Shown: one piece after another, positions 1-42,461 of the stretch
Layout of the letters: each line of letters begins with the position of its first letter
How positions within the stretch are numbered: position 1 is the first letter of the stretch
Source: a virus
Strand: one strand, 5' to 3'
IMG/VR virus record: IMGVR_UViG_3300044701_002106
Span: 1-42,461 of that record
Length of the DNA: 42,461 bases
Program-made: the position numbers and the translations under genes
The notes under the pieces: model-generated
The model's database searches: none
Seen by the model: the letters and a program-made list of their open reading frames with translations, nothing else
What the model was told of the DNA's origin: nothing

Positions 1-127
1 ACCATGGCGCTGTGCGAGGCCTTGTAGGTGCCACGCGGGCACTCGCGGATGAACTGCTCAGCCTCCTCGCTGGGCAGCACGAAGAACGGGTAGCCCCTGC
101 CGACCCGGTGCTTGACCACCTTCACCA
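1..127. repeat. Left copy of a 127-bp exact terminal repeat
   Basis: These 127 bases are identical to the last 127 bases of the window (42335-42461). The repeat lies inside the RNA polymerase gene, and removing one copy joins the two parts of that gene in frame. The length equals a k-mer size commonly used by short-read assemblers, so the simplest reading is a circular assembly overlap rather than a physical terminal repeat. Unit length after removal is 42,334 bp. Confidence 0.97.
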
Positions 128-695
128 GGCCGGTTGATGCGTCGATGTGGTGCAGCAGGAACTGCCCGACCTGCAGCCGGGCCATGTCGTTCCACGCCGG
201 GGCCGGGCAGCCCAGCTGGGTCATGACCTCTTTGCTGGCGATCTTGCGGCGGCTCATGCCGTGGCGCATCAAGCGGCGCAGCTCCAGCGGGCTTTTGTTC
301 TCCAGCCGCATCAGGCGGGTCTCGTCCTCCACCGCCTTGCCCAGGTTCTGGCAGAACGTGGCCATCCGCTGCTTGCGGCTGAGCTGATCGAGCGTCGCCA
401 CCAGGGCAACTGCAGCAATGTGATGCACCCCCTTGAAGCCATCGAAGTAGGGCATGGCCGCGGCGAACGGCCGGGCCTTGTCAGGGGCCAGCAGGAAGTC
501 CTCGAACTCGCTCTCCAGCGCCCCCGCTAGGGCCTCCAGGCAGACGCTGTACAGCCGCTGCCCATACGGCAGGGCCGACTCCTTGCCGAGCTCACGCAGG
601 CGGCGCTGCCCACTGGCGTGGGCCTCCTGCGCCCGGCGCTTGTCTTTCTCCTGTCTTGCGAGCTGCTCGTCTTGAGGGGTGCGAAAAACTTGCAA
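1..695 (-). CDS. Single-subunit (T7-type) RNA polymerase, N-terminal part across the contig junction
   Basis: This is the 5' part of the phage RNA polymerase gene; it continues at 42334 and ends at 40618, giving 803 residues after closing the circle (T7 RNA polymerase has 883). The frame is open from a stop at 732-734 and holds no ATG before 453-455. The only usable start before the conserved region is TTG at 693-695, giving a protein that begins LQVFRTPQDEQLARQEKDK. The downstream stretch GKAVEDETRLMRLE parallels T7 AIGRAIEDEARFGRIRDLE. No good ribosome site is visible. The start lies inside a cluster of GCAAGTT heptamers, so expression may be controlled by whatever binds them. The frame is certain; the exact start is not. 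Confidence 0.9.
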   Translation of the reverse strand, partial: MQVFRTPQDEQLARQEKDKRRAQEAHASGQRRLRELGKESALPYGQRLYSVCLEALAGALESEFEDFLLAPDKARPFAAAMPYFDGFKGVHHIAAVALVATLDQLSRKQRMATFCQNLGKAVEDETRLMRLENKSPLELRRLMRHGMSRRKIASKEVMTQLGCPAPAWNDMARLQVGQFLLHHIDASTGLVKVVKHRVGRGYPFFVLPSEEAEQFIRECPRGTYKASHSAM

Positions 696-731
696 CTTGC
701 ACGCAAGTGACTTGCAGAGGCAAGTTATTCG

Positions 732-745
732 CTACGGGGGCGGAG
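732..745 (-). promoter_or_regulatory. Partial phage promoter-like element upstream of RNA polymerase
   Basis: On the minus strand this reads CTCCGCCCCCGTAG. Its right half (CCCCCGTAG, followed by CG) matches the right half of the YTAC-N6-GTAG elements seen elsewhere in the genome. The left half is degenerate. It lies about 37 bases before the RNA polymerase start. It is a weaker member of the family than the element at 787-800. Confidence 0.35.
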
Positions 746-786
746 AGCCAGCTAAAGCACCCTTGGAACGCTGTGTATAACTTGCT

Positions 787-800
787 CTACGAGGTCGTAA
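787..800 (-). promoter_or_regulatory. Candidate phage RNA polymerase promoter upstream of the RNA polymerase gene
   Basis: The minus strand reads TTACGACCTCGTAG, a full match to the YTAC-N6-GTAG consensus shared with 14552-14565, 29799-29812 and 34766-34779. It lies about 90 bases upstream of the TTG start of the RNA polymerase, within the heptamer cluster. This would allow positive autoregulation of the polymerase. The assignment as a promoter is by recurrence before genes, not by experiment. Confidence 0.5.
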
Positions 801-926
801 GGCCTGCTTGATCGGATTATGAGTGCGGAACACCCCTTGTGGCAAAAGGGATCTGCTCGCAAGTTGCAGGCAAGTTGCGGGAACTTGCGGCAAGTTTTGT
901 CGTCCTGCGAATTGAGCGGATAAATA

Positions 927-999
927 TGGGGGATGCCGGGATCGAACCGGCCTGACTCCGATTATGAGTCGGGTGCTTTCACCAGATAGCTAATCCCCC
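927..999 (-). tRNA. tRNA with anticodon CAU (Ile2 or Met)
   Basis: The minus strand folds as a cloverleaf. The 7-bp acceptor stem is GGGGGAT with ATCCCCC, and the T arm is GCCGG-TTCGATC-CCGGC. The anticodon loop CTCATAA has CAU at positions 34-36. The D arm is weak (three pairs, GCT with AGC) but carries the GG of the D loop. No CCA is encoded. The anticodon arm core CGACTCATAATCG equals that of E. coli tRNA-Ile2, which reads AUA after lysidine modification, so Ile2 is favoured slightly over elongator Met. The tRNA lies 41 bases from the end of the integrase gene, so it may be a functional tRNA, an attachment site taken from the host tRNA, or both. Confidence 0.88.
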
Positions 1000-1040
1000 A
1001 GCGCCCAGCTGGGCCGGGCAACAGTACGGCAGTCCTTGGA

Positions 1041-2054
1041 TCAGCCCTGCCTCTTTTCAAGGACCTCAAAGCAGCGGTCCAGCTCCTCTGATTTCATGTG
1101 GACGTAGCGCTCGCAGGTTTTGGCATTGCGATGGCCAAGCCATGCGCAGATCTCCAGCGTCGTGCGCCCCGCGTTGCCAAGCGCTGATCCAACCGTGTGC
1201 CGCAGCGCGTGCATGGCCCTGGGCATGTCGATGCCGCAGCGGGCCAGCGCTTTGTCGACCTGGTAGTCCAACTGCTTGTACTTGAGGGTCCACACCCGCA
1301 TGTGCGGCATGGGCGGCAAATAGGGCTGGATCGCCTCCAAGGCCCTTGGCGTGAGGCGCAGCACCCGGTTGCCTTCTTTGTTGTCCTTCACGGCCTTGAA
1401 GAACCGCACAGTGCGCTTCTCAAGGTCCACGTCTTGCCCCTTGAGCCGGGCAGCTTCGCTGAAACGGCAGCCCATCTCGCCCAAGAACACCACCATTGCG
1501 GCCTCTTGGTGCTTGCCACGCATCAGCAGGTCGTGGCAGGCCAGCCGCATTTCCTCGTCACTCCACACTCGTTTCTGCAAGTTGTGGACCGGCAGGTTCT
1601 CGGAAATTGGTGGCAGTGACTTCACGCCACCGTGGATCTTGGCCATTCTCCGGATTTGCCGGAGCTTGCTGAGCTTGGCGTTGATCGTTTGGGCCTGGTT
1701 CCCGCGGCGGATGAAGTGGGCGATCATCCGCTGCGTGTCCTTGATCTCCACCTCTTGCACGGGAGTCTGGTGGCCCAGGAACTCAACGACCTGCCTGGTG
1801 TAATCCAAGGAGGTGCGCTCGCTGACCATGCCCGCGTAGTGCTCCTCAAGGAACGGCAGGGCGTCCCCAAGGGTGAATCCGTTCGTCAGCGCAGGAGGCG
1901 CCTCGATGGCCTTCAGGGCCTCTGCTAGGCGCTGCTCAGCGTGTTTCTTGCTGTCGCAGGACAACTGCCTGCGGCGGCCACCTGGGTAGACAAGGTTCAG
2001 TACCCATTGGCCGCTCGCGCGCCTGGTGATCTTCCAGGAGCTGGGAGCGTTCAT
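1041..2054 (-). CDS. int: Tyrosine recombinase / phage integrase
   Basis: A 337-residue site-specific recombinase. The catalytic set is visible: Arg197 in GEMGCRFSEAARL, the HALRH box with His282 and Arg285, His308 in AWLGHRN, and nucleophile Tyr317 in CERYVH. The N-terminal part (about 60-150) is the SAM-like core-binding domain, and a short basic N-terminus may bind arm sites. It would integrate and excise the phage genome at an attachment site, for which the adjacent tRNA is the obvious candidate. Integrase genes next to the RNA polymerase are known from T7-like cyanophages. The ATG start follows a stem-loop (2063-2080) and a CCACGACC leader element just after the upstream marR stop, so it is probably cotranscribed with the regulator. 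Confidence 0.95.
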   Translation of the reverse strand: MNAPSSWKITRRASGQWVLNLVYPGGRRRQLSCDSKKHAEQRLAEALKAIEAPPALTNGFTLGDALPFLEEHYAGMVSERTSLDYTRQVVEFLGHQTPVQEVEIKDTQRMIAHFIRRGNQAQTINAKLSKLRQIRRMAKIHGGVKSLPPISENLPVHNLQKRVWSDEEMRLACHDLLMRGKHQEAAMVVFLGEMGCRFSEAARLKGQDVDLEKRTVRFFKAVKDNKEGNRVLRLTPRALEAIQPYLPPMPHMRVWTLKYKQLDYQVDKALARCGIDMPRAMHALRHTVGSALGNAGRTTLEICAWLGHRNAKTCERYVHMKSEELDRCFEVLEKRQG

Positions 2055-2062
2055 GGCTTAAG

Positions 2063-2080
2063 GCGTTCTGCTTGGAACGC
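2063..2080 (-). promoter_or_regulatory. Stem-loop in the integrase leader
   Basis: GCGTTC and GAACGC form a perfect 6-bp inverted repeat around a 6-base loop, 9 bases before the integrase ATG. The marR stop and a CCACGACC element lie just upstream. It has no U-tract, so it is more likely a translational or mRNA-stability element than a terminator. Confidence 0.4.
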
Positions 2081-2093
2081 TTGAGGGTCGTGG

Positions 2094-2414
2094 TTACGCG
2101 AGCCCTTCGATGGCCCGCTTGATGGCCAGTCCTTTCTTCGTGAGCCGCACTCGGTATCGCCTGCCCTCTGCTGGGTCAATGAAGACCTCAATCAGGCCTA
2201 GGCAGGTTTTGCGGTGGTTGGCGTGCTCCCCCAGGGAGTTCACGATTCGGCTGGCCGATGCGTTGCTCAGTCCAAACCGGGTTTCGATGTCCCGGTAGGT
2301 GCAGGACTCCTGCTGCGCGATGAACAGGAATACCTGCGCGTGATGGAGGGGAAGTGAGCCCGGATCCAGCGTTCCGAAAACGCCGAAAGCTCGCTCCAGT
2401 TGATCCAGATCCAT
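2094..2414 (-). CDS. MarR-like winged-helix transcriptional regulator
   Basis: A 106-residue protein with a winged-helix DNA-binding domain. A helix-turn-helix is visible in TYRDIETRFGLSNASASRIV, followed by a wing with GRRYRVRLTKKG, as in MarR proteins. MarR-type genes beside the integrase and RNA polymerase are described in T7-like cyanophages. The ATG is directly preceded by the GGTCGTGG (CCACGACC on the mRNA) element seen before other early genes. Upstream (2415-2586) lies a 172-base gap with a repeated TCATACGAG motif, which could be its own operator. It probably regulates lysogeny or the early operon; the ligand and targets are unknown. Confidence 0.8.
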   Translation of the reverse strand: MDLDQLERAFGVFGTLDPGSLPLHHAQVFLFIAQQESCTYRDIETRFGLSNASASRIVNSLGEHANHRKTCLGLIEVFIDPAEGRRYRVRLTKKGLAIKRAIEGLA

Positions 2415-2452
2415 GGTCGTGGTGGTGGCTGTTGCTCCCTCATGACCTCAAG

Positions 2453-2578
2453 CCTCATACGAGGTTTGGCGGGATTTTGCAGGGAGTGCAAGGCAAAATG
2501 ATGCCAGCACCCTAGTCCTGGCAAGCACAGCGACATCGCAAGTGCTGCGGTTGAGGCGCGGTCGGTCATACGAGTTTT
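2453..2578. promoter_or_regulatory. Repeated TCATACGAG motif flanking the marR promoter region
   Basis: TCATACGAGGTTT at 2455-2467 and TCATACGAGTTTT at 2566-2578 are near-identical direct copies 111 bases apart in the gap upstream of the first MarR-like gene. The first copy sits in a small palindrome, CCTC-ATAC-GAGG (2453-2464). A pair of operators for one of the two winged-helix regulators is the simplest guess. No convincing sigma-70 boxes were found between them. Confidence 0.45.
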
Positions 2579-2586
2579 CAGCGTCT

Positions 2587-2928
2587 CTACATCGAATGTG
2601 GGAAGCCTACGCGGCCGAGGAGTTCCCGCCCTTTGCAGGTGAGGTGTATCCGGTATCCGCGGGCTTGCGCTCGCCGCCTGCGCTGCAGCAGATGCAGCTC
2701 AGGTATGCGCACTTGTCCGGCTTGCTTGTCGTACCAGGGCGTCAGCTTGAGCACCGCCCGGTTGACGTGGGCATTTCTTGCCTTCGTCAGCTGTACCAGC
2801 TGCTCGATGGTTCGCGGTTGTTCAGCAACGTGCAGCAGCACCTCAACCGACAGCAAACCCAGCTGGCCGCTACCGGTTCCGTTGCGCAGCTCGCGCATCA
2901 GGCAGGCAAATTGACTAGGGCGGTCCAC
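2587..2928 (-). CDS. Second MarR-like winged-helix protein
   Basis: A 113-residue protein with the same general plan as the MarR-like protein downstream. An N-terminal helix is followed by LLSVEVLLHVAEQPRTIEQL, then a recognition-helix region ARNAHVNRAVLKL and a basic wing ending YRIHLTCKGRELLGR. The last segment parallels YRVRLTKKGLAIKR of the neighbour, which suggests an old duplication. The start is GTG at 2926-2928, behind GGAGGACC, and overlaps the end of the upstream small membrane-protein gene by 14 bases, so the two are translationally coupled. It lacks an obvious CCACGA leader. DNA binding is likely; the target is unknown. Confidence 0.7.
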   Translation of the reverse strand: MDRPSQFACLMRELRNGTGSGQLGLLSVEVLLHVAEQPRTIEQLVQLTKARNAHVNRAVLKLTPWYDKQAGQVRIPELHLLQRRRRAQARGYRIHLTCKGRELLGRVGFPHSM

Positions 2929-3130
2929 TCAGGTCCTCCGCACCGCCCTTGCGGGCGTATTCCTGCAGCGCCTTGAGGTAAGCCAGCTTGGCCTCCCTCG
3001 TCCGTGGATTCATGCGCAGCAGCGCTGCCAGCTCCGGGCTGATGCGCTGCGGCTTCTGCTTTTTGCTTGCCTTCAGCATGCAAGCGATAAAAACGGCGCA
3101 CAGGGCGCCGGTGGCAATGGCTAGCAGCAT
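2915..3130 (-). CDS. Small membrane protein
   Basis: A 71-residue protein of unknown function. It begins with a hydrophobic segment (MLLAIATGALCAVFIACML, residues 1-19) that can serve as a single membrane anchor. A basic, polar cytoplasmic tail follows (KASKKQKPQ, then helical LAALLRMNPRTREAKLAYL). The ATG at 3128-3130 is chosen because AGAGGAGG lies 6 to 13 bases upstream; a start 13 codons earlier would place soluble residues ahead of the segment and has no such site. Early membrane-anchored phage proteins often modulate host functions, but nothing in this sequence points to a target. Confidence 0.65.
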   Translation of the reverse strand: MLLAIATGALCAVFIACMLKASKKQKPQRISPELAALLRMNPRTREAKLAYLKALQEYARKGGAEDLSGPP

Positions 3131-3191
3131 CGGCAGGCCTCCTCTTGATGGGATGCCCCATGACGCCATGCTGGCGCCGCTCGTCCAGTCA

Positions 3192-3413
3192 TCAGGGCGC
3201 TCCGATCGGTAGGGCTGGGCCTGCCGGCTCGGCTGTCACGCCAGCCGGCGAGAACGGGTTCTCCCATAGGCGGACCCCCTGCGGGTTGGTGACGCTCGGG
3301 ACTGTGCAGCCCGTGAACCAGGCGTCCCCTGGTGTGATCTCGGCCCCAAGGTTGAGCCCGCAGTTAGGACCTGCGAGCTGAGCCACCAGGGCCGCGGCGT
3401 AAATGCTTGGCAT
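3192..3413 (-). CDS. Small hypothetical protein
   Basis: A 73-residue protein that I do not recognise. The N-terminus MPSIYAAALVAQLAGPNCG could be a weak signal or helix; the rest is rich in Gly, Pro and Ala and has two Cys. The ATG is preceded by ACCACGACCACCC and, further up, by a GC hairpin around 3437-3460. The same leader arrangement occurs before the genes starting at 4205, 4837 and 5337, which supports it being a real gene. Confidence 0.55.
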   Translation of the reverse strand: MPSIYAAALVAQLAGPNCGLNLGAEITPGDAWFTGCTVPSVTNPQGVRLWENPFSPAGVTAEPAGPALPIGAP

Positions 3414-3467
3414 GGTGTGGGTGGTCGTGGTTGTGGAAGGGGCAGCAGGGCCGCCCCTAGGTGGTTG

Positions 3468-3647
3468 TCACCGTTGCGCCGGTGCCGCAGCTTCCAGCAG
3501 GTAGGCACAGAGGTTTGAGACGCTGCGGCCTTGATCCATGGAGGCATTTAGCAGCCGCTCGGAGACGGCATGGCTAACGGTGATGGTGATTCGACGCGGC
3601 GACCGTTTGGCGATCGCCACCCGATCACGAAGGGAGAGGGTTTGCAT
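3468..3647 (-). CDS. Small ribbon-helix-helix-like DNA-binding protein
   Basis: A 59-residue protein easily missed because of its size. After a basic N-terminus comes a predicted beta strand RRITITVSHAV, then helix SERLLNASMDQG, a turn with GRS, and a second helix VSNLCAYLLEAA. This strand-helix-G-R-S-helix order is the CopG/Arc/MetJ ribbon-helix-helix pattern, where dimers place the paired strand in the DNA major groove. GAGGAG lies 5 bases before the ATG, the best ribosome site in the early block. It would act as a repressor or partition-type protein in the lysogeny or early circuit; the operator is unknown. Confidence 0.7.
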   Translation of the reverse strand: MQTLSLRDRVAIAKRSPRRITITVSHAVSERLLNASMDQGRSVSNLCAYLLEAAAPAQR

Positions 3648-3725
3648 AGAAGCTCCTCGGGTGATGCAGTGCCATGAGCACCGCAGGGAATGGGCCAGCA
3701 GCTGCTGACCCGCTCCGGGCGGTGA

Positions 3726-4205
3726 TCATTCGCCAAACCAGAACAGCGAGGCAAACCAGCGCAGGGCGTTGTGTTCGTATTCGTGCTGGGTGAAGACGCG
3801 AATCCAGGGCGTGCCCCAGTCCTGCGCCTCCAGCCAGCAGCGGCTGGGCTCGTGGTGATTGAGCTCCCCTTTGATCCGCAGGGCAGGCCCTCCGGTGGTG
3901 AGCAGGATTCGGAACTGTTCCGGCTCAAGGGAGGCACCGTCGCCGGGCCCCTTCCAGCCTTCGCGGATCTCAACGCTCAGCGGAGCCTCTCGCATGTCTT
4001 CCTCGATGAGCTCAGCCACGGCGGCGTGGTTGGTGCCGTCGTATCCGCTGCCCTTGAGGTAGGCCTTGGCCTCTCGTGAGAGGTAGCGGCCCTGGTCTTC
4101 TTCAACGCAAAAGACGTAGGCCTCGTGCGCTGCTGTGATCGTTTCAATCCAGCCGCGGGCGTTTTGCTCCGCGCTGGTTAGCGGTTCCGTTGCGGTCGTG
4201 GTCAT
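3726..4205 (-). CDS. Conserved-type early hypothetical protein with a DWGTPW motif
   Basis: A 159-residue acidic protein. Residues 1-40 are helical (SAEQNARGWIETITAAHEA); then comes a helix-rich stretch with DMREAPLSVEIREGW. The C-terminal half is beta-rich, with FRILLTTGGPALRIKGEL, LEAQDWGTPWIRVF and a closing LRWFASLFWFGE. I have a general memory of small plasmid and prophage proteins with a similar D-W-G-T-P-W core and FYFGE end, but cannot name a function. The start MTTTATEPL is chosen over an ATG 27 codons upstream because the upstream codons are just translated CCACGA repeats (RPRPRPRP). Confidence 0.7.
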   Translation of the reverse strand: MTTTATEPLTSAEQNARGWIETITAAHEAYVFCVEEDQGRYLSREAKAYLKGSGYDGTNHAAVAELIEEDMREAPLSVEIREGWKGPGDGASLEPEQFRILLTTGGPALRIKGELNHHEPSRCWLEAQDWGTPWIRVFTQHEYEHNALRWFASLFWFGE

Positions 4206-4210
4206 GGTTG

Positions 4211-4250
4211 GTCGTGGTCGTGGTCGTGGTCGTGCTGCTGAGGGCAGCAG
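4211..4250 (-). promoter_or_regulatory. CCACGA-repeat leader with hairpin, upstream of the gene at 4205
   Basis: On the plus strand four tandem GTCGTG units occupy 4211-4234, which is CACGAC x4 in the mRNA, ending 5 bases before the ATG. Immediately upstream on the mRNA is a 6-bp hairpin, CTGCTG with CAGCAG, and above that a GGGAGC/GCTCCC hairpin. No Shine-Dalgarno sequence is present, so the repeat may replace or tune it. Confidence 0.6.
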
Positions 4251-4282
4251 GGAAGGGAGCGGCGCTCCCCTCCGGGCTGTCT

Positions 4283-4498
4283 TCACCCCATCCCCGACAT
4301 GTCCGGGAACTGGTAGGTCTCCCGCGGCGGCGGGTCGTTGCTGATCTCAAACCAGGGGCACGCCATGGCGTACCAGCTGGGATGGGCGGCAAAGTCCCGC
4401 TCGATGGCTGCAATGCAGGCCCGGGCTTCCGCTCGGGTCCTGAAGCTGTTCACAAAGTCAATGCAGCCCTGGTCGTGGGCGTAGACGTGGAAGGCCAT
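4283..4498 (-). CDS. Small hypothetical protein
   Basis: A 71-residue protein that I do not recognise. It begins MAFHVYAHDQGCIDFVNSF, continues with a helix RTRAEARACIAAIERDFA, and carries two Trp (SWYAMACPWFEI) before an acidic-polar tail ending PDMSGMG. The alternation suggests a small alpha/beta fold. GGAGGG lies in the last codons of the upstream gene, whose TAA ends 3 bases before this ATG, so the pair is translationally coupled. The 3' end sits in the leader of the next gene. Confidence 0.62.
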   Translation of the reverse strand: MAFHVYAHDQGCIDFVNSFRTRAEARACIAAIERDFAAHPSWYAMACPWFEISNDPPPRETYQFPDMSGMG

Positions 4499-4501
4499 TG
4501 C

Positions 4502-4837
4502 TTAGCCCTCCAGGTGGTAGTGGGCCACGATCGTGAGATCGCTGCGGCGGAGCATGTCAGCCAGCCAGCGGCAATCAGCCGCTGAGACCTGCAGGTTCAT
4601 GCGCTCGTAGCGGTTGGCCTGCGTTAGCAGTGCTGGCAGCAGGTGGGTCACCGCCTGGTTGTCCCAGCCCCTGGCGTCGTCTGAGTAGTCCCAGACAACA
4701 AAGGAGCGGCCATCTAGCAGCGGCGCCAGATAGGGCGCGCTTAACGGCCGGCGCCATGCTTTGACTGCCTCCAGGATCACCGCCTGCCAGCAGTCATGCA
4801 CTCGCTCGAACTGTGGTGTCGTTGTTGTGGTTGTCAT
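4502..4837 (-). CDS. Early hypothetical protein, N-terminal MTTTTTTP
   Basis: A 111-residue protein of unknown function. After a Thr-rich start it has helices FERVHDCWQAVILEAVKAW, a segment DGRSFVVWDYSDDARGWDNQ, and a helical C-terminus VTHLLPALLTQANRYERM followed by VSAADCRWLADMLRRS. The start follows CACGACCACGACCACCC, and the reading frame above it is only repeat-derived RPRPRP. It is first in a pair coupled to the gene at 4498. No catalytic motif is apparent. Confidence 0.65.
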   Translation of the reverse strand: MTTTTTTPQFERVHDCWQAVILEAVKAWRRPLSAPYLAPLLDGRSFVVWDYSDDARGWDNQAVTHLLPALLTQANRYERMNLQVSAADCRWLADMLRRSDLTIVAHYHLEG

Positions 4838-4842
4838 GGGTG

Positions 4843-4900
4843 GTCGTGGTCGTGGTCGTGGTCTTGCTGGTGAGCCCAGCAGGGAAGGCCCGCAGGCCCT
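4843..4900 (-). promoter_or_regulatory. CCACGA-repeat leader with hairpin, upstream of the gene at 4837
   Basis: Three GTCGTG units plus a GTCTTG variant (4843-4866, plus strand) end 5 bases before the ATG. They are preceded on the mRNA by a TGCTGG/CCAGCA hairpin (about 4865-4880). The 50-base layout and parts of its sequence (CAGCAGGGAAGG and CCCTCCGGG on the plus strand) match the leader at 4211-4290, so the two leaders arose by duplication or convergent selection. Confidence 0.6.
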
Positions 4901-4911
4901 CCGGGATGGGT

Positions 4912-5109
4912 TCAGGGCCCCGGCCAGTAGGTGAGGCCGCGGCGGTCGGGTATCGGCTGCTGTGACCCCGTAGGCGTTGCCTGCGCTGTCACCGCTGCTG
5001 GTGTTGCCTGCTGTTGCTGGCGCATTGCCTGCCGTTGCATGTCCCCCAGGGCCCACAGGCTCCAGAGGCCAACCAGCCCGGCGGCGACGGTTGAAACCGT
5101 GCTGCGCAT
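4912..5109 (-). CDS. Small single-pass membrane protein
   Basis: A 65-residue protein. Residues 6-22 (STVAAGLVGLWSLWALG) form a membrane segment, followed by a Gln-rich linker DMQRQAMRQQQQATP and a Thr/Ala/Pro tail ending RGLTYWPGP. Function unknown. The ATG is 3 bases after the TGA of the gene upstream, so the two share an operon and probably coupled translation. It has no CCACGA leader of its own. Confidence 0.58.
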   Translation of the reverse strand: MRSTVSTVAAGLVGLWSLWALGDMQRQAMRQQQQATPAAVTAQATPTGSQQPIPDRRGLTYWPGP

Positions 5110-5112
5110 GGC

Positions 5113-5337
5113 TCAGTCCCCCAGCAGGCGCTCGTAGCGCTCAATGGCCGGGTAGGTGTCGAACACCAGGTCCGCCCATTCGTGCCACGGTTCCCCGCAG
5201 TCGTCACCGCAGGGATCGACAAGGAACCAGCAGGGCAGGCCCTCGTCATCAACGGCGGCCCGCACGGTGTGACAGGTCGCCTCCTCAAGCCGTGCGCGGT
5301 AATCCGGCAGGCTCAAGGCCAGGAAATCGGTTGCCAT
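5113..5337 (-). CDS. First gene of the leftward early block, hypothetical
   Basis: A 74-residue acidic protein beginning MATDFLALSLPDYRARLEEA. Its middle carries several Cys, His and Trp (CWFLVDPCGDDCGEPWHEW), which might bind a metal, though the spacing fits no standard finger. The end DTYPAIERYERLLGD is helical. It is the first minus-strand gene after the control region and so should be among the earliest expressed. Its leader holds a GCTGC/GCAGC hairpin and ACCACGACCACC, about 20 bases before the ATG. Confidence 0.6.
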   Translation of the reverse strand: MATDFLALSLPDYRARLEEATCHTVRAAVDDEGLPCWFLVDPCGDDCGEPWHEWADLVFDTYPAIERYERLLGD

Positions 5338-5437
5338 TTGTCGATGTGCTGCCGGTGGTCGTGGTGCTGCATGCGCAGCCCCGGCAACATCTGCAGTCTG
5401 CTGGATCTCTCCGGGGCCGGAGATGATCAGAGGAAGT

Positions 5438-5457
5438 TTGTTGATAATTCGTTACAA
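5438..5457. promoter_or_regulatory. AT-rich dyad, possible operator for the early block
   Basis: The 20-base sequence has twofold symmetry TTGT-N4-AATT-N4-ACAA and is an AT island in a GC-rich stretch. It lies about 100 bases upstream of the first early gene. Its size suits a dimeric winged-helix or ribbon-helix-helix repressor, three of which are encoded in the block it precedes. Confidence 0.4.
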
Positions 5458-5810
5458 AGGGGCAGGGGATGGCCTGGCAGCCTCGCCCGCCACCACCGCC
5501 GCCCACACGCTGGCCGCATCGCTGGCCCCACCGCTGGCCACCTGCGGGTAACTGAGGGCGCGGGCGTCAGTGCCCACCCCTGCGCCACCCCCGGCGGCCG
5601 CCAGCGTCGACCCTGCAACCCCGCCAGCCTGACCCGGCTGGTGGCATGCATCGGATGCCGCATCCGATCAACAGCAGGCCACCACAGGCCCCAGGCGGTT
5701 GACTTGCGGGCAGACTTGCCGGGCCCTGCAGCAGACGAAAGCAGGGGGCCATGGGGGGAAGGGCTGTTCCTCGCGCTGGAATAGCCCCGTTCATCGCGCG
5801 ACCCATTTTC

Positions 5811-5853
5811 GGGTTATTGCCAGCGTTATTCCCCTGGGTTATTGCCAGCGTTA
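5811..5853. repeat. 18-base direct repeat
   Basis: GGGTTATTGCCAGCGTTA occurs at 5811-5828 and again exactly at 5836-5853, 25 bases centre to centre. No other copy was noticed in the window. Two tandem sites of this length suggest a DNA-binding protein target. Confidence 0.75.
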
Positions 5854-5916
5854 AGGCCGGCAGGGCGCGGGTGATGGCGGGGTGAGGCAGGGGTGTTGAG
5901 GGCGGTTACGCGGGCC

Positions 5917-6016
5917 CCTTCTTATATCTGTCTTCTGTGTAGGAGGTTGGCAGGGTTTTATCGGGGTAAGAGGTGGGTTTGGACTACGGGGGTGTAGCGT
6001 CCTTCTTATATCTGTC
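5917..6016. repeat. 16-base direct repeat with TATAAG core on the minus strand
   Basis: CCTTCTTATATCTGTC is found at 5917-5932 and 6001-6016. Read on the minus strand each copy has TATAAG, one base from a sigma-70 -10 box, but no good -35 box lies 16 to 18 bases away. They may be host-polymerase early promoters helped by an activator, or operators. Confidence 0.6.
5984..5997 (-). promoter_or_regulatory. Candidate phage promoter in the control region
   Basis: The minus strand reads CTACACCCCCGTAG, a full YTAC-N6-GTAG element with the C-rich spacer of the other members. It points toward the leftward block and lies between the two TATAAG repeats. Because of the dyad the opposite orientation cannot be excluded, but the plus-strand spacer is G-rich, unlike the other family members. 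Confidence 0.4.
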
Positions 6017-6029
6017 GTTCCGTGGAACG
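6016..6029. promoter_or_regulatory. Perfect palindrome just upstream of the winged-helix gene
   Basis: CGTTCC-GT-GGAACG is a perfect inverted repeat ending 5 bases before the ATG at 6035. GGAACGC also occurs at 2074-2080 and 766-771 in part. It could be an operator or an mRNA hairpin covering the ribosome site of the gene. Confidence 0.45.
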
Positions 6030-6034
6030 CCTGC

Positions 6035-6445
6035 ATGGCTGTGTTGCTTACGGGGTCCTGTCCATTGACCCGGGAGGCGTTGGCGCTGGGGAGGGAGTGT
6101 GGGTTGGTGTATGGGGTGTTGTGGGAGGCGGCGTGGCATGACCAGCGTGGGGAGTGTGGGGGGACGACAGAGCTGAGCCATAAGGCGATTGCGGATCTTT
6201 GTCGGATCAGCGAGAAGACGGTGAGGAGTTCGGTGGACCTGTTGCTGGATGACGGGCTGATCAGCTGTCTGGGTTTGACCAACAGCTGGCATGGCGGATC
6301 ACGGAAGCGGATTTACCGGGTGTTGCATCCGAGTCAGGTGGAAGCGCAGCGGGTAGCGATTGATGTGATGGGTGAGGCGTTACGTCCGAGTGTGCGGGCG
6401 AAGATGTTGCGCACACCTGGTGGGCTGACGGGAGACGAGGATTAG
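6035..6445 (+). CDS. Winged-helix DNA-binding protein, first gene of the rightward block
   Basis: A 136-residue protein. Its centre (about 47-76) has a clear helix-turn-helix, ELSHKAIADLCRISEKTVRS, followed by SVDLLLDDGLIS and a wing with GGSRKRIYRV. This is the layout of phage replication-initiator or DnaD/RepA-type N-terminal domains and of some transcription regulators; the C-terminal tail carries no second domain. Codon use is unlike the neighbours, with many GGG, GTG and TTG, making the plus strand very G-rich; recent acquisition is possible. It lies next to repeats and a palindrome, so autoregulation or origin binding are both plausible. Confidence 0.68.
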   Translation: MAVLLTGSCPLTREALALGRECGLVYGVLWEAAWHDQRGECGGTTELSHKAIADLCRISEKTVRSSVDLLLDDGLISCLGLTNSWHGGSRKRIYRVLHPSQVEAQRVAIDVMGEALRPSVRAKMLRTPGGLTGDED

Positions 6446-6504
6446 GATTGGTCTGCTCCTGCCTGCAGGTTGGTCGCTTGGTCGTGGTCGACTGGGTGGG
6501 GGCA

Positions 6505-6543
6505 GGGGACATGTCTTCCAGTTCGTCTGGCTGGACGGTCCCC
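6505..6543 (+). promoter_or_regulatory. Nested stem-loop upstream of the terminase operon
   Basis: GGGGAC (6505-6510) pairs with GTCCCC (6538-6543), and TCCAG (6517-6521) with CTGGA (6531-6535), giving a two-tier hairpin in the 133-base gap before the small gene at 6579. There is no U-tract. The gap also holds one GGTCGTGGTCG element (about 6479-6490). Confidence 0.4.
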
Positions 6544-6578
6544 TTGTCGGCAGACTGCGGTGTGCTGATGGAGGGTTT

Positions 6579-6758
6579 ATGCCTTATCTGACGAATACCC
6601 AACGGTTGGAGTTGGGGTTAGTGGGTGCATCGGTTGTGAAGGAGGAGACGTTGGCTGGTGTGGTGCCTGAGGGGTATTACGTCGAGGGCTTTAGCCAGCC
6701 TGCTGCTGAGGAGCCGGCTGCCGGCGCATGTGAGATGCCAGCCAAGAAGAAGAAGTGA
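6579..6758 (+). CDS. Small protein coupled to the large terminase gene
   Basis: A 59-residue protein that I do not recognise: MPYLTNTQRLELGLVGASVV, an acidic middle with PEGYYVEGF, and a Lys-rich end PAKKKK. GAGGG lies 3 bases before the ATG. Its TGA overlaps the GTG start of the terminase gene (GTGA), so translation is coupled. The position directly before terL could suggest a packaging role, but a better small-terminase candidate exists at 8493-8732. Confidence 0.65.
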   Translation: MPYLTNTQRLELGLVGASVVKEETLAGVVPEGYYVEGFSQPAAEEPAAGACEMPAKKKK

Positions 6759-8518
6759 AGGAGCTGTGGGAGCCGTTACCGGATGTCTTGCGGGACAGCT
6801 TCCCGAACTTCACTTGTTATTTGCTGCGGGAGTTGGGGTTAGCGGATAGCCCCACCCGTCAGCAGATCAGTGTCTGTGACTGGATGCAAAACGGCCCCGA
6901 GCGGTCGTTGACGGTGGCGTTCCGGGGCCTGGGGAAGTCGATCCTGGCGTCGTTTTATGCGTTGTGGCGGCTGCGGGTGGATCCCAGCGAGAAGATCCTG
7001 GTGGTGTCAGCCACGGCCGTGAAGGCGACGGACTTTTCGTCCTTCATGCTGCGCTGCATTGGCGAGGTGGACATCCTGCAGTGCCTGATGCCAGGGCCCA
7101 GCAACCGGTTCTCCAACGTGGCCTTTGATGTGGGCCCCACGATGGTGGAGCAGTCTCCATCGGTGCGCTCGATGGGGATCATGGGGCAGACCACGGGTCA
7201 GCGTTGTACCTGCGCAATCCTTGATGACGTGGAGACGTTGGCCAATGTGATCACCCAGCTCAAGCAAGAGCGGGTGGCGCATGCGGTTGAGGAGATCCAG
7301 TCGATCATCAAGCCCGATGAAGGGCAGCCGTTAGCGCGGAAGATCCTGTACCTGGGGACACCGCACACCGAAACCAGCATTTACCTGCGGCTGGTGCGGG
7401 AGCGCAGCTATTCGGCTCGTTATTGGCCGGCGTTGTACCCCAAGGAGCTGGAGTCGTATGAGGGGAATCTGGACCCCGTGCTGGAGGCTGAGGTCTTAGC
7501 CGACCCTGCCCTGACGGGGGAGCCAACAGATCCCGAGCGTTTTTCGCACGAAGACCTCCTGCAACGCAAAGCGGCCATGACCAAGGCCAGCTTTGAGCTG
7601 CAGTTCATGCTCAACACCCGTCTGGCCACGCTGGACAAGTTCCCCGTGCGCCTGGGGGACCTGATCGTGATGGACATCGACGGCACGGCACTACCGGAAA
7701 CGGTGGTGTGGTCGAACCAGCCCGACATGCGTTTGCAGGAGCTGGTCTGCGTCGGGATGGGATCTGATCGCTTCTACCACCGCCCGATCTTCCAGAACGG
7801 CTGGATTTCCCGCAGTGAGCAGTGGCGGTGTGTGCTGGCGATTGACCCTGCTGGCCGCGGCGCCGATGAACTGGCCTGGGCGGTGGTGGCCGAACTGAAC
7901 GGCAACCTGTTCCTGCTGGAATCCGGCGGCAGCACCCTGGGTTATGCCGATGAGGTGCTGCAGTACCTGGCCAAGGTGGCCAAGAAGTGGGACGTGAACT
8001 ACGTCGTCGCCGAATCCAACATGGGCGACGGCATGTTCTCGGCGCTGCTCAAGCCGCACCTGATGCGGGAGCACCCCGTCACCATCGAGGAGGTGCGTCA
8101 CAACCAGCGCAAGGAGCAGCGGCTGTGTGACACGTTGGGTCCGCTGATCCAGCAGCATCGCCTGGTGGTCACCACCCGCGTCATCAAGCAGGACTACCGC
8201 CTGCTGGATGAAGACCCGGAAACCGGCTACAGCCGCTCACTGTTTGTCCAGGCCAGCCGCCTGACCGCTGAGAAGGGCTGCCTTAGCCATGACGACCGTT
8301 TGGATGCACTGGCGATTGCCTGTGGGTTCTTTGTGGAGTCCGCGGCGCAAGACCAGCAGCGGGCTGCACGGGCGCGTGCGGACCAGCTGCAGCAGGAGGC
8401 GTATGACGCTTGGCTGGATGAAAGCGGTGCTGCGATTGATGCCCTGGCGCTGGGCTGGCGGCCGAAGGCCTCCCATCGCGCCCACGGTGGGGTCAGCCGG
8501 CTTCGCGTTGGCGGTTGA
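6755..8518 (+). CDS. terL: Terminase large subunit (T7 gp19-like)
   Basis: The ATP-driven DNA packaging motor and nuclease, 587 residues (T7 gp19 is 586). The ATPase Walker A is AFRGLGKS at about 55-62 and Walker B is AILDDVE at about 154-160. The coupling motif is in ILYLGTPHTETSIY. The C-terminal RNase H-like nuclease has AIDPAGRGADE near 363, ESNMGDGMF near 419 and HDDRLDALAI near 512, supplying the metal-binding acids. These align along the whole length with T7 gp19. The GTG start overlaps the stop of the small gene upstream. Its last 26 bases overlap the end of the convergent small-terminase gene. In T7 this gene follows the tail genes; here it opens the late block. Confidence 0.97.
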   Translation: MKELWEPLPDVLRDSFPNFTCYLLRELGLADSPTRQQISVCDWMQNGPERSLTVAFRGLGKSILASFYALWRLRVDPSEKILVVSATAVKATDFSSFMLRCIGEVDILQCLMPGPSNRFSNVAFDVGPTMVEQSPSVRSMGIMGQTTGQRCTCAILDDVETLANVITQLKQERVAHAVEEIQSIIKPDEGQPLARKILYLGTPHTETSIYLRLVRERSYSARYWPALYPKELESYEGNLDPVLEAEVLADPALTGEPTDPERFSHEDLLQRKAAMTKASFELQFMLNTRLATLDKFPVRLGDLIVMDIDGTALPETVVWSNQPDMRLQELVCVGMGSDRFYHRPIFQNGWISRSEQWRCVLAIDPAGRGADELAWAVVAELNGNLFLLESGGSTLGYADEVLQYLAKVAKKWDVNYVVAESNMGDGMFSALLKPHLMREHPVTIEEVRHNQRKEQRLCDTLGPLIQQHRLVVTTRVIKQDYRLLDEDPETGYSRSLFVQASRLTAEKGCLSHDDRLDALAIACGFFVESAAQDQQRAARARADQLQQEAYDAWLDESGAAIDALALGWRPKASHRAHGGVSRLRVGG

Positions 8519-8732
8519 GCGGCACCACCTTGTCTTCCATGCTGGAGAAGTCGAGCTTGCCGGCCAGCTTGCGCAGCGTGCTGCCTTCCTGGGCGACGGA
8601 GGTGACGTTGTTCTGCTTGAGCAGCTGCATGGCTTCCGCTCGGGCCTTGCGATCACCGTTTTTAAGGTCATCAAGCACTTGAGCGATCAGCTCCTCGTGC
8701 ATTTCGCTCAGTTGCTGCTGCAGGTCTGACAT
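8493..8732 (-). CDS. terS: Putative terminase small subunit, encoded antisense to the late block
   Basis: A 79-residue protein with the pattern of small terminases of Autographiviridae. A helix SEMHEELIAQVLDDL is followed by a basic turn KNGDRKARAEAMQLLKQNNV, then a C-terminal part TLRKLAGKLDFSSMEDK. I recall the same order (helix, GD-x, LNVARQFLKDNN-like helix, L-x-LPF) in those families. It would recognise phage DNA for packaging with TerL. Unusually it is the only minus-strand gene within the 29-kb plus-strand late block, and it converges on terL with a 26-base overlap. The start MSDLQQQ is chosen because the frame above is unlike coding sequence; no ribosome site is clear. Confidence 0.72.
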   Translation of the reverse strand: MSDLQQQLSEMHEELIAQVLDDLKNGDRKARAEAMQLLKQNNVTSVAQEGSTLRKLAGKLDFSSMEDKVVPLNRQREAG

Positions 8733-8762
8733 GGCTACAAGGGTGTAGAGCTCTAATCCACT

Positions 8763-9356
8763 ATGACGATGGAGGACGGCCTGATCACGCCGCAGAAATG
8801 GCGTGATTGTTGGCGGTGGTACAGGGCTGAACAACAGCAGCAGGAAGGAATCAACCTCCTGTATGAACACATCAAAGCAGCTGATCCAGCGTTATTGCAC
8901 GAATCAGCCGAGTGGCTGCAAGTTTTTCGCTCCCGAACCCTGGCAGAGGGGGAGTATGCCAACAGCTGGGAGGGTGTGAAGGCTGCTGCCGCGGCCTACG
9001 GCGCCCGTTTTCCGCAGGTTGTGGCCGCTCAGTGGGCCCTGGAGAGCAATTACGGGGCTCATCCGTCCGGTCGCTGGAACATGTTTGGCCTGAAGGGCCC
9101 TGGAACGCCGTGTAAGACCAGCGAGGTGTACGGCGGCAAGGAAGTCAGGATCGTTGACACCTTTATGGACTTCACGAGCCTTGGTCATGCCGTCCGATAC
9201 CTGTGCGATCGGTGGTACAAGGACTTCAAGGGCTATCGCGGGGTCAATCGAGCGACCACACCCGAGGAGTGCGCCCGGCTTCTGCAGGCTGAGGGGTATG
9301 CAACGGACCCGCTTTACAGCAAAAAGCTGATCACGATCTTCACCAGACGCCGGTAG
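8763..9356 (+). CDS. GH73-type glucosaminidase, endolysin candidate
   Basis: A 197-residue peptidoglycan hydrolase. The C-terminal two thirds match the FlgJ/LytG-type endo-beta-N-acetylglucosaminidase fold, with the catalytic Glu94 in AAQWALESNYG, then WNMFGLKG and an FMDFTSLGHAVRYL segment typical of the family. Residues 16-56 form a separate helical module (W-RWYRAEQQQQEG, LLYEHIKAADPALL, EWLQVFR). A related module begins the C39 peptidase at 35430-36143. No signal peptide is seen, so release would need a holin. An alternative start is ATG at 8769. It sits between the terminase genes and the gp7.3-like cluster, so a virion-associated lysin is also possible. Confidence 0.85.
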   Translation: MTMEDGLITPQKWRDCWRWYRAEQQQQEGINLLYEHIKAADPALLHESAEWLQVFRSRTLAEGEYANSWEGVKAAAAAYGARFPQVVAAQWALESNYGAHPSGRWNMFGLKGPGTPCKTSEVYGGKEVRIVDTFMDFTSLGHAVRYLCDRWYKDFKGYRGVNRATTPEECARLLQAEGYATDPLYSKKLITIFTRRR

Positions 9357-9394
9357 CTGGGCCTGAACTGGCTTTATGGGTACGCTTACTACGT

Positions 9395-9408
9395 CTACGA
9401 CCCCGCAG
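9395..9408 (+). promoter_or_regulatory. Weak promoter-like element before the head gene cluster
   Basis: CTACGACCCCGCAG matches the YTAC-N6-GTAG family with one mismatch in the right arm (GCAG). It immediately precedes the GTG start at 9410 and would drive the gp7.3-like, portal and scaffold genes. If transcription starts at its right end, the first gene would be nearly leaderless. Confidence 0.3.
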
Positions 9409-9409
9409 A

Positions 9410-9601
9410 GTGGGCTACGTCCCCGTCATTGACGAGAAGGTGGTTGGCCTTTTGGCTGAGCAGTTTCCCGACCAGGCGCCGTCCATGGACATGACGGAGA
9501 AGGAGGTCTGGTTTCGCGCCGGCCAGGTCTCAGTGGTCCGCTGGCTGAAGAAGCACCGGGAGGATCAGCAACAAGGCCTGCTTGGCGTGGAGGTGCCCTG
9601 A
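9410..9601 (+). CDS. Small hypothetical protein before the gp7.3-like cluster
   Basis: A 63-residue protein that I do not recognise. It reads as one or two helices (DEKVVGLLAEQFPDQ, KEVWFRAGQVSVVRWLKKH) and ends GLLGVEVP. The GTG start at 9410 is the only common start near the conserved part, but the frame is open upstream, so the start is uncertain. Its TGA overlaps the ATG of the next gene (TGATG), and GGAGGTG inside its last codons serves as that gene's ribosome site. Confidence 0.55.
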   Translation: MGYVPVIDEKVVGLLAEQFPDQAPSMDMTEKEVWFRAGQVSVVRWLKKHREDQQQGLLGVEVP

Positions 9602-10008
9602 TGTGCGCAGGAGGAGGCAGCCCGGCAACGATCACGATGCCGGACTACAGCGCCTACAACAACGAGTTCCAGCTGCAGAAAGCTGCGATTGAGCAGTCAA
9701 TGAACAGCGGAACGCAGCAGAAGCAGCAGGAATTGACTGCATCGCTGCGCAATCAGGAGCGTGTTGCTGCACAGGTCGCTGAGCAGGCCAAGTTGCAGGC
9801 CGAAAACAACAATGCCGCGGCCATGCGCATGGCGACGCTGATTGGCACGCCGCCGCCGGAGCCCACGGCCCAGGCGCCGCGTGTTGGCAGCGCTGCCCGT
9901 GGCATCAACACCAGCAAGGGCAAAGGCGCGCTGCGGATTGGCCGATCCACGGCGCCTGTCGCCAATAGCGGCGGCTCTGGGCTGAACATCACCACCCTTT
10001 CTGCTTAG
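9601..10008 (+). CDS. gp7.3-like tail/virion protein, paralogue 1
   Basis: A 135-residue protein beginning MCAGGGSPATI, with a Gln-rich helical middle (NEFQLQKAAIEQSMNSG, then long QQKQQELTASLRNQERV) and a C-terminal motif GALRIGRSTAP...GSGLNI. T7 gp7.3, a small tail-associated virion protein, ends KSLSVARSSGGGINI, and the same order (short basic strand, R/S, gap, G-x-G-x-NI) is seen here. Two similar genes follow directly. The ATG lies behind GGAGGTG. Early Cys-Gly-Gly in all three paralogues is not a normal lipobox, as no signal segment precedes it. Confidence 0.65.
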   Translation: MCAGGGSPATITMPDYSAYNNEFQLQKAAIEQSMNSGTQQKQQELTASLRNQERVAAQVAEQAKLQAENNNAAAMRMATLIGTPPPEPTAQAPRVGSAARGINTSKGKGALRIGRSTAPVANSGGSGLNITTLSA

Positions 10009-10018
10009 GAGGTCTCTC

Positions 10019-10417
10019 ATGTGCATTGGCGGTTCCCCTCAAGCCCCTGAGGTCGTCTACCGGGGCCCTAGCGAGGCCGATATTCAGCGCAACCGCGACT
10101 CGCTGAGCGCTTATCAGTCGCAAATGCAAAAGCAGCAGTCGGATTTTCAGTCCCAGCTGCAGATGCAGATCGACAAAGCCAACCAGGAGACCACTGATCT
10201 GCAAAAGCGGTACGAAAACGAGGCAGCTGCAGCAGCAGCGGCGTCTGCAGCACAGCAAACGTCGACCTATGCGATTTCTGCATCGCAGACCGAGGCGCCT
10301 GAGGCGGCCAAAACCACTGCAGCGACGGTCAAAAAGAAGAAGCCCGAGAGCAACCTGTCGATTAGTCGGGCTGCGCTGCCGGCTTCTGCTGGCACTGGCC
10401 TCAACATTGGAGTCTGA
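10019..10417 (+). CDS. gp7.3-like tail/virion protein, paralogue 2
   Basis: A 132-residue protein. It starts MCIGGSPQAPEVVYRGPSEA, has a coiled, Gln-rich helix (about 20-80: DIQRNRDSLSAYQSQMQKQQ, continuing to YENEAAAAAA) and ends SNLSISRAALP...GTGLNIGV. The N- and C-terminal motifs match the genes on both sides, and the C-terminus resembles T7 gp7.3. An AGGAGG site created partly by the upstream stop lies 7 bases before the ATG. Confidence 0.65.
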   Translation: MCIGGSPQAPEVVYRGPSEADIQRNRDSLSAYQSQMQKQQSDFQSQLQMQIDKANQETTDLQKRYENEAAAAAAASAAQQTSTYAISASQTEAPEAAKTTAATVKKKKPESNLSISRAALPASAGTGLNIGV

Positions 10418-10419
10418 CC

Positions 10420-10854
10420 ATGTGCGGAGGAGGACGGCCACAGGAGCACATCGACGCTGAGGCCCAGCGCGAGCGTGATCGGCAGGCACGCATCGCCCAA
10501 GAGCGCCAGCGGGAGCTGGATCGCCTGGCCCGTGAGCGCGAGGCAACCGCCGCGGCCCAGCAAGCGCAAATGCAAGCGCTGCAGAAGCAGCAAATCGAAT
10601 CCGAGCAGCAGCAAAACGCCCAGGTGGCCCAGCTTGGAGCCGATCAGCGGCAGCGCCTGGCTGGCATCAGCGCCAGGGGTACTGCGGTGTCGGAATCGCT
10701 GCAAATCCTGGCTCGACAGCCGGCCAAACAGGCGCCAACCGCCGCCGTGGACGACAAAAACACCCGTCAGCAGGGCGCCAAGACCACAACCGCAAGCCTG
10801 CGGATGGGGTCAGGCAGCTATGGCGCCGGTTCTGGCGCAAACATCTCGGTGTAA
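10420..10854 (+). CDS. gp7.3-like tail/virion protein, paralogue 3
   Basis: A 144-residue protein. It starts MCGGGRPQEHIDAEAQRERD, has a long charged helix through about residue 75 and ends TASLRMGSGSYGAGSGANISV. It shares the MCxGG start and G-x-G-x-NI-type end of its two neighbours, though the core helix has drifted to Arg/Glu-rich. The ATG is 2 bases after the preceding TGA, and GGAG lies just upstream. The portal gene starts 3 bases after its stop codon. Confidence 0.65.
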   Translation: MCGGGRPQEHIDAEAQRERDRQARIAQERQRELDRLAREREATAAAQQAQMQALQKQQIESEQQQNAQVAQLGADQRQRLAGISARGTAVSESLQILARQPAKQAPTAAVDDKNTRQQGAKTTTASLRMGSGSYGAGSGANISV

Positions 10855-10857
10855 CCC

Positions 10858-12474
10858 ATGGAATCAGCGGAACAGTGCTACCGGCGGCTTGAAAGCGACC
10901 GCGACCACTACCTGGATCGCGCACGGGTTGCAGCACGGCTGACAATCCCGTACCTGATTCCCGACACCAACGAGCCCGACAAAAATTCCAAGGACTCGTA
11001 TGCCGTGCCGTGGAATGGCATTGGCGCACGCGGCGTCTTGAACCTGGCCAGCCGCATGCTGCTTGCCCTGCTGCCGCCCACGCAGCAGTTCTTCCGCTTT
11101 TCGCTGGATGACGCCGAGCTGGCCAAGCAAGGCGTCACACCGGAGCAGAAATCCGCGACAGAGGAAGCGCTCAGCAAGATCGAGCGCATGGTGTTGCGGG
11201 AGATCGAGGCCAGCAACGACCGCGTGGTGTTTCACGAGGCGCTGCTGCACCTGATCGTTTCGGGCAACGCCCTGCTCTACATCTCCTCGGAGGGCCTGCG
11301 GGTCTTTCATCTAAACCGCTATGTGGTCTCCCGGGACCCCATGGGCAACCCGCTGGAGGTGGTGACCTGCGAGCAGCTGGCCATCCAGCAGCTGCCCAAA
11401 AAGATCCAGGACCTGCTGTACGAGGAGGAGGACGAGCTGCGCGGCATCCTTGACCACGAGCGGCATTTGACCGCCCAGGGCAAGGAAAAGACCGTCAAGC
11501 TCTACACCTACGTCTGCTGGAAGAACGGCTACGTCTATTGGCACCAGGAGGTGCGGGGCAAGAAGATCCCCGGCACTGAAGGCAAGGCGCCCAAAGAGGT
11601 GAGCCCATGGCTGCCGCTGCGGATGACCCGCTGCGACGGCCAGCCCTATGGCGTTGGCTACATCGAAAGCGCTGCCATCGCTGACCTGCAGACCGTTGAG
11701 GCGCTGTGCCAGGCGATTGCAGAAGGTGCATTGGCCAGCAGCAAGGTGCTGTTTCTGGTCAAGCCCAGCGGCGTCACCAAAGCGGCCGATCTGGCCCGGG
11801 CGCCCAACGGTTCTTTCGTCACGGGCGACCCCAACGACGTGTTGGCGCTGCAGGTCCAGAAGTCTTCTGACCTGAGTGTTGCCATGCAGGGCAAGCAGCA
11901 GATCGAGGCGCGCCTAGCACAGGCGTTCATGCTGGCCGATATGCGGGACGCCGAGCGGGTCACCGCTGAGGAAGTGCGGCTGCAGGCGCTGCAGATCGAA
12001 AACAGCCTGGGCTCGATCTACTCAATCCTGACGACCGAGTTCCAGGTCCCGTATGTGTCGCGCAAGCTCGACATCCTGACCCGCCAGGGCAAGGTGCCGA
12101 AGATGCCCAAGGAGCTGGTCAAGCCGGTGATGACCGTTGGCCTGGCAGCTGTGGGCCGCGGCAACGACCTTGAGCAGCTGGTGCGCTTCACCACCACGCT
12201 TGGCAACACCATCGGGCCCGAGGGCCTGTCGCGGTACGTCAAGCCGCCTGAGCTGATCAAGCGCTTGGCGTACTCCATGGGCATCGACATCCTCGGCCTG
12301 GTCAAGTCCGACGAGGAGCTGGCTGCTGAAGCCCAGCAGCAACAGCAGATGGCCATGGCGCAGCAGGCCATGCAATCCAACATGGCTGACCCGCAAAAAC
12401 TCGCCACTGCAGCCGCCACCGTGCAGGACATGCAGATGGCGGCTGAACAACCCCCTGAAGACCAACCCGCATGA
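10858..12474 (+). CDS. Portal / head-tail connector protein (T7 gp8-like)
   Basis: A 538-residue portal protein (T7 gp8 has 536). It would form the dodecameric ring through which DNA enters and leaves the head. Recognisable segments are the N-terminal YRRLESDRDHYLDRARVAARLTIP-type helix (first residues), GARGVLNLASRMLLALLPPTQQFFRF, FHEALLHLIVSGNALLY, and a late AQAFMLADMRDAERVTAEEV helix typical of T7-type connectors. The tail is Gln-rich (AEAQQQQQMAMAQQAM). The stop overlaps the scaffold start by 4 bases (ATGA). It lies at its usual place before scaffold and capsid. Confidence 0.95.
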   Translation: MESAEQCYRRLESDRDHYLDRARVAARLTIPYLIPDTNEPDKNSKDSYAVPWNGIGARGVLNLASRMLLALLPPTQQFFRFSLDDAELAKQGVTPEQKSATEEALSKIERMVLREIEASNDRVVFHEALLHLIVSGNALLYISSEGLRVFHLNRYVVSRDPMGNPLEVVTCEQLAIQQLPKKIQDLLYEEEDELRGILDHERHLTAQGKEKTVKLYTYVCWKNGYVYWHQEVRGKKIPGTEGKAPKEVSPWLPLRMTRCDGQPYGVGYIESAAIADLQTVEALCQAIAEGALASSKVLFLVKPSGVTKAADLARAPNGSFVTGDPNDVLALQVQKSSDLSVAMQGKQQIEARLAQAFMLADMRDAERVTAEEVRLQALQIENSLGSIYSILTTEFQVPYVSRKLDILTRQGKVPKMPKELVKPVMTVGLAAVGRGNDLEQLVRFTTTLGNTIGPEGLSRYVKPPELIKRLAYSMGIDILGLVKSDEELAAEAQQQQQMAMAQQAMQSNMADPQKLATAAATVQDMQMAAEQPPEDQPA

Positions 12475-13328
12475 CCACGACCCCAAACGCGCAAACCGCG
12501 CCTCAGATCACCACTCCCGAAGCTGCGGCAGAAGGAATGGTGGCGCCCGGGCAGGAAAGCCTGCTGGAGGAATTTGTCAAAGAGCAGCAGGGCCAACAGG
12601 CGCCCGAGCTGCTCGCCGGCAAGTTCAAGAGCGTTGAGGACCTGGAGCGCTCCTACCAAGAACTGGAGAAAAAGCTGGGCCGGCCCGAGCGGCAGTCAAC
12701 CGAACAAGAAGCTCCCCCTCAGGCCGAGGGCTACACACAGGAGCAGGCCGTTGAGGTCTATGGCCAAGAAGCCGTAGAGACCCTGGCCAGCAAAGGCGTC
12801 GACCTGGCGGACGTGATGTTCCGCGCCGACAGCGGCGAGGATGTGAGCAGCCACTACGACGCGCTGGCTGAAGCCTTCAACGTCCCCCGCCAGGTGGTGG
12901 AAAACTATGTCGCCAAGGCCCAGTCATCGACAGGGCAGCAGGCTGGCCTGAGCGAAGCAGACACGGCTCAGATCAAATCCATGGTCGGCGGCGACGAGGG
13001 CTTTGCCGAGCTCAGCAAGTGGGCCGCCAGCAACCTCAATGCCCAGGAGCTGGCCGACTACAACGCTGTGGTCGACGGCGGCAACAAAGAGGCCATTCAG
13101 TGGGCCCTGCGGGCAATGGTGGCCAGACGCGCCTCTCCAGACGCTGTTGTTGAACCCAAGCTCTACGGGGGCGGAGATGCACCTCAGCAATCCCGCTTTG
13201 AGAGCCAACAGCAAGTGCTTGATGCCATGGGCAAGACCAATGAGCGCGGACAACGCCTGTACGAAGTTGACGAGGCTTACCGCTCCAAGGTGGCAAAGAT
13301 GTTGGCGGCAAGTGATCTATTCGTGTAG
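12471..13328 (+). CDS. Scaffolding protein (T7 gp9-like)
   Basis: A 285-residue acidic, Gln- and Glu-rich helical protein between portal and capsid genes, as expected for the scaffold that directs procapsid assembly and then leaves. A segment GKFKSVEDLERSYQELEKKLG (about 45-65) is characteristic of phage scaffold proteins of this family. The C-terminal end, with KTNERGQRLYEVDEAY and KVAKMLAAS, is helical and probably contacts the capsid protein. The start overlaps the portal stop (ATGA). Confidence 0.92.
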   Translation: MTTTPNAQTAPQITTPEAAAEGMVAPGQESLLEEFVKEQQGQQAPELLAGKFKSVEDLERSYQELEKKLGRPERQSTEQEAPPQAEGYTQEQAVEVYGQEAVETLASKGVDLADVMFRADSGEDVSSHYDALAEAFNVPRQVVENYVAKAQSSTGQQAGLSEADTAQIKSMVGGDEGFAELSKWAASNLNAQELADYNAVVDGGNKEAIQWALRAMVARRASPDAVVEPKLYGGGDAPQQSRFESQQQVLDAMGKTNERGQRLYEVDEAYRSKVAKMLAASDLFV

Positions 13329-13433
13329 TTTTTTGCCAGACGCCACCTAAGCGGCGGGCCCTCCAAGGAGGACAACCTGCGACGGTGAAGGAGAGAGCGA
13401 TCTAACAACTCAATCCCTTCGCATACCAGAAAA

Positions 13434-14471
13434 ATGGTTGCTCCCGTTCTTAATCGCACTGGCCAAATCCAAGGCGCCGCCGCTACCTGGGGCGCCGGTG
13501 CTGCCGGCCTCGATGCCGACCGCGCTCTGATGCTGAAGCTGGGCGCCGCTGAGGTGCTCGATAGCTTCCTGCGCACCACTGTGTTCAAGGGCAAAGTCCG
13601 CGAACGCAACATCCGCGGCGGCAAGAGCGTTGCCTTCCCGATCACCGGTCGCCTGGAGGCAAAATATCACCAGCCCGGCACTGCGCTCACTGGCTCAACC
13701 AACACCAGTGACCTCAACGAGCGGATCATTTCGCTTGACGCCCTGATGGTTGCGGATGCCGCAATCCTTGAGGTGGACGAGCTGATGTCGTACTTCGATG
13801 TCCGGCAGGTCTACACGACCGAGCTGGGCCGGGCCCTGGCCTACGAGTACGACAAGCGTGTTGCCCGCATGATCTTTGCGGCTGCCAGCAACACCACTCA
13901 GCCCCTGGCTAAGGCGATCAACGCCAACAAGACCGGTAACGCCATCACCCTTGGCGCTGACTACACCGGCGCTGGCGCCACCCGCCAGGCCAAGGGCGAC
14001 GCCCTGGTCAACGCCATCTTCGATGCCCGCGTGGCCTTTGAGGGCAAGGACGTGCCTGTTGACGGCATGTATGCAGTCTTCACTCCTGAGGACTACTTCC
14101 TGATCTCGCAGTCTTCGCGTGCAATCAACGCCGACTTCAACGGCGGCGGTGGCGGCAATGGCACCATTGCCAACGGTCAGGTCCTGCAAGTGGCTGGCAT
14201 CCCTGTGCTGATGTCCAACCACGTCACCCAGGCCAACTACACCCTGCAGGCTGGTGACTACAACAGCGACTACGCTCAGAACCTGAGCAAGTGCAAGGGT
14301 CTGATCTTCAGCAAGGAAGCCGTGGGTGTTCTCACCCTGCTGAGCCCCTCCCTGCAGATGACCGGTCCCGAGTACAGGGTTCAGAACCAAGCCGACCTTA
14401 TGGTTGCCCGCCAAGCTCTGGGCATGGGTGTGCTGCGCGCTGAGTCCGCTTGTAAGATCGTGATTCCCTGA
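13434..14471 (+). CDS. Major capsid protein (T7 gp10-like, HK97 fold)
   Basis: A 345-residue capsid protein, matching T7 gp10A in length. It is recognisable by GGKSVAFPITGRLEAKYHQPG (compare SGKSAQFPVLGRTQAAYLAPG of T7), ISLDALMVADAAILEVDELM and YFDVRQVYTTELGRALAYEY. The C-terminal GVLTLLSPSLQMTGPEYRVQ and ADLMVARQALGMGVLRAE correspond to the end of T7 gp10. The 105 bases upstream hold an AAGGAGG about 60 bases from the start but no ribosome site next to the ATG. A strong terminator follows the gene. No frameshift product (10B) is evident. Confidence 0.96.
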   Translation: MVAPVLNRTGQIQGAAATWGAGAAGLDADRALMLKLGAAEVLDSFLRTTVFKGKVRERNIRGGKSVAFPITGRLEAKYHQPGTALTGSTNTSDLNERIISLDALMVADAAILEVDELMSYFDVRQVYTTELGRALAYEYDKRVARMIFAAASNTTQPLAKAINANKTGNAITLGADYTGAGATRQAKGDALVNAIFDARVAFEGKDVPVDGMYAVFTPEDYFLISQSSRAINADFNGGGGGNGTIANGQVLQVAGIPVLMSNHVTQANYTLQAGDYNSDYAQNLSKCKGLIFSKEAVGVLTLLSPSLQMTGPEYRVQNQADLMVARQALGMGVLRAESACKIVIP

Positions 14472-14503
14472 GTTCTCGGGGTTCATCGGAGTGTTCACCC
14501 CAG

Positions 14504-14530
14504 GGGGCCGGCAATGCTGGCCCCTTTTTT
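14504..14530 (+). terminator. Rho-independent terminator after the capsid gene
   Basis: GGGGCCGGC (14504-14512), loop AAT, and GCTGGCCCC (14516-14524) form a 9-bp stem with one G-U pair, followed by six T. It lies 33 bases after the capsid stop. T7 has its terminator at the same place, just after gene 10. Confidence 0.9.
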
Positions 14531-14540
14531 CGTTGTCCAG

Positions 14541-14570
14541 CACAATGAGTGCTACAAGGCCGTAGAAGTC
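14541..14570 (+). promoter_or_regulatory. Phage promoter candidate before gene 11
   Basis: A 30-base block matching 29788-29817 at 27 positions. Its core is CTACAAGGCCGTAG (14552-14565), preceded in both copies by CACAATGAGTG. It follows the capsid terminator by 10 bases and precedes the gp11 start by 2. The right half resembles the cyanophage Syn5 promoter as I remember it (ending CACCCGTAA). It would restart transcription for the tail and core genes. Confidence 0.65.
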
Positions 14571-14572
14571 AA

Positions 14573-15235
14573 ATGGGACTCGCCAATCAGTCGGTCACCC
14601 CAGGCAGGACGACGCTGTTGGATGCGGTCAACGTCCTGCTGGAAAACATTGGCGAGCAGCCGGTCAGCACGCTGGAAAACCAGCAGATCATGGATGCGCG
14701 CATTGCAGAGCGCACCCTGCTGGAGTTCCACAAAGAAGGCCAGATCAAAGGCTGGAGCTGGAATAGCGAGTTCAACTACGAGTTCGTCAAAAACAGCACC
14801 ACTAACCAGATCACGGTGCCGGCAAACGTGGTGAGTTTCTCCACGGACCCCTACTACTACGCAGGGCGTTTCCAGCTGCGGGGCCAGGTGGTGTACGACC
14901 GCGACAAGCGCACCAGCACGCTGGCGGCGGAAATCACCTCCCTGTATGCCGATGTGATCTGGCTGCTGCCGTGGGACCAGGCGCCTGAGGCCTACAACCG
15001 CTGGGTCACCATCCGCTCCGCCCGCGTCTTTGCCAGCCGTGTACTGGGGGCCGACTCGCTGATTCGCTACAGCGTCCAGGACGAGCGCGACGCGCAAGCA
15101 GCGCTGGAGCGCGTGGAGCAGCAGGTTGACCAGCCCAACATGCTCACCGGCAGCCGCGGCTACCTGCCCTTCCCGACCTATGCGCCGGCTTCTGGGCTTG
15201 CCACCCGCCGGATCAGTTCTGGGATGCGCCTCTGA
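14573..15235 (+). CDS. Tail tubular protein A (T7 gp11-like)
   Basis: A 220-residue gatekeeper or adaptor ring protein joining portal and nozzle. Family features are the start SVTPGRTTLLDAVNVLLENIGEQPV, the TLLEFHKEGQIKGWSWNSE segment and PEAYNRWVTIRSARVFASRVLG. The start MGLANQS is preferred over codons 8 positions upstream because those fall within the repeated promoter block. The stop overlaps the gp12 start by one base (TGATG). Confidence 0.93.
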   Translation: MGLANQSVTPGRTTLLDAVNVLLENIGEQPVSTLENQQIMDARIAERTLLEFHKEGQIKGWSWNSEFNYEFVKNSTTNQITVPANVVSFSTDPYYYAGRFQLRGQVVYDRDKRTSTLAAEITSLYADVIWLLPWDQAPEAYNRWVTIRSARVFASRVLGADSLIRYSVQDERDAQAALERVEQQVDQPNMLTGSRGYLPFPTYAPASGLATRRISSGMRL

Positions 15236-18006
15236 TGAGCCTGTACTCCTATTCGATCCCGAATCTTGCGCAGGGCATCAGCCAGCAACCCGATGCGCAG
15301 CGCGACCCTTCCCAGGGAGAGATCCAGATCAACGGCATGTCTTCCATCCTGGAGGGCCTGCGCAAGCGTGATTGCACCCAGACCATCGCCAAGGTCTCCA
15401 ACACTGACTTTGGCGATTGCTACATCCACAGCATCCTGCGGGACAACGTGGAGGAGTACCTGGCCGTTGTCACCAACTCGCTAATCAGGGTCTACGACCT
15501 AAACGGCAACGCCCAAACGGTAAGCGCGCCTTATGGGTACAGCTATTTGACCAGCGTGACGGACGCCAAGGCGCAGCTGCGGGCCGTCACCATTGCCGAC
15601 TACACCTTCATCAGCAACACCAAGACGGTGCCTGCGATGAACGCTGCGGTTGCGCCGGCCGTGGCAAGGCCTGCAGCGCATGAGGCACTGATCTGGGTCA
15701 AGGCCGCCAACTACGGCCAGACCTACACGGTCAATGTCAACAGCACCCAGGCCCAAGTGCAGACAGCAGTGGCCCCTGTCGTCACAAGCGGCACCACTGT
15801 CACCGAGAACCGAATCAGCTCGGCGGAGATCGCCAGCCGGCTGCGAGGCGCCTTGGTCGGCGGAGCTGCAACAGCGTTGACCCTGGTGGGCTCAGCCACA
15901 ACGCTGAACGGGACTGTCAGCAACCAGGTCACCACCACAGACGAAGGCGGCCAGGGCCTGACGGTCAACGTGACCGGCAACGGAACGGTCATCACAGCGG
16001 TCGCTATCGGTAACGCCGCAGGAGCTGGCTACCGCTCTGGGGACAAGATTTATGTGGCCAGAAGCCTCCTGCAGGGCGGCACTGACACCACCCCCGTCCA
16101 GGTCGCCGCGATCAACACCGCTGCTGCGGGGCCGCTGACCGGCGTGACGATTGAGCGCAGCGGCTCTGTGCTGCACCTCAAGAGCTCAAGCGCCATCACG
16201 GTTGCCGCTACAGACGCAAGGGCCAACGCGGACATCACGGCGATCCTGAGCCAGGTCCAGGCCTTTACGGAGCTGCCCACCATTGCCCCGCAGGGTTACC
16301 AGGTCGAGATCACCGGGGATCCGGGCAACAACTTTGACGGCTACTACGTCGAGTTCCAGCCAAACAGCGGCACGTTTGGCGAAGGCGTTTGGAGCGAAAC
16401 GGTCAGCCCTGGCGTTGAGTACCAGGTCAACGCGACGACCATGCCGCACCTGCTGGTGCGCCTACCAAGCGGCACCTTTTACTTTGGCCCGGCCAATGGC
16501 AGCACCCAGGGCGGGATCACCATTCCAACCTGGGGCGAGCGGGTGGCTGGCGACTACGACACGGCGCCTGACCCGAGCTTCATCGGGAGCCCGATCAACG
16601 ACATCTTCATCTACAAGAACCGGCTTGGCTTCTTGTCTGACGAGAACGTCATCCTGAGCCGGGTCCGCCAATTCTTTGAGTTCTTTCCGGAAACGGTCAC
16701 GACGGTCCTTGATACGGATCCGATTGACGTGGTGGCGAGCAACAACCGGGTGTCTGTTCTGCGCTACGCCATCCCGTACCAGGACGAGTTGATCTTGTTC
16801 TCGCCGCAGTACCAGTTCCGCTTCAACGCGGCGGAGACTGTGCTGACGCCAGCCACGGCGCAGATCACCGTGCTGACTCAGTTTGAGGTCGACATCAACG
16901 TCCGGCCCCAGCTGGCTGGTGGCGGGATCGTCTTCTGCCAGGCCAATGGCGACTTCTCGATGTTCCGAGAGTTCAGCGTCCGCGGCGCTGGCACGGCGCT
17001 GACAGCAGATGCGCAGGACCTCACCGGTTACGTCTCGGCATTTGTGCCCAGCAACGTCTTTGCAATGACGGTCAACGACACCAGCAATGCGGTGTTCTCG
17101 ATCAGCAGCGCCGCTGGCTACGAAGACCGGATCTATGTCTACAAATACTTCATCCGCAATGCTGGCTCCGGTGCTGAGCGGGCTCAGTCCAGCTGGAGCT
17201 ACTGGCAGCTGAGCGGGGCCAGCGAAATTCTTCAGGTGCTGTGCGTCAGGGAGACGCTGTTTTGCCTTGTTCGCTATGGCAGCGAAATCTTCCTGGAGAA
17301 GATCCCGGTTCAGGACCGCTCGCCAGAGCCGCCCACCAATGCGCCTTACCCGCTGCTTCTGGACCGGCGCATCTCCACCACTACGGAGACCCCGACTGCC
17401 ATGCGGGTGGCAGCGGGCACTTACAGCGCAACGACCAACCTGACCACCTGGACGCTGCCATTTGCCGCCACTGGAACGATCCAAGCCTGGTCTGGCTACA
17501 GCACCACAGGCAACGGCGGCGTGCTGCTGGGTTCGATCACGTCGGGCACGACCATCACAGCCAGAGGCAACTGGTCGACGCAGCCGATCTACTTCGGCTC
17601 CCCATACAACTTCCGCTATCGCTTCACCCGCTTCAAGCTCTACAAGGAAATTGGCGGTGGCAAGGCCGCGGCCAATGTCGAGCGCACGCAGGTGCGCAAC
17701 GCCAAGCTCCGCTACCACGAAACAGCGTTTTTCCAGATCCACGTCATCCCTGAAGGGCGTGACATCGGCATCTACACCTTTGATGGCACGGTCCTTGGCA
17801 GCCGCGTTTCAGCGCTGGGTTCAGCCAACCCGACCGGCTTTGACCCTGACACCAATCGCTTCTACGAGGGCGTCTTCAACATCCCGATTATGAGCCGCGG
17901 TGAGCGCTGCATGGTCGAGATCCACAACGACACGCCACACCCCTGCAAGTTCTCCACTTGCGAGTGGGTGGGCTTGATCACTGGCAAAGCGAGGTCATTG
18001 CGATGA
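15235..18006 (+). CDS. Tail tubular protein B / nozzle (T7 gp12-like)
   Basis: A 923-residue tail nozzle protein (T7 gp12 has 794), largely beta. It begins with the family signature SIPNLAQGISQQPDAQRDPSQGEIQINGM (split here: SIPNLAQGISQQPD then AQRDPSQGEIQ). Later come INDIFIYKNRLGFLSDENVI and VLRYAIPYQDELILFSPQYQ, both conserved in gp12. The extra length relative to T7 comes from a Thr/Ala/Val-rich insertion at about 150-340 (VNVNSTQAQVQTAV, TTDEGGQGLTVNVTGNGT). The end MSRGERCMVEIHNDTPHPC and CEWVGLITGKARSL match the usual C-terminus. Overlaps gp13 by 4 bases. Confidence 0.95.
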   Translation: MSLYSYSIPNLAQGISQQPDAQRDPSQGEIQINGMSSILEGLRKRDCTQTIAKVSNTDFGDCYIHSILRDNVEEYLAVVTNSLIRVYDLNGNAQTVSAPYGYSYLTSVTDAKAQLRAVTIADYTFISNTKTVPAMNAAVAPAVARPAAHEALIWVKAANYGQTYTVNVNSTQAQVQTAVAPVVTSGTTVTENRISSAEIASRLRGALVGGAATALTLVGSATTLNGTVSNQVTTTDEGGQGLTVNVTGNGTVITAVAIGNAAGAGYRSGDKIYVARSLLQGGTDTTPVQVAAINTAAAGPLTGVTIERSGSVLHLKSSSAITVAATDARANADITAILSQVQAFTELPTIAPQGYQVEITGDPGNNFDGYYVEFQPNSGTFGEGVWSETVSPGVEYQVNATTMPHLLVRLPSGTFYFGPANGSTQGGITIPTWGERVAGDYDTAPDPSFIGSPINDIFIYKNRLGFLSDENVILSRVRQFFEFFPETVTTVLDTDPIDVVASNNRVSVLRYAIPYQDELILFSPQYQFRFNAAETVLTPATAQITVLTQFEVDINVRPQLAGGGIVFCQANGDFSMFREFSVRGAGTALTADAQDLTGYVSAFVPSNVFAMTVNDTSNAVFSISSAAGYEDRIYVYKYFIRNAGSGAERAQSSWSYWQLSGASEILQVLCVRETLFCLVRYGSEIFLEKIPVQDRSPEPPTNAPYPLLLDRRISTTTETPTAMRVAAGTYSATTNLTTWTLPFAATGTIQAWSGYSTTGNGGVLLGSITSGTTITARGNWSTQPIYFGSPYNFRYRFTRFKLYKEIGGGKAAANVERTQVRNAKLRYHETAFFQIHVIPEGRDIGIYTFDGTVLGSRVSALGSANPTGFDPDTNRFYEGVFNIPIMSRGERCMVEIHNDTPHPCKFSTCEWVGLITGKARSLR

Positions 18007-18449
18007 GATGGATTGAAGCCAATGAGGAGGTGGCCATGGAAATTGGCTTGCACCTGCGGCAGCAGGACTGCGAGGAGGTGATGCTCAGCCATGGCGTGCA
18101 GCCCCTGGAGGCCGTCATCGAGAGCTACTTGGAGAGCACGATCTGCCGTGCCATTGAGGGAGACGATGGCCGCCCTGTTGGCATCACTGGCGTCTGCGGT
18201 GATCGCATTTGGCTGCTGGGCACTTCCGCGCTGACGGAAACCAAAAACCACCGCCGGATGCTCTGCAAGCACGGCCGGGAATGGGTTGACTACTGCCTCA
18301 AGGAGATTGGCCGCCCCATTGGCAACTACGTCTACTCCAAGAACCGAATAGCCATTCGATGGCTAATGCATCTTGGTTTTACCGTTGAAGGACCGCGCCC
18401 ATTTGGGCGGAGCTCTGCATTGTTCTGCCCGTTCTGGAGGGAGGCGTAA
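18003..18449 (+). CDS. gp13-like protein (internal virion assembly, GNAT-like fold)
   Basis: A 148-residue protein in the position of T7 gp13. It shares the run GVQPLEAVIES, GRPVGITGVCGDRIWLLGT, HRRMLCKHGREWVDYC and NYVYSKNRIAIRWLMHLGFTV with T7 gp13 (FPLAIGGNCGDQCWFVTS, NYVWVGNTSHIRFLKTIGA). The last motif is the end of a GNAT acetyltransferase-like fold; acetyl transfer is not shown, and T7 gp13 acts in core assembly. The ATG overlaps the gp12 stop (ATGA) and its TAA overlaps the next ATG by one base. Confidence 0.85.
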   Translation: MRWIEANEEVAMEIGLHLRQQDCEEVMLSHGVQPLEAVIESYLESTICRAIEGDDGRPVGITGVCGDRIWLLGTSALTETKNHRRMLCKHGREWVDYCLKEIGRPIGNYVYSKNRIAIRWLMHLGFTVEGPRPFGRSSALFCPFWREA

Positions 18450-19279
18450 TGGCACAAGCACCTGGAACTGGAGGGATTCCATTCAGCATTGACCCTGTAT
18501 CGCTTGGCGTTGCTGCCGTATCGACTGGCCTGTCATTCCTGACGGCCAACGCCCAGGAGCAGGCCAGGCAGCAGGAGTACCTCAACCAGACCGCGTTCCA
18601 GAACGCCACCACGCAGTTCAACCAGTGGCAGGCCGGGTTCAACGCAGATATGCAGAACCTGAATAACCAGTACAGCTACTGGGCAACCACGGTCGATTAC
18701 AACCAGAAGCTCGGCTACACCCAGCAGCTGCGGAACTACGAGTTCGCCAAGGAGATCGACCAGGCCAGTCGCGTTGCACAGACCCGCGCAAGCGCCGGCA
18801 CGGGCTACGCGATCAACGCCGCGGCCGTGCAGCAGCAGCTGCAGGAACGCGGGATGCAGGAAGCCGTCGCCATCCAGCAGTTCGCCTACAGAGCGCTGCA
18901 GTCCTCTGCGGCGTTCCAGGCGTCCATGCAAGAAGGCAAGTCGTCCGATCGCTATGTGGCCAACTTCTCCCGTCAGATGGGGGACTACAAGACGCTCAAA
19001 AACATTGAGCAGGGCTTGAGAGACCGCCAGTACAACCGCGACCAGCTGGCTCAGATCACCCGCTACCTCAACGAATACAACAGCCAGACCTTCTACGAGA
19101 AGCAGCCGTACCTCGATCCGGTTGCCCCATTCCCGCCGCTGCCAACGATGGTGACCCCGCCGCCGCCGTCGATGACCGGCAGCGCCCCAGCAAACATGTC
19201 CGCCCTCAATGCGGGCACCTCTGTGCTGGGTGGCGTCAACGCCTATCTCGGCACCGCCGCAAAGATCAAAGCCCTGTAA
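18449..19279 (+). CDS. Internal virion protein (T7 gp14-like)
   Basis: A 276-residue protein in the gp14 position. In T7 gp14 is ejected first and forms a pore in the outer membrane. It has a short hydrophobic N-terminus (PVSLGVAAVSTGLSFLTANA, about 16-35) followed by a long Gln/Asn-rich helix (QEQARQQEYLNQTAFQNATT). A characteristic TRASAGTGYAINAAAVQQQL segment follows, similar to gp14-like virion proteins and other phage pore candidates. The Pro-rich stretch at 225-250 precedes a GTSVLGGVNAYLGTA tail. Confidence 0.85.
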   Translation: MAQAPGTGGIPFSIDPVSLGVAAVSTGLSFLTANAQEQARQQEYLNQTAFQNATTQFNQWQAGFNADMQNLNNQYSYWATTVDYNQKLGYTQQLRNYEFAKEIDQASRVAQTRASAGTGYAINAAAVQQQLQERGMQEAVAIQQFAYRALQSSAAFQASMQEGKSSDRYVANFSRQMGDYKTLKNIEQGLRDRQYNRDQLAQITRYLNEYNSQTFYEKQPYLDPVAPFPPLPTMVTPPPPSMTGSAPANMSALNAGTSVLGGVNAYLGTAAKIKAL

Positions 19280-19291
19280 CCACTGCGAGCC

Positions 19292-21613
19292 ATGGCACGC
19301 CCTGAAAACCTTCAACCTGGTGAGCTGAATACGGCGGCACGCCCTGTCGATGTCTTCCTGCGGCCCATTGAGCAGCAGTTAGCCAAGCCGGCCGCACCGG
19401 CTGGCATGACCAATCCCCAGGGCGTTCAGACGGTCAGCACGGGCGGCACGACGTATGTGCAGGGCAGCAACAGCTATGCCCAGCTGGCCGAGGCCCTAGT
19501 GCCGTTCACCAAGAACGCCGTCAACGTCGCCGAAGTAGCCGGCTTGGTATTTGCCGACTGGCGGATGGATCAAGGCGAAGCCGCTGCCTACGAGGCACAG
19601 CAGCGAGCCGTAGTCAAGGTTGATGAGAGCACTGAGGTGGCGCAGCTGGAGCGTGCTGCTGCCACGCGCAAGGTGGCCGCCAAGGATCCGCAAGCCGGAT
19701 TCCTGATGAACTTCCTCGACCCCTACAAGCAGATCGGGTACGAGCGGGGGATGGTCAAGCTGGCGGCGCAGGAGGTCGCGATGGGCCTGCCTGGCTATGT
19801 CCAGCAGCGCGGCGGGGAGATCAACTACCTGGGGGAGGACCAGGGCTTTGGCGCCCTGCAAAAGATTCGCGCTGACTACACCCGGCAGATCACGCAGAAA
19901 TACGGGATCGACAGCGGCAGCCCCGGCTTCCAGAAATACTTCCTGCCTGCAGCGACCAAGGCTGGAGAGAGCGTTGCCAATGCCGTTGCCCAGGATCGCG
20001 TCAAGTTTCTCGATGAGCAGGTGCCCAAGCAGGCGGCTGCTCAAATGCAGTTGATCGTTGGCAACGCCAATGCCTCTGGACAGATCGAATACAACGGCTA
20101 CGTCTATGCGTTGAAAAACGACCCAAAGGCTTACGCCGCGGCCCTCAAGCTGCGCTTGGCCCAGGTGATGCAGCAGTCGGCGCTGACCAGCGGCCTGCCG
20201 GGTGGCGCGACCAAGCGCTACGAGGAGGTTTACAAGATTCTCCAATCCGACACCAACTTCTACGGCGACCTGTCGATGCGGGACCTGATCGACGGGATCC
20301 CGACCAACACGCCTGTGATTGGCGGCGACGGAAAGGCTGTCATCGATCCACAAACCGGCAAGCCCAAGACCTACACACTTGGTCAGCTGTATTCCCAGGA
20401 AAGCCTTGACTCCAGGTTGAAATACGGTCGCGCTGGGGCCGCTGAGCGCACGCGAGAGCTGACCGAGGGCCTTAACGGCTTCCGTGATCTACTGGCCCGA
20501 AAGCTCAACGGCGTTCCGCCTGGCCCGGAGCAGGCCGCAATCGCCAACGAAACCATCAGGACTTATTACGGCTCTGAGCAAAACCGCCAGATTTCACGGG
20601 TCGGCTTGGACGAGCTGCAGAAGATTGCTTCTGACGTGGTGGGCAACGCCAACAAGTTCCTCTACATCGGCAGCAACGAGGCTGCGATTCCCGACTTCTA
20701 CCAATGGCTACAGGGGGCCAAGGGCGGCAACTTCAACGAGAGCGAAGCGAGGGACCGCCAGCGCTCAGCAGCCAATCAAATCCTGGATCCGTCGCAAAAA
20801 GCCCAGTTCCTACTCCGCTCCAACGACGAAATTTCGCAAGCGGCCAAGCAGCAGGGCACGACGGCCGCGCAGCGAGGCCCAAGGGACAAGGCCATCAACC
20901 GTCAGATCGAGGTCGATGTTGCCCAGGAGTACCCAATCGTTCACACGGCCAATCGCCAAGACGTGGACGCTGGCAAGGCCTTGGCGTATCGCCGGTATTT
21001 GCCAGTGGCTGATGCCGCAATTCAGGACTGGAAGGCCAAGTACGGCACTGAGCCCAACGACGCCCAGGTGGAGCAGATCGTCAAAGGCGCCATCTACCAG
21101 CTGCGTAAGGCAGAAAACGACGACAACGCCCTAGACCGCAGCCTCTATCCCGGCGGCAAAAGCGGTGGCCCCTCCCGGCGGCCGCAACCACTGCCGGTGC
21201 AGCCCAACACAAAAGCGCCGACGCCAAAGGTCTACGACATCAATCAGCTGGACGACATCCCGAACCGGCAGGTGCTGCTGCGCCAGTACACCGGCGCTCC
21301 GGTGCTGTCCTTGCCGGCCATCATCGACATCCTCGACCTTGCAGAAGACGGCAAGAGTTTACCGACCAAGTTTGAGCGGGCATGGCGTGATGCAGGCGCT
21401 CAAAGCGGGTACGACTTCATTCAGCAGCAGCTGCAGTTTTATCCCAACTACCGCGACCCACGGTCCAACCAACAGCTGCTGAAGATCAGGCAGCGCCTGT
21501 CATCTGCTGCAAGCACGGTCAATTCGATGGTCGCAGCTCGCGTTTTGGCTGATCAGTACCCAGCGCTGGCAGGAATTGCTAGCTGGCACCAGCAGCTGAC
21601 CTTCGGGGGATAA
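19292..21613 (+). CDS. Internal virion protein (T7 gp15-like)
   Basis: A 773-residue core protein (T7 gp15 has 747). It is mostly helical and in the correct order between gp14- and gp16-like genes. The N-terminal ENLQPGELNTAARPVDVFLRP leads to SYAQLAEALVPFTKNAVNVAE, a pattern common to cyanophage gp15-like proteins. The middle and C-terminal parts have no catalytic motif. It would be ejected and form the periplasmic part of the DNA channel. ATG follows the gp14 stop by 12 bases. Confidence 0.83.
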   Translation: MARPENLQPGELNTAARPVDVFLRPIEQQLAKPAAPAGMTNPQGVQTVSTGGTTYVQGSNSYAQLAEALVPFTKNAVNVAEVAGLVFADWRMDQGEAAAYEAQQRAVVKVDESTEVAQLERAAATRKVAAKDPQAGFLMNFLDPYKQIGYERGMVKLAAQEVAMGLPGYVQQRGGEINYLGEDQGFGALQKIRADYTRQITQKYGIDSGSPGFQKYFLPAATKAGESVANAVAQDRVKFLDEQVPKQAAAQMQLIVGNANASGQIEYNGYVYALKNDPKAYAAALKLRLAQVMQQSALTSGLPGGATKRYEEVYKILQSDTNFYGDLSMRDLIDGIPTNTPVIGGDGKAVIDPQTGKPKTYTLGQLYSQESLDSRLKYGRAGAAERTRELTEGLNGFRDLLARKLNGVPPGPEQAAIANETIRTYYGSEQNRQISRVGLDELQKIASDVVGNANKFLYIGSNEAAIPDFYQWLQGAKGGNFNESEARDRQRSAANQILDPSQKAQFLLRSNDEISQAAKQQGTTAAQRGPRDKAINRQIEVDVAQEYPIVHTANRQDVDAGKALAYRRYLPVADAAIQDWKAKYGTEPNDAQVEQIVKGAIYQLRKAENDDNALDRSLYPGGKSGGPSRRPQPLPVQPNTKAPTPKVYDINQLDDIPNRQVLLRQYTGAPVLSLPAIIDILDLAEDGKSLPTKFERAWRDAGAQSGYDFIQQQLQFYPNYRDPRSNQQLLKIRQRLSSAASTVNSMVAARVLADQYPALAGIASWHQQLTFGG

Positions 21614-21627
21614 TTACGACCCCGGAC
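21614..21627 (+). promoter_or_regulatory. Weak promoter-like element before the large virion protein
   Basis: TTACGACCCCGGAC has the left arm and the GACCCC spacer of the YTAC-N6-GTAG family but not the right arm (GGAC). It begins directly after the gp15-like stop, 46 bases ahead of the next start. A decayed or weak promoter is the best reading. Confidence 0.25.
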
Positions 21628-21659
21628 AACTCCGCGCATGTGCGGTGGAATAGGGGCAG

Positions 21660-24600
21660 TTGAGTGGCAAGAGATCAATGCCTGAGCAGCGGCGTAGGCA
21701 AATCACGGGCCTGGAGGCGACGCCTGTTCTCCCGGAGAAGCCTGCGGCCAAAGCCAAGGCCAAGCCCGCTGGTCGCCACTGGTCGTGGTATCTAACCCCG
21801 GCTGGCGTTGCCAACGAGGCCAAGTATTTCCTCAAGCAAGCCGGCCAAATGAACGCCGGCTACAGGCCAACAGGAACGGTCTCAATGCCGTTGATGGCAC
21901 CGGGAAGCATGTTTGCCCCGGTGCAATACCAAGACCCCAAGGGAAGGGTTCGCTACAGCACGCCCCTGGAGCGGCAGGTGGTGCATGGCGCTGCCGTGCA
22001 GATGCCAACCGATGCGGCATTGGCTGCCGTCAACCTGGCGCAGCGCGCCACAAACGGCTGGAAGCCTGCTGACCCTGCGTCGACTTCCGTGGGGAGGGGC
22101 TTGGTTGAGTTCAACCGCACCCTGGCCAAGGCGATGGACGCCAAGCTGCCGGAGGAAATGTCGACCTACCAGAAAACCTGGTTCAGCGACATTCCGGCTC
22201 TGGCATCGGCATCTGTTTTGGGTGGCGTTGCCGCCTCTCGCATTGTTGGCCCGCAGGCCTTTGGTTTCTTCAGTCCTGCTGCCGCCAAGGCGGCGCGCTG
22301 GGTTGCCGGTATCGGCACCGAGTCGTTCATCACGACGCTGATCAGCAACAACCTGTCCGGCAACATCGCCAACGCGGTGTCGCCCAACAGCCCGTTTGCC
22401 GTCACCCCGCAGGACGACCGCCTCAGCTCATCGCTCAAAAGCCTGCTGCCCAACGCCGGCGCTGAGGTAGCAGCTGGCCTTGGCTTCCTTGGCCTTGGCA
22501 AGGCCGTCTCTGGCCTTTCCGGCCTGCCGAACGTGGCCCGCAACCTCCGCGAGCAGCGGCTGACTGATGAGGTTCGCGCTGCCCGCCAAGAGACCGTTGC
22601 TTCCGGCATCCAGGAGGAGGTTTCGCCTGGCGAATACCGCTTCCGGGAGGAGGCCCAGCAGCAGCCTTCGCAGCCTGCAGCTGAACCGCAGCCTCAAACC
22701 CCGGCCCAGGCGCGTGACCAACTGATCGGCGAGCCCGCTGCTGCTGCGGTGCCGTCTGAGCCCATGGCGCCCGGTGGGGCTGTGCAAAACCCAGGGGCTG
22801 AGCTGCCGCAGGCCAATCCGGCCGAAGACCCTTGGTTTGACCCGGCGCTGCCTGAGGTTGATGCCGTTGCCATGGGCGTCAGCCGCCTGGATGACCAGCG
22901 CCTTCAGGAGCTGGCGACTGGCTCGGGATCTGTGCTGCCGGAGGTTGAGCGCCACCTGCAGGAGCAAAGCCAGTTCGACGTGGTGGAGGGCCTGGACCCC
23001 GCGTTCATGGCAATGCCAGCGGAGAACCTTGCCGACCCGATGGTGCCGATGCGGCAGCAGTGGGAGTCCACCGCAGTGCCTCATGCCAACTTGATGTCGC
23101 TGGCGAGCCCCGACAACGGCCCGCTGCTCTACAACCGGGTTCGTGAGCTCACAGGCCGTGACTTCGGCGAGTTCACCCGCCAGGACGTGCTTGATGGCAT
23201 TGACGCCCTGGGGCAAGAAGGCATTGCGCTGCTGCCTAATCGAGCTGGCGACGGGGTGCAGCTGTTTGATGTCAATGCCATTCAGGTCGACCCCGGCCGC
23301 TTTCAGTTCAAGCAAGGCGTTAACGCCCAGGGCCAGCAGATCGGCAACTCCCTGCAGGGGGTGTCCAAGTGGAGCACCGATGCCGAGGGCGTTGTTCAGG
23401 TCTGGACTGATCCAACCGATGGCCAGACCTTTGTGGTCAATGGCCACAACCGCCTGGCCAAGGCCAAGGAGTTGGGCGTTCCGTCCATCCGCGTTGAGGA
23501 GCTGCCAGCTGGGACTGCCGAGCAGGCCCGTGCCATGGGCGCCATCAGCAACATCGCTTCTGGTGGCGGCACTGCATTTGACGCAGCCAAGTTCATCCGT
23601 GAAGCGGGCATCCAAGACGCCGCTCAACTGGAGGCATCCGGTATCCCGCTGAGCTCTGGCCTTGGCACCCAGGGCCTGGCGCTGAGCAAGCTCCCCGACA
23701 ACCTGCTGCAGTCAGCCATTGATGGCGACCTGTCGTTGCCGCGGGCGCTGGCGCTGGGTGGCAGCGGGTTGGACGGCGAAAAGATGAACCGCGTCTATCA
23801 GCTCGCCCAAGGGCGGGACATGACCGACCGGGCCTTCAGCGAGCTGGCCCAGATGGCAAGCAGCGCACCGAAGGTCAAGGCCAACCAGAAAAACCTGTTT
23901 GGCGACGAGGAGATCGACACCACCGTCATCAAGGCGGAACTGGCGGGCAAGATCCGCGCTGAGTTGATTGGCAACAAGAACCTGTTCAAGCGGGTTGGCC
24001 GCGGCCGCTCCGTCAAGCAGCTGGCTGACAAGGGCGGCACTGAGGTGAACGCCCAGCAGGTGATAGATGCAGCAGGGACTGCCCAGGCGGTGCTGGGTGA
24101 GTTCGACGCCAGCAAGTACGCAGCTGGCACGCCCATCAGCCAGATGCTGAACGAGGCGGCAGCCCAGGTGGCCAATGGCGCTAAGTCGGCGCCGATCGTC
24201 AAGCGCATCCTCCAGCAGCTGGAAGCAGGCGCCGAGGCGATGCCTCCGGCGGCAGTAGAGGCGCCGGCCGTTGCTCCTGTTGAGCAGGCTGCGCCCGAGC
24301 AACAGCTCCTGACTGACGCCCAGCGCAAGGCATTAAAGAACCAAGTCATCCAAAAAGCCGTCGCCAACGGCGAGGTCCGCCCGAGCGCCACTTCGATCCC
24401 GGAGCTGCCAGCCCGACCCTTGGTCGACCCTGCCGTTGCTGCCAAGGACCTTGAGGCCAATGGTCTGCAGGCCGGATCCCCGGGTGCGCAGGCAATCATG
24501 GACGAGATCCGTCTGGGCACTGAGTACGCCCAGATAGATGCGCGGCGGCAGTTTGAGATCGAGCGGGCCAACCGCGAGGCCATGGGCTACGACCTCATGC

Positions 24601-26381
24601 CTTTTGAGGAGAAGAAGGCCAACGGGATGCTGGAAGGCTGGGACAAGCCGGATCCCGTCACCCTTGATGAGCGCGCCGCCTACGCCAAGCAAAAGCGCGT
24701 GGAGGCCGAGCAGGCCGGTGACGACACCCTTGCAAGGGAATGGCGCAATGCCGAGCGCCAACTGGAGCAGGCACGCATTGCTCGGACGATCGGCCAGCAG
24801 AACACCAGCCAGCAAGACATGTTTGGCGTGGGGCAGTACGACACATCAACGCCACTGCTGAACCAGCCGCCGGCGCCGTCGATCACGCTGGATCCAAACG
24901 CAAATCCAGCCAAGACAGCGCGTCAGCTTGGAGAGTTCAACCGCGGCAGGGGCCGGTGGGGCATCACCGAGCAGCAATGGCTAGACATCTTTAAGCGAAT
25001 CGGAGGCGTTCCCGACTGGTTTGACCTTGCAGGAGGTCAGGCCAACTGGGAAAAGCTGATGCAAGGCATGGATATGCCTGAGCTGGAGGCAAAGATCCAA
25101 GCGCTTGCCAGTAATTCGGCGCCTGCAGAGCGCGTGGCTAAGCCGCCGGCATTTACTTTCCCCGCCGATCTCAGCAAGTCCGCCCCGCGCTACGGCAGCG
25201 CCTCGCTGAAGTTTGCGAACGACCTGGACCGTGCGGCTTACATGCTGCGCAACGCGAGCAAGAAATCTGCCGGCGAGGGCCGTCTTGTTGCTGCCCTGGA
25301 GCAGGCGGGGTTTGACGTGGCTGCCGTGCGCCGTCATGGCGTGATGGTCAACCAGCAGATCAAGGCCCAGGTCAAGGCCGAGACCGGCTCAGCTGCCGCC
25401 CCGGTGGGCAAGCAGATGACCGTGCAGGTGGCTGATCAAGGCTTTGGCGGCGAAGGCATGGTCCTGCAGAGCGTTGACCCGATTCGCCAGAAGAAAGAGC
25501 GTGCGTTCCTGATGCTGGGCAACGCCGACCTGCGCATCCCGCCACAGGACAAAAAGCTCTGGGAGGGCGCACTCGACCAGATCATCAGGGACGTTGCAGG
25601 CGAACACGTTGCAATCGGTTTTGAGGACGTCCTGGGACGAAAGCCTCGCAGCGCCTCATGGGGTGGCGGCACCAAGCCCTCAGTCCAGGGCGGGCGCTAT
25701 GAGCTCAGCAACGATCTGATCGTGATCCAGGGGATGCTGGAGGCCTCGCCCGACAAGCTGGTCAGCGTTGCCCACCACGAAGCCTTCCATCGGGTGCAAT
25801 TCGGCCTGATGAATTTGGGCGAGATGAAGGCGATGGAAACCGCCTTTGGCCGGCAGCGGATCTTCGACTACTCCGGCATCCCCGAGCGCATGGAGATAGC
25901 GACCATCGAGCGGATGACAGTCGCCTACCAGACCTACGCAGAGATCAGGATGCAGGGGTTCAGTGATCCCTACGGCAAGCTGTTCCAGGAGGAGTTTGTA
26001 AAGGCCTTAGACAGCGCGCTGCCCAAAAAAGACGGCAAGTCGTGGGGCAACACGCTGACGGCAAATGTTGCCGGAAAGGTGCTGCGGGCCTTCGACAAGA
26101 TGCAGCAGCTCCTGGAGCGGTTCACCAACTACTGGAAGGGGAATGGCTTTACGTCAGCTGAGGACTTCTTCCGTCAGGTCTACGAGGGCGACATTGCTCG
26201 CAAGCGTGAGTTCAATGCGGCCAGCGAGGTGGTCACAAAGGACCAGGCCAGCCGCATGGAGTTTCTCGACAAGTGGACTACCGACAACGAGGGGGTCCAA
26301 ATGCAAATCACCAATGAAGTGGCCGGGCTCGATGCCCAGATAGCCGCGCTCAAGTCCAAAGCACTTTCTGGAGGCTGCTGA
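21660..26381 (+). CDS. Very large internal virion protein with ParB-like and HExxH motifs
   Basis: A 1,573-residue protein at the gp16 position. Residues 220-450 are linker-like, rich in Pro, Gln and Glu. A ParB/Srx-like segment spans about 535-640: FDVNAIQVDPGRFQFKQ, then TFVVNGHNRLAKAKELGV, the usual NGHHR-type box. A zincin-like motif HHEAFHR with HEAFH at about 1373-1377 lies near the C-terminus. Such mixes are known from phage polyvalent proteins that are injected with DNA. I see no lytic transglycosylase motif such as that at the start of T7 gp16. The start is TTG at 21660 or ATG at 21678; neither is clearly better. It probably enters the cell at infection. Confidence 0.8.
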   Translation: MSGKRSMPEQRRRQITGLEATPVLPEKPAAKAKAKPAGRHWSWYLTPAGVANEAKYFLKQAGQMNAGYRPTGTVSMPLMAPGSMFAPVQYQDPKGRVRYSTPLERQVVHGAAVQMPTDAALAAVNLAQRATNGWKPADPASTSVGRGLVEFNRTLAKAMDAKLPEEMSTYQKTWFSDIPALASASVLGGVAASRIVGPQAFGFFSPAAAKAARWVAGIGTESFITTLISNNLSGNIANAVSPNSPFAVTPQDDRLSSSLKSLLPNAGAEVAAGLGFLGLGKAVSGLSGLPNVARNLREQRLTDEVRAARQETVASGIQEEVSPGEYRFREEAQQQPSQPAAEPQPQTPAQARDQLIGEPAAAAVPSEPMAPGGAVQNPGAELPQANPAEDPWFDPALPEVDAVAMGVSRLDDQRLQELATGSGSVLPEVERHLQEQSQFDVVEGLDPAFMAMPAENLADPMVPMRQQWESTAVPHANLMSLASPDNGPLLYNRVRELTGRDFGEFTRQDVLDGIDALGQEGIALLPNRAGDGVQLFDVNAIQVDPGRFQFKQGVNAQGQQIGNSLQGVSKWSTDAEGVVQVWTDPTDGQTFVVNGHNRLAKAKELGVPSIRVEELPAGTAEQARAMGAISNIASGGGTAFDAAKFIREAGIQDAAQLEASGIPLSSGLGTQGLALSKLPDNLLQSAIDGDLSLPRALALGGSGLDGEKMNRVYQLAQGRDMTDRAFSELAQMASSAPKVKANQKNLFGDEEIDTTVIKAELAGKIRAELIGNKNLFKRVGRGRSVKQLADKGGTEVNAQQVIDAAGTAQAVLGEFDASKYAAGTPISQMLNEAAAQVANGAKSAPIVKRILQQLEAGAEAMPPAAVEAPAVAPVEQAAPEQQLLTDAQRKALKNQVIQKAVANGEVRPSATSIPELPARPLVDPAVAAKDLEANGLQAGSPGAQAIMDEIRLGTEYAQIDARRQFEIERANREAMGYDLMPFEEKKANGMLEGWDKPDPVTLDERAAYAKQKRVEAEQAGDDTLAREWRNAERQLEQARIARTIGQQNTSQQDMFGVGQYDTSTPLLNQPPAPSITLDPNANPAKTARQLGEFNRGRGRWGITEQQWLDIFKRIGGVPDWFDLAGGQANWEKLMQGMDMPELEAKIQALASNSAPAERVAKPPAFTFPADLSKSAPRYGSASLKFANDLDRAAYMLRNASKKSAGEGRLVAALEQAGFDVAAVRRHGVMVNQQIKAQVKAETGSAAAPVGKQMTVQVADQGFGGEGMVLQSVDPIRQKKERAFLMLGNADLRIPPQDKKLWEGALDQIIRDVAGEHVAIGFEDVLGRKPRSASWGGGTKPSVQGGRYELSNDLIVIQGMLEASPDKLVSVAHHEAFHRVQFGLMNLGEMKAMETAFGRQRIFDYSGIPERMEIATIERMTVAYQTYAEIRMQGFSDPYGKLFQEEFVKALDSALPKKDGKSWGNTLTANVAGKVLRAFDKMQQLLERFTNYWKGNGFTSAEDFFRQVYEGDIARKREFNAASEVVTKDQASRMEFLDKWTTDNEGVQMQITNEVAGLDAQIAALKSKALSGGC

Positions 26382-26384
26382 TCC

Positions 26385-29300
26385 ATGGCTAACTGCGACG
26401 ACCTGTTCCAACAAATCCAGGCCCTTGAGCAGCGCAAGCGCGACATCGAGAAGGCCCGCTACGTCCTGAACAGTCAGCGGCCCCCAGAGGACCCCGACCC
26501 TGCGACGAACTTTGTTTTCCGCGACCGCACCACGGGCCAGGAGCTGGAGACCAACTTCAACCAGATGTGGCGGGACATGACCGTCGACCCTGAGCGGCTG
26601 CAGGAATGGGCAGCACGGGCCGCTGGCTCACGCAGCAAGCCGATCGGCTCTGACGGCGAGTTTGAGAACTTCGCCCAGATGGTTGACCGGATGGGTGTCG
26701 ACAGCGCAGTGCAGCTGGGCTCGATGCTGCAGGCACTGACTGGCGACTGGGCCAAGTATTCCCCGTCCGACTTCAACGTCGTGACCGCCATTAACGACAA
26801 GGAGGCGTTCCAGGCCCGGCTGCTTGATGCCTTTGAGGAGGCCGGCATTGCGGTCAAGAAGGACCTGCTGGGCCAGGCCATTGCCCAGAACGTGGCCCCC
26901 TTCCTCGGGATCCTCAACAACGGCACCAAGGCCCAGGTGTTTGCCGACATCACGCGCAGCAACGTGATCAGCAAAATGCAGGACATCGCTGACGCGGTCA
27001 GCGAGACCGGCCTGCCTCCTAGCCGCGAGGCCAAGGCTGAGTTCGTTGATGCCTACATCAAGGCATTGTTTGCCCACCGCTCGCTGCGGGTGGCCAAGCG
27101 CCGCTCTGGTCAGCTGCTGCAGCAGTGGCAGCGGGTGATGGGCGAGGACCTTGAGATGCCGGGCTCCATCTGGGAGCAGACGGGAACTGATGCCAAGGCT
27201 GAGGTTGGCCAGATCGCAGAGGAGCTGATTGCCGCCACGCCTGCGGACCTGGTGGGCCCGGACAGCATCGCGGCCAAGGTCATTGATGCAGCCAACAAGG
27301 GGCCCAGCGGGCAGCTGGAGCTGACTGAGCTGATTGATGCGGCCAAGGTTGATGGCATCGACCCGCTGGCCAAGCTCGACAAGGGCTGGGACTGGAAGGC
27401 GCAGGCCCGGGGCTACTACAAGGACTCGATCCTTTTCGCCCCCAAGACGCAGGTGGTGATGAACTACATGAGCCAGAAGCTGGTCTTCATCGCTGAAGGC
27501 CTGAAGAAGGCTGCAGGCAACGGCCCCTTGATCCGGGAGGGGGCCACGTCATTCCACCGCGACCTGCTCAAAAGCAACATTGAAGGCGCCAGGGCCGCGG
27601 CGGAGGCCGCAATGCGGGCCGAGGAGATCATCAAGCAGTCGTGGTCGGAGTCCCTGCGCAAGGGTTTCTTCAATGCTGAGGCGCCCTTTGCGGGCAACCC
27701 TGATGCCTTTGGCGTCAGCACTGGCGCCATCCCGATTGAGGAGCAGTACAAAATCGCCCAGCAGGTGCTGGCGGATCCGTGGGACGCCAAGCGACTGCCT
27801 ATCCAAATCCGGGACAAGTGGTTGGTTAGCGAAAAGCTGCTGACCAACTACCTGCAGGAGAAGGCCCTGTCCAAGATGGCTGGCCGCGAGATCCGGCTGC
27901 CCATCACCGATTCCCTGCAGATGCTGGGCGCCGTGGACCAGCGGGCCGGCTTGCGGGTCTACATGACCGACCGGGCCAACGACTTCTTCATCCAGTCCTT
28001 TAAGGAGGGCCCGGAGTGGAGCTGGGCTCAGCGCCGGCAGTACGTCGACCAGAAGCTGCAGGACGTGCTGTACACGGCAGAGCCGAGCGACGCGCAGATC
28101 GCCAACTTCCGCAAGCAGTACGACCTGGGGGAGGAGTTCAGCAACGACCAGATTGCTGCCTACATCGCTTCCGAGAAGGTCGGCGTGCCTGTGCTGGCTG
28201 ACCCGGGCAACCGCAAGTCGTGGGACTTCTCGCAGTACGCCCGCATGCAGAACAGGCCCCAGGGGGGCATTGGCCAGTTGGCCGATGACGCCATGCGGCC
28301 GATTCGCAAGAACGACTACGGCGACATGCTGATCAGCTTCTGGCGTTCGCCTTGGAACCAGGCGCTGTGGGACATGAGCCTTGGTGCTCCGCCCATTGCC
28401 AACACGGCTCGCATCGTTGGCAAGATCCGCGCTGGCGAGGAGATCCCCCCTCAGCTGCTGGCCGCTACCCAGGCGGCGTGGGTGATGTTTGGCGGCATGG
28501 TGGCGATGTTTGCCTCGCTCGACAATGAGGTGGGCAAGCTCACCGGCAGCGCACCGCTTGATGCGCAGAAACGCGCCGCCTGGAAGACCGCCGGCAACCG
28601 GGAGAACAGCGTGTTTGGCATCCCGCTCAACTTGGGTGGTTTGCCGGTCCTCAACACCCTGTTCCTGTGGAAGGACCTCAAGGAGGCCATGGTCACTGGC
28701 ATGCACTCCAAATGGGACATGCAGCAGACCTGGTGGCAGCTGATGCAGGTCGGCACCGGCCAGATCATGCGTCAAACCGGCTTCCGTTCCCTGCAGATGC
28801 TCAGCGAGGCGCTGACCGAGCGGACCCCTGAAGCGTTCCAGCGCCTGGCGGGCTTCATTGCCAACGGCCAGGTCAACCCCTTCTCCGGCGCTCTGCGCAG
28901 TGTGGAGGGCGTGCTGGGCCTGGGCGCTGACACCGTGCAGCGCAACCGCAAGCTCAACCCCAGCGACGCCTATCTGGTGGAGCAGATTGGGCGCGACGAT
29001 CAGTTGGAGCAGATGCGGGAGGGCCTGCAGGCGTTCCTGATCAACTTCAGCCCAATGCTGTCTGCCTTGGCTGGGGCCACGCTCAAGGAGACCGACTACC
29101 TAGGCCGCAACATCACGCCCTGGAACGACTGGATCTTCAAGAACGAGTACCCGGCGGGCGTGCCGATGCACTGGAACGCCGAGAACAAGGTCTATTCCAC
29201 GCTCAACCGCTTGGGACTGCTGCAGCCGCCTGACGAGCTGATGACCGGCAGGATGCACGGCGTCCCCCTGGACCGCGATGCCGAGAAGGAGTTCAACTAT

Positions 29301-29774
29301 TACGTCGGCTTCACCCGTGGCGGGAAGTACAGCGACCATCCGCTGTTTGGAGGCAAGACGCTGTACCGAGTGCCGGGCAAGGTCGACTACATGGTCGAGA
29401 ACAGCTTCCAGGAGCAAACCGTTGGCATCCCGGTTGACCTGTCCGACCTACTGGATCGCGCCACAAACGGCAAGACGTTGTTTGAGGCAAGCAACTACGT
29501 CATCAACAGCTCTGAGTTCAAGAGGTGGGAAGCCAACCCGGCAACTACTACGGACCCGCGGGTAAAGGACATGCCTGCAACGGTGTACCGGGAGCAACCC
29601 GGCCCGTGGGTGCTGGCCCAGTTGCGGGACTACTACGCCGCCCTGGCCCGAGAGCGCATGGAAACCTCTGACAGCAAGGCCGCTGCTGAGATGCGGGCGC
29701 TGAGGGCAGAGCGTCTGAAGATGCAGTCGATTGAGAGCGCTGAACGCAAGGCCGCAATCGTGACTAGCCCATAA
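26385..29774 (+). CDS. Large internal virion protein (gp16 C-terminal-like)
   Basis: A 1,129-residue, mainly helical protein. It begins DDLFQQIQALEQRKRDIEKA, a coiled start, and contains long amphipathic helices and a hydrophobic stretch (AAWVMFGGMVAMFASL, about 698-713). The segment MRPIRKNDYGDMLISFWRSPWNQ and the end with LRDYYAALARERMET are of the kind seen in cyanophage gp16-like proteins. With the 1,573-residue neighbour it seems to share the role of T7 gp16, forming the inner-membrane part of the ejection channel. GGAGG lies 10 bases before the ATG, and the gene starts 3 bases after the upstream stop. Confidence 0.8.
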   Translation: MANCDDLFQQIQALEQRKRDIEKARYVLNSQRPPEDPDPATNFVFRDRTTGQELETNFNQMWRDMTVDPERLQEWAARAAGSRSKPIGSDGEFENFAQMVDRMGVDSAVQLGSMLQALTGDWAKYSPSDFNVVTAINDKEAFQARLLDAFEEAGIAVKKDLLGQAIAQNVAPFLGILNNGTKAQVFADITRSNVISKMQDIADAVSETGLPPSREAKAEFVDAYIKALFAHRSLRVAKRRSGQLLQQWQRVMGEDLEMPGSIWEQTGTDAKAEVGQIAEELIAATPADLVGPDSIAAKVIDAANKGPSGQLELTELIDAAKVDGIDPLAKLDKGWDWKAQARGYYKDSILFAPKTQVVMNYMSQKLVFIAEGLKKAAGNGPLIREGATSFHRDLLKSNIEGARAAAEAAMRAEEIIKQSWSESLRKGFFNAEAPFAGNPDAFGVSTGAIPIEEQYKIAQQVLADPWDAKRLPIQIRDKWLVSEKLLTNYLQEKALSKMAGREIRLPITDSLQMLGAVDQRAGLRVYMTDRANDFFIQSFKEGPEWSWAQRRQYVDQKLQDVLYTAEPSDAQIANFRKQYDLGEEFSNDQIAAYIASEKVGVPVLADPGNRKSWDFSQYARMQNRPQGGIGQLADDAMRPIRKNDYGDMLISFWRSPWNQALWDMSLGAPPIANTARIVGKIRAGEEIPPQLLAATQAAWVMFGGMVAMFASLDNEVGKLTGSAPLDAQKRAAWKTAGNRENSVFGIPLNLGGLPVLNTLFLWKDLKEAMVTGMHSKWDMQQTWWQLMQVGTGQIMRQTGFRSLQMLSEALTERTPEAFQRLAGFIANGQVNPFSGALRSVEGVLGLGADTVQRNRKLNPSDAYLVEQIGRDDQLEQMREGLQAFLINFSPMLSALAGATLKETDYLGRNITPWNDWIFKNEYPAGVPMHWNAENKVYSTLNRLGLLQPPDELMTGRMHGVPLDRDAEKEFNYYVGFTRGGKYSDHPLFGGKTLYRVPGKVDYMVENSFQEQTVGIPVDLSDLLDRATNGKTLFEASNYVINSSEFKRWEANPATTTDPRVKDMPATVYREQPGPWVLAQLRDYYAALARERMETSDSKAAAEMRALRAERLKMQSIESAERKAAIVTSP

Positions 29775-29787
29775 CGCCGTCAACGGC

Positions 29788-29817
29788 CACAATGAGTGCT
29801 ACGAGCCCGTAGTAGTC
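29788..29817 (+). promoter_or_regulatory. Phage promoter candidate before the tail fibre gene
   Basis: A 30-base block with 27 matches to 14541-14570. Core CTACGAGCCCGTAG (29799-29812) with upstream CACAATGAGTG. It lies 14 to 40 bases after the virion protein stop and 10 before the tail fibre ATG. T7 likewise has a promoter (phi17) before its tail fibre gene. Confidence 0.65.
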
Positions 29818-29827
29818 TGGCACTCCA

Positions 29828-31462
29828 ATGCCCCTTTCCTACGCCACATACACAGGGAACGGGTCGACCACCACGTTTTCCGTTCCCTTCCCGTACATCC
29901 TCAAGGCGCACGTCAAGCTCTACTTCGGGTACAGCCTTCTGGATGGCAGCTACACATCGCTGCTGGCTGAGGGCACCAATTACACCTGGTCAAGCGCCAC
30001 CCAGGTCCAGCTGACCACGGCCCCGACTGTCAGCCAGGTGCTGACGATCATCCGTGACACCCCTGACAGCAGCCAGCTGGTGCCTTGGCAGGACGGCTCC
30101 AACCTCATCGCTGGCGACCTCAACACGGCTGACCTGCAGAACCTGTACGTCGTCCAGGAGCAGCAGGACCGCAACGACGCTGGCATCACGCAGTCCACTA
30201 CTGCAATCAATACGGCCAACGCTGCCAGCACGACAGCGACGACAGCTGCGGCTTCGATCGGCGGCAAGCTCGACAAGACGGGCGGCACCATGACCGGTGC
30301 CATTGCGATGAGCGCTAACAAGATCACCGGGCTTGGTGATCCGACTGCTGCTCAGGACGCGGTAACAAAGACCTACGTTGACACGTCAACAGCGGCCTCG
30401 GTGGCAGCAGCTGCGGCAAGTGCCACTACTGCAACCGCGCAGGCAGCTTCTGCCGCGACTTCGGCCAGCAATGCTGCCAGCGCCCAGGCCGCAGCGGAAA
30501 GTGCCAGGGATTCGGCGCTGGCGGCCTACGACAACTTTGACGACCGCTACCTGGGGGCCAAGGCCAGCAACCCCACGGTTGATAACGACGGCAATCCGCT
30601 GGCGGCGGGTGCGCTGTACTTCAACACCACGTCGCAAGACATGCGGATCTACACAGGCAGCGCCTGGGTATCCGCCTATGCCAACGGTACGACGTTCCTG
30701 CAGCTGACTGGCGGGACGATGACCGGCAACATCACGTTTGCCGGGGGCCAGCCAACTGCAACGACTTCTGCCCCGAACATTGTCCAGCTGACGGACAGCA
30801 CGGCCAGCACCAGCACGACAACGGCAGCGACGCCAAACAGCGTCAAGAGCGCGTACGACTTGGCGAACACCGCCAACAACACCGCCAATGCCGCATTGCC
30901 AAAAACAGGCGGCACCATGACTGGTGCTATCACCTTTACTGCCGGTCAAGCAACACCAGCAGTAGGTGCAATCACCAGCGGAAGTGTTTCTGGCATCACC
31001 GACTTGGCAGTTGCAGACGGAGGTACTGGTGCTTCTACTGCTTCTGGTGCTCGGACCAACCTTGAGCTTGTTATTGGAACTGATGTTCAAGCGTTTGATT
31101 CCAATACCACCAAGCTCAACGTCACCCAATCCTTTACCAAGGCCCAGCGTGGTTCACCTGTCGCCCTGACCGACGCTGCCACCGTTGCCGTTGACTTGAG
31201 CCTAGGCAACTTCTACACGCTGACCTTGGGCGGAAACCGCACCCTGGGTGCCCCGACAAACCAAACCGCAGGGCAGAGCGGCGTGATCGTGATCACCCAA
31301 GACGGGACCGGCTCCCGCACCTTGGCCTACAACTCCGTCTGGAAGTTCCCAAGTGGTACAGCGCCAACGCTGACGACCACAGCCAGTGCGGTTGATGTAT
31401 TGGCCTACTACGTCGAGTCCGCCACCCGCATCACTGCCCGTCTGCTGAGTGACGTGAAATGA
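29828..31462 (+). CDS. Tail fibre protein (T7 gp17-like N-terminus)
   Basis: A 544-residue fibre. Residues 1-140 match the T7 gp17 tail-attachment domain: YTGNGSTTTFSVPFPYILKA, a VKLYFGYSL strand, and DLNTADLQNLYVVQEQQDRN. The shaft follows, with repeated GGTMTGAI/GGTMTGNI motifs (near 155, 298 and 360) and an Ala/Ser/Thr-rich coiled-coil-like stretch (180-235). The C-terminal part resembles generic cyanophage fibre ends (TVAVDLSLGNFYTLTLGGNR). The stop overlaps the next gene by 4 bases, suggesting that the following protein is an adhesin carried on the fibre. Confidence 0.92.
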   Translation: MPLSYATYTGNGSTTTFSVPFPYILKAHVKLYFGYSLLDGSYTSLLAEGTNYTWSSATQVQLTTAPTVSQVLTIIRDTPDSSQLVPWQDGSNLIAGDLNTADLQNLYVVQEQQDRNDAGITQSTTAINTANAASTTATTAAASIGGKLDKTGGTMTGAIAMSANKITGLGDPTAAQDAVTKTYVDTSTAASVAAAAASATTATAQAASAATSASNAASAQAAAESARDSALAAYDNFDDRYLGAKASNPTVDNDGNPLAAGALYFNTTSQDMRIYTGSAWVSAYANGTTFLQLTGGTMTGNITFAGGQPTATTSAPNIVQLTDSTASTSTTTAATPNSVKSAYDLANTANNTANAALPKTGGTMTGAITFTAGQATPAVGAITSGSVSGITDLAVADGGTGASTASGARTNLELVIGTDVQAFDSNTTKLNVTQSFTKAQRGSPVALTDAATVAVDLSLGNFYTLTLGGNRTLGAPTNQTAGQSGVIVITQDGTGSRTLAYNSVWKFPSGTAPTLTTTASAVDVLAYYVESATRITARLLSDVK

Positions 31463-33804
31463 GCGTTATTGATAGCAGCACACTGCTGGCCTCAGGCACT
31501 GACGGCTACCAGATCTCACGCAGCCTACGGTTTGACGGGTCGGCGTACCTCAACAGGACTCCGGCGAGTGCAGGTAGCAGGAGGATTGCAACGTGGAGCG
31601 GATGGATAAAGCTGGGCAATCACTCAAGCACCGGCGAGTATTACCTCCTATGCACAAATGGAACTTCTGATTCCACTTTCTTCTACATCCAAATTCGCAA
31701 TAATCAACTTCGCTTTGGGCAATTCAACAGTGGAACATTTGCCCTTTATTCAACGCAACTTTTTAGGGATCCGTCGGCTTGGTATCACATTGTTGTTGCA
31801 GTAGACACCACGCAGGCAACTGCCTCTAATCGTGCGAAGGCTTATGTGAACGGAACTGAAATCACAAGCTGGAGTACGGCGAATTATCCAGCTCAGAATA
31901 ATGACCTGGGCATCAACGACACCCGCGCCCATGCGATTGGCGCTGGCTACGCATCCGGCAGTCCTTACGCTTACTGGGATGGGTCCGTCACTGAGACCTA
32001 TCTGATCGACGGCCAAGCCCTGACCCCCAGCAGCTTTGGGGAGACCGACACCATCACCGGAGTCTGGAAGCCGAAGCGCTACGCAGGCACCTACTCCGGC
32101 AATTCGTTCTACCTCAACTTCAGCGACAACTCGGGTACAACATCAACGACCCTTGGCAAAGACTCGTCGGGGCTGGGCAACAACTTCACGCCATCTGGTT
32201 TTAGCGTCACCGCTGGTGCAGGCAACGACAGCATGATCGACACCCCAACGCCCTACGCCGATGGCGGCAATGGCAGGGGGAATTACTGCACGCTGAATCC
32301 GCTTACCAAATCATCCACACCTACTCCAAGTGACGGAAACTTAGTCATAGCGTTTGGTGGAACCTATCCCGCCAACGTTCTTGGAACAATGGGCGTTTCT
32401 TCTGGCAAATGGTACTGGGAGGTGTTGTTTGCAGGAGGCTCAGGCGCCAACGGACATGCTTGTGGGGTGGCTGTTGCGGGCTGGGCAAACAGAGACTTAG
32501 ACCCCGGATCATATTCAACACCGTACAGTCATTACATAGACAGTAGACAGTATTTTGCAAACAATTCAGTAACAACCAACAATTCCACGTCCTTCACTTC
32601 GGGGGACATTATTGGTGTTGCGTTAAATGTAGATAGCAATCAAGTTAGTTTTTACTTAAATGGGTCTTTGGTTGGAAGTGCTCAGTCACTTGAATCAAAC
32701 CAAACGTGGTTCCCGTTTCACAAAAACTCAAGCTATACCTCTTTAACGCAAACGGTCAACTTCGGCCAACGCCCCTTCGCCTACACCCCGCCGTCGGGCT
32801 TCGTGGCGCTGAACACGCAGAACCTGCCCGAACCGTCGATTAAGAAGCCGGGGACGTATTTCAACACGGTTCTCTGGACAGGGAATGGCACCAGCCAAAG
32901 CATCACTGGTGTCGGCTTCCAAACAGATTTACTTTGGTCAAAGGCGCGTAATCAGGCATACAGCCATCGACTGCATGATGCCGTAAGAGGGCGTGAGCAG
33001 AGCCTGTTGTCCAACTCAACTGGTGCGGAATTTACGCAGGCAAACAGTATTACTTCCTTCGATGCCGATGGTTTTACTGTTGGAAGTGATGGTTCGCACA
33101 ACGGATCAGGCGCCACCTACGTTGGCTGGTGCTGGGATGAAAGCGCCACGCCGGGGTTTGACATTGTGACCTATACGGGGGACGGCACGACCAGCGCCAA
33201 TCGGCTGATTGATCACAGCCTTGGTGTCAAACCTGATTTCGTGATTACCAAGAAACGCAGCGGAGGTACTGACTACGGTTGGAGCTGCTGGCACAAGGAT
33301 CTTGGCGGCAATTACGGCATTTGGCTAGACAAGACAAGTGCCAGAAACGTAAGCATGTGGAGCGGCTATAGCAACTTTTCATCGACTAAGTTCACGCCTC
33401 CAGACCTGTTGTACGGCAACGAAAATGGCGCAACTTATGTGAACTACCTGTGGTCTGAAGTCGCTAATTTTAGCAGATTCGGAAGTTATGTCGGCAACGG
33501 GTCCAGCGATGGTCCCGCAGTGTGGTGTGGATTTAGACCCCGCTGGGTGTTAATTAAATCAAGCACGGTTGCGACTAGCTGGTATTTATTTGATGCTGTT
33601 AGGGGAACCATAAACGCCAACAGCACAACTCTTTACCCCAATACCGCAGACATAGAAGATACTAATTTTGGTCAGGGCTTAGATTTTCTTTCAAACGGAT
33701 TTAAGGTGCGCGCTCCAACTGGATACGGCCTTAACAACAGCAGCGCCACTTACATTTTCTGCGCTTTCAGCGAAACCCCCTTCAAATACGCCCTCGCCCG
33801 CTGA
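31459..33804 (+). CDS. Receptor-binding-type protein with LamG-like and SPRY-like domains
   Basis: A 781-residue protein with two lectin-like beta domains. Residues about 20-190 look like a LamG/concanavalin fold (SLRFDGSAYLNRTPAS, WSGWIKLGN, AWYHIVVAVDT, KAYVNGTEI). Residues about 290-455 look like a SPRY/B30.2 domain (SSGKWYWEVLF, GVALNVDSNQVSFYLNGSLVG). The rest, with SNGFKVRAPTGYGLNN and a final IFCAFSETPFKYAL, is a tail module common in cyanophage structural proteins. Patches around 31610-31900, 32340-32760 and 33440-33740 are much richer in A and T than the genome. It may bind host surface glycans. Confidence 0.82.
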   Translation: MSVIDSSTLLASGTDGYQISRSLRFDGSAYLNRTPASAGSRRIATWSGWIKLGNHSSTGEYYLLCTNGTSDSTFFYIQIRNNQLRFGQFNSGTFALYSTQLFRDPSAWYHIVVAVDTTQATASNRAKAYVNGTEITSWSTANYPAQNNDLGINDTRAHAIGAGYASGSPYAYWDGSVTETYLIDGQALTPSSFGETDTITGVWKPKRYAGTYSGNSFYLNFSDNSGTTSTTLGKDSSGLGNNFTPSGFSVTAGAGNDSMIDTPTPYADGGNGRGNYCTLNPLTKSSTPTPSDGNLVIAFGGTYPANVLGTMGVSSGKWYWEVLFAGGSGANGHACGVAVAGWANRDLDPGSYSTPYSHYIDSRQYFANNSVTTNNSTSFTSGDIIGVALNVDSNQVSFYLNGSLVGSAQSLESNQTWFPFHKNSSYTSLTQTVNFGQRPFAYTPPSGFVALNTQNLPEPSIKKPGTYFNTVLWTGNGTSQSITGVGFQTDLLWSKARNQAYSHRLHDAVRGREQSLLSNSTGAEFTQANSITSFDADGFTVGSDGSHNGSGATYVGWCWDESATPGFDIVTYTGDGTTSANRLIDHSLGVKPDFVITKKRSGGTDYGWSCWHKDLGGNYGIWLDKTSARNVSMWSGYSNFSSTKFTPPDLLYGNENGATYVNYLWSEVANFSRFGSYVGNGSSDGPAVWCGFRPRWVLIKSSTVATSWYLFDAVRGTINANSTTLYPNTADIEDTNFGQGLDFLSNGFKVRAPTGYGLNNSSATYIFCAFSETPFKYALAR

Positions 33805-33839
33805 CCTATGAAACGGGCACATCCTCACCGGAGCTAACC

Positions 33840-34325
33840 ATGGCCTTCCTGCTCGACGGTCAGCCCCTCGCGGTTGACACCCCCTTCAAGACCCCAGACG
33901 GCACGCAATACCCCGCCAACTGGCTGCGCCTCTCCACGCTGGAGGAGAAGAAAGCCATCGGCATCGCCGAGACCGCAGATCCCGAGCCCTACGACCAGCG
34001 TTTCTACTGGGGGCCGGGCCTGCCGAAGGATCATGGTCAGCTGGTGGAGCAGTGGACTCAGCAAACTCGTATTACTGCTGGAACTTTGCTGTCGCCCACT
34101 GATTGGATGGTAATTCGTGAAACTGATAACGGCACTGTTATCGATCCTGCCATCAAAGGTTGGCGTCAAGATCTTCGCCTTGCTTGCGAGCTGAAGATCA
34201 GCGGCATTGCTGCAACCACCACCACTGAACAGCTGGAGATTTTCATCTTGAGCGACAGCTACACCTCGTGGCCGCCTGACCCCTATGTCCCACAGCCTGT
34301 GGTCGACCAGGGGGATGTTGCCTGA
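33840..34325 (+). CDS. Tail fibre-associated protein or chaperone
   Basis: A 161-residue protein directly after the receptor-binding-type gene. It starts AFLLDGQPLAVDTPFKTPDG and contains LRLSTLEEKKAIGI and YDQRFYWG, a pattern I associate with small cyanophage tail proteins. The C-terminal half is a helical bundle-like region (LRLACELKISGIA) ending in a Pro-rich stretch. Function as fibre chaperone or structural adaptor is inferred from position. Its TGA overlaps the next ATG by one base. Confidence 0.65.
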   Translation: MAFLLDGQPLAVDTPFKTPDGTQYPANWLRLSTLEEKKAIGIAETADPEPYDQRFYWGPGLPKDHGQLVEQWTQQTRITAGTLLSPTDWMVIRETDNGTVIDPAIKGWRQDLRLACELKISGIAATTTTEQLEIFILSDSYTSWPPDPYVPQPVVDQGDVA

Positions 34326-34459
34326 TGGCGGCTAAGTCAAAGGCTGGCACTGCAAAGGTCGAACACGTTTCCCGTGCGGCCTACAAAAAGACCAGCATCG
34401 GCAACTCCGTCAGGAGCAAGGCCAGGGGCCGCAAAAAGCGCCGCGGCCAGGGCAGGTAG
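34325..34459 (+). CDS. Tiny basic protein, cyanophage type
   Basis: A 44-residue, strongly basic protein: KSKAGTAKVEHVSRAAYKKT then RSKARGRKKRRGQGR. A C-terminal RGQGR/K ending on a small basic protein is a recurrent feature of T7-like and other cyanophages in my recollection. It would bind nucleic acid or pack in the virion. The start overlaps the preceding stop (TGATG). Confidence 0.7.
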   Translation: MAAKSKAGTAKVEHVSRAAYKKTSIGNSVRSKARGRKKRRGQGR

Positions 34460-34506
34460 CGCCAGCGGTCAGGGTCGATACGCTGCTCATAGGTTTTGCC
34501 CCTGCC

Positions 34507-34758
34507 GTGGTTGAAGTCGCTGCTGCCGTCGTAGGTGCGGCCATCACAGTTGGGGCCATGGGTGTCGGCGCTCTTGGCTCCCGCGGCAGGGAAGGCAGGG
34601 ACGCTGTGATTCGCCTGGCGGCCAGTGTGGACAACGTGGCTACACGGCTTGAGCAGCTGCATGTGGACATCAAGGCCGACCGCCGGGAGACGTTCAGCCG
34701 GCTCAATTCGATAGAGCAGCGTGTTGCTCGGCTTGAGGTGCCCAACCAGCACGTTTGA
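34507..34758 (+). CDS. Membrane-anchored coiled-coil protein
   Basis: An 83-residue protein with an N-terminal hydrophobic segment (VAAAVVGAAITVGAMGVGAL, about 4-23) and a C-terminal heptad-like helix (ATRLEQLHVDIKADRRETF, SRLNSIEQRVARLEV). It lies between tail genes and a holin-like gene, so a spanin-like or lysis accessory role is possible. The GTG start at 34507 is provisional because the frame is open and hydrophobic further upstream (LLIGFAPA). No Shine-Dalgarno is visible. Confidence 0.55.
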   Translation: MVEVAAAVVGAAITVGAMGVGALGSRGREGRDAVIRLAASVDNVATRLEQLHVDIKADRRETFSRLNSIEQRVARLEVPNQHV

Positions 34759-34765
34759 CAGACCG

Positions 34766-34779
34766 TTACAACCCCGTAG
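34766..34779 (+). promoter_or_regulatory. Phage promoter candidate before the lysis-type genes
   Basis: TTACAACCCCGTAG is a full member of the YTAC-N6-GTAG family. It begins 8 bases after the stop of the coiled-coil gene and ends 25 bases before the holin-like ATG. It lacks the CACAATGAGTG extension of the two long copies. Confidence 0.55.
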
Positions 34780-34804
34780 CGTTGGGCGGTCAGATCCCTG
34801 CGTT

Positions 34805-34990
34805 ATGGATCAATTCGCTCAGTACGTCGCCTTGGTGGTAGCGCTGCACGGATTGGCGCTTGTGATCGTCAATCTGACGCCCACCCCCAAGGACGACGAG
34901 GCCCTCGGTTCAGCCCGGCGCGTGGTGGTGAAGCTGTACCGAGTGGTCGAGATCCTCGCAGGGATCGTCGGGCCCTTGGCCAAGAGGTAG
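34805..34990 (+). CDS. Holin-like small membrane protein
   Basis: A 61-residue protein with a membrane segment at about 7-25 (YVALVVALHGLALVIVNLT) followed by TPTPKDDEAL and a C-terminal amphipathic helix (VVVKLYRVVEILAGIVG). The order of single TM, TPTPKDD and a second helical segment resembles small putative holins of T7-like phages. It would time lysis by making pores for a lysin such as the GH73 or C39 protein. The ATG has no strong ribosome site, but a promoter candidate lies just upstream. Confidence 0.6.
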   Translation: MDQFAQYVALVVALHGLALVIVNLTPTPKDDEALGSARRVVVKLYRVVEILAGIVGPLAKR

Positions 34991-34992
34991 GC

Positions 34993-35214
34993 GTGGAGCC
35001 TTTCATCGTCAGCCAGGAGCTGGAGTTCCGCCAGGAAGCCATCAAGCGGACGCTGCAGGAGCTGTATGACGACGATGACCTAGACGGGCTGATGGATGCA
35101 GCGCTGCTGCTGAACACGCTCTGGCATCAACAGACAGCCATTGCCCGCTGGTTTGCCAAGGAGGCAGCAGAGAACCTGGGTGAGGCCTGGCAGGCGTCAC
35201 GCAGCCACGTCTGA
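34993..35214 (+). CDS. Small acidic hypothetical protein, last gene of the late block
   Basis: A 73-residue helical protein: FIVSQELEFRQEAIKRTLQE, an acidic patch LYDDDDLDGLMDAA and LNTLWHQQTAIARWFAKEA. I recall similar small proteins near the holin of other cyanopodoviruses but no function. The start is GTG, 2 bases after the holin-like stop. Its end overlaps the end of the convergent minus-strand gene by 18 bases, which leaves no space for a terminator between the two blocks. Confidence 0.6.
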   Translation: MEPFIVSQELEFRQEAIKRTLQELYDDDDLDGLMDAALLLNTLWHQQTAIARWFAKEAAENLGEAWQASRSHV

Positions 35215-35430
35215 GGCCTCGGCTTCAGTTGCCTGCAGGGACTCCAGCCAGCTGTCGAGCGCAGCCCTGCTGGCGGTGCTGAGGGAGAGCTTGAGGAACT
35301 TGCGGAGCTCTTTCGGACAACGCACGAACACACTGGCCTGCTTTCCATAGGCGATGTAAAAACGTCCGTTCCAGTCCCTGCCGGTTTCAACGGACATGGC
35401 GCCAGGTAGGCGGAGGGTGTCGCGTTTCAT
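35197..35430 (-). CDS. Small hypothetical protein, last gene of the leftward block
   Basis: A 77-residue basic protein. A beta-rich N-terminal half (DWNGRFYIAYGKQASVFVRC) is followed by helices (PKELRKFLKLSLSTASRAAL, DSWLESLQATEAE). The start-GRFY-VFVRCP-L layout faintly recalls ribbon-helix-helix or small nucleic-acid-binding proteins, but is not diagnostic. ATG overlaps the TGA of the peptidase gene by one base. No function assigned. Confidence 0.55.
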   Translation of the reverse strand: MKRDTLRLPGAMSVETGRDWNGRFYIAYGKQASVFVRCPKELRKFLKLSLSTASRAALDSWLESLQATEAEASDVAA

Positions 35431-36143
35431 CAGCTAAACGTCCAGCCCCAGCCACCGCCGTCGATGTCCCAACGGGGCAGCAGGTTTTTCCAGCTGTACT
35501 GCTCGTTCTTGCCGGTGCCTGTGCCCGTCTTGGCCCAGCCGCCATTGACCAGATCAATGGAGCCGTAGGGGTCATGCACCAGGGCGTGGGTCTCGGTGTA
35601 CCCGCGCAGCACGATGTAGTGCCCGCCGCCCTTGGGGGCCGACACGGGGCCGTGGTGCAGCACGCCAATGGCCACCGGATAGCCCTTGTCGATCTCCCGG
35701 ATCAGGTCCTGCTTGTGCAGGTTGGTCCTGAATCGGTGGCGCGCACCCAGTTCGGTCAGTGCCTGCTGGTGGGCAACAGCTGAGGTGGTGTCGCCGTGCT
35801 TTTTGACGAACGGCAGGTACTTGAGGTCGTCATCCAGGCGCTGGCCGGTGGCTGGGATGCGAGCCCCCAGGTAGCGGAGGCACATGGCGATGCTGCTGGT
35901 CTGGCATTGCCGCCAGCCTTCAGGGCCGTTGTCCAGCTGGCTCATGTATTCCACGGGCAGCGGGTTACCCACCGTGAAGACAGGCTTCTGCCGATAGGTC
36001 TCGATCCAGTCGGCGTCGTCCTCCAGGAGCTCGGGGCACTTGGAGGCCAGCGTCAGGTAGAGGAGCTCTACGCCGCGCTTCTGCGTGGGTTCGCCTTGGT
36101 AGTAGGCGAAGAAGTTGGCAAAGCCTTGAGTGGTGAGCTTCAT
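35430..36143 (-). CDS. C39-like papain-fold peptidase, lysin candidate
   Basis: A 237-residue protein. Residues 75-200 have the papain-like triad of C39-type peptidases: Cys80 in GWRQCQTSSIAMCL, His175 in GGGHYIVLRGY, and Asp191 in VHDPYGS. Residues 10-52 form a helical module (FFAYYQGEPTQKRGVELLYL, CPELLEDDADWIETYRQ) that is related to residues 16-56 of the GH73 lysin at 8763-9356. C39-like domains with this N-terminus are common in cyanobacteria and their phages; cleavage of peptidoglycan cross-links is the likely role, though a polyprotein or host target cannot be excluded. It is in the replication block, unlike typical late lysins. Confidence 0.8.
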   Translation of the reverse strand: MKLTTQGFANFFAYYQGEPTQKRGVELLYLTLASKCPELLEDDADWIETYRQKPVFTVGNPLPVEYMSQLDNGPEGWRQCQTSSIAMCLRYLGARIPATGQRLDDDLKYLPFVKKHGDTTSAVAHQQALTELGARHRFRTNLHKQDLIREIDKGYPVAIGVLHHGPVSAPKGGGHYIVLRGYTETHALVHDPYGSIDLVNGGWAKTGTGTGKNEQYSWKNLLPRWDIDGGGWGWTFS

Positions 36144-36159
36144 TACGCCCCCGTATCAC

Positions 36160-36885
36160 TTACAAGGTAGGGGGCTCCCACAACACTGGCCTCTCCTTCT
36201 GCTCGTCGTATTCACCGCGGCGAAGGATGCGAGCGCAGCGGGCCATCTGCAGTGCGGTTTCAGCGTTGCTGCCGTTGTCCTCGTAGGCAATGACAACCGC
36301 AGTCCAGAACTGCTTTTCGTCCTTGCAGCCGTCCAGGATTTGCGCAGCTTTCTTTGGGCCGACCTTGGGGCAGCCGGGGTAGCCGTCAGTGGTGTCGCCC
36401 GTCAGCACCTGGGTGAAGAAAGCCATGTCGGCCTGCTGCTGGCTGATGGTCTCCAGCTCGTCGCCGGTGAGGTGCATCCCAGCAATGGTCTTGAGATCCT
36501 TGTCCCGGCTGACGATGATGTCGCGGCCGCTGGCCATGATCCCAACCACGTCATCGCCCTCAATGCCAGGAAAGGAATGGGATACCCAGGTCTTGCGGGC
36601 CCAGTCCTTCAAAGCGGCAAACCCAGCAGGGCGGCGTTGCTTGCGGCGGTTGGCCTTGTACTGGGGGTAGACGGCGTAGCGGAAGTTGCTGATGTCCCCA
36701 AAGGCAAGGATCACCGGCGTCTGCGGAATGATGTCTTCAATGCGAGCAATCTCCTGGTCAAAGGCGTCCTTGGCCTGAGACAGGTCAACCTCATAGGTCC
36801 ACTTGTCGGGGGCCCATTCGGTCTCGTATTCGGCTCCTGCTATGCAGCGGAACAAGAAGGTTTCCGCGTCGACGATGATTCGCAT
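36160..36885 (-). CDS. 5'-3' exonuclease (T7 gp6-like, FEN family)
   Basis: A 241-residue nuclease matching T7 gp6. Conserved acidic motifs are MRIIVDAETFLFR at the start, VILAFGDISNFRYAVYPQYKANR, PGIEGDDVVGIMAS, IIVSRDKDLKTI and TGDTTDGYPGCPKVGPKKA, the helix-hairpin-helix. It would remove RNA primers and degrade host DNA. The ATG MRIIVDA is chosen because codons above it encode Pro/Arg-rich sequence of the overlapping zinc-ribbon gene in another frame. The end MARCARILRRGEYD matches T7 QMARILRFNEYN. No DNA polymerase gene precedes it, unlike T7. Confidence 0.93.
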   Translation of the reverse strand: MRIIVDAETFLFRCIAGAEYETEWAPDKWTYEVDLSQAKDAFDQEIARIEDIIPQTPVILAFGDISNFRYAVYPQYKANRRKQRRPAGFAALKDWARKTWVSHSFPGIEGDDVVGIMASGRDIIVSRDKDLKTIAGMHLTGDELETISQQQADMAFFTQVLTGDTTDGYPGCPKVGPKKAAQILDGCKDEKQFWTAVVIAYEDNGSNAETALQMARCARILRRGEYDEQKERPVLWEPPTL

Positions 36886-37085
36886 GGGGCGTACCAGGGG
36901 TAGAGGGGGTGAAAGGAAGGGCTCGTGCCAGCGATGACGTGCTCTGGCGGTTGAGCGGTGTAATAGCGGTGGCTGCAGGTCAGGCAGTGCCTGCGGCGGA
37001 TGCGGAAGCCGCGCCTGGCGGTCTTGGTAAGAACAACGGTGACGCTGTGGCTGCCGCACTTAGGGCAGGGCAGGTCAGCTCTCAT
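36840..37085 (-). CDS. Zinc-ribbon protein 1 (NrdR N-terminus-like)
   Basis: An 81-residue protein whose first 50 residues form a zinc ribbon: CPKCGSHSVTVVLTKTARR, then RRRHCLTCSHRYYT. The spacing C-x2-C, about 24 residues, C-x2-C, with the RRRxC knuckle and RYYT after it, closely follows the NrdR N-terminal domain, but no ATP-cone follows. A second protein of this type lies at 39438-39635. The C-terminal 30 residues overlap the exonuclease start in another frame (46 bases) and may be noise. It may bind DNA or phage/host polymerase. Confidence 0.7.
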   Translation of the reverse strand: MRADLPCPKCGSHSVTVVLTKTARRGFRIRRRHCLTCSHRYYTAQPPEHVIAGTSPSFHPLYPWYAPCESSSTRKPSCSAA

Positions 37086-37299
37086 CGACCTTGCGCTGCG
37101 GGTCTTCCACCTCAAGCAACAGACGATCGGCGATCTCGTTGATGGCCAGGTGGCAGATGCGTGCTTGCCCTGGGTCTGGCGCCCAGGTGCGGATGATCGA
37201 GCTGATCTCATGCACAACGGCTTTCATCCGCCGGCGATCGTCAATGCTGTACTCACCCAGGCTCCAGTAGAGGTCGGTCAGGTTGTTGAGCAGGGTCAT
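37075..37299 (-). CDS. Small helical protein in the primase-exonuclease interval
   Basis: A 74-residue protein: MTLLNNLTDLYWSLGEYSID, a long helix RRRMKAVVHEISSIIRTWAP, then ARICHLAINEIADRLLLEVE. Probably a small helical bundle; I do not recognise it. Start overlaps the preceding stop by 4 bases (ATGA) and its end overlaps the zinc-ribbon start by 11 bases. The tight packing implies one polycistronic, coupled unit. Confidence 0.6.
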   Translation of the reverse strand: MTLLNNLTDLYWSLGEYSIDDRRRMKAVVHEISSIIRTWAPDPGQARICHLAINEIADRLLLEVEDPQRKVDES

Positions 37300-37523
37300 T
37301 TGATTGGTGTGACGGTTGCGTCGGGCCAGCGGTTTTTGCAGTACCGGACTGCCTTTGCCCTGGTGGCGGCGGGGATTGTCACGCGCATGGGCTGCGTGCC
37401 AGGGCGTTTGACTTCAAGCCGGAATGGCTTGGTCTTTTCGTGCTCATGCGGGCGGCTGACCCCAGCTCCGAGGATTGGCTCAGGACCTTCTTGAGGCAGG
37501 CGGCCGGGGACCATCCAACTCAT
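37296..37523 (-). CDS. Small basic hypothetical protein
   Basis: A 75-residue protein with basic composition. The first half is loop-like (MVPGRLPQEGPEPILGAGV), the second carries KTKPFRLEVKRPGTQPMRV and a helix TRAKAVRYCKNRWPDATV. The C-terminal half could be a small nucleic-acid-binding fold. Not recognised. It overlaps genes on both sides (1 and 4 bases). Confidence 0.55.
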   Translation of the reverse strand: MSWMVPGRLPQEGPEPILGAGVSRPHEHEKTKPFRLEVKRPGTQPMRVTIPAATRAKAVRYCKNRWPDATVTPIK

Positions 37524-37732
37524 TACTCCTTCTCCGCTTCAAGGATGTGCTGGCAGGCGCGGATGTAGCCGTCCCAGTAGGTGACCAAGTGCTTGGCATC
37601 GTGCTTGTAGGCGTCGTTGTAGTGGGCATAGGCAAACTCCAGCAGCCGCTTGATCACGCCAAGCGAGAGGTCAAGCTGCCGATCGCTTCGATCCGGCGTC
37701 GTTGAGTCGAATGTTTCGGAGGTCGTAGACAT
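37523..37732 (-). CDS. Small acidic helical protein
   Basis: A 69-residue protein with a Thr/Ser/Asp-rich start (MSTTSETFDSTTPDRSD) and two helices rich in Tyr and His: LSLGVIKRLLEFAYAHYNDA and LVTYWDGYIRACQHILEAE. Function unknown. It overlaps the end of the upstream gene by 62 bases in another frame, more than the other pairs, so one of the two might be misjudged. Confidence 0.5.
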   Translation of the reverse strand: MSTTSETFDSTTPDRSDRQLDLSLGVIKRLLEFAYAHYNDAYKHDAKHLVTYWDGYIRACQHILEAEKE

Positions 37733-37895
37733 TGGTGTTCCGTTGGGTAGAGCCCTGATCCCAAAGGACCGTGGCGGAGTTGGTGTTGACGTAGGAGACG
37801 TGGCCCTTTCTCCATCCGTCCGCTGTGTAGAAGTGGACTGCCTGGCCCTTGCCTAGCTGCTTCCAGCTGATCAGCTCAGTACCTGGTCTTCCCAT
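37671..37895 (-). CDS. Small SH3-like beta protein
   Basis: A 74-residue protein starting MGRPGTELISWKQLGKGQAV. The core KGQAVHFYTADGWRKGHVSY, VNTNSATVLWDQG and NVYDLRNIR alternates like an SH3-type or KOW beta barrel (G-x-V-x-W). Such domains often bind protein or nucleic acid; the target is unknown. It overlaps the primase-helicase end by 25 bases. AACAGAA precedes the ATG with no strong ribosome site. Confidence 0.58.
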   Translation of the reverse strand: MGRPGTELISWKQLGKGQAVHFYTADGWRKGHVSYVNTNSATVLWDQGSTQRNTNVYDLRNIRLNDAGSKRSAA

Positions 37896-39517
37896 TTCTG
37901 TTCCAGCGCTTGTGTTTCCTCGTCGAAGACGAAAGAGCCTGCATAGCCACATCGGCCGAGCATCCTGTTTTTGAGGCAGTAGGAGTGGGTCAGCTGCGTG
38001 CCGCGTTTGCGGCCCAGGGCCCAGATGGTGTCTGCCAGTTGAACCACGGAATGTGAACCCCTGATGTCATGCAGCTCAGGGACACCTCCGTCTTCCATGT
38101 TCTTCACCTGGCTGCTGCCGCGGTTTAGGTGGCTGATGGCGAACACCGTGCATTTGGTGGCCGCAATGAAGGAACGAATCTTGGTAATCAGCGCATCCAG
38201 CTGCCGAACGTCCTGCGCCAGGCCGGAGCCAATGATCGTCAGGTGATCGAGGTAGATGTGCTGGCATCCCAGCGAGCGAACCATGTAGTTCATTCGCTGC
38301 AAGATCACGTTCTCGTCGAGCGAGCCGAAGTGATCGAACAGCTCAAGCATCCCGGAGCCGGTGACGAACTTGTCGGCCTGCGCAATGTGCTGCAGCTGCT
38401 GATCCGTCAGGCCTGCGTAGGACTGCCGGGCGTGCAGCTGGAGGCCTGCTGCCATGCCGACGAAGCGAAAGATCGCCTCCTCCGCTGTTTCCTCAAGGCC
38501 AATCCAGCCGACCTTGATTCCGTTCTCCATGTCGTGGAGCGCCAGCGCCCGGGCAAAGGTGGTCTTGCCAATGCCTGAGCCAGCGATCAGCACGATCAAC
38601 TGGTTGTCGTAGAACGGTGTCTTCTGGTTCCACCAGGTGAACGCACAGTTGAGCGCTGTGCGCTGCGCCGGCTTGAGGACGATGCCTTCGTAGGCTGATG
38701 CTGGCTTGATGCCATCAGGCCGCAGCTGCTTTGCGGCGTAGATGGATTCCTTGACGGCCTGCCCGCCGAGCTCCTGTAGGCAATCGTTGGCGTCCTTGCA
38801 GGGGAACACCACGCGACGCACCTGCCCAGCCTCAAACAGCTCCACCAGGGCGCTGGCCGCGGCCTCGCCTGGCTCGTCGTTATCGGTGGCGATGTAGACG
38901 ATCTTGAACTGGTTGAACTGGTCGAGGTGCTTGCGCACCCAGGCAGCAGCTGACTGCGCACCGTTGGGAACAGAGATGCCAACGACCTTGCCGTTGCTGG
39001 CGGCGTAAATCGAAGGCGCATCAAACTCCCCCTCGCAAATGGCAATCGCGTCGTGATGGCTGGGGTTAGCCAGGTGATGGCCGAAGCCGACCACGTTTTT
39101 GGCGTCACCCTTCCAGCTGATGCGCTTGTCATCCGAGCGGAACTTCTGGGCAATGACCTTGCCCGCAGCATCCCGGTACTGAAAGACCACGCCATCTGCC
39201 GTGCGCATGATCCCGTACTGCTCCAGCACCCGCTTGGACAGCCCCCTGTAGGACTGATCCGTCCACGCCTCAATGGTGAGCGTGGTCATTGGCGGAATAG
39301 GGTCCGATCGGGTGGGTCGGACTTCTTCCGTGGTTTTGGTGTAGGTGTTGCAGACGAAGCAGTAGGTGTGGTCGGTGTAGATCGCAAGGCCGTCACTGCT
39401 GCCGCAAGAGCAAGCCCCATGGCCAATAAACCGAGATTCATTCCTCGACTCCTTGCTGAAGCGGGAGATCAAGGATGAAGCCACGGGACTTTCCAGCATT
39501 AACGGCGAGGACTTCAT
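37871..39517 (-). CDS. Primase-helicase (T7 gp4-like)
   Basis: A bifunctional replication protein of about 548 residues (T7 gp4A has 566). The N-terminal zinc finger is ACSCGSSDGLAIYTDHTYC then FVC. The TOPRIM primase motifs are AIAICEGEFDAPSIYAA and IVYIATDNDEPGE. The RecA-type helicase has Walker A LIAGSGIGKTTFARA, GWIGLEETAEEAI, the Walker B-type HIYLDHLTI and VFAISHLNRGSSQ. A start at 39517 (MKSSPLML) or 39499 (MLESPVA) fits; both lie inside the zinc-ribbon gene upstream in another frame and neither has a clear ribosome site. It unwinds and primes DNA for a polymerase that is not encoded here. Confidence 0.93.
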   Translation of the reverse strand: MKSSPLMLESPVASSLISRFSKESRNESRFIGHGACSCGSSDGLAIYTDHTYCFVCNTYTKTTEEVRPTRSDPIPPMTTLTIEAWTDQSYRGLSKRVLEQYGIMRTADGVVFQYRDAAGKVIAQKFRSDDKRISWKGDAKNVVGFGHHLANPSHHDAIAICEGEFDAPSIYAASNGKVVGISVPNGAQSAAAWVRKHLDQFNQFKIVYIATDNDEPGEAAASALVELFEAGQVRRVVFPCKDANDCLQELGGQAVKESIYAAKQLRPDGIKPASAYEGIVLKPAQRTALNCAFTWWNQKTPFYDNQLIVLIAGSGIGKTTFARALALHDMENGIKVGWIGLEETAEEAIFRFVGMAAGLQLHARQSYAGLTDQQLQHIAQADKFVTGSGMLELFDHFGSLDENVILQRMNYMVRSLGCQHIYLDHLTIIGSGLAQDVRQLDALITKIRSFIAATKCTVFAISHLNRGSSQVKNMEDGGVPELHDIRGSHSVVQLADTIWALGRKRGTQLTHSYCLKNRMLGRCGYAGSFVFDEETQALEQKWEDQVLS

Positions 39518-39635
39518 GGGTGTGATAGTCGGCACCGCAGCCCCGGCATCGACGGTGCCGCAGGACATACTCCGGCTTGTTGTAGGTGTACGAAACGGTG
39601 GAATCGACCGATCCGCAGTGAGGGCATTTGATCAT
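39438..39635 (-). CDS. Zinc-ribbon protein 2 (NrdR N-terminus-like)
   Basis: A 65-residue protein. MIKCPHCGSVDSTVSYTYNK and RHRRCRGCGADYHTHEVLA give a C-x2-C, about 24 residues, C-x2-C ribbon with the basic RHRRC knuckle, as in the other zinc-ribbon at 36840-37085. Its tail SRGFILDLPLQQGVEE overlaps the primase-helicase start region. The ATG is coupled to the RusA-like stop (ATGA). It could bind the origin, the phage RNA polymerase or a host enzyme; nothing in the sequence decides. Confidence 0.75.
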   Translation of the reverse strand: MIKCPHCGSVDSTVSYTYNKPEYVLRHRRCRGCGADYHTHEVLAVNAGKSRGFILDLPLQQGVEE

Positions 39636-39976
39636 TGCCAAATGACGGTGAAGTTGATGTGTGCGTCTTTAAGTGAGCTTTTGCGCCACTTCATTGCGAC
39701 CGTCCCGATCACCTTCACGTTGTCGTCCGCCCAGATGAGGCCATTGCCTGCATCGAGCAGGGCGCCAAGCCTGTTGTCGAGGTCGCCACGGGCTGGCCCG
39801 TAGAAGGTGACAACCAAGCAGTTGATGTGATCGAGGGGAGGCAGGGTCCAGTGCTCTCCCATCAAGGCCCTGGCTTTTTTGATCCAGTCCTTGTAAGCCG
39901 CTTCCATGTAGGGCCTGGCCTGGCCCATGTATGTGCGCGGGCGAGCCTTGGACTTAGGCGCCAGCGGCAGGTGCAT
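39632..39976 (-). CDS. RusA-like Holliday junction resolvase
   Basis: A 114-residue nuclease. The family signature is visible: KSKARPRTYMGQARPYMEAA at the start, then LVVTFYGPARGDLDNRLGAL and LLDAGNGLIWADDNVKVIG, with the catalytic Asp residues in GDLDN and ADDN. RusA resolves four-way junctions; here it stands where T7 has the gp3 endonuclease, so it probably frees branched DNA before packaging. ATG at 39974-39976 lies 1 base past the SSB stop; an ATG 5 codons earlier would overlap SSB by 14 bases. Confidence 0.88.
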   Translation of the reverse strand: MHLPLAPKSKARPRTYMGQARPYMEAAYKDWIKKARALMGEHWTLPPLDHINCLVVTFYGPARGDLDNRLGALLDAGNGLIWADDNVKVIGTVAMKWRKSSLKDAHINFTVIWQ

Positions 39977-39977
39977 G

Positions 39978-40547
39978 TCAATCGACTGCATTGAACACGC
40001 AGCTGTCGTCCACGAAGCCACCGGGCACGGATTCAAAGACGCACTCCGATTTCTTCTCCTCGCTGACGTACTCCACAAGGTCGACCACCTGGGCCTGCTT
40101 GGGCTGAAACGTCAGGCCGGCACCTGTGCCGCGGCTGGGCCAGGCGTAGATGTCAAAGCCGATGATCACCTTGGACCCGTTGCCCACTAGGCGCTTGGCG
40201 TCCCATGGATTGCGGGCGGCATCAAAAACAGAGGGGCCCTCGCTGACGGTGCCGTCTTTGCGGGTCCACATTGGCAGCTTGAAGCTGACCACGGTGCGTG
40301 AACGCGGTGAGTCTGGATCAGGCTTGGCGGGGAACCAGTTATTGGACTTTTTGGTTTCGCCGTGGAACTCCTTGTACATGAGCTCCATCTCCTCGATCCA
40401 CGCCATGTGGGTCTTGTTGTCGTTATCGAGGACCAGCTCAACGCTCCAAGTGGGCGGCTTGCTGGGGTCGAACTTGTTTTCCCGGGCTTCGCCTAGGAGC
40501 TTGAACCAGCGGCACTCCGCCAGAGGGGTAACGAGCAGCTTGGGCAT
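39978..40547 (-). CDS. Single-stranded DNA-binding protein (T7 gp2.5-like)
   Basis: A 189-residue OB-fold-type protein in the gp2.5 position, between RNA polymerase and the nuclease/primase genes. It begins KLLVTPLAECRWFKLLGEAR, has VELVLDNDNKTHMAWIEEME, TVVSFKLPMWTRKDG, VIIGFDIYAWPSRGTGAGL and TFQPKQAQVVDLVEYVSE. These are the segments typical of cyanophage gp2.5 homologues. The C-terminus VPGGFVDDSCVFNAVD is acidic, but less so than in T7. The ATG follows ACCACGACCAG, another CCACGA element. Confidence 0.88.
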   Translation of the reverse strand: MPKLLVTPLAECRWFKLLGEARENKFDPSKPPTWSVELVLDNDNKTHMAWIEEMELMYKEFHGETKKSNNWFPAKPDPDSPRSRTVVSFKLPMWTRKDGTVSEGPSVFDAARNPWDAKRLVGNGSKVIIGFDIYAWPSRGTGAGLTFQPKQAQVVDLVEYVSEEKKSECVFESVPGGFVDDSCVFNAVD

Positions 40548-40621
40548 CTGGTCGTGGTCATGGGGCCCACAGAAATTACCTCGTATTCCACGGGGGTGTA
40601 GAGGTCGTACGGGAGTCTCAT
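40493..40621 (-). CDS. Possible 42-residue protein between RNA polymerase and SSB
   Basis: An ATG at 40619-40621 overlaps the RNA polymerase TGA (ATGA) and opens a 42-codon frame: MRLPYDLYTPVEYEVISVGP, then MTTTRCPSCSLPLW. Its last 55 bases overlap the SSB gene in another frame. The ATGA coupling and 71 otherwise unused bases favour it; the short length, the promoter-like element inside it and the Ser-rich end argue against it. It may only be an mRNA leader. Confidence 0.35.
   Translation of the reverse strand: MRLPYDLYTPVEYEVISVGPMTTTRCPSCSLPLWRSAAGSSS
40588..40601 (-). promoter_or_regulatory. Phage promoter candidate before the SSB operon
   Basis: The minus strand reads CTACACCCCCGTGG, which matches CTACACCCCCGTAG at 5984-5997 except for one base. 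It ends 41 bases upstream of the SSB ATG. A promoter here would drive SSB to exonuclease separately from the RNA polymerase gene. Confidence 0.4.
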
Positions 40622-42461
40622 GAGTACAGGTATGGATTTGTACCCAGCAGTCCTGGTTGCAGGGTCCCGATATAAGGCGGATCTGAGAGTGAGACCCCAG
40701 TATTCATTTGGATTTCCTCCCGAGCGACCTGCAGCCAGTTGGTTCTGTGCATGTCCCGGAAGGCGCTGTGCAACATCGTATGAAGGACCGTCGCGTCGTT
40801 CGTATGAGTCGCAAAGCAGTCGTGGTTTGTCAGCAATGGCATGCCGAGCTCCCCGGCCCTGTAGATGACCTGCTGGCACAACGCAGCGTCAAAGGCATGC
40901 ACGAAGTTGGCCCCGATGCCCTTGTTGGCCTGCGTGGCGGACAGCGGGGAGTCGACGGGCTGGTCCTGAATGGTCAGGCTGATCTTTCGCCCGAACATCA
41001 GGGTCTGCACCTTTCGCTTGGTGGGCTCCCTGTCAGCCAGCCGCATCGGCCAGCCCATGGGCGTGGTCCACTCAAACGGGTGCCCAGCGCTCATCACCAG
41101 CCGGCAGGACTTCTTGAGCCAGGTCTTGACCTCGATGCAGGGCTGCACCACCGCCTTCAGCTCAGCCCATAGGTGGCTGGCCAGGTACTTGGCTGGAATG
41201 GCCACCCGGAAGGCGAACTCGTCCAGCGGGACATAGCCCAGATGCTCATCGAGCGCGTCCACCAGGCTGTCGCAGAGGCTCATGTAGGAGCCGCCGTAGG
41301 GCGTGGCCAGGATTGGCCCCTTGACCAGGCCACGGTCAATGCCGCGGCCCAGCCAGAGCTCCGCCAGGGCCTTGCTGCGCTCGTCCCCCATCTCCAAGTC
41401 GACGGTCAGGCGCCGGACCACCTGCTCGGCGATGACTGAGTACAGGTCCCGAGGGGTTGTGCCGAACAGGTTGCACAGTCGGCCGACCTTGGCGTCCCGC
41501 ACCAGCGTGGCCAGGATCCCGCAGCCGCTGGTGGTCTGGTCAAACCGGATCGGCACACCGGTGGCGCCTGTTTCCAGAGCCTGCTGCAGGCCCTTGCACA
41601 TCTGCAGGAACTGCCAGGGGTCCTTGGCCGAGCGCCATAGCTCCAGCCGCCCCAGCGGGTCAGCCGCAGCGGCCAGCATCTGGTCCTTGTGCTGCTGCCC
41701 CCAGCGCAGGCGCTCACTCCAGTAGCTGCGGCTGAGCCCGTAGTGGCCGGCCGCGGCCTTGAAAATCCAGTCAATGCCCTCGTCAGTGGCCGGGGCCTGC
41801 TGCTTAAACGACAGCAGCGCCTTTTCGTAGTCGGGCCCCTGATGGGTGACGTACTTGTTCCCGCTGTAAATGCGGCCCCTGTGGTCAGCGTGATAGGCCT
41901 GCCAGACGGTGCGGCCTGCCAGCTCCTCGGCTGATTGCAGTGCCCGCTCGATCTTGATTCGCCTGGTCCTGTTCTGCTCCCTGTCCCGGTGGGCCATGGC
42001 CGCCAGCCGGTTGCGGGCCCGCAGCTCCTCTGCGGTGGGTTCATTGCCCAACCGCTCTGGCACCTCCATGGGCGCCCTGCGGCAGGGGTACAGCCCCTCG
42101 ATGCCGTTCTCCCAGGCCGTGCGCTGCAGCTCCACCATCTCCCCGTCCACCACCAGGGGCGTGGCCTGCAGGTGGTTGACCGCACTGACAAAGGCCGACA
42201 GGTCAGCCCGGCGGTAGTGCTCGATGGCGCTGCTGTCTTTCTCCTCGTTGTCCTGGATCGGCACCCGGATCAGGCACTCCTGGTTGCCCAGCACGCCGCC
42301 GCCATACAGCCCAGGCCATGGCTCAGGCGGGCAGACCATGGCGCTGTGCGAGGCCTTGTAGGTGCCACGCGGGCACTCGCGGATGAACTGCTCAGCCTCC
42401 TCGCTGGGCAGCACGAAGAACGGGTAGCCCCTGCCGACCCGGTGCTTGACCACCTTCACCA
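40618..42461 (-). CDS. Single-subunit (T7-type) RNA polymerase, main part
   Basis: The C-terminal 613 residues of the phage RNA polymerase; the gene begins at 695 across the junction. Numbered on the closed 803-residue protein: the DxxGR loop is DHRGRIYSG near 382, motif A is RFDQTTSGCGILATLV with catalytic Asp497, motif B is KGPILATPYGGSY with Lys570 and Tyr578, and motif C is NHDCFATH with Asp737. All catalytic residues of T7 RNA polymerase have counterparts. The enzyme would transcribe the middle and late genes from the YTAC-N6-GTAG elements. T7 ends with FAFA; this protein ends GTNPYLYS. Confidence 0.97.
   Translation of the reverse strand, partial: VKVVKHRVGRGYPFFVLPSEEAEQFIRECPRGTYKASHSAMVCPPEPWPGLYGGGVLGNQECLIRVPIQDNEEKDSSAIEHYRRADLSAFVSAVNHLQATPLVVDGEMVELQRTAWENGIEGLYPCRRAPMEVPERLGNEPTAEELRARNRLAAMAHRDREQNRTRRIKIERALQSAEELAGRTVWQAYHADHRGRIYSGNKYVTHQGPDYEKALLSFKQQAPATDEGIDWIFKAAAGHYGLSRSYWSERLRWGQQHKDQMLAAAADPLGRLELWRSAKDPWQFLQMCKGLQQALETGATGVPIRFDQTTSGCGILATLVRDAKVGRLCNLFGTTPRDLYSVIAEQVVRRLTVDLEMGDERSKALAELWLGRGIDRGLVKGPILATPYGGSYMSLCDSLVDALDEHLGYVPLDEFAFRVAIPAKYLASHLWAELKAVVQPCIEVKTWLKKSCRLVMSAGHPFEWTTPMGWPMRLADREPTKRKVQTLMFGRKISLTIQDQPVDSPLSATQANKGIGANFVHAFDAALCQQVIYRAGELGMPLLTNHDCFATHTNDATVLHTMLHSAFRDMHRTNWLQVAREEIQMNTGVSLSDPPYIGTLQPGLLGTNPYLYS
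42335..42461. repeat. Right copy of the 127-bp exact terminal repeat
   Basis: Identical to 1-127. It lies within the RNA polymerase gene, codons about 149 to 190 of the open 613-codon part being continuous with the N-terminal portion at the other end. Only one copy should be counted in the genome. Confidence 0.97.

Follow-up and report, generated by a model that had tools for sequence, protein, structure and literature searches.

A conserved ACCACGACCA box close to the start codons of ssb and early genes in temperate T7-like cyanophages

In phage T4, RegA and gp32 act through translational operators that many early genes carry at their start sites, and gp32 regulates its own mRNA as well. The put antitermination RNA of HK022 consists of two stem-loops separated by about one unpaired nucleotide and is located near each early promoter. 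In other leaders, translation is enhanced by ACA motifs and CA repeats, which need no strict spacing and can act from downstream of the start as well, and an ACAA repeat functions without a Shine-Dalgarno (SD) sequence (PMC3879156).

We analyzed a 42,461-nt viral sequence (the whole of IMG/VR record IMGVR_UViG_3300044701_002106, hereafter the window), in which early genes and the gene of a single-stranded DNA-binding protein (ssb) are preceded by a ACCACGACCA box. Judging from sequence comparisons, and with close to an even chance of being right, we propose that ACCACGACCA is a cis-acting RNA element at the translation initiation regions of these genes, most likely promoting SD-independent ribosome loading. 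The leaders resemble the ACA/CA-repeat enhancers of yifK and dppA in Salmonella in being C/A-rich, unstructured stretches near the start, with repeats, flexible spacing, and possible placement downstream of the start codon. However, those enhancers were studied with an SD sequence present, whereas the box-bearing starts lack one, and the core of the box, CCACGACC, is strictly conserved, contains no ACA, and often follows covarying hairpins (PMC3879156).

Distribution and conservation of the box

The record is probably a complete genome because it carries a 127-bp direct terminal repeat (positions 1-127 and 42335-42461); the RNA polymerase gene spans these record ends. The genome encodes a T7-type RNA polymerase, a Gp2.5-like SSB, an integrase, and a MarR-like regulator (Table 1), and its nearest annotated relative is Oinezvirus AP013546. 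Relatives were collected through the integrase and ssb proteins and the products of the genes starting at 4205 and 4837 (start coordinates serve as gene names below) and were then read for the same leaders. The box-bearing phages are temperate T7-like viruses of picocyanobacteria and form one clade, that of Oinezvirus AP013546 and its relatives. The 3' half of the tRNA-Met gene in the window has an exact match in a single contig of the genome collection, from a Cyanobium MAG in which it also belongs to a tRNA-Met gene, and the host is therefore presumed to be Cyanobium-like. This tRNA-Met gene, beside the integrase gene, is a likely attachment site. A different tRNA is found next to the integrase in the relative L264.

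The core CCACGACC occurs 17 times in the window against 1.63 expected, a count reached by none of 100 shuffles, and 15 of the 17 copies are on the minus strand. Seven minus-strand starts have it within 0 to 31 nt upstream: 2414 (0 nt from the ATG), 40547 (2 nt), 3413 (9 nt), 5337 (19 nt), the integrase at 2054 (31 nt), and 4205 and 4837, where it forms arrays. Four exact CACGAC units precede 4205, the last ending 4 nt before the ATG, and three exact units plus one degenerate unit precede 4837. The original prediction had described leaders at these positions, with a more distant one at the integrase and three to four tandem copies at 4205 and 4837, and our counts agree. Its restriction of the leaders to minus-strand early genes fits most copies but is slightly too strong, given a plus-strand leader copy in the relative G002 and a copy in a scaffold gene at 12471 (+). 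This late gene starts with ATGACCACGACC, as does its counterpart in L272 at 37021 (+); directly after the start codon, the string could reflect coding constraint. Of the remaining copies, those at 1529 and 4471 are in coding sequence, that at 21781 is antisense, and that at 6480-6487 has no ATG nearby.

Table 1. Coordinates of the box copies, predicted leader structures, and associated genes in the window
Feature	Position	Strand	Remark
tRNA-Met gene, complete	926-1000	-	Adjoins integrase
Tyrosine integrase	1041..2054	-	
Box before integrase ATG	2086..2093	-	31 nt before ATG; directly after MarR stop
MarR-like regulator, 106 aa	2094..2414	-	
Box of MarR-like gene	2415..2422	-	Abuts ATG
Early gene, 73 aa	3192..3413	-	
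Box ahead of 3413 start	3423..3430	-	
Single hairpin 5' of 3413 box	3438..3458	-	Predicted fold
Early gene, 159 aa	3726..4205	-	Relatives 60-80% identical
Extra CCACGACC in 4205 gene	4194..4201	-	Within codons 2-4
Four tandem CACGAC units before 4205 start	4210..4234	-	Orthologues 0 to 2
Hairpin H2, 4205 leader	4233..4249	-	Predicted fold
Hairpin H1, 4205 leader	4251..4273	-	Predicted fold
Early gene, 111 aa	4502..4837	-	Relatives 66-80% identical
Three tandem CACGAC(C) units and one degenerate, before 4837 start	4842..4866	-	
Hairpin H2, 4837 leader	4865..4881	-	1 nt after H1; repeats directly next
Hairpin H1, 4837 leader	4883..4902	-	Predicted fold
Early gene, 74 aa, weak PHROG 35755	5113..5337	-	G002 homologue also box-preceded
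Outer stem (5381-5391 with 5343-5355), inner hairpin (5366-5379), unpaired ACCACGACCA	5343..5391	-	Predicted fold
CCACGACC box, leader of 74-aa early gene	5357..5364	-	19 nt upstream of 5337
Distal conserved copy CGACCACGACCAAGC	6480..6487	-	About 1.1 kb before first early gene
Gp2.5-like single-stranded DNA-binding protein (ssb)	39978..40547	-	
Box before ssb start	40550..40557	-	2 nt before start

Among the relatives, with the window left out, CCACGACC ranked first of 168 letter permutations within 30 nt before an ATG (26 occurrences, mean 0.80), a set that includes homologous leaders, so that the 26 are not independent events; the runner-up (7 occurrences) overlaps CCACGACC as CGACCACC. In G002 alone, a genome of 42% GC, it again ranked first (7, mean 0.09). 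Twenty-three leader copies from different genes and phages agree on the ten-letter ACCACGACCA, the inner seven letters of which were the search term and the outer three were not: A (-2) and C (-1) are each present in 20 copies and A (+7) in 22, with the other flanking positions varying. At ssb, 18 of 19 loci encoding a protein at least 56% identical to the query have the box up to 7 nt from the ATG (one as a single-mismatch copy, ACCGCGACC), whereas positions -3 to -14 are only 42-75% conserved; the exception, L292, has CCCACGACAGCC. The box was not found at ssb in the more distant ssb relatives L294-L303 and G002. The integrase-leader box is kept in the same place in L261-L264 and is absent there in AP013546. 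Overall, the motif search in related phages found the box kept upstream of orthologues and enriched before ATGs, rather than equally frequent inside genes, which upholds the original prediction on this point. Its emphasis on tandem repetition does not carry over to the relatives: the array is not the conserved part, because orthologues of 4205 have 0 to 2 copies against 4 in the window, and the conserved unit is one ACCACGACCA. Copy numbers of 0 to 4 between orthologues could also point to slippage-prone simple repeats without function, spread by recombination among leader cassettes. Yet single, nontandem copies persist where leaders have diverged, both within one gene and between genes, and do so in genomes of 42% and 60% GC, and this already disfavored explanation is very improbable.

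The more distant relatives AP013547, AP013548, and S-SRP02 are without box enrichment before ATGs; their leaders include CACGACAAC variants, CCAA repeats, and C/A-rich stretches. Orthologues in L124, L125, and L131 keep the hairpins and lack the box. Its absence from some relatives suggests that the letters are specific to one clade or that selection acts partly on a general C/A-rich, unstructured leader. Since several orthologues do without the box, some of them with other A/C-rich leaders, the exact letters may not be essential.

The distal copy CGACCACGACCAAGC is also kept upstream of the early operon in L272 (31651), G002 (27748), L285 (1698), L195 (4816), and L288 (2796) and may be a mark of the early transcript leader or a DNA site. 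A copy so placed, upstream of the early operon, would suit a site in the DNA, an operator or early-promoter element, recognized by a phage regulator of the MarR-like or ribbon-helix-helix type, both of which this phage encodes (the latter as an RHH_5 protein); ribbon-helix-helix proteins can bind short tandem repeats, and the arrays are tandem 6-bp repeats. We nevertheless consider such an operator distinctly unlikely, as the leader copies are on the strand of the gene, including the plus-strand gene of G002, and sit behind hairpins and next to the ATG. Moreover, a homologue of the ribbon-helix-helix protein was found in the box-less S-SRP02 and not in the box-bearing L264, AP013546, and G002. 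The gene itself (3468-3647, minus strand) is one of the early genes; it lacks the box and has an SD-like GAGGAG.

Other repeated strings were observed in the same region. Ahead of the early genes, two direct repeats of ACAGATATAAGAAGG at 6015 (-) and 5931 (-) are candidates for the -10 regions of early promoters, and L285 has a similar ATATAAAGAAGGACGC. Partly palindromic, CTACACCCCCGTA-like strings precede genes at 5985, upstream of ssb near 40600 (-), near 36150 (-), and at several G002 late genes; they might be phage RNA polymerase promoters, and a strict pattern of this type matches only a single site each in the window and G002.

Predicted structure of the leaders

Folds were predicted for 23 starts, each with 75 nt of upstream and 15 nt of downstream sequence. 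These folds leave the box mostly unpaired (typically 0.8-0.98), with lower values in a few leaders, for example the two integrase leaders (0.27 and 0.29) and one G002 leader (0.34). A hairpin just upstream, which had been claimed for several genes, is predicted at 5337, 4837, 4205, and 3413. At 5337 the box lies between the inner hairpin and the 3' arm of the outer stem, a layout that recurs in the predicted folds of L264, L195, and AP013546, where the stem sequences differ. Two hairpins, most of them about 1 nt apart, are predicted in 13 leaders picked by eye, including two without the box (L131 and L124). Because the hairpins were misaligned when the leaders were aligned with MAFFT, arm-swap complementarity was used in place of a covariance model: arms pair at 1.00 / 0.98 with their own partners and at 0.72 / 0.75 when swapped between leaders, which indicates covariation. 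Mean folding z-scores over all sites differ modestly between leader copies (-1.3) and other copies (-0.7).

The double hairpin could itself be the functional unit, as a put-like antitermination RNA or an RNase processing or 5'-stabilizing site, with the box as a tag-along spacer. Its spacing in most of the 13 leaders resembles that of HK022 put, its arms covary, and it persists in the box-less L131 and L124. Hairpin H1, considered as an intrinsic terminator and rejected, has no T-tract and was not picked up by the terminator scan, in line with this explanation. However, put sites are found near each early promoter and not before many genes, whereas the structures predicted here occur several times per genome, one per gene, and have the ACCACGACCA box after them. 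At ssb, 2414, 3413, and the integrase, the box is conserved in leaders that have no double hairpin, and no Rfam family matched the module, only tRNA exceeding the gathering score in the window, L264, and L171. We judge this explanation improbable. A pattern scan of viral contigs for the double-hairpin module gave no further phages among the matches listed, and broader scans gave mostly unrelated matches among those listed.

Proposed ribosome loading and its main rival

An SD-like string (positions -20 to -5) is found in 0/7 box starts of the window, as originally claimed, against 5/16 late genes; in the full set compared, it is found in 2/35 motif-bearing starts against 19/53 late genes. The late genes thus partly keep SD-like sequences, in line with SD usage in cyanobacteria and cyanophages, but the motif-bearing starts almost never have one (PMC6847405). 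The box was also rejected as an SD element in its own right, on the basis of the 2/35 count and of 16S rRNA complementarity, for which the best match was no better than shuffles. Nor is it a host-wide signal, as it is not enriched before ATGs in genomes of the Cyanobium family. In the matched Cyanobium MAG, CCACGACC falls within 10 nt before an ATG 23 times against 53 for the reversed pattern; across 61 genomes of the inferred host family, the tandem form precedes an ATG 3 times against 17 for the reversed control, and within the genus the box before an ATG is rarer than its reversal.

Proximity to the start codon, orientation with the gene strand, the missing SD sequence, and predicted single-strandedness together favor an RNA element at translation initiation. 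A different explanation is that the copies are clustered recognition sites for a T7-type primase (5'-GGTC, read on the opposite strand) in lagging-strand synthesis. Although GGTCGTGG contains GGTC and the comparison detected a primase-helicase homologue in AP013547 and the box-bearing relatives, and none in AP013548 or S-SRP02, such sites would leave start-codon proximity, hairpin context, conservation at ssb, and gene-following orientation in G002 unexplained, and we regard them as extremely improbable. The original prediction of a shared translational control or RNA-binding target is partly borne out: conservation across genes and phages, strand, start proximity, SD absence, and predicted unpairedness all support a shared, sequence-specific element at initiation regions. 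Its other part, a protein target or control site rather than constitutive loading, is hypothetical, and no trans-acting factor was found.

The main rival to ribosome loading is a translational operator, at which a phage or host RNA-binding protein would bind ACCACGACCA and shut off early genes and ssb later in infection. The box is common to these genes, near the start, sequence specific, and single stranded beside hairpins, and its lack of use in host genes fits a phage-specific reader. As with the targets of T4 RegA and gp32, it is shared by early-gene starts, and ssb bears it just as gp32 regulates itself; the T4 targets have another sequence, and repression in the box-bearing phages is hypothetical. 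No gene clearly follows the box, since window genes whose homologues are confined to box-bearing relatives are few and either small or phylogeny confounded.

The same leader also occurs in an unrelated phage. Contig 3300017700_000894, 63 kb long, encodes tail and head proteins of the siphophage type and carries CACGACC directly before an ATG 13 times on one strand, against 0 for the reversed control. Homologue comparison found no convincing gene shared with the T7-like box phages, which also counts against the operator, and the database relatives of the contig's proteins come from phages that infect a variety of other bacteria. Should its host lie outside the cyanobacteria, such sharing of the box would suggest a general ribosome property. 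Ribosome loading is preferred over a repressor because this unrelated phage has the same leaders without shared genes and because loosely spaced C/A-rich enhancers are documented (PMC3879156); an operator, though a serious contender, seems to us unlikely.

Under ribosome loading, ACCACGACCA would be held mostly single stranded, often just after one or two hairpins, would stand in for the missing SD sequence, and would promote SD-independent loading as known C/A-rich translation enhancers do; the tandem arrays would be expansions of the ACCACGACCA unit. The conservation, position, and orientation of the box, the absence of SD, and the covarying hairpins are established at the sequence level. 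We infer from them that the box is part of its gene's transcript, that it acts on translation and raises it, and that its reader is the 30S subunit or protein S1. An A+C content of 0.64-0.95 in the last 22 nt, mostly unpaired folds, and distances of 0-31 nt agree with an enhancer of this kind; the conserved core ACCACGACCA has no ACA triplet. Counting against loading are this exact core without ACA, the ATG distance of 0 to about 31 nt, the lack of host-family use before ATGs, the absence of 16S pairing beyond chance, and the conserved copy at 6480-6487 (-), about 1.1 kb from any same-strand start. A further interpretation, possible but doubtful, is that of an SD-independent, sequence-specific initiation box used by phages and not by host genes, possibly convergent in unrelated phages and read by a conserved ribosome feature or a phage-specific factor. 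A literature search with CCACGACC gave no relevant paper among the 15 matches listed of 1,009.

SD-less ribosome recruitment in cyanobacteria is unsettled, and an exact box at dozens of phage starts makes the question testable with reporters. If the box is an operator instead, the early genes that carry it would make up a translational regulon in T7-like phages. The box could also serve as a start-site signal in annotating these phages.

Follow-up and report, generated by a model that had tools for sequence, protein, structure and literature searches.

The stretch of DNA analysed here (42,461 nucleotides, hereafter the window) is an IMG/VR virus record whose first and last 127 bases form an exact end repeat; it thus represents a circle, 42,334 bp long, with the cut falling within the RNA polymerase gene. 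Because the record is circular, this gene, though apparently cut at both ends of the window, is intact; the joined product has 803 aa, and the residues corresponding to T7 D537, K631, Y639, H811 and D812 are all kept. Genes were assigned by PHROGs and Pfam profile searches, and their coordinates are collected in Table 1. They fall into two divergent blocks. Leftward run, in order, a 74-aa ORF, small regulators, a MarR-like gene, integrase, tRNA-Met, RNA polymerase, SSB, a RusA-like resolvase, primase/helicase, exonuclease and a C39-peptidase lysin; rightward run a winged-helix gene, a 59-aa ORF, terminase, a glucosaminidase lysin, portal, scaffold, capsid, tail tubes, internal proteins and fibres.

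A first-pass annotation, made from the letters alone, had placed integrase, regulators, RNA polymerase and replication genes on the leftward strand and terminase, head and tail genes on the rightward strand, and gene assignment bears this out. The 0.7-kb control region from which the blocks were said to diverge is indeed the inter-block gap, and the point of convergence, with its 18-base overlap, had been located exactly. Terminase had further been described as opening the late block: it does lie at the start of that block, but as its third gene, preceded by the winged-helix gene and the 59-aa ORF. A sequence similar to this ORF occupies the same place in the relatives G001, G002, G003 and S37C6. 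The convergence is likewise conserved in relatives, although the 18-base overlap is not, G003 having a gap there.

Two lysin-type genes (8763–9356 and 35430–36143) flank the structural module in opposite orientations; a single endolysin family, phrog_10051, covers both, the glucosaminidase type matching one half of it and the C39-peptidase type the other. Copies of TGGTCGTGG, which reads CCACGACCA on the coding strand, recur across the early block (2414, 3422, 4193–4235, 4841–4861 and 40549–40563), with one copy just 5′ of the SSB gene.

Table 1. Features of the window, ordered by position; a dot denotes no assigned strand.
Feature	Coordinates	Strand	Evidence or remark
Phage RNA polymerase, N-terminal part	1..695	-	phrog_414 E 6e-18
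TTAC-N6-GTAGAGCAA element directly 5′ of polymerase gene	782..800	-	candidate phage-RNAP promoter; resembles Syn5 promoter
tRNA-Met (CAU)	926..1000	-	likely att region
Tyrosine integrase	1041..2054	-	phrog_1 E 2.5e-34; PF00589; R-H-R-H-Y pattern in alignment
MarR-like regulator	2094..2414	-	phrog_9665 E 6e-21; PF12802
74-aa ORF, first leftward gene	5113..5337	-	translation; similar sequence in G001
Non-coding divergent control region	5338..6034	.	gap between 74-aa ORF (5337, -) and winged-helix gene (6035, +)
Two tandem CCTTCTTATATCTGT units (5917, 6001)	5917..6028	+	candidate rightward promoter/operator units
CTAC-GGGGGT-GTAG dyad	5984..5997	.	polarity ambiguous
Winged-helix protein, first late-block gene	6035..6445	+	weak PHROG replication-initiator/O-like and HTH matches
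Conserved 59-aa ORF just 5′ of terminase	6579..6758	+	translation
Terminase large subunit	6755..8518	+	phrog_38 E 4e-84
CTAC-N6-GTAG dyad, 5′ of lysin	8735..8748	+	
Glucosaminidase-type lysin	8763..9356	+	PF01832 E 6e-16
Structural module: small ORFs, portal, scaffold, capsid, tail tubes, internal proteins, fibres	9410..35214	+	
CTAC-N6-GTAG dyad, at start of tail tube A	14552..14565	+	
CTAC-N6-GTAG dyad, 5′ of tail fibre gene (29828)	29799..29812	+	
Convergence point of blocks, 18-base overlap of two ORFs	35197..35214	.	translation
C39-peptidase lysin-like gene	35430..36143	-	PF13529 E 1.5e-16; phrog_10051
5′-3′ exonuclease	36160..37059	-	phrog_107 E 3e-53; PF02739
Primase/helicase	37871..39568	-	phrog_239 E 2.6e-118
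RusA-like Holliday junction resolvase	39632..40078	-	PF05866 E 9e-8
Single-stranded DNA-binding protein (gp2.5-like)	39978..40547	-	phrog_112 E 1e-12
Phage RNA polymerase, C-terminal part, across circular join	40618..42334	-	phrog_414 E 3e-111

Divergent control region

Gaps equivalent to the control region, of ~0.5–0.9 kb, are found at the same place in AP013546, AP013547, AP013548 and S-SRP02. The second of the tandem CCTTCTTATATCTGT units (6001) is followed by a CGTTCC-GT-GGAACG dyad, which the first (5917) lacks. Dyad arms following these units covary in G002, G003 and S37C6, each dyad taken alone being only weakly above chance. Dyads 3′ of the TATATCTGT box were also considered as operators; long arms occur in some only, and they are kept as a lead. 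A sigma-70 promoter scan gave no excess. Control of the rightward block would most likely be exerted here, by the winged-helix gene together with the tandem promoter/dyad units beside terminase.

Conservation of the two-block plan

A terminase search of IMG/VR contigs recovered 98 relatives, 80 of which were kept. Portal lay 3′ of terminase on the same strand in 67/67 related loci with both visible, and both integrase and RNA polymerase, where visible, lay 5′ of terminase on the opposite strand (17/17 loci in each case). The two-block plan was found in all judgeable members of a set of 17 longer contigs and four GenBank genomes, except G011, S-SRP02 and S38-C3, and the same map is present in the GenBank Mediterranean fosmid phages S37-C6 (AP013546) and S31-C1 (AP013547). 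The two-block layout is therefore real, and common to many relatives.

Orientation of the structural module

The circle can be divided into four modules (integrase and regulators; polymerase and replication; structural; winged-helix and terminase), with the control region always between the integrase/regulator and the winged-helix/terminase modules. What differs is the structural module (about 9.4–35.2 kb), which in the window type lies 3′ of terminase, and in the isolate S-SRP02 and contig G011 lies 3′ of the exonuclease gene on the replication strand, in the T7 orientation. The breakpoints match in G011, the one contig resolved on both sides: the ORFs of window 9410–10854 and the portal follow directly after the exonuclease gene, the counterpart of the ORF at 8515 stays behind terminase, and that of the ORF at 34721 is located beyond the fibres, at the other end. 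The order exonuclease, portal, both on a single strand, also occurs in L148, a shorter locus. A single inversion of the structural module would thus interconvert the plan of the window and that of S-SRP02 and G011. S38-C3 follows a third plan, the T7 circular order with the integrase module alone running in the opposite direction.

Loci with the portals nearest that of G011 (82–85% identity) include twelve with the window plan; the portal of L148, with exonuclease then portal, is 78% identical. In the portal tree (trees were built with FastTree and treekit), G011 grouped with the two-block locus L141 (SH-aLRT 98), and L148 with two-block L157 and G016 (SH-aLRT 97). This tree implies three state changes, and the best trees place G011 and L148 inside the flipped group, but a single two-block clade was not rejected (p-AU 0.43, 0.53 and 0.23), so that repeated flipping is plausible rather than established. 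Reversion of G011 from a two-block state was not accepted as proven, the trees favouring it in part and the tests not rejecting one origin. It is clear that the portal-to-fibre module of the window is inverted relative to its replication module when compared with T7, P-SSP7 and S-SRP02, and the two-block layout seems to arise by flipping of the whole structural block as a unit.

Candidate promoters on both strands

Four CTAC-N6-GTAG dyads occur in the window where about 0 would be expected, and the loop is 6 in every one. Three lie in the rightward block (Table 1), that at 14552 coming after a rho-independent-type terminator (14502–14526) that follows the capsid gene; the remaining copy is in the control region (5984..5997). 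A related form, CTAC-N6-GTAGAGCAA (≤1 mismatch), had 12 matches in 22 genomes, 11/12 of them on the early strand, and 0 in reversed controls. Its usual sites are just 5′ of the RNA polymerase or SSB genes, or past the exonuclease gene, and it is kept 5′ of the polymerase in the otherwise unalignable cassettes of the window and G001/G002. With a matrix trained on relatives only, the window site at 800(−) scored 25.7, compared with 11.8 for the best reversed-sequence match; other copies in the window scored 7 to 17, some of them better on the opposite strand, and the control-region copy (5984) scored higher leftward than rightward.

The 3′ end of the CTAC-N6-GTAGAGCAA form, GTAGAGCAA, resembles the Syn5 promoter plus start, CCCGTAA-GCAA, in a comparison with Syn5 genome sites; the corresponding end in G003, CCCGTAGAGCAA, comes near to CACCCGTAA-GCAA, the promoter and start of Syn5 as defined by experiment (PMC3950665). 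A single-polarity promoter of Syn5 or T7 type was rejected as a description of every dyad, since the copies at 732, 40588 and 5984 cannot be assigned cleanly to a single polarity. On sequence grounds, the dyads are candidate phage-polymerase promoters or processing hairpins. As they head units in both blocks, phage-polymerase promoters may serve both strands.

Integration cassette, lineage and host

The window carries a MarR–integrase–polymerase cassette with a tRNA, of the type described in LUZ100. The window and G001 are 94–98% identical over most of their shared sequence, yet window 603–2050 (integrase, tRNA and att region) is cleanly replaced in G001, the two integrases being 37% identical; the replacement cassette of G001 is common to G002. 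Integration cassettes swapped between such near-identical phages are presumably used. A complete tRNA-Met(CAU) lies directly 3′ of integrase in the window and six relatives, with a tRNA-Leu in G003, and Rfam gave no match besides tRNA.

The window adds another member to the Oinezvirus-like group (G9), an uncultured lineage that includes Oinezvirus S37C6; it agrees with this group in gene content, two-block map and a terminase ~80–90% identical. Of the traits of Autographiviridae, it has its own single-subunit RNA polymerase with catalytic residues and T7-type portal, scaffold, capsid, tail tubes and terminase, but not the arrangement of all genes on one strand with terminase last. That arrangement is usual in the family rather than formally defining; a family A DNA polymerase is also usual. 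The latter (PF00476) was absent from the window and 10 relatives (L002–L005, G010–G013, G017 and G019) in a search in which T7 and P-SSP7 scored as expected. Primase/helicase, SSB and exonuclease are present in most members of this DNA-polymerase-free lineage. The close relatives AP013546–8 are still placed in Autographiviridae by GenBank. Overall, the window constitutes the entire genome, circular in its map, of a T7-related phage with an integrase; its host is probably a cyanobacterium, judging from its relationship to S-SRP02 and from a tRNA like that of cyanophage S-PM2.

Alternative explanations

An assembler that had turned one block could have produced the layout artificially, and the record is indeed metagenomic, with a 127-bp end overlap. 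This is extremely improbable, because independent contigs and the GenBank fosmid phages (AP013546, AP013547) share the gene order, in 67/67 portal neighbourhoods and 17/17 for the early genes, and because the junctions of the flip are of gene size and correspond from one relative to another; the layout is not an assembly inversion. A more serious proposal is that the two-block plan is older and shared by descent with Saffermanviridae, the T7-like order of S-SRP02, G011 and T7 then being derived. Terminase adjoining portal is the usual order in tailed phages, and Pf-WMP4 (Saffermanviridae) has the same order and orientation as the window, with detectable homology of terminase, capsid and primase. 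However, neither its portal nor its tail tubes show detectable homology to the window proteins, the T7 order is found in every RNA-polymerase-bearing outgroup examined, and S-SRP02 and S38-C3, both exonuclease-to-portal, form the sister group of the two-block phages. An older two-block plan, shared by descent, is accordingly considered unlikely.

The layout had also been said to recall the central switch of temperate phages. An intact integrase beside a tRNA and a MarR gene agrees with that suggestion, and a classical switch could be envisaged in which a repressor made from the leftward block binds the dyads of 5338–6034 and silences the rightward late block in the lysogen; the winged-helix gene, the tandem promoter/dyad units facing the late block and the exchange of the integrase/att cassette between near-identical phages could all be accommodated. 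The divergence itself is no sign of lysogeny, since neither integrase nor MarR is detectable in Pf-WMP4, a phage built on the same block plan. Moreover, T7-like cyanophages with integrase and attP integrate transiently but form no stable lysogens (PMC8776855), the proposed operator dyads are individually only weakly above chance, and a scan of 84,980 species genomes, which reaches close relatives only, turned up no related prophage. A classical switch is thus a doubtful account of the region. The sole match of that scan, L086 (NZHF01000068), is a phage contig of this lineage in a gammaproteobacterial MAG, probably a binning error.

Proposed model

Taken as one, the observations are likely to be best explained by a T7-related circular genome with an inverted portal-to-fibre module and phage-RNA-polymerase promoters in both blocks. 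Host polymerase would act first, transcribing leftward through the regulators, MarR and integrase into the phage RNA polymerase gene; the phage enzyme would then use its own promoters at the heads of units in both blocks, for which the CTAC-N6-GTAG dyads are candidates. With promoters so placed, late transcription would run rightward whatever the order of entry. The likely att site, in the tRNA, lies between the integrase and RNA polymerase genes, such that integration might part the polymerase from its upstream promoter and excision rejoin the two.

In T7, the textbook case, gene order is tied to DNA entry. It is possible, and we advance it tentatively, with rather less than even confidence, that the 26-kb module is a cassette flipped more than once beside a fixed control region, and that this is tolerated because phage-polymerase promoters on both strands, rather than entry order, time the late genes. 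The occurrence of the same module in both orientations among close relatives allows testing of how far T7-style order matters, and the clade supplies promoter candidates for the RNA polymerase of a cyanophage. It also urges caution, in that integrase and divergent blocks alone do not make a phage temperate.

Comparison with known phages

T7 and P-SSP7 share with the window homologous polymerase, SSB, primase, exonuclease, portal, capsid, tail tubes and terminase, but in both a single strand carries the genes, terminase lies towards the right end and a gp5 DNA polymerase is present. Synteny comparison upholds the contrast with T7 drawn by the first-pass annotation: in T7, P-SSP7, Syn5, HTVC019P and LUZ100 alike, replication, structural and terminase genes share a single strand and terminase comes close to the end. 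LUZ100 and other temperate-type T7-like phages resemble the window in having MarR, integrase and a tRNA just before the RNA polymerase gene; unlike the window, LUZ100 has all protein genes on one strand, terminase last and a DNA polymerase.

The closest likeness is to Oinezvirus S37C6 (AP013546) and Nohivirus S31C1 (AP013547) of group G9, which have the two-block map of the window, its integrase–MarR–RNA polymerase block and terminase adjoining portal. The window terminase is 87.6% identical to that of S37C6 and 79.8% to that of S31C1, although their integrases diverge from that of the window (37% and 49% identity, respectively) and S37C6 is without the tRNA. The layout goes undiscussed in the available passages of the papers describing these two phages. 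Synechococcus phage S-SRP02 (MW822601) has the same genes, the MarR–integrase–polymerase order and terminase opposite the early genes, but its structural module is on the replication strand, as in T7, and primase/helicase was not detected.

Pf-WMP4 (DQ875742) also has two convergent blocks, its terminase-to-tail genes (terminase, portal, scaffold, capsid, tail tubes, tail) running on the strand opposite replication. It differs from the window in having its own DNA polymerase and no detectable RNA polymerase, integrase, MarR, portal or tail-tube homologue; the window, with an RNA polymerase and without the portal and tail-tube match, is therefore not one of the Saffermanviridae. Six freshwater cyanopodoviruses, Pf-WMP4 and its kin, have been published with a two-block plan (PMC10140849), and the plan as such was therefore already known. 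What is added here is the 26-kb module in both orientations within a narrow clade, and candidate promoters on both strands.

Follow-up and report, generated by a model that had tools for sequence, protein, structure and literature searches.

Control of the polymerase gene of temperate T7-like phages by a MarR-like repressor is an idea already in print: for the Pseudomonas phage LUZ100, such a repressor was proposed to act at sites flanking the RNA polymerase (RNAP) promoter (PMC10134795). That work, which cites an earlier study (its reference 14), reports neither proven lysogens nor binding data. The phage promoters mapped in LUZ100 have a different, 17-bp motif (PMC10134795). Numerous sites spread across a genome and served by one phage repressor are known from the stoperators of mycobacteriophage L5 and its relatives, asymmetric sites to which the repressor binds as a monomer (PMC9283540). 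In the Bacillus prophage SPbeta, a temperate phage master repressor, MrpR, is likewise paired with a repeated element, SPBRE, and MrpR is a different repressor from the MarR-like candidate considered below (PMC10516654). A fourth point of comparison is the promoter of the Syn5 RNA polymerase, ATTGGGCACCCGTAA (PMC3950665), which the earlier note on this DNA had given correctly.

The window (the whole 42,461-nucleotide stretch analyzed here) is a complete, circularized T7-like phage genome that begins and ends with the same 127 bases. Among named phages it is most closely related to cyanophage S-SRP02 and to uncultured MedDCM phages assigned to Oinezvirus, Nohivirus and Stopalavirus; related phage genomes and contigs are labeled with L-numbers (L001, L002 and so on; L038 is Syn5). 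Terminase and structural genes lie on the plus strand, while genes for RNAP, a gp2.5-like single-stranded DNA-binding protein (ssb), primase-helicase and exonuclease lie on the minus strand. The frame of the single-subunit RNAP runs across the circular junction, with its 3′ part at 40618 to 42334 (minus strand; phrog_414, E = 2.7e-111) and its 5′ part at 1 to 731 (minus strand; the frame opens at 731, an approximate start). Adjoining this minus-strand set are a tyrosine integrase gene (1041 to 2054, minus strand; phrog_1, E = 2.5e-34) and a MarR-like gene. As in LUZ100, the MarR-like gene is thus next to the integrase gene and upstream of a single-subunit RNAP. However, whereas the sites proposed for LUZ100 are confined to the RNAP gene, the window and its cyanophage-related lineages carry a defined 14-bp palindrome genome-wide, with two copies at a fixed 55-bp spacing and a trend linking recognition helix to half-site letter. 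The dyad symmetry of the site also sets it apart from an L5-type stoperator. As far as our literature search reached, the proposed operator as defined here is new, as are its spread through the genome and the symmetric drift of its letters.

The dyad in the window and its relatives

The earlier note had singled out two 30-base blocks (14541 to 14570 and 29788 to 29817), which do have 27 of 30 bases in common, and had read the motif within them as a promoter family for the phage RNA polymerase. The first block lies, as described there, downstream of the terminator-like hairpin 3′ of the capsid gene (14502 to 14526, plus strand; the best-scoring site on that strand), and its dyad, the proposed operator CTACAAGGCCGTAG (14552 to 14565), ends 7 bp before the ATG of tail tube A (TTA) at 14573. 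The second precedes the gene at the fibre position, its dyad CTACGAGCCCGTAG (29799 to 29812) ending 15 bp from the ATG at 29828. Core matches at 787 and 5984 (minus strand) and 34766 (plus strand) were likewise present, as were the one-mismatch or half copies at 732, 9395 and 40588; the copy at 21614, listed with these, has two mismatches. A motif search of the window added a dyad at 8735 to 8748 and a near-copy at 36143 to 36156, both previously overlooked. YTACN6GTAG has 10 strand-wise matches at six places (787, 5984, 8735, 14552, 29799 and 34766) where 0.45 are expected, a count reached by 0 of 100 shuffles, and the tighter form YTACR-N4-YGTAR occurs 6 times versus 0.13 expected from Markov simulations. 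With no motif supplied, CTAC-N6-GTAG ranked first among all 4-6-4 dyads in both the window and MedDCM-OCT-S37-C6.

The six dyads head, across short gaps, tail tube A, the tail fibre, endolysin, RNAP, a predicted minus-strand gene and the early region, and all counted dyads and near-copies lie at gene starts or in short intergenic gaps (one-mismatch matches within genes, e.g., at 13058 and 13163, were left out of the site count). Upstream of RNAP, a distal motif match, TTACGACCTCGTAG (787 to 800, minus strand), is paired with a proximal dyad, CTCCGCCCCCGTAG (732 to 745, minus strand), 55 bp away. The dyad CTACACCCCCGTGG (40588 to 40601, minus strand) precedes the ssb gene, with TAATTT 9 bp beyond it, and therefore covers the expected −35 region of ssb. 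In the divergent early region, CTACACCCCCGTAG (5984 to 5997, minus strand) follows a minus-strand TATAAG by 7 bp; this dyad is kept in L020, L024 and L013, as is CTACAAGGGTGTAG (8735 to 8748), 14 bp 5′ of the endolysin ATG at 8763. The dyad TTACAACCCCGTAG (34766 to 34779), 13 bp 5′ of the predicted minus-strand open reading frame (GTG at 34752), is kept in L003, L004, L010, L014 and L018. The near-copy TTACGCCCCCGTAT (36143 to 36156) abuts the ATG of a minus-strand lysis gene (35430 to 36143).

A motif search in related genomes, suggested in the earlier note, found the dyad kept at homologous places, with the 14-bp form in Oinezvirus, Nohivirus, S-SRP02, Stopalavirus and IMG/VR contigs (many context sites were chosen by eye from listings). 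The TTA dyad has an equivalent in L002, L001, L036, L015 and L120 to L136, and the fibre-position dyad in L002 (10188) and L036 (8789). In MedDCM-OCT-S37-C6 the dyad stands 5′ of tail tube A, 5′ of the fibre-position gene and between RNAP and ssb. In some relatives the mirror positions 3 and 12 switch together, from CTAC..GTAG to CTGC..GCAG. In counts of all dyads, CTGCAC-N2-GTGCAG ranks high in S-SRP02, and TGCA-N4-TGCA occurs 14 times in S38-C3 (1.4 expected); both forms represent this 14-bp palindrome after a joint change at positions 3 and 12. Expectation-maximization motif discovery on 154 upstream regions from five genomes, with palindromy unconstrained, returned a...CTRCA....TGYAG. Since chance gives about 2 to 3 CTGC-type dyads per genome, lone CTGC matches are weak evidence, which does not apply to CTAC matches.

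Two other explanations of the dyad were rejected. As an RNA hairpin it would have a stem of only 4 to 5 bp with a free spacer, and in S-SRP02, RNA could not close the 2-nt loop that a full CTGCAC-N2-GTGCAG stem implies. An upstream open reading frame (ATGAGTGCTACAAGGCCGTAG) ends at the TAG of the dyad in the window and L002, but the frame is lost in S-SRP02.

Two arrangements near these sites are recorded for completeness. On the minus strand of the early region (5895 to 6015), ACAGATATAAGAAGG is repeated in tandem at a distance of about 90 bp, and a dyad follows only one copy. In the endolysin family phrog_10051, positions 34 to 208 are matched by the product of 8763 to 9356 (plus strand) and positions 227 to 450 by that of 35430 to 36143 (minus strand), as if a single endolysin had been split into two genes, here 26 kb apart and on opposite strands.

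A MarR-like protein as candidate binder

In CTRCR-N4-YGYAG the half-site centres are 9 bp apart, or about one helical turn, so that the site has the palindromic form and spacing of a MarR operator. MarR-family operators are palindromic and contacted by a dimer. The phage encodes a winged-helix protein of the MarR fold, the candidate dyad binder, in the gene adjoining the integrase (2094 to 2414, minus strand; 106 aa, phrog_9665). Its Pfam match to MarR_2 (E = 3.4e-6) is above the cut-off, and an AlphaFold2 model gives a winged helix-turn-helix with a pLDDT of 89 and a recognition helix at residues 51 to 61. The list of similar folds is filled with MarR structures (best Z 13.0 over 91 residues), and structures solved with DNA are among the closest; OhrR-ohrA (1z9c), MarR (5h3r) and MepR (4lll) share the fold at Z 10.9 to 12.5. 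Unlike in these structures, the phage protein is short, and its dimerization and DNA binding are putative. A second MarR-like paralogue (2587 to 2928, minus strand; phrog_9665, E = 0.003; helix NAHVNRAV) lies upstream of the first, has relatives in clade A loci only and is a possible alternative or partner binder, or an antagonist.

The dyads are probably operators of the phage MarR-like repressor, silencing the phage in lysogeny. One recognition helix of a MarR-like homodimer would contact each half-site, one helical turn apart. By occupying the early promoter, the region of the RNAP promoter and the promoters of the ssb, fibre and tail genes, the repressor would shut out host RNA polymerase and perhaps the phage enzyme as well; we propose that with these promoters blocked an integrated phage would stay silent, and that loss of repressor would release polymerase expression and the lytic program. 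If true, this would explain why a phage with a polymerase of its own does not kill its host. A defined conserved operator together with a named candidate binder makes the MarR switch of temperate T7-like phages directly testable. An RNAP search of GTDB species genomes for prophages yielded six loci; most lay on short MAG contigs or on a contig of phage size, so no prophage was shown.

A MarR-like gene lies beside the integrase gene in almost every relative sequenced far enough. Recognition helices starting with NA tend to go with CTAC and those starting with NS, NG or P with CTGC: ratios of CTAC to CTGC dyads were 92:44 (clade A) and 6:11 (clade B) for NA helices and 5:60 (clade B) for other helices. 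The overall trend is strong; within the mixed RNAP clade B the association of helix and letter reached a permutation P of only 0.034, uncorrected for descent, and the group with helix NASVSRTVNAL has mixed dyad letters. Against the operator reading, no relative cleanly separates the MarR-like gene from the dyads. L107 lacks both the first MarR-like gene and the 55-bp pair, and keeps the second paralogue and a few perfect dyads (e.g., at 6066 and 5′ of ssb); L095 and L099 have a MarR-like gene and lack the pair. In L134 (about 7880 to 8020), an in-frame deletion has removed the whole helix-turn-helix from the MarR-like gene while the dyads are kept, possibly a natural loss of the repressor.

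Promoter-like elements beside the dyad

Of 12 deduplicated tail tube A loci, 10 have a TANNNT hexamer that begins exactly 11 bases 5′ of the dyad (a 5-bp gap), the only offset that recurs. The window (CACAAT, 14541 to 14546, plus strand) and L002/S37-C6 (CAGAAT) keep this register and lack the first T. The same −10-like CACAAT precedes the fibre-position dyad by 5 bp (29788 to 29793, plus strand), in the register seen at TTA; among fibre loci, TANNNT was counted at that register in 3 of 7, and inspection by eye showed the register in most others. Upstream of ssb, TTGNNN-16/18-TANNNT was found in 24 of 47 loci versus 3.6 expected from shuffles, as in L136 (TTGACG-17-TACGTT) and S-SRP02 (TTGACG-17-TACCTT, with the dyad 7 bp downstream); in CTAC lineages the ssb dyad itself occupies the place of the −35 box. 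The TTA and fibre sites thus have a −10-like element, usually with no recognizable −35, and capsid sites showed no clear promoter register. By these consensus matches, the TTA, fibre and ssb dyads overlap sigma70-like promoter elements at fixed registers, as MarR operators do, and the dyads sit where a bound dimer would block initiation.

The same elements could instead belong to composite late promoters, in which phage or host RNAP reads the sequence 5′ of the TTA and fibre dyads and the dyad is a repressor site over the start. A conserved, strand-specific element of ATGAG type (e.g., CGATARCATGAG or CACAATGAG) does stand a constant 5 bp 5′ of the TTA dyad and of most fibre dyads, in the absence of a −35 box. 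However, it also fits a bacterial −10 (TANNNT), was seen at neither RNAP nor ssb sites and was not recovered as a genome-wide motif by motif discovery with the dyads masked, and we consider such composite promoters unlikely.

What stands of the original interpretation is a repeated, dyad-symmetric cis-regulatory signal that heads transcription units; that the signal is read by the phage RNA polymerase is probably wrong. Under that weakly supported reading, the dyad would be the promoter of the single-subunit enzyme, and transcripts would begin at GTAR or immediately after it, comparable to Syn5 (GTAA then G). The dyads do sit where T7-like promoters do (RNAP, ssb, capsid in relatives, tail tube A, fibre and lysis genes). 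A second motif search, with the dyads masked, returned nothing strong and no other motif that might serve the phage RNAP as its promoter, so the dyad remains a candidate for that role. Through its 14-bp core, the Syn5 promoter (TTGGGCACCCGTAA) fits 8 of the 10 positions of YTACR-N4-YGTAR, and the likeness extends beyond the site, with GCAAG after both Syn5 copies and ARCAA after the distal RNAP dyad. In contrast to the window dyad, the Syn5 promoter has only two copies in Syn5 and is incompletely palindromic, and the two polymerases are distant (about 24% identity). In Syn5 itself, GCAAG directly follows CACCCGTAA at 4935 and 44803, and the distal dyad of the window reads GTAG-AGCAAG.

Several observations make a phage polymerase promoter improbable. 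Dyad symmetry would be unusual for a T7-type promoter, as had been recognized from the outset, and half-site mismatch counts in five contexts gave no sign of asymmetric, fixed-direction recognition: mismatches in the 5′ and 3′ halves were 14:3 at the distal RNAP site and 6:1 at TTA, where the 3′ half is better kept, versus 11:25 at the proximal RNAP site, 5:12 at ssb and 0:3 at capsid sites, where it is the 5′ half. Because the better-kept half depends on gene context, the dyad has no polarity. Both halves change letter together between lineages, and promoter-like elements lie at a fixed offset from the dyad. No initially transcribed sequence or start is common to the 3′ flanks of the TTA, fibre, ssb, RNAP and endolysin sites, the flank being conserved at the distal RNAP site only (ARCA). 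Transcripts initiated where the TTA site ends would have leaders of only about 3 to 11 nt (the distance from dyad to start codon is 7 in the window and 3 in L036). Furthermore, the window and L015 both have CTAC, yet their polymerases are 40% identical and match at only 4 of 29 positions in the aligned specificity-loop segment, while the motif differs between L001 and L015 at 52% polymerase identity (these being few cases, with loop boundaries set by alignment). Repeated intergenic motifs in T7-like phages should thus be viewed with caution before they are called polymerase promoters.

The paired dyads upstream of RNAP

Paired dyads 5′ of the RNAP gene were exactly 55 bp apart, start to start, in 62 of 81 loci (a loose threshold, 8 of 10 positions in each dyad), other spacings reaching counts of 27 to 42; the pair is absent from several lineages. 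Alignment of 37 pairs drawn from this set showed common flanks, with ARCA after the first dyad and often GATAA.TTGC after the second. The pair adjoins AACTTGC/GCAAGTT repeats and either a tRNA or a sequence that duplicates a tRNA anticodon loop, and judging from this arrangement the region looks like a phage attachment region. An apparent 5′ mRNA hairpin after the proximal RNAP site (ACTTGC..GCAAGT) was dismissed as one of the repeated GCAAGTT elements of this region.

The dyads upstream of RNAP might accordingly be architectural or directionality sites of the attachment region, with the same winged-helix protein doubling as an excision factor. The pair lies at a fixed distance between the repeated anticodon-loop core and the AACTTGC/GCAAGTT repeats, which resemble integrase arm sites, and is 55 bp apart in many lineages. 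Nonetheless, most dyads are far off, 5′ of lytic genes; in L004 and L013 the pair is kept although the core differs, and some lineages have no pair. We regard this role as very unlikely. A repressor operator remains the reading we prefer for these sites also. Taken to its furthest extent, it would have one small MarR-like protein run the whole lysis-lysogeny switch through identical dyads, repressing early, middle and late promoters genome-wide, with the fixed 55-bp pair within the attachment region coupling silencing of the RNA polymerase gene to integration or excision, across a widespread clade of temperate T7-like cyanophages; this broad scheme is speculative and, as a whole, doubtful.

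Within the window, positions 700 to 1000 hold a tRNA-Met (926 to 1000, minus strand), a second anticodon-loop copy at about 813 to 826 and repeated AACTTGC/GCAAGTT; relatives have tRNA-Leu-like sequences in place of the tRNA-Met. Farther into the minus-strand early genes, a GGTCGT-rich repeat is present as two 74-bp copies with 85% identity (4183 to 4256 and 4815 to 4888), each of which overlaps an open reading frame with a threonine run.

Follow-up and report, generated by a model that had tools for sequence, protein, structure and literature searches.

How would a phage organized like T7 copy its DNA if it carried no DNA polymerase gene? This question is raised by the window analyzed here, i.e., the whole 42,461-nt stretch of an IMG/VR virus record, in which a sequence-only reading had seen a complete T7-like genome without gene 5.

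Genome completeness and the missing gene 5

The two ends of the record have an identical 127-bp overlap in common, the removal of which leaves 42,334 bases, and the frame of a T7-type RNA polymerase continues through the join on the resulting circle (815 residues stop to stop), so the earlier claim that the genome closes on itself holds. The replication genes named by that reading are likewise all present on the minus strand: the single-subunit phage RNA polymerase typical of Autographiviridae/T7-like phages (main part 40618..42459, wrapping over the join into 3-695; PF00940 5.9e-53, phrog_414 2.7e-111), a gp2.5-type SSB (39978..40547; phrog_112 1.3e-12), a RusA-like Holliday junction resolvase starting at an internal ATG (39632..39991; PF05866 8.7e-8, phrog_140 1.1e-13) and the gp4-type primase-helicase (37871..39568; phrog_239 2.6e-118, DnaB_C 7.3e-16, Toprim; ending in KWEDQVLS) and gp6-type 5'-3' exonuclease (36160..36885; PF02739 7.4e-9, phrog_107 2.4e-53) that also mark this group. 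A T7-type virion module (head-tail connector, Gp10A-like capsid, tube and nozzle) is encoded as well, the virion and packaging genes further including a T7 tail fibre and a T7 terminase RNase H domain. The window thus appears to hold the complete genome of a T7-like phage (Autographiviridae-type) whose clade has no gene 5. The DNA polymerase of family A (gp5), which T7-like phages usually, if not always, carry, is missing from it, as it is from P-SCSP1a and S37-C6, both listed under Autographiviridae. A tyrosine integrase (1041..2054, minus strand; PF00589 6.7e-15) is adjoined by a tRNA-Met, a possible attachment site (926..1000, minus strand; ARAGORN), 76 bp of which are found at 100% identity in one picocyanobacterial genome. 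A C39-type peptidase/endolysin lies 3' of the exonuclease (35430..36143, minus strand; PF13529 1.5e-16, phrog_10051 6.9e-56), and the C39 peptidase of the isolate S-SRP02 is closest to Cyanobium according to the available part of PMC8790148; the host is probably a high-GC picocyanobacterium.

The absence of a DNA polymerase is confirmed by profile searches over all six frames of the record, in which PF00476, PF00136 and PF07733 (PolA, PolB and PolC, respectively) gave no match at E<=10. Nor did Pfam name a DNA polymerase when the main predicted proteins were scanned together with ten more frames, of which eight are antisense; three antisense frames of at least 250 aa were covered by the six-frame searches only. 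As a control of sensitivity, PF00476 matches 13/13 gene-carrying T7-like phages, cyanophages included, at 8.6e-33 to 4.3e-54. PolA is also missing from five of five related GenBank genomes (S37-C6, S31-C1, S38-C3, S-SRP02 and P-SCSP1a). The wide 1.8-kb intervals between gp4 and the exonuclease in two related contigs (L073 and L074) were considered as a place for a polymerase and rejected, as PF00476 finds none there and that of L074 is filled with small frames.

An artefact of assembly, or a deletion, might have removed a gene 5 that the phage population carries, a prospect that the sequence-only reading had itself raised against its claim. It is contradicted by three near-identical contigs (L001, L002 and L003; gp4 99-100% identical), which have the same 983-bp interval between gp4 and the exonuclease as the window and carry three different sample prefixes (one may share the window's sample), making loss in assembly unlikely; with PolA absent from 79/79 related IMG/VR records, many of them fragments, the probability left to this explanation is negligible. 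A divergent polymerase that is not recognized as such, encoded, e.g., in a large structural-looking protein, seems very improbable, if somewhat less so. Candidates exist, as proteins of 773, 1573 and 1129 aa (19292-29774) are without a Pfam match at E<=0.1, but they sit in the structural operon, where T7 has its internal core proteins. This option was kept for the MPP-C phages introduced below in the available part of PMC9860041; against it, no DNA polymerase profile matches the window at E<=10, whereas true T7-like polymerases are matched at 1e-32 or better. No recognizable DNA polymerase gene is present in the window or across its clade, and an enzyme beyond the reach of profiles is a remote alternative.

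Existing annotation is, unfortunately, misleading on this very point: in some related records (S-SRP02 and S37-C6), the label “DNA polymerase I” sits on the exonuclease, and the gene called DNA polymerase, for which a tree is given in the S-SRP02 paper, is presumably this mislabelled exonuclease.

A clade separate from MPP-C

The sequence-only reading went too far in stating that a polymerase of their own serves the known T7-like phages, since 18 isolated cyanopodoviruses without an identifiable DNA polymerase (MPP-C) were published in 2022, and it was already proposed that they recruit Pol I or Pol III of the host (PMC9860041, available part). On the gp4 tree, the 17 rows of the window family form one side with a support of 100/100; P-SCSP1a, an MPP-C phage, is found outside it, together with the 15 polymerase-bearing rows, its exact placement being unsure because of long branches, and polymerase absence needs only two changes. 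The window's clade is wholly polymerase-less and separate from MPP-C on this tree. Membership of MPP-C was therefore rejected for the window, which does not group with the P-SCSP1 phages on gp4 (one of nine core genes); it is without a DNA polymerase as they are, and its 42,334 bases fall outside the 37.3-37.9 kb given for MPP-C genomes in the available part of PMC9860041. Polymerase-less T7-like cyanophages are not unprecedented, and the window indicates a separate, second lineage of them besides MPP-C, represented by at least 79 IMG/VR contigs, which surveys using DNA polymerase as a marker would overlook.

Close relatives include the marine fosmids MedDCM-OCT-S37-C6 (AP013546) and S31-C1 (AP013547), of the Autographiviridae genera Oinezvirus and Nohivirus, respectively, which have gp4 proteins 74% and 67% identical to that of the window, a similar replication gene order and no PolA, and differ in their shorter intervals (500 and 570 bp). 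Related through other genes are Synechococcus phage S-SRP02 (MW822601) and MedDCM-OCT-S38-C3 (AP013548), which share homologues of the RNA polymerase, SSB, RusA, s1 (see below) and exonuclease, and likewise the absence of PolA; identities between the window and S-SRP02 are 40% for RNA polymerase, 43% for exonuclease, 41% for RusA and 32% for SSB, with s1, s2 and s4 also shared. Having replication and interval genes in common (gp4 74% to S37-C6), the window probably belongs with the S-SRP02-like cluster/MedDCM group G9. Unlike the window, S-SRP02 and S38-C3 have SSBs ending in EEIPF and DDMPF, no DnaB-type helicase was found in them, and another protein (218 or 151 aa) occupies the place of gp4. 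The family profile of S-SRP02 p29 gives mainly TALE-repeat matches over 36 positions against PDB sequences, which were set aside as chance or low complexity, and its homologue in one contig (L100) yields a poor AlphaFold2 model (pLDDT 42); calling p29-type proteins “loader-like” is a guess. ORF14 of S-SRP02, annotated as a Pol III beta subunit, shows a weak clamp match (17.2 bits vs. a cut-off of 27) and hits phrog_947 at 2e-8, but also the RusA-type phrog_3007 at 4.2e-8; the clamp domain PF02768 was found in none of 12 records, the window and S-SRP02 among them.

The small genes between gp4 and the exonuclease

Five small overlapping genes do lie, as previously read, between gp4 and the exonuclease (36840-37895), all on the minus strand. 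The first, s1 (37671..37895), overlaps the gp4 end and encodes a 74-aa protein modelled by AlphaFold2 as a barrel (pLDDT 87.6); as Tudor-type folds reach a Z of up to 8.3 while the best Foldseek E is not below 0.03, only “Tudor/SH3-like” can be said of its predicted fold from the PDB sequence and fold comparison. It is followed by s2 (37523..37732; 69 aa), with homologues in 56/97 loci at E<=0.01 and, in the phage collection, only in S37-C6 and S-SRP02 below E 1e-4, then by s3 (37296..37523; 75 aa) and s4 (37075..37299; 74 aa), neither with an assigned function and each with homologues in 21/97 loci (S-SRP02 at 49% for s4), and by s5 (36840..37085, starting at an internal ATG), an NrdR-like zinc-ribbon protein (PF22811 5.6e-8). 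Where both genes were found (74 of 82 loci), the gap between gp4 and the exonuclease ranges from -12 to 1840 bp, vs. 2.2-2.7 kb in P-SSP7, Syn5 and HTVC011P.

The suggestion that these genes recruit a polymerase is weakened. The protein s1 has homologues in 58 of the 97 loci searched, and 28 MPP-C loci gave none. In favour of recruitment, s1 turned up in neither the 80 P-SSP7-like nor the 13 polymerase-bearing reference loci, and the s1 tails of some relatives (the window's not included) resemble clamp-binding motifs. Polymerase-less phages can, however, do without such genes: gp4 and the exonuclease of P-SCSP1a overlap by 4 bp with no gene between, and in a subclade of the window family itself (L042-L050, L053 and L056) gp4 abuts the exonuclease (gap -12 to -6) and no s1 or s2 match was found. 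The chances seem about even that s1-s5 act elsewhere (host takeover, transcription) and that gp4 or SSB binds the host enzyme directly, for which the empty interval of P-SCSP1a, the lack of an s1 match in 21 family loci with a split gp4 and the NrdR-type zinc ribbon of s5 all speak. Set against this, s1 and s2 accompany the polymerase-less clade and did not turn up in those polymerase-bearing loci that were searched for s1, and s1 is present in S-SRP02, a phage without gp4. Such other roles are compatible with host polymerase use as such, opposing only the part given to the small genes.

Peptides of the QL(S/D)LF type bind the beta clamp (PMC9690074, available part), and clamp-type patterns were seen in the s1 tails of 4/10 lineages, four being reached in 0/20000 shuffles, with a pattern that was written after seeing the tails and with ten tails of our own choice, one per lineage. 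The window's own s1 ends in RLNDAGSKRSAA and has no QL(S/D)LF-type peptide, similar motifs occurring in relatives only. The s2 motif QLDLSL was rejected as a clamp site of the window, as its Q is lost in close relatives and the pattern arises in 1642/20000 shuffles. Clamp motifs cannot, in any case, separate Pol III from Pol I.

Protein endings, probable host polymerase use and known systems

The [DN]F ending of SSB is seen in 86/87 proteins of the polymerase-bearing set (75/76 if only pieces that also show the polymerase are counted), and in 0/60 of the window family, 0/17 of the added s1 loci (some of which duplicate window-family contigs), 0/4 of the helicase-less phages and 0/18 of MPP-C. 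Of the 93 loci making up the polymerase-bearing set, in which P-SSP7 is counted twice, 82 gave a polymerase match in the piece analyzed. From one SSB set (154 distinct), seven proteins shorter than 150 aa were omitted (ending in DEVPF, FDAQG, AEKSF, DDIPF, EDDDF, DQDDF and NEEEF), and truncated SSB and gp4 ends were excluded from tail comparisons. The window SSB ends in DDSCVFNAVD, neither [DN]F nor xPF, and so is missing the ending typical of polymerase-bearing relatives. An xPF ending is found in 11/60 window-family SSBs, and also in the polymerase-bearing phage S45-C18. Such endings resemble those of host SSBs, which end in PF in 30/30 genomes read (only frames ending in PF were listed, their lengths agreeing with SSB frames) and in 7/7 loci of four Prochlorococcus-type genomes, one locus being common to both sets. 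In MPP-C, the SSBs still have a terminal F preceded by acidic residues (EEEF, SNEF), and EKSF, AKSF or EKAF is found at the end of 15 SSBs of the window family, so the endings have not always changed much; the pattern perhaps rests on only two losses. The gp4 proteins of the family are shorter at their end (31-35 residues after LKNR vs. mostly 38-39), and 37/80 still end in F. A loss of acidity was considered and rejected, as the last 20 residues carry a mean net charge of -3.7 in the family and -1.3 in the polymerase-bearing set.

As the genome is apparently complete and polymerase-less, synthesis should fall to a host polymerase, and to this extent the sequence-only proposal of host polymerase use is supported. 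We consider it probable that the window is a phage of a polymerase-less clade that keeps its own RNA polymerase, SSB, gp4, RusA and exonuclease, and in which phage gp4 would open and prime the fork while the DNA would be copied around gp4 and SSB by a polymerase of the host, Pol III and its clamp being the most likely choice. The SSB tails of some relatives, which resemble those of the host, and the s1 tails that resemble clamp motifs, neither of them present in the window, may mark the contact surfaces. The window's own SSB and s1 being without host-like endings runs against this explanation, as does a gp4 family tail that is shorter yet not less acidic.

Recruitment of host Pol I, copying behind a fork opened by gp4, is the less likely choice. 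It was the first to be proposed for MPP-C (PMC9860041) and would require the least change of partner, since gp5, a polymerase of family A, resembles Pol I of E. coli (PMC12593628, both in their available parts), and the phage exonuclease belongs to the Pol I 5'-3' exonuclease family. The xPF SSB tails of relatives, however, copy the ending of host SSB, which is a hub of the replisome, and no DnaB-type helicase is found in S-SRP02 and S38-C3, pointing to wider use of the host replisome in those relatives.

Returning to host Pol III at a gp4 fork, it is conceivable, although we hold this only tentatively, that the clade took the classic four-protein T7 replisome apart stepwise: gene 5 and the polymerase-linked SSB ending would have gone first, several lines would then have gained a host SSB ending and a clamp-binding tail on s1, acting as a small Tudor-like adaptor, and the S-SRP02/S38-C3 branch would also have dropped gp4 in favour of the host replisome and a new, loader-like protein. 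The relatives hint at a possible way of borrowing a host polymerase, and offer a graded series for testing replisome contacts with short C-terminal peptides.

Among known systems, coliphage T7 resembles the window in gene plan and in the functions of gp1, gp2.5, gp4 and gp6; the T7-like phage Kvp1 stood in for it in sequence comparisons. T7 differs in having gp5, bound by acidic gp4 tails (PMC12593628, available part). Bacillus phage SPP1, likened to the window by description alone, uses host Pol III together with phage-encoded helper proteins, as related in the available part of PMC9860041. MPP-C (P-SCSP1a, P-SCSP1u and P-SCSP2) has, like the window, RNA polymerase, SSB, gp4 and exonuclease without a DNA polymerase, PF00476 being silent in P-SCSP1a, and is set apart by its gp4-tree position, its smaller genome (vs. 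42.3 kb) and the empty interval of P-SCSP1a.

Absence of a polymerase gene from a complete genome

The window (an IMG/VR virus record; 42,461 bases, 61.5% GC) has ends that share an identical 127-bp overlap, across the join of which the RNA polymerase frame runs on, and its minus strand carries the replication genes in the order RNA polymerase, SSB, RusA, gp4, the five small genes s1–s5, exonuclease and C39 peptidase. Profiles of the PolA, PolB and PolC types gave no match at E ≤ 10 in any of its six frames, which bears out the sequence-only reading of a T7-like genome devoid of a DNA polymerase gene. The five small genes which that reading placed in the gp4–exonuclease interval are also there. 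As a side observation, a 1573-aa protein (21660-26381) had no Pfam matches, and its residues 531-798 match phrog_21 “portal protein” (7.7e-45); the portal gene itself lies apart from it, at 10858-12474.

As to a possible assembly artefact, three related contigs (L001, L002 and L003; gp4 99–100% identical) each show an identical 983-bp gp4–exonuclease gap, and across the family this gap spans −12 to 1840 bp (74 of 82 loci, both genes located), being widest in loci L073 and L074, whose records had no PolA match and the latter of which has the interval filled with small frames. PolA was matched in 13/13 polymerase-bearing T7-like phages used as a positive control, in none of 50 records at E ≤ 1 (46 from IMG/VR, S37-C6, S-SRP02, S31-C1 and P-SCSP1a), and in none of 34 relatives at E ≤ 10 (33 from IMG/VR and S38-C3), many of the IMG/VR records searched being fragments, with six of 42.5–43.1 kb and the GenBank genomes included. 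The window is thus a real, complete, polymerase-less T7-like cyanophage.

Some records of relatives do carry the label “DNA polymerase I”, namely S-SRP02 at 20001-20741 (a 246-aa protein matching 5'-3' exonuclease families) and S37-C6 at 20647-21378; by homology to the window exonuclease, both are gp6-type exonucleases. In the paper describing S-SRP02 (PMC8790148), the tree draws on a gene called “DNA polymerase”, which we infer to be this labelled exonuclease. No account of the S-SRP02/MedDCM G9 group being polymerase-less was found in the literature of one open-licence library.

SSB endings and the interval genes

In the set gathered as polymerase-bearing (pol+), 86/87 SSBs end in [DN]F, as do 75/76 of those with the polymerase in the same piece; the sole exception in the set, the polymerase-bearing MedDCM-OCT-S45-C18 (915-1502), ends in SIPF. 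That ending was seen in 0/60 of the window family, 0/17 added s1 loci (some being contigs already counted elsewhere), 0/4 helicase-less relatives and 0/18 of the published polymerase-less MPP-C clade, whose EEEF, SNEF and DYSF are still near the [DN]F form; KSF or KAF occurs in 15 of the 60 window-family SSBs. With SSBs clustered at 70%, polymerase-bearing clusters show [DN]F in 10/11 and PF in one (S45-C18), and the remaining 19 show [IVLMF]PF in 10 and other endings in 9. The E. coli SSB C-terminus has many binding partners, including the clamp-loader subunit chi (PMC11253446). Host SSBs end much like the phage xPF forms (DEIPF, EEEVPF and similar). Cyanobacteria are not known to have chi, and in them the tail may bind a different partner, e.g., PriA. 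The window SSB (39978-40547) has a third ending type, VFNAVD, of the same form in its nearest relatives; the VF[ND][AE] type is common to the window, L042-type and L063-type phages.

The s1 product, confidently modelled as a Tudor/SH3-like barrel, is present in 58/97 loci, and was found in 0/80 P-SSP7-like, 0/13 polymerase-bearing reference and 0/28 MPP-C loci, several of these being fragments; in the phage collection, matches at E ≤ 1e-3 were limited to S37-C6, S38-C3 and S-SRP02. In several relatives, s1 has a variable linker and then a QxxLF or QxxLxL end (QQSLF, QSELF, QTPLDLGL, QASLGL) that resembles QL(S/D)LF, the clamp motif of bacteria (PMC9690074). Such clamp-motif-like tails occur in 4 of 10 s1 lineages (at least four in 0/20000 shuffles, with the pattern set after the tails had been seen); the window s1 has no clamp-motif-like tail. 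As P-SCSP1a has no gp4–exonuclease interval genes and the loci with a split gp4 gave no s1 match (0/21; s2 is present in 10/21), a necessary role of s1 is argued against.

Gp4, its relatives and the host

In the gp4 tree (33 rows, dereplicated from 93), a 100/100 branch (length 2.08) separates 17/17 window-family rows from the rest. P-SCSP1a groups with 15 polymerase-bearing rows, its place being unsure on account of long branches, and polymerase presence/absence therefore needs two changes, one being enough in 14% of bootstrap trees. In 21 loci (L042-L050, L053, L056, L063-L072), gp4 lies in two frames, broken near residue 145–149; at the L045, L053 and L065 junctions, the second frame has an ATG shortly before the stop codon of the first.

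DnaB_C gave no match in S-SRP02 and S38-C3 (both recorded as complete genomes), nor in the fragment contigs L100-L102. Where gp4 would stand, four of these five have a conserved protein (S-SRP02 18208-18864; L092 6492-6947; L100 2157-2810; L101 3956-4462; 151–218 aa where annotated), for which no family or fold was identified, and each of the four SSBs read from these relatives has an xPF ending. Separately, S-SRP02 8515-9219, annotated as a Pol III beta subunit, matches clamp-type profiles weakly and a RusA-type profile about equally well; locus L024 holds a homologue (45%) of its product.

The tRNA-Met adjoining the integrase (together 926-2054) is a possible attachment site and host clue, judging by its sequence: 76 bp match at 100% in 1/201 picocyanobacterial genomes, and the tRNA matches 69/201 at E ≤ 0.001.

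Host polymerase use and known polymerase-less phages

Use of a host polymerase follows from the gene content, there being no recognisable polymerase gene in the window. We prefer Pol III with its clamp as the host enzyme, a reading based on the relatives and not on the window's own sequence; it would synthesize the phage DNA in place of the missing phage polymerase. The T7 gp4 tail binds gp5 (PMC12593628); window-family gp4 differs from pol+ gp4 in being a few residues shorter with a variable end, its acidity not being reduced. That T7-like phages always rely on their own polymerase, as had been supposed, is not supported: MPP-C comprises 18 isolates without an identifiable DNA polymerase, the options listed for them being that host Pol I or Pol III is recruited or that a polymerase is hidden in the genome (PMC9860041). 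By term counts, S-SRP02, MedDCM and freshwater are absent from the main text of that paper, and the window is a further lineage of this already published kind of polymerase-less phage.
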